Assembly (NCBI GenBank): GCA_015067995.1
Contig: SVLJ01000005.1
Span: 1-64,000, forward strand
Direction of reading: 5' to 3'
DNA length: 64,000 bases
Source of the DNA: Oscillospiraceae bacterium
Lineage (GTDB): Bacteria > Bacillota > Clostridia > Oscillospirales > Oscillospiraceae
In this document: positions 1 to 64,000 of the stretch, one piece after another
How the letters are laid out: each line of letters begins with the position of its first letter
How positions within the stretch are numbered: the first letter of the stretch is position 1
Program-made: the position numbers and the translations under genes
The notes under the pieces: model-generated
The model's database searches: none
Seen by the model: only the letters and a program-made list of their open reading frames with translations
Told to the model about the DNA's origin: nothing

Positions 1-84
1 TTCTGCCAGGAACTTATCTGCCGTGGCATAACCGATACCGCGGCTGCCTCCGGTGATGATCGCCACTTTATCTTTCAGTTTCAT
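1..84 (-). CDS. Short-chain dehydrogenase/reductase, N-terminal part (runs off window)
   Basis: Only the first 28 codons are in the window. They begin MKLKDKVAIITGGSRGIGYA, the classic SDR opening: a beta strand followed by the TGxxxGIG NAD(P)-binding turn, as in FabG-type 3-oxoacyl reductases. The start is ATG at 84, preceded by a GAAAGGGG ribosome site. The upstream region carries the first of four copies of a shared operator (149-161), so this gene belongs to the same regulon as the thioredoxin/rhodanese genes. The substrate cannot be told from this fragment. Confidence 0.85.
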   Translation of the reverse strand, partial: MKLKDKVAIITGGSRGIGYATADKFLAE

Positions 85-120
85 GGGAAATGCCCCTTTC
101 TGTTTTGATTTTATGGTCAT

Positions 121-161
121 ATTTTATTCAAAGAAGGCTCACTGTTCCGTGATGACATCAC
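121..161 (-). promoter_or_regulatory. Operator copy 1 plus -10 box of the SDR gene
   Basis: The palindrome GTGATGACATCAC lies at 149-161, extended to TTCCGTGATGACATCAC from 145. Read on the minus strand, exactly 22 nt separate it from a -10 box TAAAAT (126-121). There is no recognisable -35 hexamer. The site lies inside the last bases of the upstream membrane protein gene and about 65 nt before the SDR start codon. The geometry matches the other three copies. Confidence 0.75.
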
Positions 162-733
162 ACTTTGTCGTTGCGTGCTTTGCAGATCAGTTGGGTCATG
201 GTCCCCATGGGGCAGTAGACACACCAGCTGCGGGGTTTGAACAGCGCCATGGTGATCAGGCCGAGAACAGTGGAGGTCAGCATCACACTGTAGAATCCGA
301 AAGCAAACTGGGCCACGCCGGGATGGAAGAATGTTCCGTGATAGGCCCACTGCCAGGGGAGCTTAAATGTCCACAGCAGCGTTACAACCTGTTTCAGGTC
401 CTGTGCTTCCGCAAACACCAGATAGGTGTTCCAGAGCATCACAAAGAACATGGCAAAAAAGAAGACCAGAAATCCATAGCGAAACCATTTGCTTTTCATC
501 CACTTTGGAATATCCTTCCTCCGGGAGAGGCCGAACCGGCCGCCCAGAAGGCCAAAGAGCTGTCCTCTGCCGCAGTAGCGGTTACAGTAGCCTTTTGTTC
601 CCTTTGCAACCGAGATAATCAGAGGAATGAAGAAACAAAACAGGCCCAGCCACGCAAACAGGATATTGAAAAAGCCCAGAATCAGATAGGTCAGGGACAC
701 AATCCAGAGATAATCATACCAATGTTTCTTCAT
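158..733 (-). CDS. Membrane-bound 4Fe-4S protein (NapH/ferredoxin-type)
   Basis: A 191-residue membrane protein, probably an electron carrier partner of the ferredoxin encoded just upstream. It has hydrophobic segments at about residues 10-43, 85-105 and 135-160. Two cysteine clusters are visible: CNRYC at 50-54, and CVYCPMG near the C terminus, similar to the CxxxCP motifs of NapH-like polyferredoxins. The start at 733 (MKKHWYDYLW) overlaps the ferredoxin stop as ATGA, so the two are translationally coupled. A longer reading frame to 892 exists, but it runs through the ferredoxin gene and is rejected. In related clostridia such pairs occur beside rhodanese/CoADR genes under Crp/Fnr-type control. 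The electron donor and acceptor are unknown. Confidence 0.8.
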   Translation of the reverse strand: MKKHWYDYLWIVSLTYLILGFFNILFAWLGLFCFFIPLIISVAKGTKGYCNRYCGRGQLFGLLGGRFGLSRRKDIPKWMKSKWFRYGFLVFFFAMFFVMLWNTYLVFAEAQDLKQVVTLLWTFKLPWQWAYHGTFFHPGVAQFAFGFYSVMLTSTVLGLITMALFKPRSWCVYCPMGTMTQLICKARNDKV

Positions 734-939
734 GCATCCACCTCCCGAATCTCGATGACGCTGGCGGGGCATTCCTTTGCGCACTTCCCACAGCCTACGC
801 ATTTGTCCATATTCACCTGCGCCATAATGCCTTTTACGACCTGAATTGCGCCCAGAGGACAGACTTTCACACAACAGCCGCAGGCAACGCAATCCCCCTG
901 CGCAACAAAGGCTTTTCTCTTTTTTCTGGCAACGACCAT
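730..939 (-). CDS. 2[4Fe-4S] ferredoxin
   Basis: A 69-residue ferredoxin with two complete Cx2Cx2Cx3C(P) motifs: cysteines 17, 20, 23, 27 and 47, 50, 53, 57. These should bind two cubane clusters. The basic N terminus (ARKKRK) is unusual for a soluble clostridial ferredoxin and may interact with membrane or partner. The ATG at 939 is chosen over the ATG at 945 because GGGAGG sits 6 nt before it and directly abuts the other. The gene is first in a two-gene unit with the membrane Fe-S protein and has operator copy 2 upstream. Confidence 0.92.
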   Translation of the reverse strand: MVVARKKRKAFVAQGDCVACGCCVKVCPLGAIQVVKGIMAQVNMDKCVGCGKCAKECPASVIEIREVDA

Positions 940-968
940 ATACATCCTCCCTGTATCAGATTGGCTTT

Positions 969-1009
969 ATGATAACAAAGGGAAGACGATTCTTCTGTGA
1001 TGACATCAC
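969..1009 (-). promoter_or_regulatory. Operator copy 2 plus -10 box of the ferredoxin operon
   Basis: TTCTGTGATGACATCAC at 993-1009, with the perfect palindrome at 997-1009. On the minus strand it is followed after exactly 22 nt by -10 box TATCAT (974-969). The position of the missing -35 reads CAGAAG, which is no match to TTGACA, so transcription probably needs an activator. Confidence 0.8.
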
Positions 1010-1021
1010 CTTTTGGAACAG

Positions 1022-1057
1022 CAGAAAAGCCACGCTTTCCCGATGGAAAGCGTGGCT
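1022..1057 (-). terminator. Rho-independent terminator of the trx-rhodanese-CoADR operon
   Basis: A 13-bp perfect stem (1028-1040 with 1045-1057) and 4-nt loop, followed on the minus strand by TTTTCTG. It lies 15 nt past the CoADR stop codon. Confidence 0.85.
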
Positions 1058-1071
1058 CTGTAAGTTTGCAG

Positions 1072-2763
1072 TTATTGGTCCATGCCGCAGGAATACGCTT
1101 TTTCAATCAACGCCCGGTCATTGACCACCACATCATAGAAGCGGAATCCTCCGGCAAAATTATAGGCTTCATGGCCGTTAGCCTCCAGAATGCGGCAGGC
1201 AATGTAGCTGCGCAGACCGCTCTGGCAGATCACATAGATAGGCTTTCCGGCTTCGATCTCACCGATCCGCTCCCGCAACTCATCTACGGGGATATTGACA
1301 AACCCCTCAATATGTCCGCTGCTGTATTCGCCAACAGTTCGGGTGTCCAGCAGTGTAACACTTCCGTCACGGGGAAGCTGATATGCATCCTCCAGATACC
1401 ACTGCTTCATGGTGCCGTTTGCAATGTTGTCGATCATGAAGCCTGCCATGTTGACAGGGTCCTTTGCAGAGGAATAAGGCGGTGCATAGGCAAGATCCAG
1501 ATTTTTCAGCTGGGTAGCTTTCAGGCCCGCATGGATGGCAGTAGCCAGTACATCGATCCGCTTGTCCACACCCTCGTAACCCACGATTTGAGCGCCCAGC
1601 AGGCGGTAGGTCTCCTTTTCAAAGACAACCTTCATGGTCATCAGCTTTCCGCCGGGGTAGTATCCTGCGTGGCTCATGGGGGATAGGATCACCTTATCCA
1701 CATCCAGACCGGCCTTTTTCGCGTTGGTCTCGTTGATACCGGTGGTGGCCGCGGTCATATCAAATACCTTGATGACGCTGCTTCCCTGAGAACCCAAATA
1801 GCGGCTGTCACCACCGCAAATATTGTCCGCGATGATGCGCCCCTGCTTGTTTGCGGGACCGGCCAGAGAGATCAGGACGTCCTCTCCGGTGACATAGTGC
1901 TTCACCTGCACCGCATCGCCTGCGGCGTAAATATCGGATACAGAGGTTTCCATCCGGTCATTGACCACAATGCTGCCCTTGATACCCAGTTCCAGCCCGG
2001 CTTCCTTCGCCAGTGCGGTGTCCGGCGTGACGCCGATGGCCAGCACTACCATATCTGCGTGGAGGGGAGCATTGTCCTTCAGCAGCACATCCACGCCGCC
2101 GTCCTTTTCCACAAATCCCTCCACGGTATAGCCGAGCGCCAGCTTCACGCCGTGTTTACGCACCTCCGCGTGGATAAAGGACGCCATATCCGCGTCAAAG
2201 GGGTTCATCAGCTGCTTGGGGCGCTGGACGATGGTAACTTCCATGCCAAGCTCCCGCAGATTTTCCGCCAGTTCAAGACCGATAAAGCCGCCGCCTGCCA
2301 GCACAACGGACTTGGGATGATGCGTGTTTATGTACTCTTTGATTCGGAAGGTATCCTCCACGGTACGCAGAGTGAACAGCTTGTCCAATCCAACACCGGG
2401 GAGCCGGGGCTGGGTAGGCTTCGCACCGGGAGACAGGATCAGCTTATCATAGCTCTCCTCAAAGTTCTCGCCGGTTTCCAGATTTTTCACGGAAACGATC
2501 TTGCGGTTCGGGTGGATGGCCGTCACCTCATGGCGAACCTTCATAATTACACGGAAACGGGAGAAGAAACTCTCCGGCGTCTGAAGTGTCAGCTCTTCAG
2601 GATCGGTGATGACATCGCCGATATAGTAAGGCAGACCGCAGTTGGCGTAGGAAACAAAGCCCGAACGCTCGAACACTACGATCTCCGCCTGCTCATCCAA
2701 TCTGCGGATTCTTGCTGCGGCTGTGGCTCCGCCCGCCACACCTCCTACGATCACAACTTTCAT
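1072..2763 (-). CDS. cdr: CoA-disulfide reductase fused to a rhodanese domain
   Basis: A 563-residue FAD-dependent pyridine nucleotide-disulfide oxidoreductase with a C-terminal rhodanese. The N terminus has the dinucleotide fold (VIVGGVAGG, residues 4-12). The motif SYANCGLPYY places the redox Cys at 42, the single active cysteine typical of CoADR/persulfide reductases. A second NAD-binding fold and the AAGDA FAD motif follow. The C-terminal rhodanese (about 465-550) carries CQSGLRS with catalytic Cys513. Characterised fusions of this layout reduce CoA disulfide, CoA persulfide or polysulfide with NAD(P)H. It is last in a three-gene unit after trx and a stand-alone rhodanese; its ATG directly follows the rhodanese stop (TGAATG). 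This suggests sulfane-sulfur handling or redox defence. Confidence 0.93.
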   Translation of the reverse strand: MKVVIVGGVAGGATAAARIRRLDEQAEIVVFERSGFVSYANCGLPYYIGDVITDPEELTLQTPESFFSRFRVIMKVRHEVTAIHPNRKIVSVKNLETGENFEESYDKLILSPGAKPTQPRLPGVGLDKLFTLRTVEDTFRIKEYINTHHPKSVVLAGGGFIGLELAENLRELGMEVTIVQRPKQLMNPFDADMASFIHAEVRKHGVKLALGYTVEGFVEKDGGVDVLLKDNAPLHADMVVLAIGVTPDTALAKEAGLELGIKGSIVVNDRMETSVSDIYAAGDAVQVKHYVTGEDVLISLAGPANKQGRIIADNICGGDSRYLGSQGSSVIKVFDMTAATTGINETNAKKAGLDVDKVILSPMSHAGYYPGGKLMTMKVVFEKETYRLLGAQIVGYEGVDKRIDVLATAIHAGLKATQLKNLDLAYAPPYSSAKDPVNMAGFMIDNIANGTMKQWYLEDAYQLPRDGSVTLLDTRTVGEYSSGHIEGFVNIPVDELRERIGEIEAGKPIYVICQSGLRSYIACRILEANGHEAYNFAGGFRFYDVVVNDRALIEKAYSCGMDQ

Positions 2764-3084
2764 TCAGACCTCCACGTTCCCCGCGTAAGCGGCAATGCCG
2801 CCGATGTTATTTACATTACGATACCCCATACGCTGCAGCAGACCGGCAGCCTGACGGCTGCGGGCACCGGAGTAGCAGTAGACAAACAGTACCGTATCTT
2901 TATTTTCCGCCACGGAAGAAACCTTGTCAATGGCCTGAAGAGGAACATTTTTGCTGCCGGGGATGTGGCCGCCTCTGTATTCTTCAGAGGTACGGACATC
3001 CAGCAGAACAGCACCGGGAGTGGCAGTGTATTCCTTTACACCCTGATTGATATCGGCCTGTTTGAAGAAATCAAAGAATCCCAT
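2764..3084 (-). CDS. Single-domain rhodanese
   Basis: A 106-residue cytoplasmic sulfurtransferase. It shows the rhodanese signature LLDVRTSEEYRGGHIPGS at about 30-47 and the active loop CYSGARS, where the first Cys would form the persulfide. The start at 3084 has AAGGAGG 7 nt upstream; an in-frame GTG at 3090 is too close to that site. It lies between thioredoxin and the CoADR-rhodanese fusion in one operon, so it may pass sulfane sulfur to one of them. Confidence 0.92.
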   Translation of the reverse strand: MGFFDFFKQADINQGVKEYTATPGAVLLDVRTSEEYRGGHIPGSKNVPLQAIDKVSSVAENKDTVLFVYCYSGARSRQAAGLLQRMGYRNVNNIGGIAAYAGNVEV

Positions 3085-3096
3085 CGTCACACCTCC

Positions 3097-3402
3097 TTAC
3101 AGCATCCCAAGAATTGCATTCTTGGGTCTTGCCCCCATAGCCTGATTGACGATCTTGCCGTTTTTCATGACAACCAGAGTAGGTATGCTCATTACGCCAA
3201 ACCGGCTGGCCAGCTCGGGCTGCTCGTCCACATTCACCTTACCGACTTTGATATCACTACGCTCTTTGGCGATCTCCTCCACGATGGGAACGACCATGCG
3301 GCAGGGGCCGCACCAGGGAGCCCAGAAGTCCAGAAGGACGGGCTTATCGGAATTCATCACTTCGTTCTGGAAGTTGTTCTTGTTGATATTGATAGCGGAC
3401 AT
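3097..3402 (-). CDS. trxA: Thioredoxin
   Basis: A 101-residue thioredoxin with the active site WCGPC and the cis-proline loop SIPT. The length is a little short: the protein stops at GML, where thioredoxins usually have a longer last helix, but the fold core is complete. ATG 3402 is preferred to 3408 because AAGGAGG is 8-9 nt upstream. It is first in the trx-rhodanese-CoADR operon and has operator copy 3 at 3465-3477. It should keep the neighbouring sulfurtransferases reduced. Confidence 0.93.
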   Translation of the reverse strand: MSAININKNNFQNEVMNSDKPVLLDFWAPWCGPCRMVVPIVEEIAKERSDIKVGKVNVDEQPELASRFGVMSIPTLVVMKNGKIVNQAMGARPKNAILGML

Positions 3403-3436
3403 ATTCAAATCCTCCTTGTTTTTTCTTTATGGCTCT

Positions 3437-3477
3437 ATCATAGCCGGATGCTGGCTGCGTTTCCGTGATGACATCAC
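3437..3477 (-). promoter_or_regulatory. Operator copy 3 plus -10 box of the trx operon
   Basis: TTCCGTGATGACATCAC at 3461-3477. The minus-strand -10 box TATGAT (3442-3437) begins exactly 22 nt after the palindrome. The -35 position reads CGGAAA, so no consensus -35 is present. Confidence 0.8.
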
Positions 3478-3488
3478 CTAAACTGTGC

Positions 3489-3881
3489 TTACTCGCCATC
3501 AGATACAGTTTCGCCCGGCCAGTCGTTGATACCGCCGAACTCCACAATGTTCGTGTAGCCCAAACCCACCAGCTTGTCCGAGGCCTGCTTGCTGCGGTTT
3601 CCGCTGCGGCAGTATACGAGAATCAACTGATCCTTGTCAGGCAGTTCCGGGATATCCTCAGTACCGATGGTCTCGTTGGGGATGTTGATTGCATCAGGGA
3701 TGTGCTTGTCGGCAAACTCCTCAGGAGTGCGGACATCCAGGATAATGTAATCGCTTTCTGACTCCATTATGGCGATGGCCTCGTCCATGCTGACTTGCTG
3801 GTAGCTGGCCTCCGACTCCACAGGTGCCGCGCAGCCTGCCAGCAGCAGGAACGAAAACAAAAATGGGACGAACCTATTCAT
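3489..3881 (-). CDS. Rhodanese-like lipoprotein
   Basis: A 130-residue secreted rhodanese. Residues 1-16 form a signal peptide that ends in the lipobox LLAGC, so Cys17 should be lipidated and the domain anchored outside the membrane. The rhodanese signature ILDVRTPEEFADKHIP and active loop CRSGNRS follow. It is a single gene with its own promoter and operator copy 4, about 100 nt upstream. An extracytoplasmic sulfurtransferase could handle sulfide or polysulfide from the gut lumen; this role is inferred. Confidence 0.92.
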   Translation of the reverse strand: MNRFVPFLFSFLLLAGCAAPVESEASYQQVSMDEAIAIMESESDYIILDVRTPEEFADKHIPDAINIPNETIGTEDIPELPDKDQLILVYCRSGNRSKQASDKLVGLGYTNIVEFGGINDWPGETVSDGE

Positions 3882-3955
3882 AGCGATACCTCCTTGGATC
3901 TGGTACAGCAGTTCTGTTACCCGATCCCGATCATGTTTTGGATTTCTATGGCTGT

Positions 3956-3996
3956 ATAATAACAGAGTTCTCCGGTGTATTCTGTGATGACATCAC
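3956..3996 (-). promoter_or_regulatory. Operator copy 4 plus -10 box of the rhodanese lipoprotein gene
   Basis: TTCTGTGATGACATCAC at 3980-3996. The minus-strand -10 box TATTAT (3961-3956) begins exactly 22 nt after the palindrome, as in the other three copies. Confidence 0.8.
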
Positions 3997-4065
3997 TTAC
4001 CTTTTTGCCTTTGGACTAATGAAGACACCTATGCGCCTGTGAAATAAAACGAAACTGAACAACAC

Positions 4066-4085
4066 AAAAAAGTTTCCACGGAAAC
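4066..4085 (-). terminator. Short terminator hairpin
   Basis: On the minus strand GTTTCC-GT-GGAAAC is followed by TTTTTT. It lies in the 206-nt stretch between operator copy 4 and spoVAC, which otherwise holds no convincing gene. The stretch could carry a remnant reading frame of about 34 codons on the plus strand, but nothing supports it. Confidence 0.5.
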
Positions 4086-4165
4086 CTTCTTGTTAGATTC
4101 CATAGAGTTCAAAAGCCTTCTGACCACTTTTTACTCGATGGAAGTACAATAGACTAACGAAATTC

Positions 4166-4194
4166 GGCCCACTTCGCTAAAAACGAAGTGGGCC
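4166..4194 (-). terminator. Terminator-like hairpin after spoVAC
   Basis: An 11-bp perfect stem (4166-4176 with 4184-4194) with a 7-nt loop lies 9 nt past the spoVAC stop. The T-run on the minus strand is weak (GAATTTCG). A second hairpin at 4066-4085 with a better T-run may act with it. Confidence 0.6.
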
Positions 4195-4202
4195 AAATTG
4201 TT

Positions 4203-4652
4203 CTAAAAACTCTGCAATAACACAAGAATTATACCATAAATTACACTTGCCGTGACCCCATATACAATCACAGGCCCGGCGATGGTAAACATCTTGACCG
4301 CCATGCCGGTGACATACCCTTCACTTTTGAAATCCACCGCCGGAGCCACCACGGAGTTGGCAAAGCCGGTGATGGGCACCAGTGTTCCCGCGCCGCCGAA
4401 CCGTGCCAGTCGGCAGTACAGGCCCAGTCCCGTCAGCACTGCCGACAGCAGCACCATGGAGCAGGAGGTAGCCGTACCGGCGTCCTCCTGATTCAATCCG
4501 GCGGCGCTCCATCCGTTCTGGATCAGCTGTCCCACGGTGCAGATGGCGCCGCCGATGACAAAGGCCAGCAGCAGATTCTTCAGCAGCGGCGATTTGGGCT
4601 CCACCTTCTTCACGTAGGCCTGATACTCCTGAGGCGTCATATCCATTTGCAT
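4203..4652 (-). CDS. spoVAC: Stage V sporulation protein AC
   Basis: A protein of 147-149 residues matching SpoVAC, a membrane component of the SpoVA channel that moves dipicolinic acid-Ca into the developing spore and out during germination. It has the family N terminus MTPQEYQAYVKKVEPKSP and four or five hydrophobic segments, with the conserved FGGAGTLVPITGFANS loop in the middle. The ATG at 4652 directly follows GAGGG; the ATG at 4646 has better spacing (6 nt) and may be the true start. SpoVAC genes usually sit with spoVAD and spoVAE; here it stands alone, divergent from hemW. It marks the organism as an endospore former. Confidence 0.9.
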   Translation of the reverse strand: MQMDMTPQEYQAYVKKVEPKSPLLKNLLLAFVIGGAICTVGQLIQNGWSAAGLNQEDAGTATSCSMVLLSAVLTGLGLYCRLARFGGAGTLVPITGFANSVVAPAVDFKSEGYVTGMAVKMFTIAGPVIVYGVTASVIYGIILVLLQSF

Positions 4653-4772
4653 CCCTCATTTCCATGATTTGTCCCTATTTTGTCCCTTCGGGGCGGAAAT
4701 ATGCCTTGCCAGCACCGTCTGCCGGAGGTAAAATGACAGAAACAGCAAATACCGCATCATCAGGAGACTGCC

Positions 4773-5993
4773 ATGAAACGATCTGACGCGCCCTTGCTGG
4801 GACTGTATATCCACATCCCCTTCTGCAGGGCAAAATGCATTTACTGCGATTTCTATTCTCTCCCCGGCGCCACGGAAACCCGGATGGACGCCTATACGGA
4901 CGCACTCACCGCCCATCTTGCCGAAGCGGCGCCGCAGGCCGCTCACCATCGGGTGGACACGGTGTATTTCGGCGGCGGCACCCCCTCCCTGCTGGGTGCA
5001 AAACGCCTTGTCCGCATCCTGAAGGTCATTCAAAAGCACTATTCCGTCACCCGTGACGCGGAGATCACCTTCGAGGCCAACCCGGATTCCGCCGGTGACT
5101 GGCGGGAGCTGCGGACACTGCGCAGAGCCGGGTTCAACCGCATCTCTCTGGGAATGCAGTCGGCCTGCGACGCGGAGCTGCGGGACATCGGCCGCGTCCA
5201 CACCTTTGATCAGGTACGCGCCGCCGTGGGGGCCGCCCGGAAAGCCGGTATCCGAAACCTCTCTCTGGATCTGATCTACGGTCTGCCACGTCAGACCATG
5301 GAGCAGTGGCAGGCTACGCTGGAGGCCGCCGTATCTCTGGAGCCTCAGCATCTCTCCTGCTACGGACTGAAGGTGGAGGAGGGCACGCCGCTGTTTGCCC
5401 GCCGGGATACCGCCGCGCTGCCGGATGACGAGGCGCAGGCGGACATGTATCTCTACACCGCGGAGTATCTGACCCGCTGCGGCTATCCCCAGTATGAGAT
5501 CTCCAATTTTGCCCGTCCGGGCTTCGAATCCCGTCACAACCGGAAGTACTGGACACTGGGGGAATACGCCGGCTTCGGCCCCGGCGCCCACTCGGACTTT
5601 GGCGAGGTTCGCTACGCCTACACGCGGGATCTTGACGCCTATATCCGCGGCGTAACGGAGGGCACGCCCATGCTGTCGGAAAGTCAGCAGATCCCGCCTG
5701 CAGAGCGGGACACTGAATATCTGATGCTGGGGATGCGGACCGTCAGCGGTCTGCAGCCTGCTGATTTTGAACGCCGTTACCGCCGCCCCTTCCGCTGCTT
5801 TGTGCCCTTTCTGGAGGACTGCCGCAAAGCTGGCTACGCCGTGTGCGAGGCCGACGGCAGCTGGCACCTGACCCCCAAAGGCTTTCTGCTGTCCAACCAG
5901 ATCATCGGGCGGCTGCTGGAGCTGCTGGCGGAGGACAAGCAGTCACGGGCGGACGCCGCGGCACGGGGCGACTTTCGCATCCGGCTGGACTAA
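4773..5993 (+). CDS. hemW: Radical SAM heme chaperone HemW
   Basis: A 406-residue radical SAM protein. IHIPFCRAKCIYCDF at residues 13-27 holds the CxxxCxxC cluster ligands (Cys18, 22, 25). YFGGGTPSLL and the SLGMQS and LIYGLPRQT motifs are those of HemW/HemN-like proteins, and the C-terminal HemW domain is present. Such proteins were long annotated as oxygen-independent coproporphyrinogen III oxidases, but HemW lacks that activity and binds heme for insertion. The start has AGGAG 6 nt upstream. In Firmicutes hemW often lies near hrcA/dnaK or lepA; neither is here. It is transcribed alone and ends in a strong terminator. Confidence 0.92.
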   Translation: MKRSDAPLLGLYIHIPFCRAKCIYCDFYSLPGATETRMDAYTDALTAHLAEAAPQAAHHRVDTVYFGGGTPSLLGAKRLVRILKVIQKHYSVTRDAEITFEANPDSAGDWRELRTLRRAGFNRISLGMQSACDAELRDIGRVHTFDQVRAAVGAARKAGIRNLSLDLIYGLPRQTMEQWQATLEAAVSLEPQHLSCYGLKVEEGTPLFARRDTAALPDDEAQADMYLYTAEYLTRCGYPQYEISNFARPGFESRHNRKYWTLGEYAGFGPGAHSDFGEVRYAYTRDLDAYIRGVTEGTPMLSESQQIPPAERDTEYLMLGMRTVSGLQPADFERRYRRPFRCFVPFLEDCRKAGYAVCEADGSWHLTPKGFLLSNQIIGRLLELLAEDKQSRADAAARGDFRIRLD

Positions 5994-6010
5994 GCAAATA
6001 TATAGAAATT

Positions 6011-6051
6011 GCCGCCGCAGACATCCAAAGTGAAGTCTGCGGCGGTCTTTT
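6011..6051 (+). terminator. Terminator of hemW
   Basis: A 12-bp stem (6011-6022 with 6035-6046) followed by CTTTTC, 18 nt past the hemW stop. Confidence 0.85.
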
Positions 6052-6060
6052 CATAAAGTT

Positions 6061-6090
6061 ACCCCGCCGCACTGCACCGTGCGGCGGGGT
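6061..6090 (-). terminator. Terminator hairpin of cstA
   Basis: A 12-bp GC-rich stem (6061-6072 with 6079-6090) with a 6-nt loop, 21 nt past the cstA stop on the minus strand. It is followed there by AACTTTATG, a weak T-run. Confidence 0.7.
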
Positions 6091-6111
6091 AACAAAAAGG
6101 GAGAGAGGTAT

Positions 6112-7584
6112 TTACTTAACGCCCAGCTTGTCGGCGCGCTTACCGCCGTACCACAGGGCAACAGCCAGATAACCCAGTGCCAGAGCTGCGGCAACGATGT
6201 AAACGATGGTCCAGTTCTCAACACCGAAGCCGATCTTGGCGTTGATGATGTAACCGAAGGTCACGAAGGCATAGAAGGTGCCGGGGATCAGGGGGATCCA
6301 GGCGAACTTCTTCTTGCCGTTCTCGAACATCCAGACAGTGATGGCCAGGAAGGCGAACAGGGACAGGGTCTGGTTGGACCATGCGAAATAACGCCACAGG
6401 ATGTTGAAGCCGGTGGCATTGGTCTTGGCGAACACCAGGATGCAGGCCACCAGAGCGAAGATGATGGCAGACAGACCCAGACGCTTGGAGTTGGTGCTCT
6501 GGTCGATGTGCAGAACGTCAGCAACCGTCAGACGCAGGCCGCGCAGAGCGGTATCGCCGGAGGTGATGGGCAGGACAACGACGCCAGCCAGGGCGATGAT
6601 GCCGCCAACGGGGCCCAGGATGTCCTTGCAGACAGTGATGACGGTGGCAGTGGCGCCGCCGGTGGCCTCAACGAGACCCAGGTTGATGACGCCCATGGCA
6701 GCAGCAGCCCAGACCATGGCGATGAAGCCTTCCAGGATCATCATGTTGTAGAAGGTCATGCGGCCCTGCTTCTCGCTCTTCATGGTGCGGGAAATGATGG
6801 CAGTCTGCGTGCTGTGGAAGCCGGACAGAATGCCGCAGGCCACGGTGACGAAGAATGCGGGGATGAACCTATTGGCAGAGAAGTAAGCGCCGTAGTCGAA
6901 GGTGGAGCTGGCCCAGCTGCCCCAGACGTCCAGCAGGGGATAACCCTTCAGGAAGATGCCGCCGAACACGCCAATGGCAGAGAACAGCAGGATGCCGCCA
7001 AAGATGGGATAGATCTTGCCGATCAGCGCATCAATGGGGAACACGGTAGCAGCCAGATAATAAGCAAAGATAGCGCCGTAGACGACCCAGGTGGAGACGG
7101 AAGTGGCCTTGCCGTCCAGGCCCAGGATACCGGTGGCCAGGATGTCACCGGGGGTGTAGATGAACACAGCGCCCACCAGCAACAGCAGCACACACAGGAA
7201 GGCGTTGTAAACGCGATAGACAGCCTTGTTGGTGTACTTGGCGATCATGCCGGACATCTGGGAACCGCCGTCACGCAGGCAGATCATGCCGGAGAAGTAG
7301 TCATGCATGGCGCCGGCGATGACGTTGCCGATGGGGATGGTGATGAAGGCGATGGGTCCAAACAGGATGCCCTGGATGGGTCCAAAGATGGGGCCGGTAC
7401 CTGCGATGTTCAGCAGGTTGATCAGGGCGTTCTTCCAGCCCTTCATGGGGATGTAGTCGACGCCGTCTTCCTTGGTGTAAGCCGGAGTCTTGCGGTCGTC
7501 AGGTCCGAACACCTTCTCGCAGAACTTACCATAAGCGTAAGCACCCACGACCAGGATGACGAGACCCAGGATAAATGTTGCCAT
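6112..7584 (-). CDS. cstA: CstA-family pyruvate/peptide transporter
   Basis: A 490-residue integral membrane protein of the CstA (carbon starvation protein) family, with about 12-14 hydrophobic segments. Diagnostic stretches include LLNIAGTGPIFGPIQG, IPIGNVIAGAMHDYFSGM and SGFHSTQTAIISRTM. CstA and its relatives import pyruvate and possibly peptides. The length is that of the short Firmicutes form, versus about 700 residues in E. coli. The ATG at 7584 has AAGGAG 8 nt upstream; an upstream in-frame start at 7614 is not needed. It is a single-gene unit with an extended -10 promoter. Substrate assignment to pyruvate is by family only. Confidence 0.9.
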   Translation of the reverse strand: MATFILGLVILVVGAYAYGKFCEKVFGPDDRKTPAYTKEDGVDYIPMKGWKNALINLLNIAGTGPIFGPIQGILFGPIAFITIPIGNVIAGAMHDYFSGMICLRDGGSQMSGMIAKYTNKAVYRVYNAFLCVLLLLVGAVFIYTPGDILATGILGLDGKATSVSTWVVYGAIFAYYLAATVFPIDALIGKIYPIFGGILLFSAIGVFGGIFLKGYPLLDVWGSWASSTFDYGAYFSANRFIPAFFVTVACGILSGFHSTQTAIISRTMKSEKQGRMTFYNMMILEGFIAMVWAAAAMGVINLGLVEATGGATATVITVCKDILGPVGGIIALAGVVVLPITSGDTALRGLRLTVADVLHIDQSTNSKRLGLSAIIFALVACILVFAKTNATGFNILWRYFAWSNQTLSLFAFLAITVWMFENGKKKFAWIPLIPGTFYAFVTFGYIINAKIGFGVENWTIVYIVAAALALGYLAVALWYGGKRADKLGVK

Positions 7585-7605
7585 AAAAGCACTCCTTTCT
7601 CTTCG

Positions 7606-7647
7606 TTCCGGCATGGTGCAGGCCGGAATCTTGGCAACATTATAGCA
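7606..7647 (-). promoter_or_regulatory. Promoter and leader hairpin of cstA
   Basis: On the minus strand, TGC-TATAAT (7647-7639) forms an extended -10 promoter with no clear -35. Just downstream in the leader, TTCCGGC (7628-7622) pairs with GCCGGAA (7612-7606) around a 9-nt loop, upstream of the AAGGAG site. The hairpin could affect mRNA stability or translation. Confidence 0.5.
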
Positions 7648-7750
7648 GGACGTTTATCCATCCGCTGTTAAAACCGCATCTTTTCGCGTTTATTCCTGTC
7701 AGCAAAATGCAGAATCCCGCTAAGATTTCGTAAAGCGTTTTTTCGAAGAC

Positions 7751-7780
7751 AGAAAGCTGCCGGTTCTCCGGCAGCTTTCT
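7751..7780 (-). terminator. Terminator hairpin downstream of the HAD gene
   Basis: A 13-bp perfect stem (7751-7763 with 7768-7780) with a 4-nt loop, 45 nt past the HAD phosphatase stop. The T-rich tail is better on the plus strand (GTCTTTTG) than on the minus strand, so it may act both ways. Confidence 0.6.
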
Positions 7781-7825
7781 GTCTTTTGTATCGAATTCTG
7801 ATGCCTGCTGCCACCGATGGCGCGG

Positions 7826-8476
7826 TCACTGTCCCAGTACCAGAGACAGCAATTCCTCCGCCGTGTCCGCCAGATGGACAGCACCGGCTTCCTGCAGCTC
7901 CTGCCGCCCCCGGAATCCCCAGGTGACGCCGCAGGATACAAGGCCGCCGTTCCGGGCGGTCTCCATATCCACATTGCTGTCGCCCACATAGAGGGTGGTG
8001 TCTCTTTCCGCGCCCAGTGCGTCCAGCACCAGCTGAAGACCGGCGGGGTCGGGCTTCACCGGCACGCCGTCCACCTTGCCCCGGATGACATCAAACACAC
8101 CGGGGAAGAAATGCTCCACGATCTCCGTGCAGAATCGGTCTCCCTTGTTGGAGTATACCGCCAGCTTCATGCCGCGGCGCTTCAGTTCTGCCAACATTTC
8201 CGGAATACCGGGATAGGGCGCTGTCTTTTCCAGACTGTGCTCCCCGTAATAGTCCATATATTCCGCCAGCGCCTCATCCAGCTGCGGGTCGCTGTCGCCC
8301 GCAGGGTCCAGCAGACGCAGCAGATTCCGCATACCGGTTCCCACCAGCCGGCGGTAGCCCTCCACGGTATGCTCCGGCCAGCCGCGTTTCCGGCATATCC
8401 AGTTGCCGGCATTGGCCAGATCCTCCAGCGTATTCAGAATCGTACCGTCCAGATCAAAAATCACAGATCGAAACAT
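7826..8476 (-). CDS. HAD-family hydrolase, phosphoglycolate phosphatase-like
   Basis: A 216-residue haloacid dehalogenase-type phosphatase. Motif I is VIFDLDGTILNT (residues 5-16; nucleophile Asp8, acid Asp10). Motif II is AVYSNKG, motif III is the Lys in PVKPDP, and motif IV is YVGDSNVDMETA. The helical cap lies between motifs I and II, as in Gph/PGP enzymes (subfamily IA). Possible substrates are phosphoglycolate or other small phosphoesters; the sequence does not settle this. It is monocistronic, between cstA and the serine hydrolase. Confidence 0.9.
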   Translation of the reverse strand: MFRSVIFDLDGTILNTLEDLANAGNWICRKRGWPEHTVEGYRRLVGTGMRNLLRLLDPAGDSDPQLDEALAEYMDYYGEHSLEKTAPYPGIPEMLAELKRRGMKLAVYSNKGDRFCTEIVEHFFPGVFDVIRGKVDGVPVKPDPAGLQLVLDALGAERDTTLYVGDSNVDMETARNGGLVSCGVTWGFRGRQELQEAGAVHLADTAEELLSLVLGQ

Positions 8477-8569
8477 GCTATCGCTTCCTTATTTTCATAA
8501 TTTTCGCCATTGTATCAAAAACAAGTACCTTTTGACAAGGTTTTCCTCGGCTGCGGGCGGATGTCATAA

Positions 8570-8599
8570 CCCGGAGCGGTTTCCGCAAACCGCTCCGGG
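8570..8599 (-). terminator. Terminator hairpin of the serine hydrolase gene
   Basis: A 13-bp stem (8570-8582 with 8587-8599) with a 4-nt loop, 13 nt beyond the stop codon on the minus strand. The following T-run is poor. Confidence 0.6.
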
Positions 8600-8611
8600 T
8601 CATTCATTCTC

Positions 8612-9748
8612 TCAATAGGTAATCGTGGGGTCGTCCGGGCCTTCCGGCAGCCGAACCTCGAAGGTCTCTCCCCGGAGATCTGCCATCACCGCAGTATAGA
8701 TGGATGACCGCAGTGGGCGGTTGGGCGGAGCCAGCACATGCTGAGAATAATAGATGGTGACATCGTTCACCGGATCCACCGAAGCGAATGCGCCTGCCGC
8801 GCCGCCCCAGCCGAATTCCGTGCGGCGGCCGCCCTCCCGTGGAGTGCGCATGCCGAGACCGTAACCGATCTCGTCGGTGCCGTAGGTGTACATGCTCCGC
8901 TGCTGCTCCGTCAGCCGATCCACCGCCATCATGGCGACGGTTTCTTTTTTCAGAAGCACATCGCCGATGCGCAGGGCCTCCAGAAACTTGATGTAATCCT
9001 CCACCGTGGACACGCAGCCTGCGCCGCCGCTGGCATATTCCCGCCCCGGGCGGTACGTATTCTTCCACCAGGGCAGGATCTCTCCCGTTTCCTTGTTATG
9101 GCGGTACTGGCAGGCAAAGCCCTCCCAGTCCTCCATGGGATGCATAAAATCGGAGTCCTTCATCCCCAATGGCTGGAAGATATGCTCCTTCACATAGTCC
9201 TCAAACTTCTGTCCGGACAGCAGCTCGGTCAGCGCAGCCAGCACATCGTGGCACAGGCTGTACCGCCAGCCTTCGCCGGGTTCAAATTCCAGCGGCGTTT
9301 CCGCCAGCTTTTCCACCAGCTCCACCGTGGGGCAACGCCGGTCACAGGCCTCATAGTATGCCTGCAGCGCAGGCGTCTGCAGGTCATAGTTCATGCCGGC
9401 AGTCATCTCAAACAGATGATGAATCCGTATGGGCTTGGTTGCCTTACGGACACCGTTTTCCGTTTTCACATACATCTCACGGAATGCCGGAATATAGTCC
9501 GACAGTTCGTCCTCCAGCCGGAACAGACCCTTTTCCCAGAGCTGCATGGCTGCCACAATGGTAAACAGCTTGGAACAGGAATAGATATGGTACTTTTCCT
9601 TGCCCTGCACGGGAATCCGATTCTCCCGGTCTGCATAGCCGCCCATATGGCGCAGGATGCACCGGCCATGCTGATACACGATCAGGTCAAAGCCGGGGAT
9701 TCCCATTTTCAGAAACAGGCTGCACAGCGCCTTTGTCTGTTCAAACAT
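8612..9748 (-). CDS. Serine hydrolase of the beta-lactamase (class C/PBP4*) family
   Basis: A 378-residue protein with the serine beta-lactamase/esterase fold. SCSK at 57-60 gives the SxxK catalytic pair (Ser57, Lys60). A YSL triad (in WRYSLCHD) replaces the YxN motif, and FGWGGAAG near the C terminus is the usual HxG/GGAAG region of EstB-like hydrolases. No signal peptide is seen, so it should act in the cytoplasm, more like an esterase or peptidase than a resistance enzyme. ATG 9748 is chosen because AAGGAG lies 7 nt upstream; ATG 9754 almost abuts it. It follows hisJ by 49 nt on the same strand and may be read through from the his operon. Confidence 0.85.
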   Translation of the reverse strand: MFEQTKALCSLFLKMGIPGFDLIVYQHGRCILRHMGGYADRENRIPVQGKEKYHIYSCSKLFTIVAAMQLWEKGLFRLEDELSDYIPAFREMYVKTENGVRKATKPIRIHHLFEMTAGMNYDLQTPALQAYYEACDRRCPTVELVEKLAETPLEFEPGEGWRYSLCHDVLAALTELLSGQKFEDYVKEHIFQPLGMKDSDFMHPMEDWEGFACQYRHNKETGEILPWWKNTYRPGREYASGGAGCVSTVEDYIKFLEALRIGDVLLKKETVAMMAVDRLTEQQRSMYTYGTDEIGYGLGMRTPREGGRRTEFGWGGAAGAFASVDPVNDVTIYYSQHVLAPPNRPLRSSIYTAVMADLRGETFEVRLPEGPDDPTITY

Positions 9749-9797
9749 ACGCATTCTCCTTGCACGAATACACGCTTTGTGGATTTCCGCATCCCGG

Positions 9798-10631
9798 TCA
9801 CAGCGGGCAGCTGACCCAGCCGCCTCCGGTGAGCAGCATGCTCTCCCGATAGCCTGCCGCCTTAGCCAGCTCTATAGCCTGATCGTAAGCGTACAGAATG
9901 GTTTCCGCGCTGTGGGTATCGGCGGTGATGACGACCTGCCCGCCCATTCGACGCCACTCCTCCAGCAGGAAGGGCGCGGGGTACGGCATTGTCCGGGAGC
10001 CACGGGACATGGCGCCGGTGTTGATCTCCAGCAGCGTCGCCGCAGGATCGGCGGCATGGAGGGCCCTCAGTGCCGCGGCACGATAGCGGGCGTCCGTCTC
10101 ATCAAAAAGTCCGCCGTCCCCGTTGAGCTTGGTAATCAGGTCAATGTGTCCCAGAATGTCCGGTTTCTTTGCCGCCGCCTCTGCCACCGCCGCAAAATAG
10201 CCTTCCACCAGTGCCAGCATATCGCCGCCGAACATGGCGTCCCGGCAGGCCAGCAGCATTTCCGGTTTCCAGTCCACAGTATAGTACTCGCCTGTGGCAA
10301 TGTCAAACAGGTTGTGGACAGAGCCGATCCAGTATTCCGCCCAGTCCGGCACGGGCACATCGGAACAGAGATCCCACTCAATACCCAGGAGAATTTCCAT
10401 GCGTCCCGCGTACTCGCTGCGCAGCCGCTCCGCCTCTGCACGGTAGGCAGAGAGGTCAGTGCCCATACATACGCCCACATCTGAAGGAGCAGGAGTATGA
10501 ATATGACCGGAGAAGCCGTAATGCTTCACCCCGGCTTTACAGGCAGCCGCCGCCATCTCCGCCATGGTATGCTTTCCGTCGCAGAAGGTGGAATGGGTAT
10601 GGACGGAACCGTGATAGGGTGTCAGCTTCAT
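9798..10631 (-). CDS. hisJ: Histidinol-phosphatase, PHP type
   Basis: A 277-residue PHP-domain phosphatase that removes phosphate from L-histidinol phosphate. [12 protein letters not shown] (11-22), GFSGHIHTP and the later ITADTH supply the His/Asp metal ligands of the trinuclear PHP centre. The start codon overlaps the hisIE stop (ATGA), so it is the last translationally coupled gene of the his operon. It fills the step that the HisB protein here, which is dehydratase only, cannot do. Confidence 0.9.
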
Positions 10632-11263
10632 TGCATTCTCTCCTGCTTCACCTTGTGATCCACCACATGGCGCTTTTCCAGCTCACGGGTGATATCCTCC
10701 ACGGTGATGCTCATCTGTACCATCAGCACCATCACATGATACGTCAGGTCGGCGATCTCGTAGATGGTTTCCTCCCGGTCGTTTTTGCTGCCGCCGATGA
10801 TGACCTCGGTGCATTCCTCTCCCACCTTCTTGAGGATCTTGTCCATACCCTTCTCAAAGAGGTAGGTGGTGTAGCTGCCCTCCTTCGGATTGCTCTTGCG
10901 TCCGGCGATGAGATCATACAGTCCCTCGTAGCTGAAGGCCTTCAGCTCGTCGGAAAGGTACAGCTGGTTGAAGAAGCAGCTCTCCTCTCCGGTGTGGCAG
11001 GCAGGGCCGTCCTTTACCACCTCCACTACCAGCGCGTCGCCGTCGCAGTCGGCGGTGATGGACACCACATGCTGCACCGCGCCGGAGGTATCTCCCTTGC
11101 GCCACAGCTCCTGACGGCTGCGGCTCCAGAAGCAGGTGCGCTGCTCGTCGATGGTGATGGCAAGGCTCTCTTTATTCATATAGGCCAGGGTCAGCACCTG
11201 CTTGGTGTAGTGATCCTGCACGATGGCAGGAATGAGACCCTTCTCGTCAAATTTCAGTTCCAT
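10628..11263 (-). CDS. hisIE: Phosphoribosyl-AMP cyclohydrolase / phosphoribosyl-ATP pyrophosphatase
   Basis: A 211-residue bifunctional enzyme for steps 2 and 3 of histidine synthesis. The N-terminal HisI part (1-110) has [15 protein letters not shown] and the zinc-site segments DCDGDALVV and [10 protein letters not shown]. The C-terminal HisE part (about 115-205) has the [10 protein letters not shown] and [11 protein letters not shown] helices of the MazG-like pyrophosphatase. ATG 11263 is preferred, with AAGGAG 6 nt upstream. There is an 11-nt gap after hisF. Confidence 0.95.
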
Positions 11264-11274
11264 ACGTCTCTCCT

Positions 11275-12030
11275 TCACAGGCGCATCTCCACGCCCTGGG
11301 CGCGGAGATATTGTTTCAGGTCACGAATCCCCACCTGCCGGGTGTGGAAAATGGAGGCTGCCAGTCCCGCGTCGATGCCGGGATGGGTGAAAAGCTCCGC
11401 AAAGTCCTCCAGCTTGCCGGCGCCGCCGCTGGCGATGATGGGCACATCCACCCGGGATGCCAGCGCATCCAGCATCTCCAGATCGAAGCCGCCCTTCACG
11501 CCGTCGGTATCAATGGAGTTGAGGACGATCTCGCCTGCGCCGTTTTTCACACCCTGTACAGCCCATTCCATGGCGTCGATGCCGGTGTCCTCCCGGCCAC
11601 CCTTGGCAAAGAGGCGGAACTGTCCGTCCACCCGCTTCACGTCCATGGACAGCACCACGCACTGGTCACCGTATTTCCGTGCCGCCTCAGCGATGAGGCC
11701 GGGATTACGGATAGCGCCGGAATTGACGCTGACCTTGTCGGCGCCGCATTTCAGCACCCGGTCGAAGTCCTCCAGCGATCCGATGCCGCCGCCCACCGTC
11801 AGGGGGATGAAGATCTCCCCCGCCACCCGGCGCAGGATATCGGTAAACAGGGTGCGCCCCTCCACAGAGGCGGTGATGTCGTAAAACACCAGCTCGTCGG
11901 CGCCGCTTTCGTTGTAAAACCGGGCCATCTCCACCGGGTCTGCCATATCCCGCAGGCCCTCGAAGTTGGTACCCTTCACCACCCGTCCGTTCTTGACATC
12001 CAGACAGGGAATGATGCGTTTTGCCAGCAT
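11275..12030 (-). CDS. hisF: Imidazole glycerol phosphate synthase, cyclase subunit
   Basis: A 251-residue (beta-alpha)8 barrel. It opens [20 protein letters not shown], with catalytic Asp11, and carries the phosphate-binding VGGGIGS and IASGGAG loops. It works with HisH to form IGP and AICAR from PRFAR. The start at 12030 follows GAGGAGGG; the frame stays open upstream to 12129 but there is no initiation signal there. It lies between hisA and hisIE. Confidence 0.95.
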
Positions 12031-12043
12031 ACGTCTTCCCTCC

Positions 12044-12802
12044 TCAGAACAGCGCAGGCTCGTCGTCTTCCTCGGTGCGGCGATTGCCTGCTGCATCCAG
12101 ACACATGCCCAGATCCAGCCGTCCATCATAAACCGCCTTGCCCAGAATAGCGCCGGCCACGCCCATGGCGTTCAGCGTCTCGATCTCCCGTACAGAGCTG
12201 ATGCCGCCGGAGGCGATGATATCCAGTCCCTCGATCTTCACCAGCTCGCGGTATGCCTCCAGATTGGTGCCGGAGAGTGTGCCGTCCCGGCTGATATCGG
12301 TGTAGATGACGGTTTTCACACCGGCGTCCCGCAGGCGGCGGCAAAAATCGAAGCCTTCCTCGCCGCTGGTCTTCTCCCAGCCGTGGGTAGCCACCATGCC
12401 GTCCCTTGCATCCACGCCTACGGCAATCTTCTCACCGTATCGCTCTGCCATGCGGCGGGTAAAGGCAAAGTTCTCCACCGCCGCAGTGCCCAGAATCACA
12501 CGGTTGACGCCCAGCTCCAGATACTGCAGAATACGCTCTTCGGTACGGATGCCGCCGCCCACCTCGATGAAGGCGTGTCCCTGCTGCACCAGTGCCTCGA
12601 TCTCCACCAGATTGGCAAAACCCGGCTCACCGGCACGGGCGCCGTCCAGATCCACAATGTGGAGGTTCCGTGCACCGGCACGGATGAAGCGCCGCGCCAC
12701 GCCGCAGGGCTGGGCGGAATAGACGGTCATTTTATCATAGTCACCTTGTGTCAGACGGACGGCGCGTCCGTCCCGCAGGTCAATGGCAGGAAAAATCTCC
12801 AT
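12044..12802 (-). CDS. hisA: ProFAR isomerase
   Basis: A 252-residue (beta-alpha)8 isomerase that opens the ribose of ProFAR to give PRFAR. MEIFPAIDLRDGRAVRLTQG holds the first catalytic Asp. EVGGGIRTE and IASGGISS are the phosphate loops, and IYTDISRDGTLSG carries the second catalytic Asp. The start has AAGGAG 7 nt upstream. It is spaced 13 nt before hisF. Confidence 0.95.
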   Translation of the reverse strand: MEIFPAIDLRDGRAVRLTQGDYDKMTVYSAQPCGVARRFIRAGARNLHIVDLDGARAGEPGFANLVEIEALVQQGHAFIEVGGGIRTEERILQYLELGVNRVILGTAAVENFAFTRRMAERYGEKIAVGVDARDGMVATHGWEKTSGEEGFDFCRRLRDAGVKTVIYTDISRDGTLSGTNLEAYRELVKIEGLDIIASGGISSVREIETLNAMGVAGAILGKAVYDGRLDLGMCLDAAGNRRTEEDDEPALF

Positions 12803-12816
12803 AACGTTTCTCCTTC

Positions 12817-13428
12817 TCACAATTCTCCGAAGGCCTTCAGCAGCCGCAGTCCCGCGTCACCGGACTTCTCCGGGTGGAACTGGGTGCCCCAGACATTGCC
12901 CCGGCGTACCACGCCGGTGACGGACACATTGCCGTACCCGGAGGTTGCCAGCGTACTTTCTGCGCAGTCGGCGGCAAAAAAGCTGTGGACATAGTACACA
13001 TATTCCCCGTCCCGGAAATACCGGAAGATGGGATCGTCCCGCTTCACCTGCAGGCTGTTCCAGCCCATGTGCGGCACCTTCAGACTCTTATCCTTCAGTG
13101 CGCTGCGCAGATCAATGACTCTGCCGGGGATCAGTCCCAGGCCGGGATGGTCTCCGTATTCCAGACTGCGTTCAAACAGCAGCTGCATACCGAGGCAGAT
13201 GCCCAGGAACGGTTTCTTTTCCGCCTCCTCCAGCAGCACCGGAACAAGACCGGTATCCTCCAGCTTCTGTCGCGCGTCGCCAAAGGCACCCACGCCGGGG
13301 AGGATAATGCGCTCCGCAGCACGAAGTCTGGCCGCATCGCCGGTGACCTCTGCCTCCAGACCCAGATACCGCAGACTGGAGGTCAGGGAAAACAGATTGC
13401 CTACGCCGTAATCCACAATGGCGATCAT
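12817..13428 (-). CDS. hisH: Imidazole glycerol phosphate synthase, glutaminase subunit
   Basis: A 203-residue class I glutamine amidotransferase. The nucleophile motif GICLGMQLLF and the late FHPEKSG (His-Glu) complete the catalytic triad. It supplies ammonia to HisF. ATG 13428 is set by MIAIVDYGVGN, the family N terminus; it starts one base after the hisB stop. Confidence 0.95.
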   Translation of the reverse strand: MIAIVDYGVGNLFSLTSSLRYLGLEAEVTGDAARLRAAERIILPGVGAFGDARQKLEDTGLVPVLLEEAEKKPFLGICLGMQLLFERSLEYGDHPGLGLIPGRVIDLRSALKDKSLKVPHMGWNSLQVKRDDPIFRYFRDGEYVYYVHSFFAADCAESTLATSGYGNVSVTGVVRRGNVWGTQFHPEKSGDAGLRLLKAFGEL

Positions 13429-13429
13429 A

Positions 13430-14017
13430 TCACAGCACTCCCTTGGTACTGGGGATCTCACCCAGATGCTTTTCGTCCATGGCCACCGCCATTTTCAGCG
13501 TGCGGCCCATGCCCTTGAAGATGGCCTCCAGAATGTGGTGGGTGTTCTCACCAGCCATCTGACGGATGTGAACGGTGGCCTGACAGTTGCGGACGAAGCC
13601 CAGCCAGAACTCCCTGGCCAGTTCCGTGTCGAAATCGCCCACCGTCATGCTGGGCAGTTCCACCGCCCAGCCCAGATAGTCCCGGCCTGAGAGGTCGCAG
13701 GCACACAGCACCAGCGTCTCATCCATGGGCAGCAGGAACTGTCCGTAGCGCTGAATGCCCCGCTTCTCCCCAAGCGCCTCAGCAAAGGCACGCCCCAGCG
13801 TGATGCCGATATCCTCCGCCGAGTGATGATAGTCCACACAGGTGTCACCCTGACAGCGCAGCTTCATATCAAAATCACCGTGGCGGGTCAGCAGTGTCAG
13901 CATATGATCCAGAAAGCCGCTGCCGGTGGCGATATCCGCCTTGCCGCTGCCGTCCAGATTCAAATACAGGGTAATATCCGTCTCCGCTGTAGTGCGGAGG
14001 AGCTTGGCAGTACGCAT
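13430..14017 (-). CDS. hisB: Imidazoleglycerol-phosphate dehydratase
   Basis: A 195-residue monofunctional HisB. The two metal-binding signatures are visible: GFLDHMLTLLTRHG then DYHHSAEDIGI in the first half, and MAGENTHHILEAIFKG in the second. There is no HAD phosphatase domain as in the enterobacterial fusion, consistent with the separate hisJ. It is in the operon between hisC and hisH. Confidence 0.95.
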   Translation of the reverse strand: MRTAKLLRTTAETDITLYLNLDGSGKADIATGSGFLDHMLTLLTRHGDFDMKLRCQGDTCVDYHHSAEDIGITLGRAFAEALGEKRGIQRYGQFLLPMDETLVLCACDLSGRDYLGWAVELPSMTVGDFDTELAREFWLGFVRNCQATVHIRQMAGENTHHILEAIFKGMGRTLKMAVAMDEKHLGEIPSTKGVL

Positions 14018-14032
14018 AATGGCACGCCCTCC

Positions 14033-15100
14033 TTATGATTCATTGAGTAGATTGCCGATGGCCGTTACCAGCTCCGCCATCTGTCCTCCGGAGCCGATGG
14101 TGATGCGGCAGTAGTCGGCAATGCGTTCCGGCGCATCAAAGTGCCGCACCAGAATGCCCAGCGCCTTCAGGCGGCGGTACAGCTCGCCGCCGGGCATCCG
14201 GTCAGATTTGGCAAAGACGAAGTTGGCGCTGCTGGGCAGCACGGTGAAGCCCATGCCCTCCAGCTTTTCCACCGTCCATGCGCGGGTCTTCCGGATAGCG
14301 GCGGTACAGCTCTGGAAATATGCCTCATCCTCCATGGCCGCCGCACCGGCCACCATGGAAAGGCGGTTGACGTTATAGGGGTTGAAGCTGTACTTCACCC
14401 GATTCAGGTCGGCAATGAGATCGGCATGTCCCATGGCGAAGCCCACCCGTCCGCCTGCCAGAGAGCGGCTCTTGGACATGGTCTGCACCACCATCAGATT
14501 GTCAAACTCCGGGATCAGCGTCACGCAGCTCTCCGCGCCGAAATCCACATAGGCCTCGTCCACAATGACCAACCGGTTGCGGTTGGCCTCCAGCAGACGG
14601 CGGATCTCGCTGCGGGGCAGAGCGATGCCGGTGGGTGCGTTGGGATTGGCGATGACCGCCATGCCGGGGAAATCCATGTAGTCATCCACGGAAATGGAGA
14701 AATCCTCCCGCAGGGGGATGACGGCGGCCTCCAGCCCGAACAGCGCCGCCTGCGCCTTGTAAAAGCCGTAGGTGATATCGGGATAGGCCACGCCGCAGCC
14801 CGTGCCGCAGAAGGCACGGAAGGCGAAAGCCAGAATCTCATCGGAACCGTTGGCAGAGATGACGTTCTCCGTTTTCAGGCCGTACCGCCCTGCAATGGCA
14901 CTGTCCAGCACCGCGCAGGTGGGGTCGGAATAGAGATTCAGCTTCTCCGTCTCCCCGTGGGAGATAGCCTCCAGCACCTTGGGGGACGGCGGGAAGGGAC
15001 TTTCGTTGGTGTTCAGCTTGTTGTACCGCAGATCCCGGGGCTGTTCGCCGGGAGTATAGGGAGCCAGCTTTCCGGCTTCCGCACTGATAAATCGGCTCAT
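14033..15100 (-). CDS. hisC: Histidinol-phosphate aminotransferase
   Basis: A 355-residue class I/II PLP aminotransferase. The N-terminal LNTNESPFPPSP substrate loop, the NPNAPTG motif, DEAYVDF, and the PLP lysine in MSKSRSLAGGRVGF are all present. It converts imidazole acetol phosphate to histidinol phosphate. It lies 11 nt behind hisD in the operon. Confidence 0.95.
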   Translation of the reverse strand: MSRFISAEAGKLAPYTPGEQPRDLRYNKLNTNESPFPPSPKVLEAISHGETEKLNLYSDPTCAVLDSAIAGRYGLKTENVISANGSDEILAFAFRAFCGTGCGVAYPDITYGFYKAQAALFGLEAAVIPLREDFSISVDDYMDFPGMAVIANPNAPTGIALPRSEIRRLLEANRNRLVIVDEAYVDFGAESCVTLIPEFDNLMVVQTMSKSRSLAGGRVGFAMGHADLIADLNRVKYSFNPYNVNRLSMVAGAAAMEDEAYFQSCTAAIRKTRAWTVEKLEGMGFTVLPSSANFVFAKSDRMPGGELYRRLKALGILVRHFDAPERIADYCRITIGSGGQMAELVTAIGNLLNES

Positions 15101-15111
15101 GTGTCACCTCG

Positions 15112-16398
15112 TCATTCCGTGGTTTCGCTGCGGATGGTCACGCTGCGGGCGTGGGCATGCAAGCCTTCCCGTTCCGCGAAGTCTGCGATCCGGGGCGCAC
15201 ATTCCGCCAGCGCCTCCGGCGTGTAATACAGGAAGCTGGAACGCTTCATGAAATCGTCCACGCCCAGCGGACTGGAAAACCGCGCCGTTCCGGAGGTGGG
15301 CAGCGTATGGTTGGGGCCGCCGTAGTAGTCCCCCAGCGCCTCCGGCACATGCCGTCCCAGAAAGACGCTGCCCGCATTACGGATCTCACCCAGCAGGGCA
15401 AAGGGATCGTCCACACACAGCTCCAGATGCTCCGGAGCGATGGCATTCACTGCCGCCAGCGCCTCACGCATATCGGCGGCAATGAGGATCTTTCCGTTGT
15501 CATCGATGGATTTTCGGGCCACATCCTGACGGGGCAGCTGCGCCAGCTGCACCTCCAGCTCCGCCTGTACCGCCTGCGCCAGCTCACGGCTCTCCGTCAC
15601 CAGTACGGCGGAGGCCATGATGTCATGCTCTGCCTGACTCAGCAGATCCGCCGCCACCCAGCGGGGATCACACTTGCCATCCGCCAGCACCAGAATCTCA
15701 CTTGGCCCGGCGATCATATCGATATCCACCCTGCCGAAGACCTTGCGCTTGGCAGTGGCCACAAACAGGCCGCCCGGCCCCACGATCTTGTCCACTGCAG
15801 GAACGGTCTCCGTGCCGTAAGCCAGTGCCGCCACACCCTGTGCGCCGCCGGCCTTGATGATGGTATCCACGCCGGCGATCCGCGCTGCCGCCAGCGCCTC
15901 GGGCCGGATGCTGCCGTCTCTGGCAGGCGGCGTCACCATGACGATCTGACGGACACCGGCGATCCGTGCCGGGATGACATCCATCAGCACCGTGGAGGGG
16001 AACGTCTCCGGACTGCCGGGGACACATACGCCCACCTTCTCGATGGGCGTCCACCGCTGACCCAGAACGCAGCCGTCGGGACGGTTGATGGTAAAGTCCT
16101 GATGTACCTGCTTTTCGTGAAACTCCCGGATGTTGGCGGCGGCGCGGCGCAGGGTTTCCAGAAAGTCCGCATCCACCGTCTCCATAGCAGTGTCTATTTC
16201 TTCCTCCGTCACCGCCAACGCCTCCAGCTCCACGCCGTCAAACTGCCGGGCGTATTTTCGCAGAGCCGCGTCGCCGTTTTCCTGCACATCCGCCAGTATG
16301 GCGTCTACCGCCTCGTCGATCTGAGGCAGGCTGTTCTGAATGTCACGATTCAGTATTTTCTCTACCGGCAGGCCGGTCAGTTCCATAATGGAGATCAT
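15112..16398 (-). CDS. hisD: Histidinol dehydrogenase
   Basis: A 428-residue zinc enzyme that oxidises histidinol to histidine in two NAD-dependent steps. It contains the HisD signature DMIAGPSEILVLAD, the QAEHD zinc ligands, and the late HTLPTSGTARF and GVDDFMK segments. The start at 16398 overlaps the hisZG stop (ATGA), with GGAGG 10 nt before; a longer frame to 16449 lies inside hisZG. Confidence 0.95.
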   Translation of the reverse strand: MISIMELTGLPVEKILNRDIQNSLPQIDEAVDAILADVQENGDAALRKYARQFDGVELEALAVTEEEIDTAMETVDADFLETLRRAAANIREFHEKQVHQDFTINRPDGCVLGQRWTPIEKVGVCVPGSPETFPSTVLMDVIPARIAGVRQIVMVTPPARDGSIRPEALAAARIAGVDTIIKAGGAQGVAALAYGTETVPAVDKIVGPGGLFVATAKRKVFGRVDIDMIAGPSEILVLADGKCDPRWVAADLLSQAEHDIMASAVLVTESRELAQAVQAELEVQLAQLPRQDVARKSIDDNGKILIAADMREALAAVNAIAPEHLELCVDDPFALLGEIRNAGSVFLGRHVPEALGDYYGGPNHTLPTSGTARFSSPLGVDDFMKRSSFLYYTPEALAECAPRIADFAEREGLHAHARSVTIRSETTE

Positions 16399-17978
16399 TT
16401 CTGCGTCACCTCCGTCAGCTTCTGCAGCAGCGCTCCGATCTGGGCGCACTTAAAGGGATAGCTGGCCTTGTTGGCGATGAATCGTGCAGAGATGGGCAGG
16501 AACTCTGTCAGCACCTGCAGATTGTTCTCCCGCAGGGTAGTACCCGTTTCCACAATATCCACGATCACATCGCTGAGCCCCAGCAGAGGCGCCAGCTCGA
16601 TGGAGCCGTTGAGCTTGATGATATCAATGTCCCGTCCCTGAGAGGCGTAGTAATTCTTGGCAATGTTCACAAATTTGGTAGCCACCCGCAGACTGCGGCC
16701 GGGATCGTCCTGAAACCCGGCAGGTCCGGCAACGCACATGCGGCATTTGCCCAGTCCCGTATCCATCAGTTCATAGACATCGGCGCCGGACTCTGTCAGA
16801 ATGTCCTTGCCCACAATGCCGATGTCCGCTGCGCCGTGCTCTACATAGATGGCTACATCGCTGGGCTTCACCAGGAAGTAGCGGATGCCCGCCTCCCGGT
16901 TCTCCACCACCAGCTTCCGGCTGTCGGCATAGCCTTCGGGGCAGCCGTAGCCCACCTGCGCCAGCAGGTTGTACACCTTGTCGCCCAGACGCCCCTTGGG
17001 CAGCGCCACATTCAGCATCACCGGCCCGTCTGCCTGTCCGGCCTCCTGCGGTACACTGTTCAGCCGCTCCAGCTCATCCAGATACAGGGCAAAGCCGATG
17101 GCCCGGGCGCCGGGATTGAACTTCTCCACCAGCGGATCGTACCGTCCGCCCTTCAGCACGGCCCGGGGCAGACCTGCCAGATACCCCTGAAACACCAGAC
17201 CGTTGTAGTAAGTAATGTCGTTGGCAAGAGACAAATCCAGCCGCAGGTTTTCTGCCCGTCCGCTGCTCTCCAGCGCAGCGCACAGGGTCTGCAGTTCCTC
17301 CACCGCCTCGCCCATGGCGGCGTTGAAAGCCATGGCGTCCGCCGCAGAGAGCACCGTGCGCCAGTCACCACTGAGGGTCGTCAGGCGGCACAGGGCATCC
17401 CTTCCCTGCCGGGAAAGGCCCGCAGCCTCCGCTGTCTTCTGCAGGTCGTGGGCGTTTTTCGTCCGCAGATAGCCAATAAGCTTTGTACGAATGCCCTCCG
17501 GCGCACCCACGGCGTCCAGCAGGCCGGTGACAAAGCCCATGTGGCTCAGCTCCAGCGCGTACTCCCCTACGTACCGCAGGGTGTCCACCGCCAGCGAGAC
17601 CACCTGCTCCGTAGCCGCCGCATCCACTGTGCCGATGCACTCCAGACCCATCTGACTGATCTCCTGAAAGGTGTGGCTCTCCTGATTGGGGCGATAGACA
17701 TTTTCCGCGTAGTAATAGCGGGAGCACTCTCCCGGCTTGACCTGTGCATTCTTGGCAATGGACAGCGTCACATCCGGCTTCAGCGCCAGCAGCCGCCCGT
17801 CCAGATCGGTGAAGGTCAGCACCTGCTCCGCCTTGAGGAAGCTGCGGTTTTCCTGATACAGACCGTACTCCTCGAACCGCCCCATCCGGTACTGCCGGAA
17901 ACCCGCCTTTTCATATAAAATACGCAGCTGCAGCTCCACACGCTCCTGCGGTCTGAGTACATTCAGATCCAGCTCCAT
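16395..17978 (-). CDS. hisZG: Fused HisZ-HisG ATP phosphoribosyltransferase
   Basis: A 527-residue fusion of the two subunits of the short-form first enzyme of histidine synthesis. Residues 1-315 are HisZ, a histidyl-tRNA synthetase paralog: LRPQERVELQLRILY, a DLDGRLLALKPDVTLSIAK strand and YYNGLVFQGY, with motif-2-like YYYAENVYR. Residues 321-527 are catalytic HisG: NVALPKGRLGDKVYNLL, the DIGIVGKD stretch and the PRPP loop DVIVDIVETGTTLREN. The long-form regulatory C-terminal domain is absent, as expected where HisZ provides allostery. In most species hisZ and hisG are separate. The start at 17978 has AGGAGG 9 nt upstream. It is the first gene of the operon. Confidence 0.93.
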   Translation of the reverse strand: MELDLNVLRPQERVELQLRILYEKAGFRQYRMGRFEEYGLYQENRSFLKAEQVLTFTDLDGRLLALKPDVTLSIAKNAQVKPGECSRYYYAENVYRPNQESHTFQEISQMGLECIGTVDAAATEQVVSLAVDTLRYVGEYALELSHMGFVTGLLDAVGAPEGIRTKLIGYLRTKNAHDLQKTAEAAGLSRQGRDALCRLTTLSGDWRTVLSAADAMAFNAAMGEAVEELQTLCAALESSGRAENLRLDLSLANDITYYNGLVFQGYLAGLPRAVLKGGRYDPLVEKFNPGARAIGFALYLDELERLNSVPQEAGQADGPVMLNVALPKGRLGDKVYNLLAQVGYGCPEGYADSRKLVVENREAGIRYFLVKPSDVAIYVEHGAADIGIVGKDILTESGADVYELMDTGLGKCRMCVAGPAGFQDDPGRSLRVATKFVNIAKNYYASQGRDIDIIKLNGSIELAPLLGLSDVIVDIVETGTTLRENNLQVLTEFLPISARFIANKASYPFKCAQIGALLQKLTEVTQK

Positions 17979-18023
17979 GTACGTTTCCTCCTTCGGGCAG
18001 ACTTCGCCCATGCTGATGCAGAC

Positions 18024-18076
18024 AGTATACTTTATTTTATTATCATAGTAAAGCACTAATTCGGTAATAAAATAAA
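18024..18076 (-). promoter_or_regulatory. his operon promoter with flanking inverted repeat
   Basis: On the minus strand, TTTACT (18052-18047), a 17-nt spacer and TATACT (18029-18024) make a good sigma-A promoter 46 nt before the hisZG start. A perfect 12-bp inverted repeat, TTTATTTTATTA at 18031-18042 and TAATAAAATAAA at 18065-18076, brackets the -35 region. A smaller TAGT-N5-ACTA dyad sits between the arms. Either could be a repressor site; the regulator is not in the window. Confidence 0.65.
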
Positions 18077-18147
18077 TTCTGCCATTTGCACAAAGACACT
18101 GCCTGCACCCGCACCGTCCTTGTAGCTTTCGCAGCGGAGATCGTCCG

Positions 18148-18177
18148 TTGACCGGCGGTACGGAGGCGTGGTACAAT
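18148..18177 (+). promoter_or_regulatory. Promoter of the flavodoxin-fold reductase gene
   Basis: TTGACC (18148-18153), an 18-nt spacer and TACAAT (18172-18177), 41 nt before the start codon. It is divergent from the his promoter. Confidence 0.65.
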
Positions 18178-18218
18178 AGCACAAACCGCATCCTCACAGC
18201 TGGAAGGAGGGCAGCTCC

Positions 18219-18791
18219 ATGAAAAACATCTGCATTCTGCGGGCCAGTCCCCGCAGGTACGGAAACACCAACACACTGACGGATCTGGTCTCCGCATGCT
18301 GGCAGGAGGCCGGGTGTTCCGTGACGGAGTTTGATCTGTACAATATGGATATCCGTCCCTGCACCGCCTGCAGAGCCTGTCAGAAGGACTGGAGCACAAC
18401 GGCCTGTGCGCAGCAGGATGACCTGCAGCGCGTCTTTCCCGCCGTTCTGGAAAGCGATCTCATCCTGCTGGCAACGCCCATCTACTCATGGTACTGCACA
18501 CCGCCCATGAAAGCGGCGCTGGATCGTCTGGTATACGCCATGAACAAATATTATGGCGATGAAAAAGGGCCCTCCCTGTGGAAAGGCAAGTCCGTGGCCA
18601 TGGTGGTCACCTGCGGCTATCGTCCCCAACAGGGCGCAGACCTGCTGGAGGAAGGCATCCGGCGATACTGCAGACATTCCGGACTGCAGTATGCGGGTAT
18701 GCTCTGCGAGCGCCATCTGGGATACCGGACAGAGTTTATGGACGATGAAAAGCGTCTTCATGCGCAAGCCTTTGCCCAGCGCTTTCTTTGA
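18219..18791 (+). CDS. Flavodoxin-fold NAD(P)H-dependent oxidoreductase
   Basis: A 190-residue protein of the NADPH-dependent FMN reductase/flavodoxin-like family. The N-terminal RASPRRYGNTNTL loop (residues 8-20) binds the FMN phosphate. CTACRACQK (about 48-56) is the cysteine pair often seen in iron-sulfur-flavoprotein-like and WrbA-like relatives. ATPIYSWYCTPPMKAALDR is the flavin ring-binding loop. The partner and substrate are unknown. It is single and convergent with the mutase-GNAT fusion through a shared terminator. Confidence 0.88.
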   Translation: MKNICILRASPRRYGNTNTLTDLVSACWQEAGCSVTEFDLYNMDIRPCTACRACQKDWSTTACAQQDDLQRVFPAVLESDLILLATPIYSWYCTPPMKAALDRLVYAMNKYYGDEKGPSLWKGKSVAMVVTCGYRPQQGADLLEEGIRRYCRHSGLQYAGMLCERHLGYRTEFMDDEKRLHAQAFAQRFL

Positions 18792-18810
18792 TCGCAACAG
18801 AAAAAATTCA

Positions 18811-18840
18811 CGGCAGGGGAAAATCCCCTGCCGTGTTGTT
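18811..18840. terminator. Bidirectional terminator
   Basis: A 12-bp perfect stem (18811-18822 with 18825-18836), flanked by TTGTTTTA on the plus strand and by AATTTTTTC on the minus strand. It serves the convergent flavodoxin-fold and mutase-GNAT genes. Confidence 0.85.
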
Positions 18841-19923
18841 TTATACGCCCAGCGGACGAAGTGCAATGTCCTTTTCCAGAATGACAACGCCATCCTCTGC
18901 CGGTTCCTCCACGGGAAGGAACCCGTGATGTCCCAGAAATTCCAGGGTCGTTTCATCGGTTTTGCAGGCGGCAAGGCGCAGAGTCTGACGTCCCAGCGCA
19001 CGGTAGCGGAACACCGCCTGTCCCAGCAGCTGGATGCCGCAGCTGTGGCAGCGCAGCTCCGGTTTTACCCACAGGACGTCGACCCAGCCGATGCCCCGCT
19101 CCGCGTCCTTTTCCGGCAGCAGTGCCACAATGCCCGCGGTTTCCTCTTCCCGCACGCCCAGCAGCACATCCGCCGCGTCATACGCCGGGTGGAGTCGGCC
19201 TTTCGGCAGTGCTGCACGAAGCCATTCCTCCCGTTCCTCAGCCTCCGGCGCTCTGTACCACAGTCCCGGCTGCAGTCCGGTATCCCGCTGATGGTAAGGG
19301 CGACCCAGCAGCTTCTCCATCCATACGTTCAGATGAAAGGCGTCATCATAATCCACCACACGCAATACGCCGTTTTTCCACTCCAGAACGGAGACGCCTG
19401 TGTTTTGTCCCGTGACGAGGCTGTCCCTGTCCACGCCCTGTATATGTGCCGTCACATACCGGATGGCGACGCCGTGGCTCACCACCGCCACCGCCTGTCC
19501 GTCATGGGCGGCGGCAATGGCCTGCAGCGCCGCCAGCATCCGGTCACGCACCTGATCCGGGTTTTCACCGCCCCAGATACCGACGGTGCCCTGTTCGCGG
19601 CTGTCAGAAATCGCACCCTGCTGCACCGCCCGGCGGATATCGCCCATGGCCTTTGCCTGCCGGGAACCCACGTCGATCTCCCGAAGAGCCGGTATGCGCT
19701 GCAGCGGCAGACCCTTCATGCGGCAGATGACCGCCGCGGTACATGCCGCCCGGTACAGATCGCTGCTGTATACCGCATCCACATGGATATTCCGAAACCG
19801 CTCTCCCAACGCCTGCACCTGCAGCTTGCCTGTCTCCGTCAAAAGGGTATCGTACTGTCCCTGATACACACGGTACAAATTGCCCTCCGCTTCCGCGTGG
19901 CGAATGAGATAGATTTTTGTCAT
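18841..19923 (-). CDS. Histidine phosphatase (PGAM-like) fused to a GNAT acetyltransferase
   Basis: A 360-residue two-domain protein. Residues 1-200 are a phosphoglycerate mutase-like phosphatase: IYLIRHAEAEGN gives the catalytic RH pair (Arg6, His7), YSSDLYRAACTA the second Arg, and VVSHGVAIRY the second His. Residues about 210-350 look like a GNAT fold, with WVDVLWVKPELRCHSCGIQLL (the usual V-x-P-x-x-x-x-x-G-x-x-L CoA-binding pattern, without a perfect RxxGxG/A loop) and a C-terminal FLGHHGFLPVEEP. The two activities are normally separate. The ATG at 19923 has GAGGAG 9 nt upstream. The substrate of either domain is unknown. Confidence 0.85.
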   Translation of the reverse strand: MTKIYLIRHAEAEGNLYRVYQGQYDTLLTETGKLQVQALGERFRNIHVDAVYSSDLYRAACTAAVICRMKGLPLQRIPALREIDVGSRQAKAMGDIRRAVQQGAISDSREQGTVGIWGGENPDQVRDRMLAALQAIAAAHDGQAVAVVSHGVAIRYVTAHIQGVDRDSLVTGQNTGVSVLEWKNGVLRVVDYDDAFHLNVWMEKLLGRPYHQRDTGLQPGLWYRAPEAEEREEWLRAALPKGRLHPAYDAADVLLGVREEETAGIVALLPEKDAERGIGWVDVLWVKPELRCHSCGIQLLGQAVFRYRALGRQTLRLAACKTDETTLEFLGHHGFLPVEEPAEDGVVILEKDIALRPLGV

Positions 19924-20068
19924 GACGCAATTCTCCTCAGGCGGCATCTCTCATTTTGTATGATTATAGCAAACACACAGCCGACCTTCAACAGATTCCA
20001 GATTTCTCCGGGAATGAACGGAAGCTTTTGCGCCATGCTATGGATATGCCGCAAAGGAGTGACTGGAA

Positions 20069-20248
20069 TTGAGAAATGATACCGTATTTTGGTTCGGTAT
20101 GGGTGCCGGTATGATGGCCGGCATGGCACTGGGAATGATGATGCCCACAGGACGCACACCGATGAAAACGCAGGTGGGAAAGCGCATCCAGAAGGTTGGG
20201 GTCGCCGTAGATCATACTGTGGACAATCTGATTTCCAACCTGCGCTGA
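20069..20248 (+). CDS. Small membrane protein, 59 aa
   Basis: A small gene with a TTG start at 20069 and AAGGAG 9 nt upstream. It encodes a 59-residue protein: a short polar start, a glycine/methionine-rich hydrophobic segment (about residues 7-25, with repeated GM pairs) and a basic amphipathic tail. It resembles the short YtxH/YtxC-like single-span proteins of Firmicutes only in layout. It ends just before a strong terminator. No function can be assigned. Confidence 0.65.
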   Translation: MRNDTVFWFGMGAGMMAGMALGMMMPTGRTPMKTQVGKRIQKVGVAVDHTVDNLISNLR

Positions 20249-20265
20249 AGCGGTGCAGGTCTGAA

Positions 20266-20300
20266 AAGAAGCGGGGAAATGTATTTCCCCGCTTCTTTTT
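20266..20300 (+). terminator. Terminator after the small membrane protein gene
   Basis: A 12-bp stem (20268-20279 with 20284-20295) followed by TTTTTC, 20 nt past the stop codon. Confidence 0.88.
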
Positions 20301-20321
20301 CAAAAATAATGCACTTTCTTC

Positions 20322-20349
20322 TTGACTTTGCCGTTTTTTCTGCTATACT
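20322..20349 (+). promoter_or_regulatory. Promoter of tRNA-Ser
   Basis: TTGACT (20322-20327), a 16-nt spacer ending in TGC, and TATACT (20344-20349): a strong extended sigma-A promoter 38 nt before the tRNA. Confidence 0.7.
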
Positions 20350-20387
20350 AATAACGCTGTCGCTTGACAGCAGACTTGAGCAGCTAT

Positions 20388-20479
20388 GGAGAAGTCGCCT
20401 AGTTGGTCGAGGGCGCATGATTGGAAATCATGTAGGCTCCTAAAGGGTCTCGAGGGTTCGAATCCCTCCTTCTCCGCCA
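20388..20479 (+). tRNA. tRNA-Ser (anticodon GGA)
   Basis: A class II tRNA of 92 nt including an encoded CCA. The acceptor arms GGAGAAG (20388-20394) and CTTCTCC pair fully. The anticodon stem CATGA/TCATG surrounds the loop TTGGAAA with anticodon GGA. A long variable arm (TAGGCTCCTAAAGGGTCTC) and the T-arm GAGGGTTCGAATCCCTC follow, which together identify tRNA-Ser. An integrase remnant begins 51 nt downstream, so its 3' end is the likely attachment site of the island. Confidence 0.97.
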
Positions 20480-20482
20480 GAG

Positions 20483-20519
20483 AAAACCCTGCATCCCAAT
20501 GGATGCAGGGTTTTTCTTT
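20483..20519 (+). terminator. Terminator of tRNA-Ser
   Basis: A 14-bp perfect stem (20483-20496 with 20501-20514) followed by a T-rich tail, immediately after the tRNA. Confidence 0.88.
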
Positions 20520-20530
20520 TTTGTTGACCC

Positions 20531-21064
20531 TTATCTTGACCCTTTAGCACTGTTGGACGGCGGTATATCCACGTCTTGAATAAACTGCTCCATGCGCTCG
20601 GCAGACTGCTGTCGCATTTTTCTAGATACATGTCCGTAAATATCTAATGTAAACGAGGCAGTACCGTGGCCTAGATTATCTTGGACAGTTTTAGTATCAT
20701 CACCACTCTCGATGGCTGCAACTGCATAACTATGTCGCAAATCATGGAACCGCTCTTCCGGCATCCCAATTTTTTTGACAATCTGCTTAAAGCGCTTATA
20801 GACCGTGAAGTGACAAAAATGTCCTCCAAGTTCATTCGTAAAAACCAGATTCAATTCGTTGTTCCACCGTTCTCCTGCCGTCAACTGCATCTGCAGTTGA
20901 CGGTCTTTCTGCGCTCTAAGAGCATTCATAACTGATGCAGCAACCGTAATGCGCCGCTTCCGTTTGTTTTTAGTCGGTGCAAGTACATAATTTCCACCGA
21001 CCTTCTTATCCTTCTTGAGCTGTTTATTGATAAAAATTTCACGAGGATTCTTTCTCTGACAACA
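20531..21064 (-). pseudogene. int: Tyrosine-family integrase, N-terminally truncated
   Basis: About 170 C-terminal residues of a phage/ICE integrase. The catalytic HDLRHSYA (HxxR, box II), the LGHGT motif and the tyrosine in LDIYGHV are intact. The upstream half with the core-binding and arm-binding domains and the first catalytic Arg is missing. The reading frame breaks near 21060, where an unrelated fragment begins on the other strand. It ends 51 nt from the tRNA-Ser, the normal place for an integrase that uses that tRNA as attB. The element it once moved is therefore likely fixed in place. Confidence 0.85.
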
Positions 21065-21236
21065 TTTCACCGAAACGGGAGATTTGCGTTATGTAATCGC
21101 TTCTGATTGGCAGGAATGGAAACACACCAAGTGTTGCAGGGTGTATTTTGTAAAGGAAGGTTTTACCCCTTCACAAAATACACATGACTGCGGCTCATTT
21201 GTGGCAAAGCGAAAAGCGGTTATGGGAAAGGAGTAA
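21060..21236 (+). pseudogene. C-terminal fragment of an unidentified element gene
   Basis: An open frame of 58 codons with no start codon of its own, reading TETGDLRYVIASDWQEWKH... and ending SFVAKRKAVMGKE. It starts exactly where the integrase frame ends. Its protein-like composition (CCRVYFVKEGF, THDCGSF) and position before tnpV suggest the tail of a gene cut by the insertion or recombination that truncated the integrase. I do not recognise the family. Confidence 0.4.
21141..21183. repeat. Inverted repeat near the left side of the transposon
   Basis: GTGTATTTTGT (21141-21151) and ACAAAATACAC (21173-21183) form a perfect 11-bp dyad with a 21-nt spacer, inside the gene fragment. It may be an end or regulatory structure of the Tn4451-like element. 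Confidence 0.4.
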
Positions 21237-21280
21237 AAAGTCCGTAAGTAACCGCAACCGAAGCTACGAAAGGAGCCTGT

Positions 21281-21661
21281 ATGAAATCTTTATACGAAGA
21301 ATTGGGCGGCACATACCGGCAAGTTGGAGATTATTTCATCCCGGACATTGAACTGCCCGAAAGAAACTACGAAATCGGCAAATATGGACGTATGCGCCAT
21401 CGTTATCTCAAAGAGCATCGCAAAATCCAGTACACAACCATGATTCTCAACGGTACGCTGTATGACCACCTGGAAGAAATAGACCGGATCAGTAATGAAC
21501 GCATGGAGACCATGGTAGCTGCCATGAAAAAGCAGCAAGGCATTACAGAAGAACTGAAAGCCGCAGATCAGCTTGCATGGGTGGGCGCCATGAACAACAT
21601 CCGCATTGCAGCAGAAGAAATCATCCTCCGGGAACTTGTTTATGAGGAGGACGGCGCATGA
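21281..21661 (+). CDS. tnpV: Transposon-encoded protein TnpV
   Basis: A 126-residue protein of the TnpV family found on Tn4451-type mobilizable transposons. It begins MKSLYEELGGTYRQVGDYFIPD, the typical opening, followed by the GxYGRMRHRYLKEH segment. Function is not known; it is a reliable element marker. AAAGGAG is 6 nt upstream. Its end overlaps the next gene by 4 nt (ATGA). Confidence 0.88.
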   Translation: MKSLYEELGGTYRQVGDYFIPDIELPERNYEIGKYGRMRHRYLKEHRKIQYTTMILNGTLYDHLEEIDRISNERMETMVAAMKKQQGITEELKAADQLAWVGAMNNIRIAAEEIILRELVYEEDGA

Positions 21662-21921
21662 GTATTCTGGAAGAATTGTGGTATGGCAATATCGAACCTG
21701 CGGAGTACGATATTTCACCCGACAAGAAATATAAGGATATGCTTCAACTCATCAGCCGGAACGAGGATAAGCTGCTTGCAACCATGACGGATGCGCAGAA
21801 AGAGTTGTTCACGAAATACGCAGATTGCGTAAGAGAGTATCAGGTTATGGCAGAATGCCTGCTGTTCCAGAACAGCTTTCGGCTGGGTGCCAGAATCATG
21901 CTGGAAGTTATGGCAGAATAA
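21658..21921 (+). CDS. DUF6809-type small protein
   Basis: An 87-residue, mostly helical protein (MSILEELWYGNIEPAE...) resembling the DUF6809 family often encoded beside tnpV in clostridial transposons. It contains no catalytic motif and ends ARIMLEVMAE. It is coupled to tnpV by a 4-nt overlap and followed by a terminator. Function unknown. Confidence 0.7.
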   Translation: MSILEELWYGNIEPAEYDISPDKKYKDMLQLISRNEDKLLATMTDAQKELFTKYADCVREYQVMAECLLFQNSFRLGARIMLEVMAE

Positions 21922-21931
21922 TCGATCTAAG

Positions 21932-21963
21932 AAGGCCGTCCCCGGTTTTGGGGACGGCCTTTC
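21932..21963. terminator. Terminator between convergent element genes
   Basis: A 12-bp stem (21932-21943 with 21950-21961) with a TTTT-containing loop, followed by TTTCTG. It separates the DUF6809 gene from the DUF6076-like gene on the opposite strand and may serve both. Confidence 0.8.
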
Positions 21964-21976
21964 TGCGTTTATGGGG

Positions 21977-22882
21977 TTATTCCTGTTCCTTGTTCTTCTT
22001 TCTGCTCTTATACACATTGTACTGGTTCTTACATTTGGGACTGCAAAACAGATTACTCTGTCTGCTTGCGGCAAAGACCTTCTGACAATGCTTGCACAGC
22101 CTTAAGGGACTATCCTCGTCCGTCAGCATGAAGCTGAACATCATCTGAATGCCCAGCAGTAGCGAATGGAAATCCCAAACGATGGTAGGCTTGTCAAACA
22201 GGGCGATGTGGTAAGTGGGAGCCATGCCGCCGAATGCTGCCATGCTCATGTGCAGTGCCTTTTTCGCTTCGTCCTTCAGAGAAGCGTTGTCCTCGTAGTA
22301 GAAGAAGCTGGTCAGTAGATGGAATGCCCAATCCTTGAACTGCGCCGCCAGCCAGTCGTATCGCTCTGCATACTGCCGCTGGAAGCTCATGTTCATAGCC
22401 ATCGGCTGCTCCGAGAAGGTCAATGCCAAAGCCTGCATGGTTCTGTCCTCGTTGATATTCCAACTGGATTCTATGCCCTTTTTCACAAGATCCAACTTAT
22501 CAAAGGGATAGAACAGTTCCAGATACTTTTCCGTTGGCATGGATTCTTCCCGGATATACTGGTTCTTGGGCAGATACACCGCTTCATATTCCATGAACTG
22601 GTGTGTGGTGGGCAGTGCGGTCATCAGACCCAGCAAGCCGTACTTATGCACGAAATCCATGACACCCTGGCAGATCACTTCCTCAGACTTTCTGCCCATG
22701 GAAAGTAGACCCACATTCAAAGCATCCAGTACCAACTGTTCCGGGTTTTCCAAGGGGTTATATACCTCCGGTTTGGCATCCGGTGCTGCTGTCACATATC
22801 GGACTCCATTCTTTCCTTCTTTCAATTCGTATCGGTCATAGCGCACCCAATAGGAGCTTGCCCGTTCAAACAGATTCTTCAT
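21977..22882 (-). CDS. DUF6076-like protein with C-terminal zinc finger
   Basis: A 301-residue protein of unknown function. The last 50 residues carry CKHCQKVF...CSPKCKNQYNVYKSRKK, a four-cysteine zinc-binding knuckle with a basic tail (similar to CGNR-type fingers) that suggests RNA or DNA binding. The body is helical and has no known motif. ATG 22882 has GAGGTG nearby; a longer frame to 22894 is less likely. Homologs are commonly annotated on clostridial mobile elements. Confidence 0.65.
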   Translation of the reverse strand: MKNLFERASSYWVRYDRYELKEGKNGVRYVTAAPDAKPEVYNPLENPEQLVLDALNVGLLSMGRKSEEVICQGVMDFVHKYGLLGLMTALPTTHQFMEYEAVYLPKNQYIREESMPTEKYLELFYPFDKLDLVKKGIESSWNINEDRTMQALALTFSEQPMAMNMSFQRQYAERYDWLAAQFKDWAFHLLTSFFYYEDNASLKDEAKKALHMSMAAFGGMAPTYHIALFDKPTIVWDFHSLLLGIQMMFSFMLTDEDSPLRLCKHCQKVFAASRQSNLFCSPKCKNQYNVYKSRKKNKEQE

Positions 22883-22933
22883 GGAACACCTCACTGTGTA
22901 ATCCGTAAATCACAATTTCATATTACTATCTTA

Positions 22934-23839
22934 TCAGCCATCCTTGATGCCGTCAAGGGTGGCTTTTTTGCGTTTTGGGGACTTGTTCTCTTTCTTGACC
23001 CTGGCTTGGGTTTTGCCCTTTTGCTCCAAGGCGACTTCATACAAGGATATAAATTCCCGTTCCCGCAGAGAAAGCGATCTTGCTTTTTTATTTTTCAGAT
23101 GGTCATAGAGTTTTCTCTGCATTTTTCGTGTGTATGTATCCCGTACCTTCCGGATGTTCCGGTCAGACTGCCCTCGCAACTCAGCTAGTTTGGTTGCGCT
23201 GTAAAGCCGCAGAGAAAGGAAATACAGAACCTCTTTATGTTCCATCTTCAGATTCTTCACAAGGCTGGAAAGGAAACTGTCTGCCGTCAGTTCGTGCATT
23301 TCATAGGGGCAGTCAAAGAGAATGTCCAGAAACTGTCCTCTTGTCAAAAGCCGGTGTTCCGGTGAACACATCCATTCCGGGAATATAAGTGCGTCATAGG
23401 TCTTTTTCTTATATTCCAAAGGTACATCACCACGGAGAATTTCGTGATACCGTTCCCTTCGCTCCCGGTTCCGGTCAAGTCTGTCCATCTCACCGATCAC
23501 CACATCGAAGTCGGTATCTTTCCGGGCAGCCTTGCTCAATCGCTCCACAGCAAACTCGTCGATCTGCTGCCGCAGGGTATCAAAGCCAATGGGCGCATCC
23601 GGATCATCGTCATCTTCCGGTATATCATCATCGAAGCCAGCGGGATCTTCGTCCTGCTCCAACTGACTTTCCAGTACCGCTTCAAATTCCGCATCCAAGG
23701 CAGCACCCAGATCTTCGTCATAGGGAATCGCATCGGAGGATTCTGCTTCCTCTGCAAATATCGTGAAGTCATGCTCCGACTTCCATGCCGTATCTTCCGC
23801 AGCTTCAGATTCTTCATACTCGTCAAATTCGTTTGCCAT
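22934..23839 (-). CDS. Acidic protein with a sigma-region-4-like C-terminal helix-turn-helix
   Basis: A 301-residue protein. Residues 1-95 are very acidic (runs of D/E including PEDDDDPDAP). The C-terminal third is basic and contains LYSATKLAELRGQSDRNIRKVRDTYTRKMQRKLYDHL, which has the spacing of a sigma-70 region 4 or LuxR-type recognition helix, followed by a Lys-rich tail. It may be an element-encoded regulator whose acidic part mimics DNA or autoinhibits the basic part; this is inference. The ribosome site is weak. Confidence 0.6.
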   Translation of the reverse strand: MANEFDEYEESEAAEDTAWKSEHDFTIFAEEAESSDAIPYDEDLGAALDAEFEAVLESQLEQDEDPAGFDDDIPEDDDDPDAPIGFDTLRQQIDEFAVERLSKAARKDTDFDVVIGEMDRLDRNRERRERYHEILRGDVPLEYKKKTYDALIFPEWMCSPEHRLLTRGQFLDILFDCPYEMHELTADSFLSSLVKNLKMEHKEVLYFLSLRLYSATKLAELRGQSDRNIRKVRDTYTRKMQRKLYDHLKNKKARSLSLREREFISLYEVALEQKGKTQARVKKENKSPKRKKATLDGIKDG

Positions 23840-23877
23840 GACTTCACCACCCTTCTGTTGTTCATTTTAGCATATCG

Positions 23878-24002
23878 CAGAATATTTTGAAGAATATTCT
23901 GTAAAAAACAAAAAACAAATTTTCAAAACAGTTCCGTTTTACATACCCTTTTTCTCCTATAAGTGAGGAAGTAATCTCAAAACACCATTTTTAGATTACT
24001 TC
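23878..24002. promoter_or_regulatory. Two dyads in a divergent intergenic region
   Basis: CAGAATATT-N6-AATATTCTG (23878-23901) and GAAGTAATCT-N15-AGATTACTTC (23968-24002) are perfect inverted repeats between the acidic HTH gene and the Cys-rich gene. The first is 39 nt upstream of the HTH gene, the second 26 nt upstream of the other. They are likely operators, but the binding protein is unknown. Confidence 0.5.
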
Positions 24003-24028
24003 TATCTTGCAGAAAGGAGGAAATGCCT

Positions 24029-24397
24029 ATGATGAAACCCATGAGAGAACTGACCCCGAAGGAAATCCGTTCCATCCGAAAGCTGGTCACAACTAAGTGT
24101 GCCAACCACGACAAGGAATATGGATGCCTGCCCCTGGACTGCGAATGCCCCATGTTTGGTATTTGTTATACCAACAGCGCCATGTGCAGCTACTTCCGGG
24201 AGTCTGTTCTGCCCAACGATCCGGAACTGTCTGCCGCCTTTCAGCCGCTGTCCACCAAGCGCTGTAAGTATTGTGGAAAGCCATTTCCGGTTGATGGGCG
24301 CAAGGTGTACTGCTCCGCAAATTGTGCCAATGCAGCCAGCCGGGAGCAGACAGCGGCCAGGGTACGAAAGCACCGGAAAAAGAAAGCGGATATGTAA
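24029..24397 (+). CDS. Cysteine-rich VLP-domain protein
   Basis: A 122-residue protein with two cysteine groups. The first, KCANHDKEYGCLPLDCECPMFGICY, matches the Cys_rich_VLP family found on clostridial elements. The second, CKYCGKPFPVDGRKVYCSANCANAASREQ, is a zinc knuckle with a basic end. ATG 24029 is 8 nt from AGGAGG; the ATG at 24023 is too close. Function is unknown. Confidence 0.75.
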   Translation: MMKPMRELTPKEIRSIRKLVTTKCANHDKEYGCLPLDCECPMFGICYTNSAMCSYFRESVLPNDPELSAAFQPLSTKRCKYCGKPFPVDGRKVYCSANCANAASREQTAARVRKHRKKKADM

Positions 24398-24410
24398 CGA
24401 ATTAGCCTTG

Positions 24411-24437
24411 AAAAGTTGTTGTGTGTCAACGACTTTT
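24411..24437 (+). terminator. Terminator-like hairpin
   Basis: AAAAGTTGTTG (24411-24421) pairs with CAACGACTTTT (24427-24437) with one wobble; CTGTTTTC follows. It lies 14 nt past the Cys-rich gene. Confidence 0.5.
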
Positions 24438-24565
24438 CGGGGCTGTTTTCATATCCCCGGTGTGTTTGTACCCGGAATTTAGGTTTCGCCCTTATGACCG
24501 TTACAAGGGCAGCAAAATGAACGATTACGGAATACGAATTTGGATCTCACAACAGGAGGATATAT

Positions 24566-26604
<2,039 letters not shown>

Positions 26605-26615
26605 TTTACACCGAT

Positions 26616-26648
26616 GGGCGGTTTGCAGAAATGCAGACTGCCCTTTTT
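26616..26648 (+). terminator. Terminator or attenuator after tnpX
   Basis: A 12-bp stem with two G-T pairs (26616-26627 with 26632-26643), a GAAA loop and TTTTT. The next gene starts only 27 nt later, so it may be an attenuator. Confidence 0.7.
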
Positions 26649-26674
26649 CTATTTCAAAAGCAAGGAGATTTATT

Positions 26675-26881
26675 ATGTCAGATATTGAAAAAGAATTGTT
26701 GCAGGCGAAGCACCGCTTGGAGGAAGCTCAAGCCAGAGATCGGGCGAAGGAACGCAAGACCCGGACACGGCGGCTGATCCAGGAGGGTGCTATTTTGGAG
26801 AAAGCATTACCGCAGACGACCCGTATGACATTGGAACAGTTGGAGGAATTTTTATGGGAAGCATTCAAAGCAGTACGATGA
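26675..26881 (+). CDS. DUF3847 small protein
   Basis: A 68-residue charged helical protein (MSDIEKELLQAKHRLEEAQARDRAKERKTRTRRL...) of the DUF3847 family, which regularly precedes mobA/mobL relaxase genes on clostridial elements. It could be a relaxosome accessory protein, by position only. The start has AAGGAG 7 nt upstream. The frame continues open upstream of ATG 26675 without a better start. Confidence 0.75.
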   Translation: MSDIEKELLQAKHRLEEAQARDRAKERKTRTRRLIQEGAILEKALPQTTRMTLEQLEEFLWEAFKAVR

Positions 26882-26899
26882 TGTTATGCGCTCTGGGAA

Positions 26900-27244
26900 A
26901 CCGGGGCGCTTCTTTTTTATCCCGAAGGGCGCACTTACTCACCACCCCGGTGGGGCGGTGGTATTTCCGTTGGAAATCGTGCGCTCTCCGAGGGGGATGC
27001 GGCTTCTGCGGAAGCCTGATGGACAATGCCACAGCTCTGCGGATCTACTGTCATTGTCCACGCAGTTGGTGTGCGGTAAACGCTTACAGAATACCGTCGC
27101 TTCAGCCGACGGTATTCCACCAACTGCCCGCACAAACCTGCCACCGGCAGCTTTGTCTGCGGTTATGACTATCAGCATTGCTGATAGTCATTTTCTCTTT
27201 TACAAAGAGAAACAGAAACTTTACGAAAGGATTGGTACGAACGA
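26900..27244 (+). other. Putative oriT / mobilization region
   Basis: About 360 nt without a gene, directly before the relaxase. It holds the GC-rich GGGCGCACTTACTCACCACC segment (26928-26947), a perfect 11-bp dyad (27089-27099 with 27107-27117; arms GAATACCGTCG/CGACGGTATTC), and a perfect 10-bp hairpin (27167-27176 with 27180-27189) followed by TTTTC. MobQ-type relaxases nick just upstream of their own gene next to such inverted repeats, so an origin of transfer here is likely. The nick site is not identified. Confidence 0.6.
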
Positions 27245-28936
27245 ATGGCGATCTATCATTTGGAAGCCAAGGTCATCAGCCGAGGTGCAGGCCGTTCCGC
27301 CTGCGCCGCTTCTGCCTATCTAAGCTGCTCCCAAATTTTCAATGATTATGACGGCATGCAGCACGACTACACACGGAAATCCGGTCTTGTCTGGCAGCAG
27401 GTATTCCTACCGGAATTTGCGCCGCAGGAATGGTCTGACCGGGCCGTGTTATGGAATGCGGTGGAAGCAAACGAGAAAACCAAGGACAGCAGACTGGCAA
27501 GAGAGTTCGTGGTAGCCCTGCCCATTGAACTCGGGAAAGATCAATGGAGGTTGCTGCTGACGGAATATATCCAAACCAATTTTGTGGCCCAGGGTATGTG
27601 TGCCGATGTGGCGATCCATGACACGGACGGACACAATCCCCATGCCCATATCATGCTGACGGTGCGCCCACTGGACGAACATGGCAAGTGGCAGTACAAG
27701 ACAGAGAAAGAATATCTCTGTGTCCGGGATGGAGAGGAACGTGGCTTCACCGCAGCCGAGTTCAAGGTAGTACAAGCCGACGGTTGGGAGAAACAGTATC
27801 AGTACAAGGTCGGCAAGAAAAAGGTGTACATGACTCCCTCTGCCGCCGAAGCGCAGAATCTTGTCCGAGTGTCTAAACATCCGAAAAGCACCAAGTACGG
27901 CAGACAGAACCCCATCGCAGAAAAATGGAACAGCGATGAACAGATACTTGTCTGGCGCAAGGCCTGGGCAGATGCCACCAATGCCCACTTGGAGCGGGCC
28001 GGTGCCAATGCAAGGATCGACCACCGCAGCCATGCGGAGCGAGGCCTGGATGAGCAGCCGACGATCCACGAGGGTGTCGTTGCCCGTGCGCTGGAAAAGA
28101 AGGGTATCATTTCTGACCGTTGTGAGATTAACCGACAGATCAAGGCAGACAACGCTCTGCTCCGGGAACTGAAAGCTACGGTCAAAAAGCTGATGCAGGC
28201 GGTCAAAAATACGCTGCCTGTCATGGCGGAAAAACTGGAAACCCTGCGGCAGAATATGATCATCTACCGCTACCAGCTTCTGCATATTGCTACCGGTAAA
28301 AGCAAAATGAACAAGCGCTTGAATGTACTCCGCCCCGAACTGGAACGCTATTTCAGAGTGGCAAAACAGATAAAGGAGAAAACCAAACAGCGGAATCTCC
28401 TGCTGGACGAACGCAGGGCTACTCCTGTTTGGAATCTTGCCAAGCGTCAAGATTTGGCAAAGCAGATCGCTACTCTGTCAGAAGATATTGAGGAACTGCG
28501 TTCTGAAAAAGCAATGCTGCTACACTCTCTGGATTGCACCGACGATGCAGCTATGGGCGATGTGAAGAAAGATATTGCCGCCATGGAAGCTGCGCTGAAA
28601 AAACTGGACGAGCAGGAAGTTAAATTTTCCGCTGAACTGGAATCTGCTTTACAGCAGTACCGGGAACTGGAAGCGCAGGCAGCAGAATTCGATGCAGAGA
28701 AACTGATCGATGCACGCTTGGAACTGCGGCAGGGCATGGATCGCACCACCGTTTCCAGAATCCAAACCACTTATGATACGCAATACAGTCCCTTTACCAT
28801 GGCAGAAGCCAGAAGGGATGTTTCCAAGATACTGGAGGAACATAAGGAAGAACCCCGTTCTGTCCGGGAGCGGCTTTACAAGCACCAGCAAGAGCAAACT
28901 GCACTCCGCAAGAAAGAAAAAGAACGGGATCGGTAA
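27245..28936 (+). CDS. mobA: MobA/MobL-family relaxase
   Basis: A 563-residue MobQ-type relaxase that should nick oriT and pilot the strand into a conjugation pore supplied in trans. AIYHLEAKVISRGAGRSACAASAYLS is the MobA/MobL opening with the nucleophile region. HDTDGHNPHAHIMLTVR (about residues 122-138) is the three-histidine metal motif. After residue 300 it is a long coiled coil. No type IV secretion genes are in the window, so the element is mobilizable, not self-conjugative. Confidence 0.93.
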   Translation: MAIYHLEAKVISRGAGRSACAASAYLSCSQIFNDYDGMQHDYTRKSGLVWQQVFLPEFAPQEWSDRAVLWNAVEANEKTKDSRLAREFVVALPIELGKDQWRLLLTEYIQTNFVAQGMCADVAIHDTDGHNPHAHIMLTVRPLDEHGKWQYKTEKEYLCVRDGEERGFTAAEFKVVQADGWEKQYQYKVGKKKVYMTPSAAEAQNLVRVSKHPKSTKYGRQNPIAEKWNSDEQILVWRKAWADATNAHLERAGANARIDHRSHAERGLDEQPTIHEGVVARALEKKGIISDRCEINRQIKADNALLRELKATVKKLMQAVKNTLPVMAEKLETLRQNMIIYRYQLLHIATGKSKMNKRLNVLRPELERYFRVAKQIKEKTKQRNLLLDERRATPVWNLAKRQDLAKQIATLSEDIEELRSEKAMLLHSLDCTDDAAMGDVKKDIAAMEAALKKLDEQEVKFSAELESALQQYRELEAQAAEFDAEKLIDARLELRQGMDRTTVSRIQTTYDTQYSPFTMAEARRDVSKILEEHKEEPRSVRERLYKHQQEQTALRKKEKERDR

Positions 28937-28943
28937 ATACAAC

Positions 28944-28979
28944 GGGCAGCACCAAATTAACGGTGCTGCCCAGTCTTTT
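28944..28979 (+). terminator. Terminator of the relaxase gene
   Basis: A 10-bp stem (28944-28953 with 28962-28971), then AGTCTTTTATTATTTT. It also overlaps the end of the convergent XRE gene. Confidence 0.85.
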
Positions 28980-28980
28980 A

Positions 28981-29223
28981 TTATTTTATTTCCTGTTCCA
29001 ATTCTTCAAATTCCGGTGTTGAGAAGAACTCTCCAAGCGTAATTTCAAAGCCATCGCAAAGCTTCTTCAGCGTAACTGCGCCGGGATTTTTGCTTTCGCC
29101 ATTCAAAATGCTTTTTACAGTTGCCTGCGGAACAGCAGAAATATTGCTGATAGCATTAGGAGTAATTCCCCGCTCTTTGCAAAGTTGCCGTATTCTGTTT
29201 GCAATTGCTTCTCTGGTATCCAT
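28981..29223 (-). CDS. XRE-family transcriptional repressor
   Basis: An 80-residue Cro/C1-type helix-turn-helix protein. The HTH is GITPNAISNISAVPQATVKSILNGE, followed by LKKLCDGFEITLGEFF, typical of short element repressors. ATG 29223 has GGAGGG upstream; the frame opens further to 29361 but through the promoter region. It is divergent from the serine recombinase gene, with several AGTGAT dyads between them, so autoregulation and control of the recombinase are likely. Confidence 0.88.
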   Translation of the reverse strand: MDTREAIANRIRQLCKERGITPNAISNISAVPQATVKSILNGESKNPGAVTLKKLCDGFEITLGEFFSTPEFEELEQEIK

Positions 29224-29240
29224 AGGAATCCCTCCGGACG

Positions 29241-29333
29241 ATTTATCACTATTATGATAAACTATCCGGAATTTACGCATTAGTGATACTTCACTAATTA
29301 AAGAAAATATGATATAGTAGTGATAAATCACTA
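29241..29333. promoter_or_regulatory. Triple AGTGAT operator between repressor and recombinase
   Basis: Three dyads built from the same half-site: TTTATC-N8-GATAAA around 29242-29261, TTAGTGA-TACT-TCACTAA at 29280-29297, and TAGTGAT-AA-ATCACTA at 29318-29333. Their spacing (about 37 nt between centres) and position in the divergent promoter region fit cooperative binding by the XRE repressor. Confidence 0.7.
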
Positions 29334-29353
29334 TGTTTATAGAAAGTGATGTT

Positions 29354-29365
29354 GTTAGCAAACTG
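29354..29365 (+). repeat. 12-bp direct repeat, left copy
   Basis: GTTAGCAAACTG, repeated exactly at 30090-30101. The two copies bracket the serine recombinase gene and end 49-79 nt from its neighbours' starts. An imperfectly related dyad, CAATTTATC-N8-GATAAATTG, follows at 29371-29396. This may be a recombination site or end. Confidence 0.5.
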
Positions 29366-29370
29366 ACTTA

Positions 29371-29396
29371 CAATTTATCCGGATACTGATAAATTG
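29371..29396. repeat. Dyad before the serine recombinase gene
   Basis: CAATTTATC (29371-29379) and GATAAATTG (29388-29396) form a perfect 9-bp inverted repeat that runs into the GGAGG ribosome site. It could be the resolvase binding site or a hairpin limiting its translation. Confidence 0.5.
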
Positions 29397-29408
29397 GAGG
29401 TCAAAGCA

Positions 29409-29999
29409 ATGGAATATGGTTATGTGCGAGTATCAACCAAAGAACAAAACGAGCAAAGGCAAATGATTGCGCTGCAAGAGTTCGGGATTGATGTAAAAAG
29501 AATCTATATGGACAAGCAATCCGGAAAGGACTTTGAGCGAGCAAACTACAAAAAGTTGCTCAGAAAAGTAAAAAGCGGCGATACCCTTGTTGTTAAGAGT
29601 ATCGACCGTTTGGGCAGAAACTATGATGAAATCTTGGAGCAATGGCGGATCATTACCAAAGAAAAGCAGGTAGCCATTGTGGTCCTGGATATGCCGCTGC
29701 TTGACACACGGAAGAACAGGGATCTAACCGGAACGCTAATCGCAGATATTGTGTTGCAGCTTTTGTCTTATGTGGCTCAGACAGAACGGGAGTTCATTCG
29801 ACAGCGGCAGGCAGAGGGTATAGCGGCTGCAAAAGCACAAGGTGTGCAGTTTGGACGAAGACCCATGGTGCGCCCTGCTTCCTTTGTTTTTCTAAAAGAG
29901 CAATGGAAACAAAATCAAATATCCGCAAGGGCGGCAGCAAAACAGTTAGGCATTACCCATAGTACATTTTTACGGTGGGTAAATGAGGATAATGGATAA
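29409..29999 (+). CDS. Small serine recombinase (resolvase/invertase)
   Basis: A 196-residue resolvase/invertase-family recombinase. YGYVRVSTKEQNEQRQ holds the catalytic serine (Ser9), and VKSIDRLGRNYDEI holds the active-site arginine. The C-terminal HTH ISARAAAKQLGITHSTFLRWV binds DNA. The start at 29409 has GGAGG 8 nt upstream. It is paired with the divergent XRE repressor. It could resolve multimers, invert a segment or cut out a module; the direct repeats around it favour a local site. Confidence 0.9.
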   Translation: MEYGYVRVSTKEQNEQRQMIALQEFGIDVKRIYMDKQSGKDFERANYKKLLRKVKSGDTLVVKSIDRLGRNYDEILEQWRIITKEKQVAIVVLDMPLLDTRKNRDLTGTLIADIVLQLLSYVAQTEREFIRQRQAEGIAAAKAQGVQFGRRPMVRPASFVFLKEQWKQNQISARAAAKQLGITHSTFLRWVNEDNG

Positions 30000-30028
30000 A
30001 GAAGTACACCTTATCGTCCACCTAACAC

Positions 30029-30057
30029 TTGAAAAATCTTGTGGATGTTTATATAAT
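30029..30057 (+). promoter_or_regulatory. Strong promoter of the nine-gene zinc-ribbon/kinase operon
   Basis: TTGAAA (30029-30034), a 17-nt spacer and a perfect TATAAT (30052-30057), 88 nt before the first start codon. No other convincing promoter was seen before 40476, and the gene gaps are short, so it probably drives all nine genes. Confidence 0.75.
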
Positions 30058-30089
30058 AAGATGTACATAATTTCGACATATTTCGTGTG

Positions 30090-30101
30090 GTTAGCAAACT
30101 G
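30090..30101 (+). repeat. 12-bp direct repeat, right copy
   Basis: The second exact copy of GTTAGCAAACTG, in the leader of the nine-gene operon, 91 nt after the serine recombinase stop. Confidence 0.5.
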
Positions 30102-30144
30102 TACTTTGAAAGCCATAGAATATGCAGGAAAGGATTGATTTATT

Positions 30145-30453
30145 TTGGATTCTGCTGGATGGATCATTTTCCTTGTTTTGGGACTATTTATATTTATCAT
30201 ATATGTTGCACAGAAAGACAGTAGCTCCGGCAGCGGGTCAGCCTCGCCTACGCCTCCTGCACCAGTACCGAAGCCGCCCGAGCCGACTCCAAAACCGCCC
30301 GAACCAACACCACCTAAAAAAGAAGAACAGAAGTATGTTTCGATTTATGAGTACACATCTGTGCAGAGTGTCAAAAAATGTGCCCATTGCGATGGAGAAA
30401 ATAAATATGGTGCAAAAGTTTGTTGCATTTGTGGCAATGATATCGACAGTTGA
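30145..30453 (+). CDS. Small membrane zinc-ribbon protein (operon gene 1)
   Basis: A 102-residue protein. Residues 5-22 are one transmembrane helix, 28-62 a proline-rich linker with PEPTPKPP repeats, and 78-97 a zinc ribbon (CAHC...CCIC). A TTG start at 30145 is inferred: it is the only start-like codon after an in-frame stop and lies about 12 nt from AGGAAAGG. The same parts (TM, Pro-rich linker, zinc ribbon) recur in gene 9. The ribbon should face the cytoplasm if the N terminus is outside. No close family is recognised. Confidence 0.7.
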   Translation: MDSAGWIIFLVLGLFIFIIYVAQKDSSSGSGSASPTPPAPVPKPPEPTPKPPEPTPPKKEEQKYVSIYEYTSVQSVKKCAHCDGENKYGAKVCCICGNDIDS

Positions 30454-30467
30454 TTGGAGGAAATCAT

Positions 30468-31433
30468 ATGTTTTGCAAATGGTGTGGTAACAGCATTCAG
30501 TTAACAGATAAGAAATGTCCAGCCTGTGGACGAGAGACACCCCCAATGTCTGATTGCGGTGGATTATATAACCTGAAACATTCAAACGATGGTCCTACAG
30601 CACCCACGAAAGAGAAAGTGATTGTGAAGGAAGTTCCCCACTGTGCTGCCGTAGAAAAAATGGAAGCCAAATATGCGAAAGAACGCAAGGCTGCTAAAAA
30701 GCATCATGCAATTACAATGTTTTGCTTGATTACGGTATTGCTTGTAACTGTATGTTCTGTGCTTTTGGTTTTGAGAGTAAATAACCGGATGAGTGTGCTT
30801 AAAGAGCAAATTGATAATATCCAAATTGAGATACCTACTTATCCAACTGAAGCTCCCTTAGATAAGCCGAATGATGAGCAAGAGACAGATCCTCCCGAAG
30901 AATCAACGCAGTATAGTTTTACAATCAATACGACAGTGGTCAATGGTGGCCCTAATGAAATCAGCAACACCTATGATTTTGGCAATTACGCCAAGTCAGT
31001 CAAGGTAACTACAACAACAGCAGCGAGCGAGAATGGCCAGACATTTACAATTTCGTACCTTCTTAATGAAGAAGCATCGGTCGATCTGAATTTGAAATAT
31101 GTCCAGGAAGATACTGAGTTACTTACTATAGGTGTGAAGTGTGATACTGATCTGTCTTTCTTTTATGATCAGGATTTCTCTTATGAGTGGCAGTATCGTA
31201 GCAGCATAGGAAATTGGACTTCAGCAGATGCTGATATCATTACGGTTGATGATGAAAACTATCGTCATATAACATGTACCACAGATTGGCTAAGGAATAT
31301 CACTATTATGAAGCAACCCATTGAACTGCGGTGTGTCATCCGGGTCAAAAATGCATCCGGGGATGATATGCAGATTATGGTTGATGGAATATCGGTTGCA
31401 GCAGACGGAACGATTATTAACAACAACCAGTAA
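30468..31433 (+). CDS. Zinc ribbon - TM - extracellular domain protein (operon gene 2)
   Basis: A 321-residue protein. MFCKWCGNSIQLTDKKCPACG (1-21) is a zinc ribbon. A Lys-rich stretch follows (about 60-85), then a transmembrane helix (FCLITVLLVTVCSVLLVL), a short coiled segment and a Thr/Pro/Glu-rich stalk. The outer part (about 150-321) is beta-rich with repeated polar strands and no cysteine motif. The topology implies a sensor with the ribbon inside and the beta domain outside. The start has GGAGG 8 nt upstream. No known family is recognised beyond the ribbon. Confidence 0.75.
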   Translation: MFCKWCGNSIQLTDKKCPACGRETPPMSDCGGLYNLKHSNDGPTAPTKEKVIVKEVPHCAAVEKMEAKYAKERKAAKKHHAITMFCLITVLLVTVCSVLLVLRVNNRMSVLKEQIDNIQIEIPTYPTEAPLDKPNDEQETDPPEESTQYSFTINTTVVNGGPNEISNTYDFGNYAKSVKVTTTTAASENGQTFTISYLLNEEASVDLNLKYVQEDTELLTIGVKCDTDLSFFYDQDFSYEWQYRSSIGNWTSADADIITVDDENYRHITCTTDWLRNITIMKQPIELRCVIRVKNASGDDMQIMVDGISVAADGTIINNNQ

Positions 31434-31466
31434 ATATCACTTACAAATATATAGGAGGTTTTACTT

Positions 31467-32213
31467 ATGACCAGTAATTATCAGGGTTCTTATCAGGGAA
31501 GCTACGGCGGAAATCAGCAGAATGGACAGCAGAGAGGCTCCACTAATTATACCGTAGATATGGTGCTTTGTATTGATGCAACCGGAAGTATGGAGAACCG
31601 AACCGGTGGCCAGCAGAGAATCATCAATATGGTAAAGCAGAATGCCCTGAATTTCTATGATGACATGATTAAAAAGATGGCTGAAAAGCATAAGCCTATG
31701 GCACAGCTACGCGTCCGTGTGATTATTTTTAGAGATTTTATTGCAGACGGTGCCGATGCAATGAAGGGAACGGGCTTTTATCTGCTTCCCCAGCAGGCAA
31801 AGGAGTTTGAAGATTGCATCAATGGTATCCATGCTGATGGCGGCGGCGATATTCCCGAAGATGGTCTGGAAGCTCTTGCATATGCTATGAAATCCCCGTG
31901 GACAACCCATGGTGCCAAAAAGCGTCAGGTCATCGTTGTCTGGACGGATGCCGGCACCCATGAATTGGGTTATGGAAAAAGATCTCCTCACTATCCCAAA
32001 GGCATGCCCGCAAATTTGGCTGAACTTGAAGATTGGTGGGATGAAATGGATGATTATGCCAAGCGTCTAATCATCTATGCACCCAACACCAACTACTGGA
32101 ACTACATCAGCGAAAACTGGGAAAAAGTTGTTCATGTTCATTCTTCTGCAGGTGATGGTATGTCAGAACAGAAGTATAGCGAAATTCTTGATGTGATTGC
32201 AAACACAATCTAA
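31467..32213 (+). CDS. VWA-domain protein, TerY-like (operon gene 3)
   Basis: A 248-residue soluble von Willebrand A protein. Residues 4-25 are Gly/Gln/Tyr-rich (QGSYQGSYGGNQQNG). The VWA domain starts with VLCIDATGSM, where Asp37, Thr39 and Ser41 form the MIDAS start; later acidic positions are in DGGGDIPEDGLEAL and VVWTDAGTHEL. It has no signal peptide or TM. VWA next to PP2C and a Ser/Thr kinase is the TerY-P triad known from tellurite-resistance/stress and phage-defence loci; there the VWA protein is thought to act as a metal-dependent scaffold. The sequence is distant from TerY proper. Confidence 0.85.
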   Translation: MTSNYQGSYQGSYGGNQQNGQQRGSTNYTVDMVLCIDATGSMENRTGGQQRIINMVKQNALNFYDDMIKKMAEKHKPMAQLRVRVIIFRDFIADGADAMKGTGFYLLPQQAKEFEDCINGIHADGGGDIPEDGLEALAYAMKSPWTTHGAKKRQVIVVWTDAGTHELGYGKRSPHYPKGMPANLAELEDWWDEMDDYAKRLIIYAPNTNYWNYISENWEKVVHVHSSAGDGMSEQKYSEILDVIANTI

Positions 32214-32256
32214 GCAGTTTAGATGCTTTAGGATGAATGTTATAGGAGGCACCAAA

Positions 32257-33225
32257 ATGAAGAAAACACTGCCCTTGGATTTCCATACAATTGTCTTTTG
32301 TGGCGAAGCAAGAAAGGCCTTGGGAGAGGATAATTGGGCATATGGTTTTTGTGAAGATTCAGGAATCATAGCTGTTTTTGATGGTTGTGGTGGTTCCGGT
32401 GCACGAAAGCACGAAGACTATAACAATCATTCAGAAGCATTTATGGCAGCACGCATCTGCTCTGGCGCACTGTATGAATGTATCCAGCAACACTTTCCAG
32501 TAAATATATCTCCCGATGTTTTTGTCAAGCAGATTGTCGAACCCTGTATTAAGGATGCATTAAAGGCCAATATTCCAGCGGAGAAGAATAATAGTATTAA
32601 AATTACGGGCATGCGAACGCTCCCGTCTACGATGGCTGCAGCTCTAATCCAGAAGGGAAGCGGAAATAATCTGCTGGTTAGTCCAATATGGGCCGGTGAC
32701 TCAAGAGTGTATATTTTAGACTCGACTGGCCTTTCTCAGTTGACTGTGGATCATTCCAACCAACCTGATCCGATGGAAGGTTTGTATGATGATGGAACGC
32801 TTACCAATGTAATTTGTGCTGATAAGCCTGTCCATTTGAATTGCAGTACCTTTACTGTCAAAGCACCGTTTATGGTAATTGCAGCAACAGACGGGTGCTT
32901 CGGATATGTTTCTTCTCCTATGGAGTTTGAAGGAATGATTCTACATACAATGTTAGAATCCTCAAGTGTTGCACAATGGGAGGACAACCTGCAAAAGTTG
33001 ATAGCTTCTTATGCGGGTGACGATCATACATTATGTCTGGCATCCTTTGGCTATGGCAGCTTTGCGTCCATTCAGCAGGCATTCCAGACCAGATACGACT
33101 ATCTCCGTAAAAACTATCTGGAAACAGTGTGGGCAACACCATGGGAAGATCGTGATACAAGACGCAATCTATGGGCAAGTTACCGACAAAACTATTTGAA
33201 GTATATAGAGGGTGAAAAACGATAA
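32257..33225 (+). CDS. PP2C-family Ser/Thr phosphatase (operon gene 4)
   Basis: A 322-residue PPM/PP2C phosphatase. EDNWAYG (24-30), GIIAVFDGCGGSGAR (36-50; Asp42 and Gly43 bind metal), WAGDSRVYIL, AATDGCFGY and the C-terminal DDHTL are the family's ordered metal and catalytic motifs. It has no TM. AGGAGG lies 7 nt upstream of ATG 32257. Its TAA overlaps the kinase ATG (TAATG), so phosphatase and kinase are translationally coupled, as in PrpC-PrkC and TerY-P pairs. It should reverse the kinase's phosphorylation. Confidence 0.92.
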   Translation: MKKTLPLDFHTIVFCGEARKALGEDNWAYGFCEDSGIIAVFDGCGGSGARKHEDYNNHSEAFMAARICSGALYECIQQHFPVNISPDVFVKQIVEPCIKDALKANIPAEKNNSIKITGMRTLPSTMAAALIQKGSGNNLLVSPIWAGDSRVYILDSTGLSQLTVDHSNQPDPMEGLYDDGTLTNVICADKPVHLNCSTFTVKAPFMVIAATDGCFGYVSSPMEFEGMILHTMLESSSVAQWEDNLQKLIASYAGDDHTLCLASFGYGSFASIQQAFQTRYDYLRKNYLETVWATPWEDRDTRRNLWASYRQNYLKYIEGEKR

Positions 33226-34640
33226 TGGCAATGTTGGGTCGGTATGAAAGAACTACCGCATTATCAAATAAAGATGCCGGAAGTTGCAGATGGTGTTTTG
33301 CTATCCGTGGAGGTCAGGAGTATTTTATAAAGGAATTTCTGGAACCAAAGTATCCTGAGAATGATACCACATCAAGTCCTGAAAAAAGAGCTAAGAAAAT
33401 CAAAAAATGCGAAGCTTTTGAGCAAAGCAAAACAAGAATATACCGTGCGATTAATGAGCATTCTGATGGGAATGCAGTTCGAGTCGTTGATTTCTTCCGT
33501 GTGGGCGCAAAGTATTACATGGTTATGCCCAAGATAAATCCTGTCAAAATGAGCGTTGAGGAAATCGCAAGGCTTCCAGAGCATGTCAAACGAAGAATTT
33601 GTACAGTAATAGCACATTCTGTAGCGCAGCTTCATAAAAGTAAATTTGTTCACGCCGATATTAAGCACACTAACATAATGCTTGTGCATTCTCGAACAAG
33701 TAAGTTGACGGCAAAGTTGATTGACTACGATGCTGGTTTCTTTGAGTATGATCCACCGACGCACCCGGAAGAAATTCCTGGTGATCAGGTTTACTTTTCA
33801 CCAGAAGCTTGGACTGCGATTCTTGGAGAAGAAGCTCAGCTTACTTGCAAACTTGATATTTTTGCATTGGGAATCTTGTTCCACCAGTATTTAACAGGAA
33901 AACTCCCTGGGTACGATGAAGAAAAGTTTAGCTGTGCAGGCGAAGCTGTGGCTGCTGGAGAAAAGTTGAATATTTCTTGGGATATGCCAGCCGATATACA
34001 TAGAGTCATTTCTCAAATGCTTGCAGCGAATCCATGTGAACGTCCTTCTGCACAGGAAGTGTTTAATAATCTAACGAAACAAGATAAGCTTTCCTACACT
34101 GTTCACCATGAAGTAGAGGGCAAAACAAGAGATTCGTTCACATTTGAGCTGAGTGAGGAAAACTATGGAAATCGAAAGATTGCAATCAAACAAGAATCCC
34201 TAAAGCCCAGGGAATATACTGGCTATAAATATGACAGACGGGAACCTTGGATAATAGAAGGAGAAACCGTAGATGATGGAACAGTTATCACTGTCAAGTA
34301 TGTTAAAGATCTGAATCAGCAGAAAACCGTCAGCTACACAGTTCAGCACAAGGTGGGCGGTAAAATTGTGGAGCAGACGGTTCATACTACGAAAGTATGG
34401 ATCAATGCAACAAATGAAATTCCCATAGTAAAAGGTTCGCTTGAGCCCAAGTCCTATGCTGGATGCACGTTTGAAGCGATTAGTACAGACAAACAGGATG
34501 GCGATCGTGTTCCTAATGGTACAATTATTACACTAAAATATACTGAGGCAATCATTGAAAACGATGTAATTCAGAACGAAGGAGAGTTTATAGGCGATGC
34601 ACCTGCACGGCCTGGTTTCTGGGATCTGGGCGATCTATAA
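33225..34640 (+). CDS. Ser/Thr protein kinase with C-terminal MucBP-like repeats (operon gene 5)
   Basis: A 471-residue protein. The kinase domain (about 5-285) has the ATP lysine in YFIKEF (Lys36), the catalytic loop HADIKHTN (143-150; Asp145, Lys147, Asn150) and DYD (167-169) in place of DFG. DIFALGILFHQ and NPCERPSAQEV are the usual C-lobe motifs. Two repeats of about 72 residues follow (289-361 and 369-440), both starting SYTV-x-H and ending TVITVKY or TIITLKY, with LKPREYTGY or LEPKSYAGC in the middle; these resemble MucBP domains. The tail ends FWDLGDL (465-471). No transmembrane helix separates the parts, so the repeats are cytoplasmic, which is unusual. Confidence 0.92.
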   Translation: MAMLGRYERTTALSNKDAGSCRWCFAIRGGQEYFIKEFLEPKYPENDTTSSPEKRAKKIKKCEAFEQSKTRIYRAINEHSDGNAVRVVDFFRVGAKYYMVMPKINPVKMSVEEIARLPEHVKRRICTVIAHSVAQLHKSKFVHADIKHTNIMLVHSRTSKLTAKLIDYDAGFFEYDPPTHPEEIPGDQVYFSPEAWTAILGEEAQLTCKLDIFALGILFHQYLTGKLPGYDEEKFSCAGEAVAAGEKLNISWDMPADIHRVISQMLAANPCERPSAQEVFNNLTKQDKLSYTVHHEVEGKTRDSFTFELSEENYGNRKIAIKQESLKPREYTGYKYDRREPWIIEGETVDDGTVITVKYVKDLNQQKTVSYTVQHKVGGKIVEQTVHTTKVWINATNEIPIVKGSLEPKSYAGCTFEAISTDKQDGDRVPNGTIITLKYTEAIIENDVIQNEGEFIGDAPARPGFWDLGDL

Positions 34641-34668
34641 ACAAAAAGACAGCATAGAGGTGATGTAG

Positions 34669-35727
34669 ATGTACTGCAAAAAATGTGGTAATAGTATCGG
34701 CACCAATGAAAAATGTCCGTTTTGTGGTACAGAGCAGCATAACTTTGATCCGTTTACTACATTGGGAGATATCGAACCCAATAAGAGTTACGGAGGAACG
34801 AAGACCTATGTAAATAATCCGGCTATTCCAACTACGAAACCTGATTGCTTTTCTGCATTAGGTGATCTTGAACAGAGCCGCAGTTGCTTTGGCGGGGTGC
34901 ATTATGCAAACACAGATTCTGTAATTAATTCAATCGATCCGTTTCAACTTATGGGTAATTTGGACGGTTCACCTATTCTGTTGGATGGTTCTGGAATGGA
35001 TGCGCCCGCCACGGGTAGTTTTAAGCCTATGGATCCGCTAAATGGCGGTGAAGATTCCGATACTGAAGGGGTGGTTAGTCATGGAGATAAGCCTGCCACC
35101 GGCGGCTTTAAACCTATGGACGAGTTAGCTCCCTCGAATGATGGTCAGGAAGAAACTGAAGAAACAGAGAATCGAAATCCCACTGTAACCTTTATTTGGA
35201 AAAAGTGGATGACAATTGCAGTATGTTGTACAACCATAATCTGTTTGCTCTTATGTGTGGTTTGTTCACCGGCTTTGCGTTTTGCGAACGGCGAATTTTC
35301 CGCCGAATCCGCAGCAAATGTTTTAGATGAAGTTTTGGATGTGCCTATTCTTGAGGTGAATACCGAAGAAATTGAAACACCGGCATTTCTCTACTCAATA
35401 GAATCTCGTAACGGATATGAGATTCTGTCTTTTAAGAAAACACAAACTGGTGCAGTTGCGACGATGCGAGTATTTGCTCCTGATGTATACGGTGTTGCAA
35501 AGAATTTGGATTCCAGCAATACATACATCGATGCAAATACATTGATGGATGCGCTTGACAGTGCATTGAAAACTGCTCCGATAGTGGAAAAGCAAGTGGT
35601 CGTTGAATATATCCTGACAGATGAGGGCTATGCGCCTATTCTAACAGCAGAATTTCTGGATGCATACTATGGTGGAATATATCAACTTAGAGATGAAGTA
35701 ATTGCAAAAGCAGCAGTGGAGGGATGA
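34669..35727 (+). CDS. Zinc ribbon - motif-repeat - TM protein (operon gene 6)
   Basis: A 352-residue protein. The zinc ribbon is at 1-20 (CKKC...CPFC). The cytoplasmic region 21-170 holds five copies of F-x-x-[LM]-[GD]-x-[LI]: FTTLGDI (29), FSALGDL (61), FQLMGNL (92), FKPMDPL (118) and FKPMDEL (147). An acidic stretch and WKKWMT (178-182) lead into one TM helix (181-200). An external domain of about 150 residues with no known motif follows. The same repeat occurs at the end of the kinase and in gene 8, so this may be the kinase's substrate or docking partner. The start is ATG 34669 with AGGTGATG upstream. Confidence 0.75.
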   Translation: MYCKKCGNSIGTNEKCPFCGTEQHNFDPFTTLGDIEPNKSYGGTKTYVNNPAIPTTKPDCFSALGDLEQSRSCFGGVHYANTDSVINSIDPFQLMGNLDGSPILLDGSGMDAPATGSFKPMDPLNGGEDSDTEGVVSHGDKPATGGFKPMDELAPSNDGQEETEETENRNPTVTFIWKKWMTIAVCCTTIICLLLCVVCSPALRFANGEFSAESAANVLDEVLDVPILEVNTEEIETPAFLYSIESRNGYEILSFKKTQTGAVATMRVFAPDVYGVAKNLDSSNTYIDANTLMDALDSALKTAPIVEKQVVVEYILTDEGYAPILTAEFLDAYYGGIYQLRDEVIAKAAVEG

Positions 35728-35729
35728 TT

Positions 35730-38207
35730 ATGGCTAAACGAATTTTATCAACAGTCCTCCTTATTGCGTATATCCTATCATTCTCGATTGTGCCTGTTCG
35801 TGCAACAGAAGCAGACTACCAGACTGCGGAAATCATTGTAGATAGCTTCGGAAATCAGCATACCGAAAAAGTACTGATAAATGAAGATCATACACTTTTT
35901 GCCCCGATAAGCTGGTTCACAAGATATGGCTTAATGGCACGCATGGAAGAATCCAACCGACATGTGTTTTATTATGCGGGTGAGGAAGCTGTTAAGCCAT
36001 TCACCAAGCGGATCTATATTGACATGAATGGTCGAGAAGTGAGTTGTGGCTGTTATGTTACGGAAACAAAATTCCAAACATATATAACACATAAATTCAC
36101 TCAGTCTATCATTAGTGAAAACACATTATACCTGCCGGTGGCAGAAATGCTGCCGCTGTTCAATGCAAAAATTGAAATCACAGATGACGGCATTTTACAT
36201 ATTAATGCAAATGCCGTATCGGTATTCAGCGCATTATATGGATTGAATCTACAGGATTTAACTTTTGATGCAGATCGTGATGTTGTGGGACATGAATTTA
36301 TGACTGCATCAGGTATGCTCATTGATACAATTCTAGGTTTGCGCATTGATCGTCTGGATGGTTTATTTAATACAGGCGAATATAACGACTATAGAGAACT
36401 ATTCAAAGCGTATTTGGTAGACGATGCAGTATTTCTTTCTGCCTATGATGAAGATCAAACGCCGACAGAGCAGTTCATGGAAACCAAAAGAAATAACCTG
36501 AAGGAAATAGACGGACTTCTGAGTGATGCCAAAATCGGGCCCGACTTTTTGGGGTATATATTGGATTCTGAATTGTATCCAGGATTCCATGATTTTAAGG
36601 ATTTCTACTCCGGAATGAGCGATACTGCAGAGGGAATATTCAAAATTGCTGACTATAGCAATACTTACATGAATCAAGTGGATGATCACTTGAATATGTT
36701 GGAAGCTGTATACAGTACCGAATTCTTTGGAGAGACAAATCCTGCCTACAAGGCTGCAGTACAGATTGCTTCTACCTATGGATCAGATAGTGCCAAACAG
36801 CGAAAGGAAATTGTTCACTCAGCACTGTATGATTTCATCGTTAGTGAGTTTGGTGGGACAGCCGTAAAAGAATTTGGTCTAACGCCATATAAGATTGCAT
36901 TCAAGGCTGTGAAGCTGGCCCTTCCGGAAGCTGTGGAAGAAGTAGGGAAAGCAGCACAGTTGGGATACATGGATGATGTGGTGAACCATGCTTGCAGAGT
37001 GTTCGATAAGCGTACACAGGACATGCAGTTTGATGCAGAGTCTTTGGATGAATTAAGGCTGTCAGCTATGTTGGCAATGGTAGCCTCCCGACATGCATAC
37101 AACACATTTTGGGAAGATCACGAGATAATCGAGAAGATAAGTGACGTTCTCATGGGCCTTTATCTGGCAGCGGAAAGTGTAGATTGTGAATCTGTAGATT
37201 ACTATTCTGCCATGCTTTCTGAATTGAACAGAAGGGTATCAATGTTGGATGTGAAGGTTACTGGTACCATTGATGCACCTGATACGAAAGATATTTTCGA
37301 TGAAACCTATTGGCATATGAGTTTCGGCCAGTCCCTTGGATATAATTATGTTGCTAGATTCAGTGCCGATGGAACCTTTGTTGCACGAGGGATGGGCTCC
37401 GGTGCATACGAAAATGGCACCTATACATATTCCAATGGAAAACTGGTGATAGTCTTTGATATTGATGGATTCGGCTATCCGTCAACTATCGAATACAGTG
37501 GAAATAAAGATGGCTTCGCTTCACTTGATAAATACCGAATGCAGGTAGGTGAAGATTACTATACTATCAGTCCGGACAACGGTGGAAGTCAGTTCTTCAA
37601 TGAGCCTATTGAAACAGATCCACCGATACAGACAGAAGATCATTCCTATATTGGTACATGGCTATTTGATTATTGGCTTCCCGTTGGTGAAGGAAAAATT
37701 GTTATAACGAATGATTCCATTTCTGTATATACCCCGGAAGGAGACAGTGGTGGGCCGTACTTATACAATGTTTCGAATGATGGTATTTATACAAATCTAA
37801 CATTTATAACCGAATCCGGAGAACATGGTGTTATTGTATACATCAATCACGATATGATCGGACTATATATCGAGGAATACATAGACGATGATTCTGGCGC
37901 AAAACCTTCTTTTGGCATGACCGGAGATGGCGATGTTTTGTATCGTCAGGGAGCAGGAAAAACAGATATTGATCTTCCTGATTCTTACTATGGGATGTTT
38001 GCTGAAGGCGATGTCTATGAGTATCTGTATTTCCCAGCGGCAAAGGTTCTCTATGTCTGGAATGCGGGCATTGGTTTCTTTCCCATGTATGTAAACAATG
38101 ATGGTTCTTTAGAGTATATGGAAGCTATATCATTGCTGAATGCTGAGAAGCTACCAGACAATGCAATCTATACTGAGAGCAATTTCGTTATCACAGATAA
38201 TAAATAA
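35730..38207 (+). CDS. Large secreted protein with copper-amine-oxidase-N-like domain (operon gene 7)
   Basis: An 825-residue secreted protein. A signal peptide (residues 1-24, ending PVRA-TE) is clear. The region about 40-180 has two strand patterns, TLFAPISWFTRYGLMARM and TLYLPVAEMLPLFNAKIE, like the Cu-amine-oxidase N-terminal (stalk) repeats common in Firmicutes secreted proteins. The middle is helical. The last 300 residues are beta-rich with lipocalin-like strands (YIGTWLFDYWLPVGEGKIVI and similar). ATG 35730 has GGAGG 7 nt upstream and is preferred over ATG 35724, which overlaps the previous stop. No sorting signal is seen. It may be the external sensing or effector part of the system. 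Confidence 0.7.
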   Translation: MAKRILSTVLLIAYILSFSIVPVRATEADYQTAEIIVDSFGNQHTEKVLINEDHTLFAPISWFTRYGLMARMEESNRHVFYYAGEEAVKPFTKRIYIDMNGREVSCGCYVTETKFQTYITHKFTQSIISENTLYLPVAEMLPLFNAKIEITDDGILHINANAVSVFSALYGLNLQDLTFDADRDVVGHEFMTASGMLIDTILGLRIDRLDGLFNTGEYNDYRELFKAYLVDDAVFLSAYDEDQTPTEQFMETKRNNLKEIDGLLSDAKIGPDFLGYILDSELYPGFHDFKDFYSGMSDTAEGIFKIADYSNTYMNQVDDHLNMLEAVYSTEFFGETNPAYKAAVQIASTYGSDSAKQRKEIVHSALYDFIVSEFGGTAVKEFGLTPYKIAFKAVKLALPEAVEEVGKAAQLGYMDDVVNHACRVFDKRTQDMQFDAESLDELRLSAMLAMVASRHAYNTFWEDHEIIEKISDVLMGLYLAAESVDCESVDYYSAMLSELNRRVSMLDVKVTGTIDAPDTKDIFDETYWHMSFGQSLGYNYVARFSADGTFVARGMGSGAYENGTYTYSNGKLVIVFDIDGFGYPSTIEYSGNKDGFASLDKYRMQVGEDYYTISPDNGGSQFFNEPIETDPPIQTEDHSYIGTWLFDYWLPVGEGKIVITNDSISVYTPEGDSGGPYLYNVSNDGIYTNLTFITESGEHGVIVYINHDMIGLYIEEYIDDDSGAKPSFGMTGDGDVLYRQGAGKTDIDLPDSYYGMFAEGDVYEYLYFPAAKVLYVWNAGIGFFPMYVNNDGSLEYMEAISLLNAEKLPDNAIYTESNFVITDNK

Positions 38208-38222
38208 TGGGGGGGACAACTG

Positions 38223-39488
38223 ATGCAGTGTCCAAAATGTAAAGCGACAGTTCCTGGTGATAGTAAGTTCTGCCAGATTTGTGGCAGTGATGTGAGAACT
38301 GTGATACCTATTGACCATGGAACACCCAGATATGATCCGTTTTCAACTTTAGGAGATTTGGATCAAGACACGACTACCAATATTCAGGATGATAATGTAA
38401 TTGGTTATTCACACAACGGCGGTAGAAAACGTGTATATTATGTTGGCGAAGACGGACTGTGGCGCGATAAAGAAGTGGATGAAACGGCGCGAGATATCCC
38501 GGCAGCAGATCCTAAACGGCATACACTTTTCTGTACTGGTTGCGGAAAACCCACTCCCGCAGACTCCGTTTTCTGCGAGCATTGCGGAAAACAGCTTCTC
38601 ACTATTCCAGCACAGAAGAAATTCCAATGGAAGAAGTGGATGACCGCTGTAGCCTGTGGCGCAGTGCTACTATTGGTGATGTTGGTTATACCATGGAGTA
38701 ATAATGGAAATGCAGCTTCTGGGATACCCAATCAAAACAATACACAGTCCTCGAACGGCGCCAATAATGTCGTTGATGAATTTACACCCCCGTCCGGATA
38801 TGATGAGGGTTATTCTATCACAAAAGAGTATATAGCTTCTTCAACTGAAGGCATATACAAAATGAAGGAGTATAACGGGAACACTTGGTTCTGTAGAGTA
38901 TCCGTTCCTTCATGGTTCACACCTGTGAGTGAAGAAGTAGATACAGGAGACATATGGAATCCGTATTATCTTTACATTGTCAACACAGAGAATTACGAGG
39001 ATTTTACATTCCAGTCTGTGGCAAAAGGAGAGGATCAGCTTGCTCTCGTTGGAATCACGTCTGTATCTTGTGCTCCGATAATCGAAATGGATTATACAAT
39101 TCCATATTATTTAGGTGCATATAGTGGTTCCATCCATTACAAGAGATCTATCGGATATCTTGTTGGTGGATACAATGAGGACTTTGAGGAGATTAACGGT
39201 CAAGAACCCAGTGCATATCTAAATCGCTTGTCTGACTACTACAATGTGTTTCGTGCGAATAAAGGAGAATCTTTTACATTCTCCTACTTCTCAGGTACAG
39301 ATTATCTAGAGGAAACTGTAACCGCAGATCACTTTTACTACATCATCGAAGACCACAATTCCTATATTTCCTTGCCTGTTACAAAAACAACAGAAGGATA
39401 TTTTATCGTTGATTACTCTGAACTGTCTCCGGGATATTATTGGTTCAGTGTAGGTGGGGACGATACTATTATCGAAATTAAAGGATAA
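38223..39488 (+). CDS. Double zinc ribbon - TM - extracellular protein (operon gene 8)
   Basis: A 421-residue protein. The first zinc ribbon is at 3-20 (CPKC...CQIC) and the second at 104-121 (CTGC...CEHC). Between them DPFSTLGDL carries the shared motif (40-46). FQWKKWMTAVACGAVLL (134-150) leads into the TM helix and is closely similar to the same region of gene 6 (FIWKKWMTIAVCC), showing a common origin of the anchors. The outer 250 residues are beta-rich with a Ser/Asn-rich stalk. The ribosome site GGGGGG is 8 nt upstream. No family beyond the ribbon is recognised. Confidence 0.75.
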   Translation: MQCPKCKATVPGDSKFCQICGSDVRTVIPIDHGTPRYDPFSTLGDLDQDTTTNIQDDNVIGYSHNGGRKRVYYVGEDGLWRDKEVDETARDIPAADPKRHTLFCTGCGKPTPADSVFCEHCGKQLLTIPAQKKFQWKKWMTAVACGAVLLLVMLVIPWSNNGNAASGIPNQNNTQSSNGANNVVDEFTPPSGYDEGYSITKEYIASSTEGIYKMKEYNGNTWFCRVSVPSWFTPVSEEVDTGDIWNPYYLYIVNTENYEDFTFQSVAKGEDQLALVGITSVSCAPIIEMDYTIPYYLGAYSGSIHYKRSIGYLVGGYNEDFEEINGQEPSAYLNRLSDYYNVFRANKGESFTFSYFSGTDYLEETVTADHFYYIIEDHNSYISLPVTKTTEGYFIVDYSELSPGYYWFSVGGDDTIIEIKG

Positions 39489-39519
39489 GTGCTATGCAAG
39501 AATGAAAGGAGAGCATATT

Positions 39520-40476
39520 ATGCCTGACACCAAAAAGCAATCGTCGCTCATGTCGGTTTTGACTATTTGTGCTATATTTATTGCACTTCTCAGCTTCCTT
39601 TTGCCCTATGTTTCCATAAACTTCTTTGGGACTCATACAATGTCCGGTATAGACTTTATCATTGAAGCTATTGATGACGAAGAAATGCCTGCGTTGTTAG
39701 CTGTAATCTGCCCAGTGCTCAGCGTAACCGGGTTGATTTTTGCATTTGCATCCATGAAATCCAGTAAGGCATCGGTTGGCACCATTATTTCGTCCGGAAT
39801 CGGTATGCTTGTTATGATCGTAGCAATGTCCGATGGAGATTGGGATATCATCGTTGCATTAGATTATGCAGCAATAGGCTTTTATTTGTACGAAGCAATG
39901 AGTTTCGCTGCGGTTGTTCTGCCTGCAGTATCGATGTATATGTCCAAAAATACAGTTTCAGGCGAAGTTAATGGAACACCAACTCCTGCGCCCAAACCTA
40001 CACCAAAACCTGTCCCTCCGATACCCGGGCCAATTCCTCCAAAAAAGGCCATCTGTCCTAAGTGTAAAGCGGAACAAGAGAAGGATGCTGCCTTTTGCCG
40101 ATTCTGCGGTACTCCAATCAACAATAGCAAACCTATTCCTCCCAAACCTACTCCGGCACCCGAACCGGAGCCGAATCCTGTTCCAACACCTACACCTACG
40201 CCTATAGCCAAAGCAAAAGATGGTAAGGTGATGTGCCCGCATTGTGGCGCAAGACACGTGGCAGGAACAACAAGCTGCAAGTACTGCGGAACCACAATGT
40301 CAGGAGCAAGTGGTCCTAAAACCGATCCTGTGGTTATAGAAGAGCCTATTCCTGTGCCGGTATATAAACCTACCTCCACAGGCAAGCCCGGAAGAAAGGC
40401 TGTCTGTCCTCACTGTGGTGCACGTCAAAGTGAGGATGCCATAAACTGCAAGTATTGCGGAACTGCAATGAAATAA
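39520..40476 (+). CDS. Four-TM protein with three zinc ribbons (operon gene 9)
   Basis: A 318-residue protein. Residues 8-150 contain four hydrophobic helices. Then come Pro-rich linkers (PTPAPKPTPKPVPP and PTPAPEPEPNPVPTP) and three zinc ribbons: CPKC...CRFC (about 187-204), CPHC...CKYC (about 246-263) and CPHC...CKYC (about 298-315). AAAGGAG lies 8 nt upstream of ATG 39520; the frame opens upstream to 39454 inside gene 8. The ribbons are the same type as in genes 1, 2, 6 and 8. It closes the operon and is followed by a strong terminator. Confidence 0.75.
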   Translation: MPDTKKQSSLMSVLTICAIFIALLSFLLPYVSINFFGTHTMSGIDFIIEAIDDEEMPALLAVICPVLSVTGLIFAFASMKSSKASVGTIISSGIGMLVMIVAMSDGDWDIIVALDYAAIGFYLYEAMSFAAVVLPAVSMYMSKNTVSGEVNGTPTPAPKPTPKPVPPIPGPIPPKKAICPKCKAEQEKDAAFCRFCGTPINNSKPIPPKPTPAPEPEPNPVPTPTPTPIAKAKDGKVMCPHCGARHVAGTTSCKYCGTTMSGASGPKTDPVVIEEPIPVPVYKPTSTGKPGRKAVCPHCGARQSEDAINCKYCGTAMK

Positions 40477-40490
40477 ACAATATATAATCT

Positions 40491-40530
40491 AAGTGCCACC
40501 CGCTTTTGGGTGGCACTTGCTATAAAAAAG
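40491..40530 (+). terminator. Terminator of the nine-gene operon
   Basis: An 11-bp perfect stem (40491-40501 with 40508-40518), then GCTATAAAAAAG, a poor T-run on the plus strand. The 100 nt beyond it, up to the next gene, hold no recognisable gene or tRNA fragment; the right end of the island is probably here. Confidence 0.7.
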
Positions 40531-40628
40531 TGAAAATTATCCTTGACAAATCGCGTGCCACTCTGTTTGACCATTCGCTTTCAACCCATTGCGATTATCA
40601 ATACCATCAATGGCGGAACCGTATTCTA

Positions 40629-41747
40629 TCAGGCCCAGTGGGGCTTCTCCCACAGAGAGAGGGTCTTGCCCAGACCCAGCTCCTTGGCACGGGTGTAGAC
40701 GTCATAGCCCCAGGCCACGTCCTCGGTGCCCATGCCGCCGGTGAGGAAGATGAACACATCCTTGTCGCTCTTGCGGCCCAGCTCTTCCGGCTTGGCCAGC
40801 ACATCACCGAAGCTCACCATGTGGTTGGGATCCACCTCGCCGCGGGCCACCATCAGCAGCAGCTTGGCAGAGGGATGACCGGCGTTGACGCCCAGCAGAC
40901 GCTCAGGCTCATCACGCAGCTCGTCCAGCCAGTCCTTGTGCATCTTCCAGTTGTCGAAGACCACATTGTGCTGCAGCAGAGCCTCCTTGGAGAACATGGC
41001 GGCACCGGTGCAGATGATCACCGCGCCGGGCTTGATCCATGCGTCGTCGATATCCACAGGCTTCAGGCCGGAAGCGGCAACACTCACCACGTCGCAGCCT
41101 TCCACGGCGTCCTTCATCTCCGCAACAGGCGTGATCTTCACGCCGATCTCCTTGCCCATCTCCTCGGCGAACTTGGCAGCCTTCTCCGGGAAGAGGTCAT
41201 AGGCGCGCACTTCCGCCAGGTCGGTCATGGTTTCCTTGATGGCCAGGATACAGGAGCGGCTGATAACACCGGTGCCGATGATGCCCAGCACGGATGCGCC
41301 CTTGCGCTGCAGATACTTGGTGGCAACGCCGGGGATGGCGCCGGTGCGGATGGAGCTGAGGAGGTTGGCAGACATCAGTGCCAGCGGAGCACCGGTTTCG
41401 GGATCATTCAGCATCACCGTCAGAATGGAGCGGGGCAGGCCCTTCTTTTGATTCTCGATGTTGGAACCATACCACTTGTTGCCGCAGACATTGAAGCGTC
41501 CGCCCACGTAGGCGGGCATAGCCATGAAGCGGCGGTCGGGACCGGCCACAGGCATCTTCTCGGAGCGCTTCTCCTCCGGGAACCAGAGCATCATGCCGTG
41601 ATGGTTCTCGCTGGGGCTGCCCATGATGTAGTCCTTCTGACCCATCACCTGGAACATATCATCCATGGACTGCACGCAGCGCTTCATGTCCATGACGCCG
41701 GCCTTGATCATATCCGGCTCATCCAAATACAGAAAATCCAGACTCAT
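40629..41747 (-). CDS. Ornithine cyclodeaminase-family protein (annotated elsewhere as tyramine oxidase subunit B)
   Basis: A 372-residue protein of the ornithine cyclodeaminase/mu-crystallin family. SANLLSSIRTGAIPGVATKYL (substrate arginine/lysine region) and VLGIIGTGVISRSCILAI (NAD-binding GxGxxS) are typical. GC content and codon use return here to the host type, marking the end of the island. It is third in an operon with an HAD hydrolase and an MmgE/PrpD protein. Family members make proline from ornithine or reduce cyclic imines; the name tyramine oxidase subunit B is used for close homologs but its activity is uncertain. Confidence 0.85.
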   Translation of the reverse strand: MSLDFLYLDEPDMIKAGVMDMKRCVQSMDDMFQVMGQKDYIMGSPSENHHGMMLWFPEEKRSEKMPVAGPDRRFMAMPAYVGGRFNVCGNKWYGSNIENQKKGLPRSILTVMLNDPETGAPLALMSANLLSSIRTGAIPGVATKYLQRKGASVLGIIGTGVISRSCILAIKETMTDLAEVRAYDLFPEKAAKFAEEMGKEIGVKITPVAEMKDAVEGCDVVSVAASGLKPVDIDDAWIKPGAVIICTGAAMFSKEALLQHNVVFDNWKMHKDWLDELRDEPERLLGVNAGHPSAKLLLMVARGEVDPNHMVSFGDVLAKPEELGRKSDKDVFIFLTGGMGTEDVAWGYDVYTRAKELGLGKTLSLWEKPHWA

Positions 41748-41771
41748 AACAAATTACCTTCCTTTTCTTAT

Positions 41772-43139
41772 TTACATGATACGGTCCCGAATGGGGATCA
41801 TAATGCGGTTGATCTTCTGAACGATATCGTACACGGGAACATCCAGATCGCCCCGCAGCAGCTCCAGGATCTCCGTCTGCTGCTCCGCGGTCATCAGCGG
41901 TGCGGTGATGCGGCGGAACTTCTTTTCCTCCCAGTCCATATCAACGTGATCCATTGCCTCGCCGTCGGGACGATACCGCTCGGAGGCATAGGTTTTACCG
42001 TCCTTTGTGCAGATCTCGATGCGGCACAGGCGCTGGGCCGGGAACAGAGCCTCCAGCTCATCATCTACAAGGAACTCCAGACGGGGCAGCATGTCCAACA
42101 CAGCAGGATCGTTCAGGGCATCCTCGCAGACCTGTGCGTAACCGCAGTCGCCCTTGACGATCGCCGCCGCCACGGGATAGGCGATGTTGTACTGGGCTTC
42201 GTCGGTGTTGCGGGGGCGCATCTTGCTTAGCTTGGTGGCAGCGTCGAAGGTGTAAACCTTCACGGCTGCGATCTGGTCGGCAGTCAGTCCGTTGGCCCGC
42301 ATGGTATCGGTGCAGGCAGCAATGGCGGGATGTGCCCAGCGGCAGCAGGTGTAAGGCTTGAAGTAGAGATTCAGGATCTCATAATCCTTGCCCAGAGAGT
42401 CCACATAATGCTGATACTGGGGCATTTCCAGCAAGTTGCCGATGCCGGTACTGCCCGCCATGGTATCGAGGATGGCCAGCGCACCCACCATCGCGCCGAA
42501 AGGAACGCCGTCCTTGTTCATGGAGGGATATTCCACCGAGCGCATGGAGGTCACCAGCGGGCCGTGGAATTCCGCGATGGACAGTGCGTTGTTCAGCTGT
42601 TCCCGGCTGAGTCCCATCAGCCGTCCCGCGCCTGCCGCCGTGCCGTAGCCGCCGTAAGCGCCGGTGCTGTGGAAATACTGATAATAATCATGGAGCGCCA
42701 GTGCGCAGCGGATGGTGGTTTCATAGGAGACCACCATCGTAGTCAGATACTCCTTATAGCTGACGTTCCGCTCCAGCGCCGCCGCCAGAACACCGGCCAC
42801 AAAGGACGTTCCGGGATGTCCCTTGATCATGTTGTGACCGTCGTCAATGTCAAAGGAGTTGGACGCATGGCACATAGCCACCGTAGCGCCCCAGAAATTG
42901 AAGGTATCCTTGGTACCGATGACAGGGATGTTTCCGCAGGAACCCATACCCCGGGCCATCCGCAGTCCGGCCTCGTACTGCTTGCCGCAGCTGCCGAGGA
43001 TCAGTGCGTGCATCAGGTCGATGCTGCACACCAGTGCCCGCTTCTGAACCTCCTCCGGGAAATCTTCCCACTTGGTGTTCAGCAGGTAATCCTCTACACG
43101 GTAGTCAATGTTGAACTTGACCGAATCGATCTTTTTCAA
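41772..43139 (-). CDS. MmgE/PrpD-family protein
   Basis: A 455-residue protein of the MmgE/PrpD family (2-methylcitrate dehydratase, cis-aconitate decarboxylase and relatives). GHPGTSFVAGVLAAALERN, FDIDDGHNMIKGHPG and FKPYTCCRWAHPAIAA are the family's active-site regions. A TTG start at 43139 is used: AGGAGG is 7 nt upstream and the codon overlaps the HAD stop. No other methylcitrate cycle gene is nearby, so the substrate is probably another hydroxy- or dicarboxylic acid. Confidence 0.85.
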   Translation of the reverse strand: MKKIDSVKFNIDYRVEDYLLNTKWEDFPEEVQKRALVCSIDLMHALILGSCGKQYEAGLRMARGMGSCGNIPVIGTKDTFNFWGATVAMCHASNSFDIDDGHNMIKGHPGTSFVAGVLAAALERNVSYKEYLTTMVVSYETTIRCALALHDYYQYFHSTGAYGGYGTAAGAGRLMGLSREQLNNALSIAEFHGPLVTSMRSVEYPSMNKDGVPFGAMVGALAILDTMAGSTGIGNLLEMPQYQHYVDSLGKDYEILNLYFKPYTCCRWAHPAIAACTDTMRANGLTADQIAAVKVYTFDAATKLSKMRPRNTDEAQYNIAYPVAAAIVKGDCGYAQVCEDALNDPAVLDMLPRLEFLVDDELEALFPAQRLCRIEICTKDGKTYASERYRPDGEAMDHVDMDWEEKKFRRITAPLMTAEQQTEILELLRGDLDVPVYDIVQKINRIMIPIRDRIM

Positions 43140-43879
43140 AGGCTCGCCTCCTGTTCAATGATTTTCAGCAGTTCGGGAATCTCCCCGATGGACTGAATGG
43201 TATAGGGCGTCGGCGCAATTTCCTCCGGCCAGACGCCGACGCTGTTGATCCAAACGGGGATCATGCCTGCCCGGCGGGCGCCGTCCACGTCGTTGATGGG
43301 ATTGTCGCCCACATAGACCGCTTCTTCGGGGCGGCAGCTCATCTCCCGGCAAATCGTCTCAAAGGGCAGGGCATGGGGCTTCTGCCGCTCCAGATCACCG
43401 CAGAGCACCACGGCGTCCACTGCCTCATACATATGGGTAGCCACCAGCTTGGCACGCTGGAAATTCGAGGGGCCGTTGGTCAGAATACCGGTTGCATATC
43501 CCTGTCTGCGCAGCAGTTCCAGCGTGGGCAGCGTATCCGGCGCCAGCACAATGGTCTGAGGAAAGTAGTTCTCAATGAAATCGTAGTAATATACATCATA
43601 GCCGGGTTCTCTGGCAAAGATGCCGGTGGCCAGCGTGGCGTTGTAGATTCCCATCCAGTGCTTCCCGGGATCCACACTGCCGCTCTTCTCTTCTGCAGTC
43701 CGTTTCCGCCCGAAGCTTGTGCGGTCTGCCCGTTTGATGGCATCCAGCACCTCCGGACAGGTGATTCCGGGCCTGAGATAGTCGGTAAAGTAGGTAAAAA
43801 ACGCATTGGCCAGATTATCATAGGCCTTGATGCGCACATCCAGCGTGTGGTCAAAATCGAATGCAATCGCTTTGATCAA
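43136..43879 (-). CDS. HAD-family hydrolase
   Basis: A 247-residue HAD hydrolase. FDFDHTLD holds the nucleophile and acid Asp residues. GILTNGPS (motif II), QKPHALPF (motif III Lys) and YVGDNPINDVDGA (motif IV) follow. The TTG start at 43879 is set by AAGGAGG 8 nt upstream; the frame extends to 43951 through the promoter. It is the first gene of the operon controlled from the LysR intergenic region. The substrate is unknown. Confidence 0.85.
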   Translation of the reverse strand: MIKAIAFDFDHTLDVRIKAYDNLANAFFTYFTDYLRPGITCPEVLDAIKRADRTSFGRKRTAEEKSGSVDPGKHWMGIYNATLATGIFAREPGYDVYYYDFIENYFPQTIVLAPDTLPTLELLRRQGYATGILTNGPSNFQRAKLVATHMYEAVDAVVLCGDLERQKPHALPFETICREMSCRPEEAVYVGDNPINDVDGARRAGMIPVWINSVGVWPEEIAPTPYTIQSIGEIPELLKIIEQEASL

Positions 43880-43902
43880 CGGACATCCCTCCTTTATAAT
43901 GT

Positions 43903-44005
43903 AATATAACAGGCACAGCCCAGGCCTTACAACAGAACATATCGTTATCATTAACCGATTTTACCGATGATTCTTCTTTACATTCCTGCTTTTGTGTAGT
44001 ATCTT
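43903..44005. promoter_or_regulatory. Divergent promoters with LysR-type dyad
   Basis: Minus strand: TTGTAA (43932-43927), 18 nt, TATATT (43908-43903) for the HAD operon. Plus strand: TTTACA (43977-43982), 17 nt, TATCTT (44000-44005) for lysR. Between them ATCAT (43947-43951) and ATGAT (43967-43971) form a 25-nt dyad of LysR-box size. Confidence 0.6.
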
Positions 44006-44046
44006 GTTGCAAACAGCTTACGTTTTTCCGAAATCATGGAGGAATT

Positions 44047-44970
44047 ATGGATCTGAGTTATATTCGAACCTTTCTGCACGTTGCGGAAGTGGGCAACTTC
44101 ACCAAGGCCGCCGAGGATCTGGAATATGCCCAGTCCACGGTAACCTCGCAGATACAGGCGCTGGAAAAGGAACTGGGGTTTCCCCTTTTCGAGCGGATGG
44201 GGCGAAAATGCTATCTGACAGATGCTGGACGGGACTTTCTCACATACGCCAATGACATTCAGTACATTCTCCAAAAGGCATCCAATCTCAAAAGCCAGTC
44301 GGAGGACACCCCCATTTCCCTGCGCATCGGGATTCTGGAGTCCCTGCTGTTCAGCACAGTCATCGACCTTGTACCCCTCTTCAAGGCCAAATACACCAAA
44401 GCCGATCTGTTTCTGCGGATCGGAACCGCCGCAGAGCTGACGGAAATGCTGAAACAGAATCACCTGGATATGATCTATATTTCCTCCAGCCTGAATACCG
44501 ATAACACGCTCTCCTGCTGCTACCGGCGGGAGGAGCGCATGTCCTTCGTGACCAGCAGCGGACACCCTCTGGCCTCCCGGAAAAAGCTTTCCCTGCAGGA
44601 GATCTTTGCCTATCCCCTGATTGCCACGGAGTCCTCCGGTTACTGCTGCCAGACCCTGCAGAACCTGGCAGCCAACACAGGGCTGGAGATCCATCCCACC
44701 ATCACCATCAACGACATCGACGCCATCTCTCTGCTGCTGCGGGACGAGCGATCCTTCTCTTTCCTTCCGGAATGCTCCGTATCCAAGCACCTGCAAAATA
44801 CCAGTCTGACAACACTGGATGTGGACATTCCCATCCCCACCTATTACAGTCAGGTGCTGCTGCGGAAAAGCAAGTGGATCTCTCCGCCCATGGAGCATCT
44901 GATCTCGCTCATCGACGCGCTGAAGCCTTCCAAAGTGGCGTCCATTGGCAGTGGACAACAGCAGGAATAA
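44047..44970 (+). CDS. LysR-family transcriptional regulator
   Basis: A 307-residue LysR regulator. The N-terminal winged HTH is typical: YIRTFLHVAEVGNFTKAAEDLEYAQSTVTSQIQALEKELG. The effector domain starts near residue 90. It is divergent from the HAD-MmgE-OCD operon with a dyad between, so it most likely activates that operon in response to its substrate. GGAGG is 6 nt before the ATG. Confidence 0.92.
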   Translation: MDLSYIRTFLHVAEVGNFTKAAEDLEYAQSTVTSQIQALEKELGFPLFERMGRKCYLTDAGRDFLTYANDIQYILQKASNLKSQSEDTPISLRIGILESLLFSTVIDLVPLFKAKYTKADLFLRIGTAAELTEMLKQNHLDMIYISSSLNTDNTLSCCYRREERMSFVTSSGHPLASRKKLSLQEIFAYPLIATESSGYCCQTLQNLAANTGLEIHPTITINDIDAISLLLRDERSFSFLPECSVSKHLQNTSLTTLDVDIPIPTYYSQVLLRKSKWISPPMEHLISLIDALKPSKVASIGSGQQQE

Positions 44971-44978
44971 ATGCCACA

Positions 44979-45005
44979 GGGCTGCAGATCTACGATCTGC
45001 AGCCC
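44979..45005 (+). terminator. Hairpin after lysR
   Basis: A 12-bp perfect stem (44979-44990 with 44994-45005) with a 3-nt loop, 8 nt past the lysR stop. No T-run. It could belong to the neighbouring IS200 remnant. Confidence 0.5.
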
Positions 45006-45009
45006 TCAG

Positions 45010-45168
45010 TCTGTCGCAAGAGAGACCTTGACCACAAACCTTTTGCAAGATTTTCCCTACATCTGCCTTGATTTTCCCATACACTACCCGTCTTCGATAC
45101 TTGGGCGCAAACACGATGTGATACTTGCTCCGCCACTTACTGTGTGATAAACTTTTGATGTCATCCAT
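45010..45168 (-). pseudogene. IS200/IS605-type TnpA transposase, N-terminal fragment
   Basis: About 45 residues of an IS200 TnpA: MDDIKSLSHSKWRSKYHIVF..., the usual start up to GKILQK. The HUH motif and catalytic tyrosine are missing, because the sequence turns into the lysR end region. It is a decayed IS. Its upstream region keeps the 14-bp dyad described separately. Confidence 0.75.
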
Positions 45169-45174
45169 TGACAC

Positions 45175-45234
45175 GAACCTCCTGTGTTTTTGAGTGTGGT
45201 TGCCAGACCGCTTTCATTCTAACACAGGAGGTTC
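45175..45234 (-). repeat. IS200 leader dyad that covers the tnpA ribosome site
   Basis: GAACCTCCTGTGTT (45175-45188) and AACACAGGAGGTTC (45221-45234) are a perfect 14-bp inverted repeat. On the minus strand the 3' arm contains AGGAGG, 7-8 nt before the tnpA ATG at 45168. A hairpin in the mRNA would hide the ribosome site, as described for IS200 translational control. Confidence 0.65.
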
Positions 45235-45308
45235 TTCTTTTTACTAAAAGTGTTTTTATCGACCACCAGTTGAACTGGTGGTTTATTTGCGCTAAAGCTC
45301 CAACCAAA

Positions 45309-45345
45309 AAAATGCTCTGGCGAAATTTTGCCAGAGCATTTTTTA
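45309..45345. terminator. Bidirectional terminator
   Basis: An 11-bp perfect stem (45311-45321 with 45330-45340) with an A-run before and T-run after, so it can work on both strands. It lies in the 314-nt gene-free stretch between the IS200 remnant and the acetyltransferase gene, which also has a CCACCAG/CTGGTGG hairpin near 45264-45283. Confidence 0.75.
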
Positions 45346-45483
45346 AATAAGTATACTCCCCTGTCTGCCAGTCAAGTTGTTCCTTATGTTCAAAACAAAA
45401 AAGCCGCAAAACAAGCACCATATGTAAAGTAAGGAAGAAATTTGCAACTTATTTCTTTTTGCTTTCCCAGACTTTTTTATTTT

Positions 45484-46059
45484 TCATTTCGTCTCATCTT
45501 TGCAGCTTTCCAGAGGACGCTGTACCCGGCAGGGGTTTCCAAATGCTACCACATTGTCCGGAATATCCCGTGTGACCACTGAGCCGGCACCTATAACCAC
45601 ATTGTTGCCGATGGATACTCCGGGACATACGGTGGTGCCGCCGCCGATCCATACATGGTTACCCACTGTAATGGGTCGGGCATACTCCAGGAATTTCGCC
45701 CTGAGTTCCGGCTCAAGTGGATGTCCGGCGGTGTAAAACCCGCAGTTTGGTCCGATAAAGACATAATCACCAAAGGTGATCTGCCCCGGATCCACAAATA
45801 CACAGCTGTTATTCGCAAAGAAGAAGTCGCCTACATGGATATTGACACCAAAGCCGCAGAACAGATTCGGCTCCACATAGGGCTGTTTTCCCACAGAACC
45901 GAAAATCTGCCGCAGCAGGGACTCCCGGGCGGAGGTGTCTGACGGCCGGGTGTGGTTATAGTCATAACACAAGTCTGCGCATCTCAGATGTTCTTCTTCA
46001 CGACCGGGAAAAGTTGTATCGTACAGCAAGCCTACAGCGCATTTTTCTTTCTCTGTCAT
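45484..46059 (-). CDS. Hexapeptide-repeat sugar O-acetyltransferase (maa/lacA-like)
   Basis: A 191-residue acetyl-CoA-dependent acetyltransferase of the maltose/galactoside acetyltransferase family. The left-handed beta-helix repeats are seen in HVGDFFFANNSCVF, ITFGDYVFIGPNCGF and ITVGNHVWIGGGTTVCPGVSIG. The histidine in YTAGHPLEPELR is the catalytic one. It is last in the sugar operon and overlaps the preceding gene by ATGA. It may detoxify non-metabolised sugars. Confidence 0.92.
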   Translation of the reverse strand: MTEKEKCAVGLLYDTTFPGREEEHLRCADLCYDYNHTRPSDTSARESLLRQIFGSVGKQPYVEPNLFCGFGVNIHVGDFFFANNSCVFVDPGQITFGDYVFIGPNCGFYTAGHPLEPELRAKFLEYARPITVGNHVWIGGGTTVCPGVSIGNNVVIGAGSVVTRDIPDNVVAFGNPCRVQRPLESCKDETK

Positions 46060-46547
46060 AGTACGATCTCAAATTGCTGTTCCGGGGGCAGGTCGACCAC
46101 AGTGCAGTCGTTGGCATAGGTACACTCCGGAAGGATGATCATTGCTGACAGTTCCTTTGCATTGGCAGGCAAGGGTGCCAGATGCCAGATTGCGGCATTC
46201 ATTTTGATCAGGGTGTTTTTAGGTACAAGGAACGCCTTCGTTAAATGGGTCACAGGGTTTCCGGCGGAAGCAGGGGCTACATGGAGAATCATGTCGTCAT
46301 TCAAAGGCATGATCATCTCCCAGGTAGTTGTATGATACTCAACAGCGGTAATGACCATCTTCTCCGGCTTTTTCACCAAAATAGGGGAATAACCAATCCG
46401 GTGCCGGCTGTCTGCAGTGAGCCGGTCCGGGAAGAACTGATGGAGTTCTCCGCAGAGGGCATAGCCTTTGGGGACATCCATGGTATAGAACTGACCAAAA
46501 GGTGCAAAGGCTTCGTGGGTAAGGGCTTCTGCTTTTACCTCTCGCAT
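46056..46547 (-). CDS. Cupin-fold ureidoglycolate lyase-like protein
   Basis: A 163-residue protein resembling the ureidoglycolate lyase (AllA) family: AEALTHEAFAPFGQ at the start, a central VEYHTTTWEMIMPLNDDMILHVAP and IWHLAPLPAN near the end. No allantoin pathway genes are nearby. In a sugar operon a cupin of this type may act on a sugar acid or be a sensor; that is inference. It is coupled to the acetyltransferase by a 4-nt overlap. Confidence 0.7.
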   Translation of the reverse strand: MREVKAEALTHEAFAPFGQFYTMDVPKGYALCGELHQFFPDRLTADSRHRIGYSPILVKKPEKMVITAVEYHTTTWEMIMPLNDDMILHVAPASAGNPVTHLTKAFLVPKNTLIKMNAAIWHLAPLPANAKELSAMIILPECTYANDCTVVDLPPEQQFEIVL

Positions 46548-46559
46548 ATCCGTCCCTCC

Positions 46560-46889
46560 TTACGCAAAATAGAAAATCTGCTTCATATCCGCATAGAACT
46601 TGCTGTCAGGGCGGATGGCAAATGTTTCAAAGCAAGGCTTGGTGAAGGTCCACCAGCGCCGGGTGGTTTCATCCTGAGCCATCTTCTCCATATCGGCCTC
46701 GTAATCATCGCCCACATATTCAAAATAAGCAAAAACCAGATCTTCCTCACGGAAGATGGAGTAGTTCCGCAGATTGCAGTCGTGGATGGTCTGCAGAACC
46801 TGAGGCCAGGGATTGGCGTGAAGTTCTTCATACTCTTTGATTTTCGACGCTTTCAGACGGCCTACCTGTCCGAAAATGACCTTGCTCAT
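46560..46889 (-). CDS. rhaM: L-rhamnose mutarotase-like protein
   Basis: A 109-residue protein of the RhaM/YiiL family, a dimeric alpha-beta barrel that interconverts sugar anomers. It contains NLRNYSIFREEDLVFAYFEYVGDDYEADMEKM and WWTFTKPCFE, the family pattern. ATG 46889 is supported by GGGAGG; the longer frame starts inside the upstream gene. It supports rhamnose or another 6-deoxy-sugar as the operon's substrate. Confidence 0.85.
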   Translation of the reverse strand: MSKVIFGQVGRLKASKIKEYEELHANPWPQVLQTIHDCNLRNYSIFREEDLVFAYFEYVGDDYEADMEKMAQDETTRRWWTFTKPCFETFAIRPDSKFYADMKQIFYFA

Positions 46890-47302
46890 ACAATAACCTC
46901 CCGCAGCCACTGAAGGGCATAATCTACCATGTGCTTTCCGGTTTCGGCGTTGGCTTCCCGGGCACTTTGGGCAAACCATTCATTATTCTGTTCGCAGCGG
47001 TTGAGGTCAACCAGCTCCGGATAGGTACCCATCAGCAGGGATGTTTCCCATCTGCCGGCATAGTCAAAGCCGCCGCACTTGAGCTGAGCATCAGCTCCGA
47101 TGAGGGGAACGACCTTGATGTAGGAGAATGGATCATCTCCACCGCCAAGGTTTTCATAGTAGGCAGCATAGTTGTCGCTGCCCCACCAACCCTTGCCAAG
47201 ACGCTCTTCCATGTATTCCATGGTGCCGATGGGGATGACAAAGGGTACACGGTGATCCACAGCGTCCTGGAATTGATCGTAAAATAATTCAAGCATCTGC
47301 AT
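46886..47302 (-). pseudogene. Creatininase-family protein with internal deletion
   Basis: A 138-residue reading frame, against about 240-260 for creatininase/amidohydrolase family proteins. The N-terminal VPFVIPIGTMEY matches the start of the family. The next known segment, with the metal-binding His/Asp motifs and GHG loop, is missing, and the frame jumps to MEERLGKGWWG. The C-terminal CGGFDYAGRWETSLLMGTYPELVDL matches the end. A clean in-frame loss of about 100 codons is likely, which would make it inactive. The alternative is a short, diverged family. Confidence 0.55.
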
Positions 47303-47332
47303 AGGGCATTCTCCTTAAATTAAAACGGAGAA

Positions 47333-48505
47333 TCAGAACATCAGTTCAGGGCAAAGCTCGGGAATTTCGGGACTGAGCAACTCATAGCCGCTTTCCTTGA
47401 CAACAATGCCCTTTTCCCAACGGGTGCCGAAGGTATCGCAGGAAATGTAGGTGTCCACCTGGAAGGTCATGTTAGGCTTCAGGTTGTAATTGGAGCTGGT
47501 TTCTACCCAGGGCGCTTCCACTTCGATGATGCCGGTGCCATGGAGAGGTCCGTAAACGAAGTTCTTGGCATATCCGTTGTTAGCATAGTACTGATAGAAG
47601 TTCTTTGCAATATCAGCGGCAAAGACACCTGCCTTGACCTGCTTTTCTGTCCATGCGTGAGCCTGACGGCAGAACTGCACGATATCTCTGCGTTCACCCT
47701 CCAGCTTGCCCAGGCAGATGGGGTAGCCGATGGCAGCAGAATAGCCGTCGATTTTGGCGGACAGATTCAGCTGTACGATGTCACCCTTGCTGAATTTGCG
47801 GTAAGAGGAACGGGAGATGGCGTGGCGGGTGGAAGCCTCGGAGAAAACATACATAGGCAAACCCTCATACTCGGCGCCATGCTCGTATACGGCTTTCTGG
47901 GCCACACCGACCATCTGCAGTTCGGTCATGCCGGGGCGAATGGCATTGATAACTTCCTGAGTGGCAATGTTGGCAATGCGATAGCCTTCCCGCAGGCAAG
48001 CAAGCTCGTTCTCAGATTTGATGGAACGGAGCTCAACCATGATTCTGCCTGCGTCAACAATTTCAGCTTCGGGGAATGCTTCCCGAATGGCATTAAAAAT
48101 GGTAACAGAGGTGTCCAGATAGGAGGCAACACCGATGCGGATCTTTTTGCCGGTGACGCCAATGCCCTTAAATACATCGTGGAAGGTGTCGGGCTTCAGC
48201 TCGGGATAAGAGGGATCTGCGCCCTCACGGTAGGCCAGCAGCACATAAATTTTATCCAGCTTGTTCCGGTCAGCGCCAAATACGGCAGACTCGGGGCCTA
48301 CCATCAGTGCGGCCTCGCCGGCGGCAGAGATTGCCACACCGGAGCGCTCAAACAAAGGCCAAAAGCCGGAGAAATAGCGTGGATTGGCGTAATCGGCCTC
48401 ATTGCCGTTGACAATGAGAACATCCAGCTTTTCCCGCTGAAGAATCGCAGCGCAGCGCTGCACTCTCTGCTTATACTCATAATCCGGAATACAAATTCGT
48501 CCCAT
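47333..48505 (-). CDS. M24-family metallopeptidase (Xaa-Pro aminopeptidase/creatinase type)
   Basis: A 390-residue pita-bread-fold protein. Residues 1-150 are the creatinase N-terminal domain. The catalytic domain follows, with RHAISRSSYRKFSKGDIVQLNLSAKIDGYSAAIGYP and GPLHGTGIIEVEAPW. At the first metal positions LNLSAKIDGY replaces the usual DxGxxxxGYxxD pattern, so some metal ligands are changed and the activity may be creatinase-like, not peptidase. ATG 48505 has AAGGAG 9 nt upstream. It sits beside a creatininase relic, which fits a C-N hydrolase pair. Confidence 0.8.
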   Translation of the reverse strand: MGRICIPDYEYKQRVQRCAAILQREKLDVLIVNGNEADYANPRYFSGFWPLFERSGVAISAAGEAALMVGPESAVFGADRNKLDKIYVLLAYREGADPSYPELKPDTFHDVFKGIGVTGKKIRIGVASYLDTSVTIFNAIREAFPEAEIVDAGRIMVELRSIKSENELACLREGYRIANIATQEVINAIRPGMTELQMVGVAQKAVYEHGAEYEGLPMYVFSEASTRHAISRSSYRKFSKGDIVQLNLSAKIDGYSAAIGYPICLGKLEGERRDIVQFCRQAHAWTEKQVKAGVFAADIAKNFYQYYANNGYAKNFVYGPLHGTGIIEVEAPWVETSSNYNLKPNMTFQVDTYISCDTFGTRWEKGIVVKESGYELLSPEIPELCPELMF

Positions 48506-48534
48506 AGTTGCATTCTCCTTTTCGTTTTTGATTT

Positions 48535-48891
48535 TTATTCGCAATATCCTGCCGTGGTATAAAAAGCTACCTGTCTGGGTTCAGCGCGTCCATATTGTGC
48601 GACTATGGGCTCGCTGCTCTCCAGCATGATAGCATATTGCTCTTCCATACGCGCGGTATAAGGACCAAAGTCCTTTTCCTCGTTGGTGCGCAGGCAACGC
48701 ACACGCATCCCCGCAACCTGAACGGTAAAGCTGACGGGTTCTCTGTCGGTGTAAAGCAGGGTGATTTTAATATCTGCCGGCTTGTCCGTTACATTGGTGA
48801 TAATGATAGACTCATGGCCGGGAATTACATTTTCTCCTTTGGGGGGCAACTCTGCATCCGGGAAAATCCAAACTTTTTTGCCGTAATTCAT
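48535..48891 (-). CDS. Sensory rhodopsin transducer (ASRT)-domain protein
   Basis: A 118-residue beta-sandwich protein of the ASRT family: GKKVWIFPDAELPP at the start, the IIITNVTDKPADIKITLLYTDREPV strand pair, and SSEPIVAQYGR near the end. No rhodopsin gene is nearby. The family has been proposed to bind small molecules and often lies in sugar operons, as here. ATG 48891 is preferred; GTG 48897 abuts the AAGGAG site. Confidence 0.85.
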   Translation of the reverse strand: MNYGKKVWIFPDAELPPKGENVIPGHESIIITNVTDKPADIKITLLYTDREPVSFTVQVAGMRVRCLRTNEEKDFGPYTARMEEQYAIMLESSEPIVAQYGRAEPRQVAFYTTAGYCE

Positions 48892-48903
48892 AAGCACTCC
48901 TTC

Positions 48904-50166
48904 TTAAATTGCTTTGGCGTGGGCCAACAGATATTTTTCTGCCTCAGCGCACCAAAGTCCGTTGTTGGCTGCCACGATCTTTGCAAGCTCCGCCAGCATG
49001 GGGTCACTTTTTCCCTTCTCTTCCAGTTCGGAGAGAGATGTCAGAGGCAAGGTGATCTGGGTATAGATCAGCTTTTTGCCACCGGGGATCCCGGGCAGAT
49101 TCAAGGTGGCCTCAGCAGCTGCATCCAACCCGCCGATGTGGGTGACCATTGCGGCGGGATTTACCACGCCGGCATTGATCAGCCGGATCGCTTCTTTCAG
49201 ATCGTTTGTGTTTCCGGCATTGGTGCCTACCACATGGGTGGCATTGTAATGCACATTGAAGAAATTAAATTCAGCCTTAAACTGGCTGTCTGTGGGTCCG
49301 GCGAAGAAGTTCAGGCAGCCGTCGTAGCCCAAAATGGCATCTGCCTGCTCAACCACCGCTTTCACAGGGGCAAAGCAAATCACATCATTGTAGCCGGTGC
49401 CGCCGGTCAGGTCCCGCAGCGTCCCTACCGGATCGGTCAGGTTGGCTGTGTTGACATAGTGCAGCTCTACGCCCAACCGGCGGGCGTGCTCCACAGTAAT
49501 GATGCTGGCAGCCCGGGCAAGACGCTCTTCGTTGATATCTGTGACGACCAGCAATGAGGGCTTGCGGTCGCAGTGCAGAGCGTAATCAATGGCGCCAAGC
49601 CCCATGGGACCGACAGATGCCAGCAGTGCCATTTTGCCATTTTCCACAATACCCATCTCATGGGTGTAACTACCTGCTTTTGTGTGGTACATGGCCTGGA
49701 AGGTGCCGACGATGCAGCTCATAGGCTCGGCCAGAGAACCGTAAAAATAGGTATCGGAATCATATTTTAACAGACAGTCAGATAACAGAGTTTCCAGAGG
49801 AATGTTTGCGTACTGGCTGTCACCGCCGCACTGGGAATAGGAATAGCCAGGTGCCAAAAGGGATCCTTTATAATAATGAGCGGGCTGAATGGCAAAGCCG
49901 TCGCCGGGCTTGTACCGATCCTTCCAGTTCTCTCCCACCTCCACAATTTGTCCACAGAACTCGTGGCCGACAATGGTGGGGTTTTTCTCCACATCATCGG
50001 GTACCCGCTTGTGATTTCCGCCCTCTACTGCGGCCTTATAGGTACTCATGCACAGAGAGTCGGAGATGATCTTTACACGCACTCCGTCCGGCCCGATGGG
50101 CTCAAGGTCAATTTCATCCAGGCGCAAATCCATCTTTCCGTGAATACGTACTGCTTTTGTTTTCAT
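48904..50166 (-). CDS. Zinc-dependent medium-chain dehydrogenase (sorbose-1-phosphate reductase-like)
   Basis: A 420-residue MDR-family dehydrogenase. GHEFCGQIVEVGENW carries the conserved zinc-site His-Glu. LLASVGPMGLGAIDYAL is the GxGxxG nucleotide-binding motif. Length and the insert FAIQPAHYYKGSLLAPGYSY match L-sorbose-1-phosphate reductase-like enzymes. It should oxidise or reduce a sugar phosphate or polyol. It overlaps the PHP gene by 4 nt. Confidence 0.85.
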   Translation of the reverse strand: MKTKAVRIHGKMDLRLDEIDLEPIGPDGVRVKIISDSLCMSTYKAAVEGGNHKRVPDDVEKNPTIVGHEFCGQIVEVGENWKDRYKPGDGFAIQPAHYYKGSLLAPGYSYSQCGGDSQYANIPLETLLSDCLLKYDSDTYFYGSLAEPMSCIVGTFQAMYHTKAGSYTHEMGIVENGKMALLASVGPMGLGAIDYALHCDRKPSLLVVTDINEERLARAASIITVEHARRLGVELHYVNTANLTDPVGTLRDLTGGTGYNDVICFAPVKAVVEQADAILGYDGCLNFFAGPTDSQFKAEFNFFNVHYNATHVVGTNAGNTNDLKEAIRLINAGVVNPAAMVTHIGGLDAAAEATLNLPGIPGGKKLIYTQITLPLTSLSELEEKGKSDPMLAELAKIVAANNGLWCAEAEKYLLAHAKAI

Positions 50167-51335
50167 ATAAAATTCTCCTTCTGTTTGGTTTCATGTTGGA
50201 TCAGTTTCCATGTTGCGTCTATGAGATTCTTAAATTTGGGGTCTTCCATGGCCCGGATAACAAAACTCTGACGGGGAGAGTTGATGTCTTCGCCGGATAT
50301 CTGAAGCATGCCATACTGATCGCAGAGGTTACGCAAGCGATTCAGCTGACGGGGGGTGTTGCGGGTGGGCATGTAAGTAACTGCTCCAACGCCTTCTTCC
50401 TTCAGACATTCAAACACATCCTCCAGATAGTCGTCCTCAAACTTTTGCGCCTTTTTATCTCCTGTAACGCTGTTTTCCACATCCCCCAGATAGGCGTAAC
50501 ACAAAAAGGCATCTATCTCTCTGCACAACGCTACGATATCAAAAAGGGCGGGACATTCGTCTGTGGCATCCACAAAAATTTTTGGTATAAATGCGCTTTT
50601 CAGGATACCCAGCAAATCGTACTCGTAGAAAGGGTAGTCCACATCCAGCATCTGGGATTGCTGTCCGGGAGACAGTTGGATGCCCAGCGTTTCCAGTTTT
50701 TCGATGACAGCAGCACCTTTTCCGATTTGACCGGTCAGCTTCCTGGCCAGGGCATACATCAAGTGTCGCTCTGTCACGCCGCCGCCTTCCGCAGTGTTGG
50801 AAAGAGGAAGCACATCCAAGTCGTAGTCCATCTGCATTTCCGGCAACAGTGCATTGATTCTACTGACCATAATGCGGTTGCGGGCATGCCGCGCTTGCCG
50901 ATAGGGGTGGAAAAATGCATTGAGTTCGTCGATTTTATGGTGGGGGACAGACTGGATGGTCATATAGCTGACGCCTGCCTGATCTGGGTTGTTGGTTCGC
51001 AATCCCGCCAGTCGGGTCCCGGCCATTGACACGCGGCATTCCATGCCGACGGTCACAGGCATGTCTACCAGCCGGGCTGCTTCCAGAAACTCCCGGGCGC
51101 CGGAGATGGAGTCGTGGTCAATGATACCTGCGGTACATAGCCCCTCCGTCCGCGCAGCGTACACCGCTGCTGTGGGGGAGTAGGGAGAAAAGGAATAGGT
51201 GGTATGGATGTGATTGTTAATGTACTGGGGTACTGCAGGGGGGAAAACGGTATGCTTCAGCACAGCTTCAAGGTTATGCAGCCGTTCCTCCCGGGTGGGA
51301 GCGTTCAGCTTCTCCAGTATGCTTCGTTCAAGCAT
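50163..51335 (-). CDS. PHP-domain phosphoesterase
   Basis: A 390-residue PHP-superfamily protein. NNHIHTTYSFSPYSPTAAVYAA gives the HxHxxxS start, GIIDHDSISG the second motif, and GMECRVSMAG the third. It lacks a polymerase or tail domain. The protein is likely a phosphatase or amidohydrolase on a sugar phosphate. It lies between the MDR and SDR genes; the stop overlaps the MDR start. Confidence 0.85.
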   Translation of the reverse strand: MLERSILEKLNAPTREERLHNLEAVLKHTVFPPAVPQYINNHIHTTYSFSPYSPTAAVYAARTEGLCTAGIIDHDSISGAREFLEAARLVDMPVTVGMECRVSMAGTRLAGLRTNNPDQAGVSYMTIQSVPHHKIDELNAFFHPYRQARHARNRIMVSRINALLPEMQMDYDLDVLPLSNTAEGGGVTERHLMYALARKLTGQIGKGAAVIEKLETLGIQLSPGQQSQMLDVDYPFYEYDLLGILKSAFIPKIFVDATDECPALFDIVALCREIDAFLCYAYLGDVENSVTGDKKAQKFEDDYLEDVFECLKEEGVGAVTYMPTRNTPRQLNRLRNLCDQYGMLQISGEDINSPRQSFVIRAMEDPKFKNLIDATWKLIQHETKQKENFI

Positions 51336-51344
51336 TGCCCCACC

Positions 51345-52217
51345 TCAGTTCAGCATGACCTGACCTCCGGTGACGGGAAGGGCCTGTCCGGTTTCGTAAC
51401 ACTGCTCAACGCAGTAGATCAGCGCCTTGGCAACATCCTCCGGCGTGCAGCCCCGACGGATAGGGGACTTGGACAGATAATAATTCTTGACATCCTCTAC
51501 TGTCTTGGCGCCGGGTACTTTTCCTGCCTGCAAATATTGGACAAAAAGACCTCTTTCCGGGTCAGACCACAGAGGACCGTCGTAGAAATTGCCCGGACAT
51601 ATGGCATTAACTTTGATCTGCCAGTTTACCAGTTCCAGAGCAAAGCTTTGTGTCAGACCGATTCCTCCAAATTTTCCGCCGGCATAGGCAAAGTTGTTTT
51701 TGGATCCCTCCAGGCCGGATTTGGAGTTGATCTGAACAATATCAAACCATTTGCTGTTGTCTGCTTCGTACTGTGCCTTCATAATTTCGGCGGCGTACTT
51801 AGCGCAATAGAAATAGCCCATATAATTTACCTTAGTCACAAACTCAAACTGGGCAGGAGTCAGTTCTTCCAGTCTACCGGCTTTCAGCACACCTGCGTTT
51901 GATACCAGAATATCCAGTCCTCCAAAGATCTCCACGCAGCGGATCATCAGCGATTCTACGGAGGCGGGGTCGCTTACATCTACCCACATGCCCACAGCAC
52001 GGTCACCCAATGCCGCTGCCGCTGCGCATGCCTGCTCAGCATTCAGGTCAGCCAGCACTACGCTGGCGCCTTCACGATACATTGCCGTTGCGATACCAAG
52101 GCCAAAGCCCTGAGCACCGCCGGTCACAACGGCAATTTTTCCGCCAAGACGACCTTGGGTATCCGGACGGTTGTGAATTTGCTGTTTGGCAAGTTCCTTA
52201 GCCTGCATCATATCCAT
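51345..52217 (-). CDS. Short-chain dehydrogenase (sorbitol-6-phosphate dehydrogenase-like)
   Basis: A 290-residue SDR with an N-terminal helix of about 25 residues before the Rossmann fold. VVTGGAQGFGLGIA is the TGxxxGxG motif, NAG the structural motif, and YAGGK at about 195 gives the catalytic YxxxK. The C-terminal domain of bifunctional rhamnulose-1-phosphate aldolase/lactaldehyde dehydrogenases has the same kind of SDR with this extension. It follows rhaB by 16 nt. It may oxidise a sugar phosphate. Confidence 0.88.
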   Translation of the reverse strand: MDMMQAKELAKQQIHNRPDTQGRLGGKIAVVTGGAQGFGLGIATAMYREGASVVLADLNAEQACAAAAALGDRAVGMWVDVSDPASVESLMIRCVEIFGGLDILVSNAGVLKAGRLEELTPAQFEFVTKVNYMGYFYCAKYAAEIMKAQYEADNSKWFDIVQINSKSGLEGSKNNFAYAGGKFGGIGLTQSFALELVNWQIKVNAICPGNFYDGPLWSDPERGLFVQYLQAGKVPGAKTVEDVKNYYLSKSPIRRGCTPEDVAKALIYCVEQCYETGQALPVTGGQVMLN

Positions 52218-52233
52218 GACTGTTTCCTCTCCT

Positions 52234-53541
52234 TTATCTTATCTGTTCGGCAAGCATCTGAACCAGCAGGTTGCCTATGGCAGAGCCTTCTATGGGCAGG
52301 GCGATTACCTGCTTGCCGGTCACTTCGGCGGTGAGTCGATTAAGAAAACCATTTTTTGCGCCGCCGCCCACGATATACAGTTTGTTATAAGTCCTTCCGG
52401 TGTTGTTCTCCAAGGCATGGATGGCCTCCCGGTAACAAAAAGCCAGACTGCGATATGCACAACGGAAGTAATCTTCCGACGTATCCAGCGTGTGGCCGAT
52501 CACCCGGTCAAAGGCCCGCTTCATGCTTTCGGGGGCAAGAAAGGCTGGGGCGTTGGCATCTACTAAAATATCGCAGGAGCTGCGTTCCGCATCCAGAGCG
52601 ATTTGTCCGAAATCCTTTTCAGGGCAAAGCTCTTTTCGTAGCTGCTGCACCAGCCATAGACCCATAATGTCTTTTTGGTGACGGTTATAACCGACGCCAC
52701 CCTCGTTGGAGCAGTTTGCCAGGCGGCTGTTTTCGTGGGTAATGGGGCGGGAGGTTTTGGTTCCAAGGAGCGACCATGTGCCGGAAGATAAGTACAACGC
52801 CTCGCCCTCCATAGGAATACCCTCCACTGCGCAGGCCGTATCGTGACCCGGACCCAAGACTACCGTGCATGTTCCTCCTGTCTCCCGGGCGATATCGCCA
52901 AGCAGCGGCCCTATCTTTGTACCTGCCGGGGAAATCTTGCCGAACAGATGCTCCGGCAGCTCCAGCCGTGTCAGCAGATCCTTGTCAAAGACGCCTGTTT
53001 GGGCGCTGATCAGTCCGGTGGTGGTGGCATGGGCATATGCCTTCGCTTTTATTCCGGTCAATCGATAAATCAGGTATTCCGGGATCATTAAAAAGTCCGT
53101 GACACCGTCCAGACGACCGGACAGCTTGTCCGCATAGAGCTGATAGATGGAAGTAAACGGCTGGAATTGGCAGCCGGTGCGGCGATAGAGTTCTTCGAAG
53201 GGAACAATTTGATGCACCTGATCAATGACCGTCTCTGTCCGGTCATTCCGATAGGCAAAGCAGGGATAGACGGTCTTATTCCCGGACATGAGCACATAGT
53301 CTACGCCCCAGCTATCAATGGACAGGCTTTCCAGCGCGCCAAATTCCGAAAATGCTGCACGCAGTCCGGCAATTACTTCCCGCAGCAGCCGGTCAATATC
53401 CCAGACCACCCCATGTTCTGTAAGCACAGGCTCGTTGGCAAAGCGATATACTTCCTTTGTTTTTATTTCGCCGTCCTGCTTCCAGCCTACAATATGGCGT
53501 CCGGAGGACGCACCCAAATCCACGGCCAGGAAATATTTCAC
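52234..53541 (-). CDS. rhaB: Rhamnulokinase
   Basis: A 435-residue FGGY-family sugar kinase closest in pattern to RhaB: AVDLGASSGRHIVGW at the N terminus (DLGASSGR phosphate loop), DSWGVDYVL, LGPGHDTACAV and VGGGAKNGFLNRLTA. A GTG start is used at 53541. It is the first gene of the ten-gene sugar operon and is divergent from araC. Neither rhamnose isomerase (rhaA) nor rhamnulose-1-phosphate aldolase (rhaD) is in the window, so the true substrate may be another ketose. Confidence 0.9.
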   Translation of the reverse strand: MKYFLAVDLGASSGRHIVGWKQDGEIKTKEVYRFANEPVLTEHGVVWDIDRLLREVIAGLRAAFSEFGALESLSIDSWGVDYVLMSGNKTVYPCFAYRNDRTETVIDQVHQIVPFEELYRRTGCQFQPFTSIYQLYADKLSGRLDGVTDFLMIPEYLIYRLTGIKAKAYAHATTTGLISAQTGVFDKDLLTRLELPEHLFGKISPAGTKIGPLLGDIARETGGTCTVVLGPGHDTACAVEGIPMEGEALYLSSGTWSLLGTKTSRPITHENSRLANCSNEGGVGYNRHQKDIMGLWLVQQLRKELCPEKDFGQIALDAERSSCDILVDANAPAFLAPESMKRAFDRVIGHTLDTSEDYFRCAYRSLAFCYREAIHALENNTGRTYNKLYIVGGGAKNGFLNRLTAEVTGKQVIALPIEGSAIGNLLVQMLAEQIR

Positions 53542-53588
53542 CGCAATCCCCCCTATATAGAATCCATCATTTTAATACTATTATATCA

Positions 53589-53618
53589 TTGACATGCGGA
53601 TTTTTCTTATGCTATACT
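53589..53618 (+). promoter_or_regulatory. araC promoter
   Basis: A perfect TTGACA (53589-53594), an 18-nt spacer ending in TGC, and TATACT (53613-53618). On the other strand TATAAT (about 53587-53582) lies before rhaB without a clear -35, consistent with activation by the AraC protein. Confidence 0.7.
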
Positions 53619-53663
53619 CGCCTATATTGGTAATTTCGTCACTTTTTAGAAGGGAAGGAAATC

Positions 53664-54521
53664 ATGTATTCACTGGCGCTGCATGAACAAAAACAACACG
53701 GAACACCAGAGTTTCCGGCGGAGTATCACTATGTAGATTGTTCGCACCCGCGCTATCAGATGCCCTTTCATTGGCATAGAGAATGGGAATTGCTGCACAT
53801 TATTGAAGGCAGCTTCCGCCTGCACATAGAGGATGACGAATACCTTGCCCAGGCAGGAGATGTGCTCCTGGTGAACGGTGGCGCGCTTCACGGGGGAATG
53901 CCCACGGACTGCACTTACGAATGTTTGGTCTTTGACCTGCGGGGACTTTTTCGGGGAATAGAGATCGCAAAAAAAGATCTGCGTCCTTTTTATCAGCAAA
54001 CACTGATCCCCAATCGTTTCATTTCTTCTGCCGGAGAGCCTGCGTTCTGTCGGATGGTGGAAGCGTATATGTGCGCCTTGCGCAGCGGGCAATACCGGGA
54101 GCTGGAAACCATAGGCTTTCTGTGCCGCTTCTTTGCCATGATCCATAAAGAGAGATTGTATGTCCGGGTGCAGGACAGTAAGCTCACCCCTGCTAACCGC
54201 ATCCACCAGATCAAATCCGTGCTGGAGTATATTGAGACGCATTACAGTGACCCCCTGCAGTTGGAATCCATGGCCCGAATTGCCAATATGAACCCAAAAT
54301 ATTTTTGCAGGGTCTTCCATTCCATTATTGGCCGTTCCCCGATGGACTATGTGAATTATTACCGGATCGAGCGGGCTGCTTATTTGCTGATCAATTCTTC
54401 TCTTCCCGTTACAACAGTGGGCTTGGAATGCGGATTTTCAGAGGCAAGTTATTTTACAAAGGTATTTCAAAAATACAAAAATATTACGCCCAAGCAATAC
54501 CGCGTTCTAAACGAAGCATAA
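53664..54521 (+). CDS. AraC-family transcriptional regulator
   Basis: A 285-residue AraC/XylS regulator. The N-terminal cupin (residues 20-110, including PFHWHREWELLHIIEGSF and LLVNGGALHGG) should sense a sugar. The C-terminal double HTH is DPLQLESMARIANMNPKYFCRVFHSIIGRSPMDYVNYYRIERA and the VTTVGLECGFSEASYFTKVFQKYKNITPKQYR signature. It is divergent from the rhaB operon and likely controls it. A decayed second copy lies at 58909-59372. Confidence 0.93.
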   Translation: MYSLALHEQKQHGTPEFPAEYHYVDCSHPRYQMPFHWHREWELLHIIEGSFRLHIEDDEYLAQAGDVLLVNGGALHGGMPTDCTYECLVFDLRGLFRGIEIAKKDLRPFYQQTLIPNRFISSAGEPAFCRMVEAYMCALRSGQYRELETIGFLCRFFAMIHKERLYVRVQDSKLTPANRIHQIKSVLEYIETHYSDPLQLESMARIANMNPKYFCRVFHSIIGRSPMDYVNYYRIERAAYLLINSSLPVTTVGLECGFSEASYFTKVFQKYKNITPKQYRVLNEA

Positions 54522-54661
54522 CAAGCCGAACGCTTGATCATTCATGGACGGTAAAGCGCTAAGCAAAACAGAATATAAAGACTATGAGGTCATCGATCTG
54601 GCGGGATAAGTTTACTACATAGCAAAAAAGTGGAGCTGTAAAAAAAGCCCTAAGAGAAAAT

Positions 54662-54689
54662 CGGTGGGTCTCCAAATGGAGACCCACCG
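54662..54689. terminator. 12-bp hairpin next to the transposase relic
   Basis: A perfect 12-bp stem (54662-54673 with 54678-54689) with a 4-nt loop, between araC and the IS1182-type relic. A short frame at 54544-54609 (21 codons) before it has no support as a gene. The hairpin may be the IS transcript terminator. Confidence 0.5.
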
Positions 54690-54716
54690 CAGTCTGTCGA
54701 GAAACCCAGTTGCGCA

Positions 54717-55079
54717 TCAAGCTGCAACCGGGTTTCTCATCATTATGGTGGAAAAGATACGCTCACACAAGGAAGAATGTGTGTTCTTCCACTTCCATTT
54801 AGCCAACCTTTTTAGGTTCATGGCAGCAAATTCAATCTTCACCCAGTTTGTTACCTGAGCCAAGCCTCTGTATTGTGTATAACGCATGGCGTGTTTCTCT
54901 TTTGCATCGGCAAAGACCCGTTCAATTGTTTCTCTGCGTTGCTTATACAGGTCACGGTACTCCGGAGTATACCGAGCATCATCTGCCAGATCTTCGTAAT
55001 CCTTCCAGATATGCCGCTGAACCGTTTTTACGCAGTCTTTCCCACTTATTTTTTTGTAAAAACTTTGATAAAAACACAT
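54717..55079 (-). pseudogene. IS1182-type transposase, C-terminal fragment
   Basis: About 120 residues: RHIWKDYEDLADDARYTPEYRDLYKQRRETIERVFADAKEKHAMRYTQYRGLAQV, the C-terminal part of IS1182/IS5-like DDE transposases including the final catalytic Glu in ERVFADAKEKH. The N-terminal and central parts are missing. A matching N-terminal fragment of the same family is on the other strand at 58675-58745, 3.6 kb away. Confidence 0.85.
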
Positions 55080-55100
55080 CCATCAAGAAACTGAAACGCC

Positions 55101-55139
55101 GAACCCCCATGCCCTGCAATTTGGAAGGCATGGGGGTTC
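55101..55139. terminator. 13-bp hairpin
   Basis: A perfect 13-bp stem (55101-55113 with 55127-55139), 15 nt past the MBL fragment stop on the minus strand. The T-run is weak. Confidence 0.5.
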
Positions 55140-55154
55140 TCTGCATATCATCAA

Positions 55155-55492
55155 TCAAAGGAAGACTGTTTCACAGAGGTCAGGCGCATACACCGGGATC
55201 TCCCAGTGCAGCATTTTTTCTCTCTCCATCATCTGCCAGATCCCCTCCGGGTCATTGTCTCTGGCAGGGGTGTGCACCACCACAACGCTTTTCGGGGCAA
55301 ATTGCATCGCCGTCTGCCAGCCGAACCGGGTGGTCACATAGGGATACGGCACGATCAGCACATCCGGCTGCAGGCGGGCAACGCCCACCGTTCCCAATAT
55401 GGTGCGACGGGTCTTTTTATAGAACCGGGCGACAAAGCCCGCTTCAAAGTGATTGGGATGCGCATGTGTAAAAGCCACCGCGTCCGGCGGAC
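55155..55492 (-). pseudogene. MBL-fold metallohydrolase, C-terminal fragment
   Basis: About 110 residues containing AVAFTHAHPNHFEAGFVARF (HxHxxH-like metal motif), a Tyr-rich middle and VVVVHTPARDNDPEGIWQMME near the end. The beginning of the gene is missing. The frame is joined out of register to the E1 fragment upstream at about 55493, where PAHLS of E1 meets the PPDAVAF stretch. It is a deletion scar. Confidence 0.6.
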
Positions 55493-55746
55493 AGGTGGGC
55501 GGGGCCGGGATAGGTATGGTCGATGCCGTTGTAGGAGCCCTGGGTCTTGATGAGGTTGAGCATAGTCTCAAACTCACGCAGGATGGTCATATCCCGGAAG
55601 ATCCGGATCAGGTCTTCTTTGGTATACTTGCCGGAAGCCAGTTCCTCAGCCACGGTCTTGTTGTACTGGTTAACGGGGATCTCGTTGAAAGTCACCTTAC
55701 CGGAGGCTCTGACCTCGGCAGGATCCACAAACAAACTCTTAGGCAT
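55493..55746 (-). pseudogene. Pyruvate/acetoin dehydrogenase E1-like, N-terminal fragment
   Basis: About 84 residues: MPKSLFVDPAEVRASGKVTFNEIPVN..., then LIRIFRDMTILREFETMLNLIKTQGSYNG and YPGPAHLS, the N-terminal part of E1-alpha before the thiamine diphosphate site. The reading frame then runs into the MBL fragment. It lies directly downstream of the lipoamide dehydrogenase relic, so an oxo-acid dehydrogenase operon once stood here. Confidence 0.75.
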
Positions 55747-55764
55747 TTCGATGTACCTCCTCTA

Positions 55765-56400
55765 TCAAATCTGGAACAGGGCTTCGCGGATGACCTCACC
55801 CACAGTGGGATGGGGGAACACCAGCTTCTGCAGACGGCTGGGAGTCAGCTCGGTATCCACCATCATGGTGGCGGTCATGATGATCTCGGAGGCATAGCTG
55901 CCCACCATATGGCAGCCCACCAGACGCTTGCGGTCGGTGTCCACCACCAGCTTGATGAAGCCCTTGCCGTTTTCATTCTCGGCAACATAGCGGCCCGCAT
56001 AGACCATGGGTACCTTGACTTCTTTGATGTTCATGCCCTGTGCCTTGGCAGCGTCAGCGCTGAGACCCACGCTGGCCACTTCGGGATCGGAGTACAGCAC
56101 GGAGGGGATGGCGTTGTAACGCATCTCATCGGGACGGCCCAGCATGTGGTTGACAGCCACCTCCGCCTCACGGTAGGCGGTGTGGGCGAACATGTGCTTG
56201 CCGTTGCAGTCGCCCACGGCGTAGACGCCGGAGACGTTGGTACACAGATGGCGGTCGGCCACGATGGCGGCACGGTCCATCTCCAGGCCCAGCTTCTCCA
56301 GGCCCTGAACGCGGGACACGGGACGGCGGCCTGCGGCCATCAGCACCTTGTCGCACTTGATCTCCTTGCGCTCACCGTTCTCTTCCCAAATACCGCCCCG
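55765..56400 (-). pseudogene. lpd: Dihydrolipoyl dehydrogenase, C-terminal half
   Basis: About 210 residues: the second NAD/FAD region (MAAGRRPVS, VYAVGDCNGKHMFAHTAYREAE) and the dimerisation domain with PHPTVGEVIREALF (His-Pro active site pair). The N-terminal FAD domain with the redox Cys pair is missing. The frame is still open up to GGIWEENGE near 56395, where a different sequence begins. The stop is 18 nt before the E1 start, so the two were an operon. Confidence 0.85.
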
Positions 56401-56600
56401 CAGCCAGGTAACGACGGGAGCCGGAAGAGATACATAAGATAGGGCGGCTCGAAGGAGGGATAATACGGAACGAATTGTATCACGCTCCGATAACCTTCGC
56501 AGCCAGCGCCTCTCTTATGGCGGTTCTTTCGGCCGTTTCTTGCCAAGCACAAGAAATGGCCCCGCCGGAGGCATGTCGAAAATTTGCAGTATTGTACCAA
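56401..56600. repeat. Possible interspersed element at the lpd break point
   Basis: About 200 nt that starts exactly where the lpd fragment ends. It has open frames on both strands and no start signal; the minus-strand reading is arginine- and cysteine-rich. Such sequences usually are a copy of an interspersed repeat or part of an IS. I cannot confirm other copies from this window. Confidence 0.3.
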
Positions 56601-56603
56601 GAG

Positions 56604-56633
56604 ATTGCCACGGGCCTAGAGGCCCGTGGCAAT
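56604..56633. terminator. 13-bp terminator hairpin
   Basis: A perfect 13-bp stem (56604-56616 with 56621-56633) with a 4-nt loop, 38 nt past the DUF4910-type gene stop. No T-run. Confidence 0.6.
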
Positions 56634-56670
56634 GACGCGGACGTTTGAGGGATCGTGCCAAAAATTACCG

Positions 56671-58533
56671 TTATTTCATTTCTTCTAAGTAGCCGTACTT
56701 TGCCAGGAACCGGAAGTAGGCCAAAATATGGCGGATCCGTTCGTCGGTGGTACAGGCGGAATGGACCGCGTCCCGCAGGCGGATAGCTTCCAGCACGCTC
56801 CGCTCCGGAGAGAGCAGCGCCCAGATCAGCTCCGGGATCTCACCCCAGCACACCTTCTCTTCCGACGGGACCCGTGCCTGGGAGAAAGGCACGCCGGGGG
56901 TCAGAATACGGTAACGGACGGCGGCAGCCTCCTGTTCCGCGGGGGTCAGTTCCCGGTCGGAAAGGGTGGCGTAGAAATCATCCGCCCAGTGTTCCGGCAG
57001 TTTCGGGGTCACAAGCCCGGGATAGAAGCGGTTGAAGGATTCCATCCGGCCTAAGTACAGCATTTCCATGGCCTTGTTGCGCCATTCCGCGTCGGTTTTG
57101 GATATCTTTCCGGCAGCAGCACAGCCAACCGCGAAGTTCTTTTCGGTTTCCAGCCAGTCGGCCGCCACCTTTTCCAGCTCCGCCGCCAGCGCTTTGTAAT
57201 GTTCCCGGTCGCCGCAGACCATCACAGCGGAATACGCCGCGATCATGGGCACCAGCTTTTCCAGAATATCCGGCAGGACGGCATCATAAATGGGATTGTC
57301 ACAGTGGTGATAATCACCCCGGGCATCCCGGGAGGTGCCGTGGACCCAGTTGGTGGGGATACCCATAGAGGGCTCACTTGCCCAGCAGTCATCGGACAGA
57401 GTGCCCCGGGTAAACCGCCATTTCACATCGGGGCAGAAGGTATCCATGGCCACCTGCACCAGCATATCGCCAAAATACGGCAGGGACAGGGGGGATTCGG
57501 TGATCAACGTGCCGCCATTCAGGATCTTGGAGGAAAGGCAGGTCACAGTGTCGATGCTCATGGCTGCAAGAATCTTCTTGTCATGGTTGGCAAAGAACGC
57601 CGCAAAGCCGTACCGCTCCATGGAGAAAATCAGCCGCAAGGTCTTTTCCGGCTGGGGCAGAACGCCCTCTGCGATCAGTTCTTTCAGCAGCAGAGCAATT
57701 TCCACGCCCGCCGCAAAGCCCTGGCAGTCATCGGCGCAGAAAGGCTCATACAGGTGGGCCAACAGGGCAAATTCCTCGTCGGATTTGCCGGGGATGGTGG
57801 CAGTGACGGTGTAGATCTCGCCATCGTAGATCTTGGTGTTCATCTCGCCGTGGAGCACCACATTACCCTTTGCCAGAAGCATGGAAAGCTCCACGCCCTT
57901 TTTGGGGGTAACGCAGAAGACGGGAACCACCGGATCTTCCTTCTGATGATACCAGCCGATACAGCCGTGGCCGCTGGTCCAGGAGGGAACATCCGGCTCC
58001 AAGGTGGTGGTCTCAAAGGCGGCGTACACGATACCGGCGCAGCCGGCAGTGGCCAGGCGGTTGTAGAAAGTGCTTTGCAACGGGATATAGCCCCGGCAGA
58101 AGACGAATTTGCCCTTGCAATCGGGGTTTTCCATATCCAGCTTAGCCGCGTCCACCAGCTCCGCGGTCACGCCGCCTTCCGGCGTGGGAGCGGAGTAATC
58201 GGAGACATGGATGGTAGTAATGTCCGTATCCGCGATCAGCTGGTCGCAGGGTTCCACGATCCGGAGGGTAGAACGGCTCTCAAGATCCCACGCCTGGGGC
58301 ATGATAAAGTCATAGGAGGCCGTTTCGCCGTCGGCTTTGTGGGCGATGCGGCGCACATCGGAGAAGCCTGCCTCCTCCAGCACCTTCATGCACCAGGCCG
58401 TGGAATCCCGGAAGGCGGAATAGCGGCGGGGGCGCTCCAATGTCCGCAGGGTTTCCATGGTCTGCATCACCCGGTCAGTGGAATACAACTTGGAGAGGAT
58501 GTCGTACAGGTCGGGTCTGAAAAACAGATTCAT
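56671..58533 (-). CDS. DUF4910/M28-like peptidase
   Basis: A 620-residue protein of the aminopeptidase-like DUF4910 type. LLAHLYEPFCADDCQGFAAGVEIALLLKEL (about 250-280) holds the first metal site with the D-D-x-Q-G motif, and FSMERYG and YHHCDNPIYD the further ones (His-His-x-x-D). An inserted PA-like domain is at about 110-220. No signal peptide is seen. It is the only intact gene in the scar region. ATG 58533 has AAAAGGAG 8 nt upstream. The substrate is probably a peptide or amide. Confidence 0.8.
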   Translation of the reverse strand: MNLFFRPDLYDILSKLYSTDRVMQTMETLRTLERPRRYSAFRDSTAWCMKVLEEAGFSDVRRIAHKADGETASYDFIMPQAWDLESRSTLRIVEPCDQLIADTDITTIHVSDYSAPTPEGGVTAELVDAAKLDMENPDCKGKFVFCRGYIPLQSTFYNRLATAGCAGIVYAAFETTTLEPDVPSWTSGHGCIGWYHQKEDPVVPVFCVTPKKGVELSMLLAKGNVVLHGEMNTKIYDGEIYTVTATIPGKSDEEFALLAHLYEPFCADDCQGFAAGVEIALLLKELIAEGVLPQPEKTLRLIFSMERYGFAAFFANHDKKILAAMSIDTVTCLSSKILNGGTLITESPLSLPYFGDMLVQVAMDTFCPDVKWRFTRGTLSDDCWASEPSMGIPTNWVHGTSRDARGDYHHCDNPIYDAVLPDILEKLVPMIAAYSAVMVCGDREHYKALAAELEKVAADWLETEKNFAVGCAAAGKISKTDAEWRNKAMEMLYLGRMESFNRFYPGLVTPKLPEHWADDFYATLSDRELTPAEQEAAAVRYRILTPGVPFSQARVPSEEKVCWGEIPELIWALLSPERSVLEAIRLRDAVHSACTTDERIRHILAYFRFLAKYGYLEEMK

Positions 58534-58674
58534 ATGGGCAGCTCCTTTTCTGTGTTTTTTGAATTCATGTGCACTGAATAAATCAAAAATCCTTGCAGCA
58601 CAAGATATAACTGTCTATTTGTGGTATAAAAAAGTGGAAAATCAGGCAAAAAGCCTTGCACTTGGAGGACAACT

Positions 58675-58745
58675 ATGTATCGCTACAGCAACGGTCAGAT
58701 CAGCCTTTCGGACTTCAAGCAGCCTGTAGGTATGAATCTGAAGGC
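58675..58745 (+). pseudogene. IS1182-type transposase, N-terminal fragment
   Basis: The first 23 residues MYRYSNGQISLSDFKQPVGM... are the invariant opening of IS1182/IS5-type transposases, preceded by TTGGAGG 7 nt before the ATG. The match ends after MNLK and unrelated sequence follows. It is in the 375-nt stretch between the DUF4910 gene and the araC copy. It belongs to the same IS family as the C-terminal fragment at 54717-55079. Confidence 0.75.
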
Positions 58746-58908
58746 AATGGCAGAATGGGACACACCCAATGATAAATTGGCTATTATTCAGCAGCCATTA
58801 TATAGAATCCCTTATTCCGATATTATTGTATCATTGGCATGCTGGTTTTTCTTATGCTATACTCACCTATATTAGTAATTTCGTCACTTTTTAGAAGGGA
58901 AGGAAATC

Positions 58909-59372
58909 GTGTATTCACTGGCGCTGCATGAACAAAAACAACACGGAATCCCAGAGTTTCCGGTGGAGTATCACTATATAGATTGTTCGCACCCGCGCTA
59001 TCAGATGCCCTTTCATTGGCATAGAGAACGGGAATTGCTGCACATTATGAAAGGCAGCTTCCTCCTGCACATAGAGGATGACGAATACCTTGCCCAGGCA
59101 GGAGATGTGCTCCTGGTGAATGGCGGCGCGCTTCACGGGGGAATACCCATGGACTGCACTCACGAGTGTTTGGTCTTTGACCTGCGGGGACTTTTTCGGG
59201 GAATAAAGATCGCAAAAAAGATCTGCGCCTTGCGCAGCGGGCAATACCGGGAACTGGAAACCATAGGCTTTCTGTGACGCTTCTTTGCCATGATCCATAA
59301 AGAGAGATTGTATGTCCGGGTGCCGGACAGTAAGCTCACCTCTGCTAACCGCATTCACCAGATCAAATCCGT
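58909..59372 (+). pseudogene. Decayed second copy of the araC gene
   Basis: The first 100 codons are near-identical to the intact AraC gene at 53664 (MYSLALHEQKQHG, PFHWHRERELLHIM). After residue 102 about 96 nt are missing (the sequence jumps from IAKK to ICALRSG). A TGC to TGA change then gives a stop at 59275-59277, after TIGFL. The match continues to about 59372 and then ends. The promoter region (58799-58908, including GCTATACT) is duplicated with it. The start is GTG instead of ATG. It cannot make a regulator, but a cupin fragment might be expressed. Confidence 0.9.
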
Positions 59373-59445
59373 GCGTATCCTTAAAGATCACTAGTTTACT
59401 TGTCCCTGCACAAATACACAGACAAGTCTCTGGCAGAAAATAATC

Positions 59446-59478
59446 GAAAAGGGTCAACCTTGTCGGTTGACCCTTTTC
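59446..59478. terminator. 14-bp hairpin
   Basis: A 14-bp perfect stem (59446-59459 with 59465-59478) with A- and T-rich flanks, in the 435-nt stretch between the araC relic and kdd. This could be a bidirectional terminator. Confidence 0.6.
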
Positions 59479-59542
59479 ATAAAGATAAGGAAGGACCAAT
59501 GAAAAGAAACACTTCTTTCTCGAGTATACTCTTTCTTAACGT

Positions 59543-59722
59543 TTATCTCATCATAAATTGCAGGATATGAGATGCATTATCACGCACATGTGGCACATGG
59601 CAATCTGTGTAATCCGTAAGTTCCACTTCTGTCCACACTTCTTCCCTAATATATGCAAGAACAGCAGCAAAACAGGCAGTTAAAATCATCAGAATCCGTC
59701 TCGGCGTGGTACGGCCAGACAC
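59543..59722 (-). CDS. Possible small ORF, 59 aa
   Basis: A GTG-started frame, MSGRTTPRRILMILTACFAAVLAYIREE..., with a hydrophobic first half (10-25) and a charged, His-rich end. The ribosome site is poor. It may be a remnant of the rearranged area and not a gene. I do not recognise it. The rest of the 59373-59807 stretch has nothing else I can support. Confidence 0.25.
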   Translation of the reverse strand: MSGRTTPRRILMILTACFAAVLAYIREEVWTEVELTDYTDCHVPHVRDNASHILQFMMR

Positions 59723-59807
59723 TCACCGTTTCGTGAATTTAGGTTAGCCTCAGTCTTTGCACCGGCCTCCTACACAGAACTTTCAGTAGTGTCTTTATGC
59801 ATCGATA

Positions 59808-60857
59808 TCAGACGTACTTCTCGTCGAACAGCTTGCGCAGCTTCTCGGACTCGCGCAGAACGTTCAGGGTGATCTCAGCGTGGTTCTTGGTGTAGCCGTT
59901 GCCGATGATCATCTCAACGTCCTTGCCGATACCCTCGGCGCCCAGAGCGGCCTTGGTGAAGCTGGTGGCCATGGAGAAGAAGTAAACCTTGCCGTTGTCG
60001 CGGACGGGCAGGATGGCGGACATCTCGCAGGACTCGATGTTCACGCAGCAGATGGACAGATCATACTCCTCACCGCCGTTGGCAGCCAGAGCAGCCTCCA
60101 TAACGGCCACGGGCTTGGTGCAGTCGGCCACGATGACGTCGGTGTAAACGCCCAGCTCCATCAGATCGGGGATCTGCTTGGGGTTGCGGACAACGCCCAC
60201 GACCTTGCCGTTGGGGCCGACCTTCTTCATGGCCTCATAGCCGCACAGAACGCCGGACTTGCCGTTGGCGCCCAGGATCAGAACGCTGTCGCCTTCCTTG
60301 GGCAGCTTGCGGGCCTGAGCGGGAGCACCGGCCACGTCCAGAGCAGCCAGAGCCAGAGGCTCGGACATATCCTCGGGCATCTTGGCGTACAGAGCGGACT
60401 CGAACAGAACAGCCTGACCAACGATGTCAACGCGGTCGATGTCCTTGTGGACAGCCAGGATCTTGTCGATCTTCAGGGGAGTCATGGACAGGGAAACCAG
60501 GGAAACGATCTTGTCGCCCACCTTCAGGTCGAAGTCGGGCTTGGCCAGCAGGTCCTCGCCGATGTAGGCGACCTCGCCCTTGAACATGCCGCCGGAACCG
60601 GTGACAGGGTTCTGCTGCTTGCCGCGCTCGGCAACGATGCTCATGATCATTTCGCCGATCTTCTTCTCGTCGCCGCTGCAGGCCTCTTCGATCTGAGTGA
60701 AGGAAGCGGAGTCAACGTTCAGAGAGGTGACGTTGCAGATGATCTCGTTGGAATAGAGCTTGGTCATATCGTTGTCGATCTTCCAGGCAGCCTGAGTCAG
60801 AACGCCCTGGGGCTCGATGACGCGGTGAGTGCCGTACTTGTTACCCTTCATTGCCAT
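59808..60857 (-). CDS. kdd: L-erythro-3,5-diaminohexanoate dehydrogenase
   Basis: A 349-residue NAD-dependent dehydrogenase of the lysine fermentation pathway, which turns 3,5-diaminohexanoate into 5-amino-3-oxohexanoate. The N terminus MAMKGNKYGTHRVIEPQGVLTQAAW and the motif VLILGANGKSGVLCGYEAMKK (nucleotide fold) are characteristic. It is preceded by AGGAG 9 nt upstream. Codon use is highly biased, pointing to strong expression. The other lysine genes (kamA, kamDE, kce, kal) are not in the window. Confidence 0.92.
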   Translation of the reverse strand: MAMKGNKYGTHRVIEPQGVLTQAAWKIDNDMTKLYSNEIICNVTSLNVDSASFTQIEEACSGDEKKIGEMIMSIVAERGKQQNPVTGSGGMFKGEVAYIGEDLLAKPDFDLKVGDKIVSLVSLSMTPLKIDKILAVHKDIDRVDIVGQAVLFESALYAKMPEDMSEPLALAALDVAGAPAQARKLPKEGDSVLILGANGKSGVLCGYEAMKKVGPNGKVVGVVRNPKQIPDLMELGVYTDVIVADCTKPVAVMEAALAANGGEEYDLSICCVNIESCEMSAILPVRDNGKVYFFSMATSFTKAALGAEGIGKDVEMIIGNGYTKNHAEITLNVLRESEKLRKLFDEKYV

Positions 60858-60907
60858 AATCGTTTTCTCCTATCATTAAAAATAAGGTTAAATAAAGTTG
60901 GGATCAC

Positions 60908-62257
60908 TCAGAAGGTCAGCCATGCGCCGCGTCCCTCGTCATAGACCACAGCCTGCTTGTCCATGCACAGGGCGTCGATCTGGGCCAGATATTCCGGGAT
61001 GGTGGGATAGTCCTGACGCCCCTCCGACAGAATGCGCTTGGCTTCGGCACCCTCGTTCTCCAGCAGACGTACCAGAATGGCAGCCTGCACCTTGGCACTG
61101 CCCACGCAGGCAGTCACAGGGTCGGTGATGTAATAGTCCTTGGAGTGGTCGGGGCCGGTGGCACCACCGATCTCAGGATGCAGGGCGGGCATGACGCAGG
61201 ACACATCGCCCATGTCGGTGCAGCCGGTGCCCCAGGTGTTGCTGAATTTCACCTGCTCTTCGCCTAGCACTTCCACACCCACCTGACGGACCAGTTCCTT
61301 CAGATTGGGGTCATGCATGAGGGGAGCATAACCGTGGTGATCCCACAGGTGCACCTGTGCGCCCATAGCGGCGGCACCGCCGGCAAAGGCGCGGTTGACC
61401 TTGAGATTCTCACGTGCTATAGCCTCCATGGAGGAGGCGCGGAGGTAGCTCTCTGTCACCACGCGGTCGGGGATGGCATTGACGGCATCACCACCCTTGG
61501 TGATGATGGGATGGAAACGGATGTGGTCAGCGTCGGGGAAGGTCTCGCGGACGCAGTTGGCTGCCTGCATACCGCAGTTGGCGGCGTACAGGGCGTTGAC
61601 ACCGCGATGGGGAGAGCCGCCGGCATGAGAGCTGACGCCCATGAAGGTAGCCTCCTTGATGACGCAGCCGTTGCTGCCGGCGTTGCAGTGCAGGCCGGGA
61701 GAATTGGTTGTGTGAATTATGATGGCGATATCCACATTGTCCAGCACACCGCGGGCCATGAATTCCTGCTTGCCGCCAAAGTAGCGGATGACCCCCTGTT
61801 CCTTCAGCTGCTTGCGGAAGCCCAGCTCGATGAGTTCCTCGGCGGGAACGGCGATGAGACGGACGAAGCCGGAGAGGTTGTCCAGTGCGCCGGGTGCTTT
61901 CAGAGCGGCGGCAACACCCAGCAGAGCGGCACTCTGGCAGTGATGGCCGCAGGCATGGACAGCGCCGGTTTCCGGATCGCACTCGGGATGGGTCGGAACG
62001 ATGAGAGAGTCCAGTTCGCCGAACACGGCGATGCGGGGGCCGGGACGGCCGGTGTCAATATCCATCCAGAAACCGGGGATATTGCCTGCCTCGGTAACGG
62101 TGTATCCCAGCTCTTCATACCTGGCCTTCAGATAGGCGTGGGTCTTCCACTCCTTATAACCGGACTCGGGATTCTTCCAGATATGCCGTTCGGCGGCCAG
62201 AATGGTATCCTGATAGGCTTCCACAGCCTGCAGGACAGTATCAAGCGATGTCTTCAT
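60908..62257 (-). CDS. M20-family amidohydrolase
   Basis: A 449-residue M20D-like amidohydrolase. Metal ligand regions are visible: HACGHHCQSAALLG (about 97-110), the acid pair in PAEELIELG, and the late GTGCTDMGDVSCVMPA. The lid domain lies between. Such enzymes act on aminobenzoyl-glutamate, N-acyl amino acids or peptides. ATG 62257 is preceded by GAGGAGG. It lies 50 nt before kdd on the same strand. Confidence 0.88.
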   Translation of the reverse strand: MKTSLDTVLQAVEAYQDTILAAERHIWKNPESGYKEWKTHAYLKARYEELGYTVTEAGNIPGFWMDIDTGRPGPRIAVFGELDSLIVPTHPECDPETGAVHACGHHCQSAALLGVAAALKAPGALDNLSGFVRLIAVPAEELIELGFRKQLKEQGVIRYFGGKQEFMARGVLDNVDIAIIIHTTNSPGLHCNAGSNGCVIKEATFMGVSSHAGGSPHRGVNALYAANCGMQAANCVRETFPDADHIRFHPIITKGGDAVNAIPDRVVTESYLRASSMEAIARENLKVNRAFAGGAAAMGAQVHLWDHHGYAPLMHDPNLKELVRQVGVEVLGEEQVKFSNTWGTGCTDMGDVSCVMPALHPEIGGATGPDHSKDYYITDPVTACVGSAKVQAAILVRLLENEGAEAKRILSEGRQDYPTIPEYLAQIDALCMDKQAVVYDEGRGAWLTF

Positions 62258-62390
62258 GTAGTACCTCCTCACACAATGATCAGCTTGCTCCGGGAATGTT
62301 TATCTCCTGCAGAGATCAAGACTTATTCTGATACCTCCACAGTAAAGAAGCAGTGACAGGCAGGGTCTCCCACTCGCTTTCGGCTCTTCA

Positions 62391-63839
62391 TTATCCGTCT
62401 TTTCGGGCCAGAACTGCCAGCAGCAGATCCCAGAAGGGCTGGACCTCGTCAACATACAGGGTCTCCGCAGGCGTATGGAAATCCGTAGCTGTCGGCTGTA
62501 TAGCAACGGCGTCCATGTCCGGAATGCGACCCAGGATCACATTGACTTCAATACTGGCATGCTCGTGCAGGCCGCGGATCTCGCTTCCGAAGAGCCGCCT
62601 GTGCTCCTGAGCAAACCGGGACTGCATCACGCAATTCCCGCCGATGGGCCAAGCAGGATATTCGTGTTCCAGGGTGGATGCGAAGCCAAGCATACGCACC
62701 AGCTCTTCCATGCGGCGATGCCACAGGAGGCCGACGGAATCCTCCACGCTGCGGACAACATACTTTCCGGTAAACATTCCGTCCACCAGAGAAATGGCGG
62801 AAAATGTAACGGATGTAATGATGATATCGAGATCCTCCGCGTCGCTCTTCCGGACGCCGGTATGTATCAGGAACATGACCCGGATGATATTCACCGAATC
62901 CTCCGGCGAAAGCGCGGCCTTGTCTCCGTCCTGTACGCATGCCGCAAATTCCAGATTGGGATCGGTCACTTTATACCGTTCTTTGATCACGCGGAACTGC
63001 GCTTCCAGCAAAGACGCAGCCCGTTCGGCATCTGCGGCAGGAATCCGGATACAAGCCTCGCAGGAGCCATGGATGGCGGGGCCGTCTGCGGTGATCTCCG
63101 CCAACGCCACCGGAATTTCCTGACTGAGAAGGAACAGCAGTTCGCCCATTGCATTGATGCAGCAGGCTCGGTTTTTGTGGGCCAGAATGCCCGCGTGTCC
63201 TCCGAGACCGCCCTGGATGCTCAGGTGCAGCAGTGCGGTATCATCCGCAGTCTGGCACGCATACTGCTTTTCGAAACGCACGATCCTTCCGCCGGCTGCG
63301 CTGAGGCACATCTCGTGGGTGCTGCCGGCATCAAGGTTGACCATGCGTCTGGAGCGGATCAGCCCCATGTCAAAGTTCCGGATACCCACAAGACCCACTT
63401 CCTCCTGCACGGTACAAAGAAGCTCCAGTTCCGGATGGGGAATGGTGGGATCATCCGCGATGGCAAGCATGGTCGCGACGGCAACGCCGTCATCGGCGCC
63501 CAGGGTGGTTCCTTTTGCCTTCAGTTTGTTTCCCTCAAGGCACAGCTCCAACGGGTCTGTCAGCGGATCGACAGTGGCGGTGTCATCTCTTGCGCCCACC
63601 ATATCCATGTGCCCCTGCAGAAGGATCGGCGGTTCGTTTTCATATCCTTCCGTCGCCGGGACCCGGATCAGGATATTGCCCATCTCATCCCGTACGCAGG
63701 CCAGTCCCCGCTCCTTTGCGAAGCTCTCCAGAAACAGCGAAATCTGTTCTTCATGCCCCATCACGTGAGGGATGCGGCAGATTTCTTCAAACCATTTGAA
63801 AAAGCCTTCCGGCTTCAGTCCTTTCAAAGAGTCGCCCAT
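62391..63839 (-). CDS. pepD: Aminoacyl-histidine dipeptidase
   Basis: A 482-residue M20 dipeptidase of the PepD type (beta-Ala-His dipeptidase). LLQGHMDMVGA gives the first metal-binding His-Asp, TTLGADDGVAVA the bridging Asp, and LCTVQEEVGLVG the Glu-Glu pair. The lid domain carries IQGGLGGHAG. It cleaves Xaa-His and other dipeptides. The gene set (M20, PepD, C45-like) implies growth on peptides. Confidence 0.93.
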   Translation of the reverse strand: MGDSLKGLKPEGFFKWFEEICRIPHVMGHEEQISLFLESFAKERGLACVRDEMGNILIRVPATEGYENEPPILLQGHMDMVGARDDTATVDPLTDPLELCLEGNKLKAKGTTLGADDGVAVATMLAIADDPTIPHPELELLCTVQEEVGLVGIRNFDMGLIRSRRMVNLDAGSTHEMCLSAAGGRIVRFEKQYACQTADDTALLHLSIQGGLGGHAGILAHKNRACCINAMGELLFLLSQEIPVALAEITADGPAIHGSCEACIRIPAADAERAASLLEAQFRVIKERYKVTDPNLEFAACVQDGDKAALSPEDSVNIIRVMFLIHTGVRKSDAEDLDIIITSVTFSAISLVDGMFTGKYVVRSVEDSVGLLWHRRMEELVRMLGFASTLEHEYPAWPIGGNCVMQSRFAQEHRRLFGSEIRGLHEHASIEVNVILGRIPDMDAVAIQPTATDFHTPAETLYVDEVQPFWDLLLAVLARKDG

Positions 63840-63851
63840 AATTTTATCCCT

Positions 63852-64000
63852 TTAAATATAGTATTTATCAAATTCATTCTCACAGGGATTTCCGTATGCC
63901 AAATGCATGCAGTTCTCGGTGAGATCCATGATGATGGCAAAATCCGTATCATCCCGCACTGCCACCGGATATTTGGGATCTTCGTGATCGCAGATAGAAT
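63852..64000 (-). CDS. C45-type acyltransferase/peptidase, C-terminal end (runs off window)
   Basis: Only 49 codons are present. FAIIMDLTENCMHLAYGNPCENEFDKYY near the end resembles the C terminus of the C45 family (acyl-CoA:6-aminopenicillanate acyltransferase-like). It is 12 nt upstream of pepD, so probably in one operon with it. The fragment is too short for certainty. Confidence 0.5.
   Translation of the reverse strand, partial: SICDHEDPKYPVAVRDDTDFAIIMDLTENCMHLAYGNPCENEFDKYYI

What the first reader, a model, noticed from the sequence alone, without database searches (positions are those of the whole stretch)
30029..40476. A nine-gene mobile operon built around a VWA-PP2C-Ser/Thr kinase triad and zinc-ribbon membrane proteins
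One strong promoter precedes nine tightly spaced, AT-rich genes. Genes 3, 4 and 5 are VWA, PP2C phosphatase and Ser/Thr kinase, with phosphatase and kinase overlapping (TAATG). This is the order of the TerY-P triad known from tellurite/stress loci and phage-defence studies. The six other genes (1, 2, 6, 7, 8, 9) are five zinc-ribbon proteins with membrane segments and one 825-aa secreted protein. I know of no described TerY-P locus with this accessory set. It sits behind an XRE repressor and recombinase in a mobilizable island next to tRNA-Ser, where defence systems often gather. A two-sided design is plausible: outer domains sense, the kinase/phosphatase/VWA core signals, and the ribbons bind partners or nucleic acid. 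Defence versus envelope-stress function is inference.
Basis: partly seen in the sequence, partly recalled or inferred. Interest (0 to 1): 0.92.

Follow-up and report, generated by a model that had tools for sequence, protein, structure and literature searches.

The report
Kinase-phosphatase-VWA membrane operon with shared tail
A mobile-looking gene cluster of gut Clostridia combines a protein kinase, a phosphatase and an integrin-like VWA protein with a changing set of zinc-ribbon and membrane proteins, and many of these otherwise unrelated proteins carry the same short peptide tail, which looks like an address tag that gathers them into one signalling complex.

Summary
The operon is real: nine tightly spaced genes at 30145-40476 encode a VWA-PP2C-Ser/Thr kinase triad, five zinc-ribbon membrane proteins and one secreted protein. 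The accessory set recurs. In 85 loci (window included), zinc-ribbon+TM genes are 142 of 454 same-strand genes within 6 kb of the VWA gene, against 13 of 439 genes further out. It is not a TerY-P triad proper: the VWA has no BLASTP similarity to the one canonical TerY available, and the kinase lacks a C-terminal zinc ribbon. Bearers include soluble zinc-ribbon adaptors, multi-TM proteins, a TIR-like kinase and a TetR-like protein. In the window it ends the kinase and recurs inside g6 (three copies) and g8 (one). One group of 16 loci lacks the motif and mostly the accessory set, keeping a bare triad. Best reading: a membrane phospho-signalling complex assembled by a peptide docking code. Its receptor (VWA MIDAS or zinc ribbon) and its biological output are inferred, not shown. 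Defence is possible but not supported.

The parts
30029..30057 (+). sigma-70-type promoter TTGAAA-17-TATAAT
   Evidence: 11 of 12 matches
30145..30453 (+). g1: small TM + Pro-rich linker + C-terminal zinc ribbon (102 aa, TTG start)
   Evidence: relatives directly upstream of g2-like genes in other loci
30468..31433 (+). g2: N-terminal zinc ribbon, long helix with TM, C-terminal beta-rich domain predicted outside (321 aa)
   Evidence: low-confidence model (mean pLDDT 57.8) with ribbon hairpins, helix 61-119 and about ten strands after it
31467..32213 (+). g3: VWA protein with MIDAS-type DxTGS motif (248 aa)
   Evidence: Pfam VWA_4 over and VWA_2 just under cut-off; D-x-[ST]-x-S kept in 85 of 85 aligned rows
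32257..33225 (+). g4: PP2C-type phosphatase (322 aa)
   Evidence: PP2C_2 just under cut-off; Stp1/IreP model E 3.6e-8 but far under its cut-off; catalytic motifs aligned in 6 loci
33225..34640 (+). g5: Ser/Thr kinase with long C-terminal extension ending in the docking motif (471 aa)
   Evidence: Pkinase 84.5 bits; D145, K147, N150 and D167 invariant in 7 aligned kinases
34617..34637 (+). C-terminal docking motif FWDLGDL-COOH of g5
34669..35727 (+). g6: zinc ribbon + motif-rich segment + TM + C-terminal domain (352 aa)
34753..34773 (+). internal motif copy FTTLGDI in g6
   Evidence: three copies in g6; 0 of 5000 shuffles reach three
34849..34869 (+). internal motif copy FSALGDL in g6
34942..34962 (+). 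internal motif copy FQLMGNL in g6
35020..35127 (+). two looser motif variants FKPMDPL (35020-35040) and FKPMDEL (35107-35127) in g6
   Evidence: read by eye from the sequence printed; the second resembles the kinase tail WYDMDEL of L016; not tested statistically
35730..38207 (+). g7: 825-aa protein with signal-peptide-like N-terminus, no known domain
   Evidence: not part of the conserved set
38223..39488 (+). g8: two zinc ribbons + TM + C-terminal domain (421 aa)
   Evidence: DZR over cut-off
38340..38360 (+). internal motif copy FSTLGDL in g8, before the TM
   Evidence: 169 of 5000 shuffles also reach one copy
39520..40476 (+). g9: four TM segments then three zinc ribbons (318 aa)
40490..40519 (+). 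12-bp hairpin after the last gene, possible transcript end (no T run)
   Evidence: fold -22.3 kcal/mol for 40471-40530; not listed by the terminator scan
29394..29999 (+). g0: serine resolvase/invertase upstream of the operon; relatives also upstream in L039, L080 and L091

Best explanation
This is a membrane-associated Ser/Thr phospho-signalling system. Its fixed core is VWA + PP2C + kinase. Its exchangeable periphery is mostly zinc-ribbon proteins, many with TM segments and varied further domains. Shown by comparison: the kinase and many unrelated peripheral proteins share a tag, aromatic-x-x-x-[AP]-G-D-L, at the C-terminus or in copies before the TM, in positions that predicted topology puts in the cytosol. 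Inferred: the tag binds one common receptor, so peripheral proteins are brought to the kinase/phosphatase core. A membrane or outer domain detects a signal, kinase and PP2C set the phosphorylation state of tag-bearing proteins, and outputs (membrane enzymes, occasionally a TIR-like or TetR-like protein) are switched. The receptor is most likely the VWA domain, whose metal site classically binds an acidic residue such as the Asp of GDL; the zinc ribbons are the second candidate. In the window, g6 (three to five copies) would be a multivalent scaffold and g8 a second client.
For: Co-occurrence: zinc-ribbon+TM genes 142/454 near same-strand against 13/439 far on both strands, 85 loci, caller without ribbon bonus. 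Tag: kinase tails in 54 of 82 loci under a loose pattern; under the strict one 34 of 84 kinases end in it, shuffle mean 1.6 hits. A matrix learned from kinases alone, applied to non-core proteins, gives 33/546 near and 2/438 far at score 8 (Fisher 3.6e-7), one of the two far hits lying in the extended L044 operon; 37 near and 6 far at score 6, the 37 in 14 clusters with the tail removed; VWA and PP2C 3/163. Paired variants inside loci, e.g. L061 FFKSADDLL/FFDRPDDLD, L038 FFFQAGEDDL/FFHADNDDLD. Topology by hydropathy: tagged membrane proteins have an even TM count in 16 of 20, untagged near ones in 65 of 313. Tag and accessory set are missing together in one group nested in the tagged tree. Later loci: 2 of 5 new loci, the two with the strongest VWA matches, have tagged kinases, and one has two tagged ribbon+TM proteins. 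More distant relatives: kinases of L014 and L136 carry repeats of a ~60-aa C-terminal domain that also ends a zinc-ribbon protein of L136 (E 3e-13 and 1e-20), the same principle with another module. Receptor hint: MIDAS motif in 85 of 85 rows; best PDB profile match is integrin beta-8 (E 1.2e-3); acidic ligands of MIDAS sites are described in PMC6509490 (passages). FHA domains in 5 of 66 chosen accessory proteins fit phosphothreonine signalling.
Against: No binding, phosphorylation or phenotype data. The VWA motif stays intact in the tagless group, so it must have another use there, and the ribbons, not the VWA, go missing with the tag, which favours the ribbons as receptor. The integrin match is weak. 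Tails of L025 and L026 keep FF.xP but lack the acidic residue; the kinases of L008, L009, L013, L014, L062 and L089 lack the tag, and the frames called for L042 and L073 do too. Three of five new loci are untagged; the L137 kinase shows neither module. A broad pattern also occurs in 11 of 533 far proteins, against 40 of 562 near. The strict pattern gives 11 hits in far proteins against 8.0 in shuffles. The one finished structure model is of g2 and poor; the ribbon+tail model was never accepted.
Confidence: 0.55

Rival explanations
1. A TerY-P-type anti-phage defence system: the triad senses infection and the accessory proteins are effectors.
For: Same three enzyme classes; TerY-P-like modules are reported as defence (PMC11090510, passages). 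Patchy carriage near relaxase and recombinases. One locus has a TIR-like/kinase fusion with a tag variant. Subtilases in 5 of 66 chosen accessory proteins.
Against: VWA not TerY-like. TerY_C 0/149 in the phylum sample, but the search's own control genomes were silent. No PADLOC match at E 1 for g1-g4, g6, g7; E above 0.2 for g8, g9; generic kinases for g5. In 95 flanking proteins PADLOC gives mad3 and mad8 (6 members each), and SspA, DndA, DolB, BrxL, MzaA, PDC-M21C and AriA (1 each), with no coherent system apparent; Pfam shows transporters and metabolic enzymes.
Confidence: 0.2
2. An envelope or surface-interaction regulator: membrane-anchored domains (LRR, lectin, transglutaminase, subtilase, Ig-like) act on or sense the wall, neighbours or gut polymers, under kinase/phosphatase control. 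This is about the output and can hold together with the docking code.
For: Pfam domains in 66 chosen accessory proteins: S8 in 5, LRR_5 in 4, transglutaminase in 3, C-type lectin in 2, PASTA, ricin-type and Big_2 in 1 each. Many record titles name gut, rumen or faecal sources. No defence context.
Against: The side of the membrane was not checked for each domain. High turnover of the periphery and rarity in the genus (2/86) are unusual for housekeeping; the stand-alone group lacks the membrane parts.
Confidence: 0.4
3. The shared tail is a degron or a sorting signal read by a host protease or translocase, not a docking site for the triad.
For: Short, C-terminal, hydrophobic-ended; present on proteins without body similarity.
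Against: Internal copies in g6, g8 and L016_46; rare outside these operons on the same contigs (2/438 at score 8); absent where the accessory set is absent.
Confidence: 0.15
4. The tail similarity is shared ancestry of a few proteins or chance.
For: 16 of 37 tagged proteins fall in one cluster joined by ribbon homology, and a few of the 37 (e.g. L070_22, L073_7) look like chance.
Against: 14 clusters with no body similarity at E 1e-4; shuffles of the kinases give a mean of 1.6 hits against 36 found.
Confidence: 0.05

Closest known systems
TerY-P triad (Anantharaman et al. 2012, known here only as cited; CoCoNuT paper PMC11090510, passages seen)
   Same: VWA + PP2C + Ser/Thr kinase in one operon; zinc ribbon linked to the kinase; mobile-looking contexts
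   Different: VWA of another subfamily (VWA_4-like); ribbon is on separate membrane or adaptor proteins; kinase ends in a short motif; no nuclease/helicase partner found
GAP1-N2 neighbourhoods with kinase, PP2C and stand-alone vWA in actinobacteria (PMC7159879, passages seen)
   Same: kinase often fused to a ribbon or TM helices, next to PP2C and vWA
   Different: no GTPase or GAP1 partner identified here; mostly Clostridia; no shared tail mentioned in the passages read
ArnA-ArnB module of Sulfolobus (PMC6509490, passages seen)
   Same: vWA protein works with a zinc-finger/FHA protein under Ser/Thr kinase control; a works-like analogue
   Different: archaeal, represses archaellum genes; no membrane ribbon set or shared tail in the passages read
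PrkC/PrpC (PknB-PASTA kinase and Stp1 phosphatase) of Bacillota
   Same: kinase and PP2C similarity
   Different: kinase here has no TM of its own and no PASTA match, and scores far below those family cut-offs
TcaA-like ribbon-TM membrane proteins (architecture recalled)
   Same: N-terminal ribbon, one TM, outer domain (weak NCBIfam echo in g8/g9, E 0.1)
   Different: far below cut-off; here tied to a kinase operon

Membership tests
TerY-P triad | TerY-family VWA protein | tested here: not met
   No BLASTP similarity to the TerY+TerY_C protein L099; hhalign with the family profile prob 69, i.e. at most a common VWA fold. One canonical TerY was available.
TerY-P triad | PP2C phosphatase in the operon | tested here: met
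   g4: PP2C_2 23.1 bits against cut-off 24 (just under), Stp1/IreP E 3.6e-8; catalytic motifs conserved in relatives
TerY-P triad | Ser/Thr kinase with C-terminal zinc ribbon (or OB fold) | tested here: not met
   g5 has a kinase domain but no ribbon or OB match; in the 80 survey loci only L025 and L026 kinases show the CxxC-CxxC pattern
TerY-P triad | TerY_C metal-binding domain in the TerY protein | tested here: inconclusive
   none in g3; 0/149 phylum genomes, but no control genome rang; the same model finds 1 of 274 genomes in the class of L093's genome
TerY-P triad | association with restriction, helicase or nuclease modules | tested here: not met
   none among 7 upstream island proteins and 3 downstream genes given to Pfam, two of which had no family at all, nor in the operon and g0
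PADLOC-listed defence systems | match to a system's specific proteins | tested here: not met
   generic kinase models (mad6, PD-T4-6, MkoA and others; 25 of 33 shown) for g5; none for g1-g4, g6, g7; E above 0.2 for g8, g9
PrkC/PknB-PASTA kinases | TM segment and PASTA repeats in the kinase; family cut-off | tested here: not met
   61 bits against cut-off 450; no TM in g5; no PASTA match
This tagged VWA-PP2C-kinase/zinc-ribbon system | triad + ribbon-TM proteins + kinase tail motif | tested here: met
This tagged VWA-PP2C-kinase/zinc-ribbon system | tail binds a core component | not testable with these tools

The most novel reading that the evidence does not exclude
A bacterial integrin-like signalosome: the VWA protein is a cytosolic MIDAS receptor that reads a GD(L) peptide code carried by the kinase, by soluble zinc-ribbon adaptors and by membrane sensors and effectors, so that new outer domains and outputs are plugged into one phospho-switch simply by gaining a short tail.
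Probability: 0.3. Interest if true: 0.87.

Novelty: new variant of a known kind. Interest (0 to 1): 0.72.

Why it matters
If the tail is a docking code, it explains how one kinase/phosphatase core can be rewired to many unrelated membrane proteins, a modularity that I know of nowhere else in bacterial Ser/Thr signalling (own knowledge, not a search result). It also gives a simple rule (read the C-terminus) for finding further members and clients in unannotated Clostridia genomes, and a directly testable VWA-ligand hypothesis.

Tried and rejected
Gene 1 as 30122-30490 (the longest frame): rejected for the 30145 frame, which encodes TM + ribbon like its relatives. TerY-P membership: rejected on tested features. 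Viral contig scan with the VWA: 3 pattern matches, no relative. Search for a tRNA-Ser attachment repeat: two 12-bp matches only. Empty-site comparison: the right flank is not conserved in the 24 other genomes of the genus searched. Defence-island test with flanking genes: no coherent system (95 of the 109 listed references were given; mad3 and mad8, 6 members each, may be generic ATPases, since 6 members match ABC_tran; that is inference). A control scan of 53 flanking genes of the untagged group was listed but not run. A second linker motif (LKSTM-like) in tagged proteins: 15/34 tagged, 25/512 near untagged, 17/438 far; the pattern was chosen after seeing the sequences, so it is kept as a lead only. 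Paralogue explanation for the tail: rejected by body clustering. My first ribbon count used a gene caller that favoured ribbon+TM frames and included two duplicate loci; one search replaces it, but the per-locus statements (36 of 87; 13 of 16) still rest on that caller. Rows dropped before counts: L027 and L010 (duplicate or near-duplicate of L011 and L051) and L084 (no VWA frame called); both counts leave out proteins under 80 aa, and one search also those cut by contig ends. One search leaves out opposite-strand genes within 6 kb (2 ribbon+TM among 190). Alignments A4 and A7 put unrelated proteins together only as carriers for family scans; A4 held 66 of the 143 listed references, chosen by hand to stay under the size limit. 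PMC2176072 was opened and held none of the three terms searched.
Full report
OBSERVATION. The nine genes are there and form one directional block with short spacers, GC 0.41-0.47 per gene, between chromosomal stretches of mostly 0.50-0.64. A promoter-like site at 30029-30057 matches 11 of 12 positions, though promoter-like sites in the region are no commoner than in shuffles (26 against 30.4). A 12-bp hairpin without a T run follows the last gene. Gene 1 is better read as 30145-30453. Family scans confirm VWA, PP2C-like (just under cut-off) and kinase proteins and ribbons in g2, g8 and g9; g1 and g6 have ribbons by pattern; g7 has no known domain. PADLOC gives only generic kinase matches.

IS THE SET RECURRENT? 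The VWA is found in 5 of 295 genomes of the order, 14 of 391 of the class and 2 of 86 of the genus, this genome included each time, so it is patchy. A scan of one genome for each of 84,980 species gave 319 relatives, of which the best 80 were kept. With 4 loci from the order search, two plasmids, one phage-labelled contig and the window, 88 loci were mapped. A common layout is [small ribbon-TM][ribbon-TM][VWA][PP2C][kinase] followed by varied ribbon-TM proteins; another is ribbon, ribbon, PP2C, kinase, VWA. Both genes just upstream of the triad hold a ribbon in 36 of 87 loci (two duplicates included, ribbon-favouring caller). With a caller that does not favour ribbons, ribbon+TM genes are 142 of 454 same-strand genes within 6 kb and 13 of 439 genes beyond, both strands (85 loci, Fisher 1.3e-32); 60 of the 85 loci have at least one. 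Matches at E 0.01 in the other loci: g1 21, g2 35, g6 7, g8 19, g9 36, partly through the ribbon itself; g7 has none and occurs in 3 of 295 order genomes including this one. So ribbons belong to the system and the secreted protein does not appear to.

THE TAIL. Kinase domains are followed by linkers of very different length, yet many end alike: FFRPGDL, WFSSAGDL, WFKPAGDL, FFTAAGDL, here GFWDLGDL. The strict pattern gives 36 hits in 84 kinases, 34 of them C-terminal, against a shuffle mean of 1.6; in 764 non-kinase proteins near the triad 33 hits against 10.9, 18 of them C-terminal; in 593 far proteins 11 hits against 8.0, one of them C-terminal and that one in an extended operon. To avoid circularity a matrix was learned from 77 kinase tails and applied to other proteins: 33 of 546 near against 2 of 438 far at score 8; at score 6, 37 near proteins in 31 loci and 14 clusters with no body similarity, against 6 far; VWA/PP2C 3 of 163. 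A few of the 37 look like chance. Bearers include soluble ribbon-linker-tail proteins (L049_16, L029_30), proteins with two to ten predicted TM segments, a TIR-like/kinase fusion (L040_39; TIR_2 27.8 bits against cut-off 28) and a TetR-like protein (L044_5). L044 alone has five tagged accessory genes near the triad plus one further out. Where the kinase tail is a variant, a partner's often is too. Tagged membrane proteins have even TM counts in 16 of 20, untagged near ones in 65 of 313 (hydropathy only). In the window, g6 has three internal copies before its TM (0 of 5000 shuffles), g8 one (169 of 5000 shuffles reach one), the kinase one, at its very end (75 of 5000 reach one anywhere).

LOSS AND REPLACEMENT. 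In a VWA tree of 82 loci (quick method), 16 loci whose kinase tail is of the NGLSRFMKK kind form one group (support 92) nested among tagged loci; they have bare triads, and 13 of 16 have no ribbon-TM gene nearby. The simplest reading is one joint loss of tag and accessory set; an unscanned root leaves room for other histories. In more distant relatives (L014, L136) the kinases carry two to three copies of another ~60-aa C-terminal domain, and a ribbon protein of L136 ends in the same domain (E 3e-13 and 1e-20); L137 does not show it. Of five new loci from another draw of genomes, L127 and L133, those with the strongest VWA matches, have tagged kinases, and L133 also has two tagged ribbon+TM proteins (scores 6.4 and 9.5); L136, L137 and L138 are untagged.

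WHAT IT DOES. Shown: co-occurrence, shared tail, topology pattern, joint absence. Inferred: docking, and phosphorylation of clients. Receptor: the VWA keeps D-x-[ST]-x-S in 85 of 85 rows, its only solved matches at E 0.01 are integrin beta-8 chains (best 1.2e-3; PF00362 just over cut-off for L011), and MIDAS sites bind acidic residues (PMC6509490, passages). Against: the motif is intact in the tagless group, while the ribbons are gone there. My own weighting is VWA about 55:35 over ribbons. Output: 66 chosen accessory proteins include subtilase (5), FHA (5), LRR_5 (4), transglutaminase (3) and C-type lectin (2); which side of the membrane each lies on was not checked one by one. A model of g2 (mean pLDDT 57.8, so of little weight) shows ribbon hairpins, a long helix at 61-119 and a strand-rich C-terminal part. 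This points to surface interaction or inter-cell conflict under kinase control rather than to a nucleic-acid-targeting defence. Flanks show no coherent defence system: PADLOC at E 1e-10 on 95 proteins gives mad3 and mad8 in 6 each and SspA, DndA, DolB, BrxL, MzaA, PDC-M21C and AriA in 1 each, amid transporters and metabolic enzymes.

COMPARISON. Papers seen as passages: PMC11090510, PMC4978471, PMC7159879, PMC6509490. PMC11090510 describes TerY-P as TerY-like VWA, PP2C and kinase fused to a ribbon. Two of these features fail here, so it is a TerY-P-like triad, not a TerY-P triad. I saw no description of a shared tail or of a ribbon-membrane set in the listings of eight full-text searches; most subscription papers are not in that library.

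VERDICT. Observation confirmed; interpretation partly supported; a new variant of a known kind whose main novelty, the docking tail, was not in the original finding.

Noticed in passing
window 20531-29361: Decayed mobile region: integrase remnant beside tRNA-Ser, Cys_rich_VLP protein, large serine recombinase with DUF4368, MobA/MobL relaxase, XRE-type gene.
   Followed up: partly
window 29394-29999; L039, L080, L091: The same resolvase/invertase family (54-68% identity) lies about 2.1-3.4 kb upstream of the VWA gene in three other loci, so it may travel with the operon.
   Followed up: partly
L133, L136, L138: Two (L133, L136) or three (L138) VWA genes in tandem, perhaps subunits of a mixed VWA assembly.
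   Followed up: no
L040:8496-9905: TIR-like domain fused to a kinase domain and ending in the tail variant FSRASDLD.
   Followed up: no
tagged proteins, e.g. L044, L094, L031, L032: A second linker motif, LKSTM-like or KLKIxM-like, some 20-40 residues before the tail; possible phospho-site or edge strand.
   Followed up: partly
L010 (MT836186.1): A 12-kb record labelled Bacteriophage sp. from human faeces carries PP2C-kinase-VWA; its kinase tail is the same as in the Faecalibacterium prausnitzii locus L051, so the record may be largely bacterial DNA.
   Followed up: partly
window g5, residues ~290-440: Two tandem YTVxHxVxGK repeats (MucBP-like by recall, no family match) between kinase domain and tail; the L016 kinase is of similar length (468 aa).
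   Followed up: no
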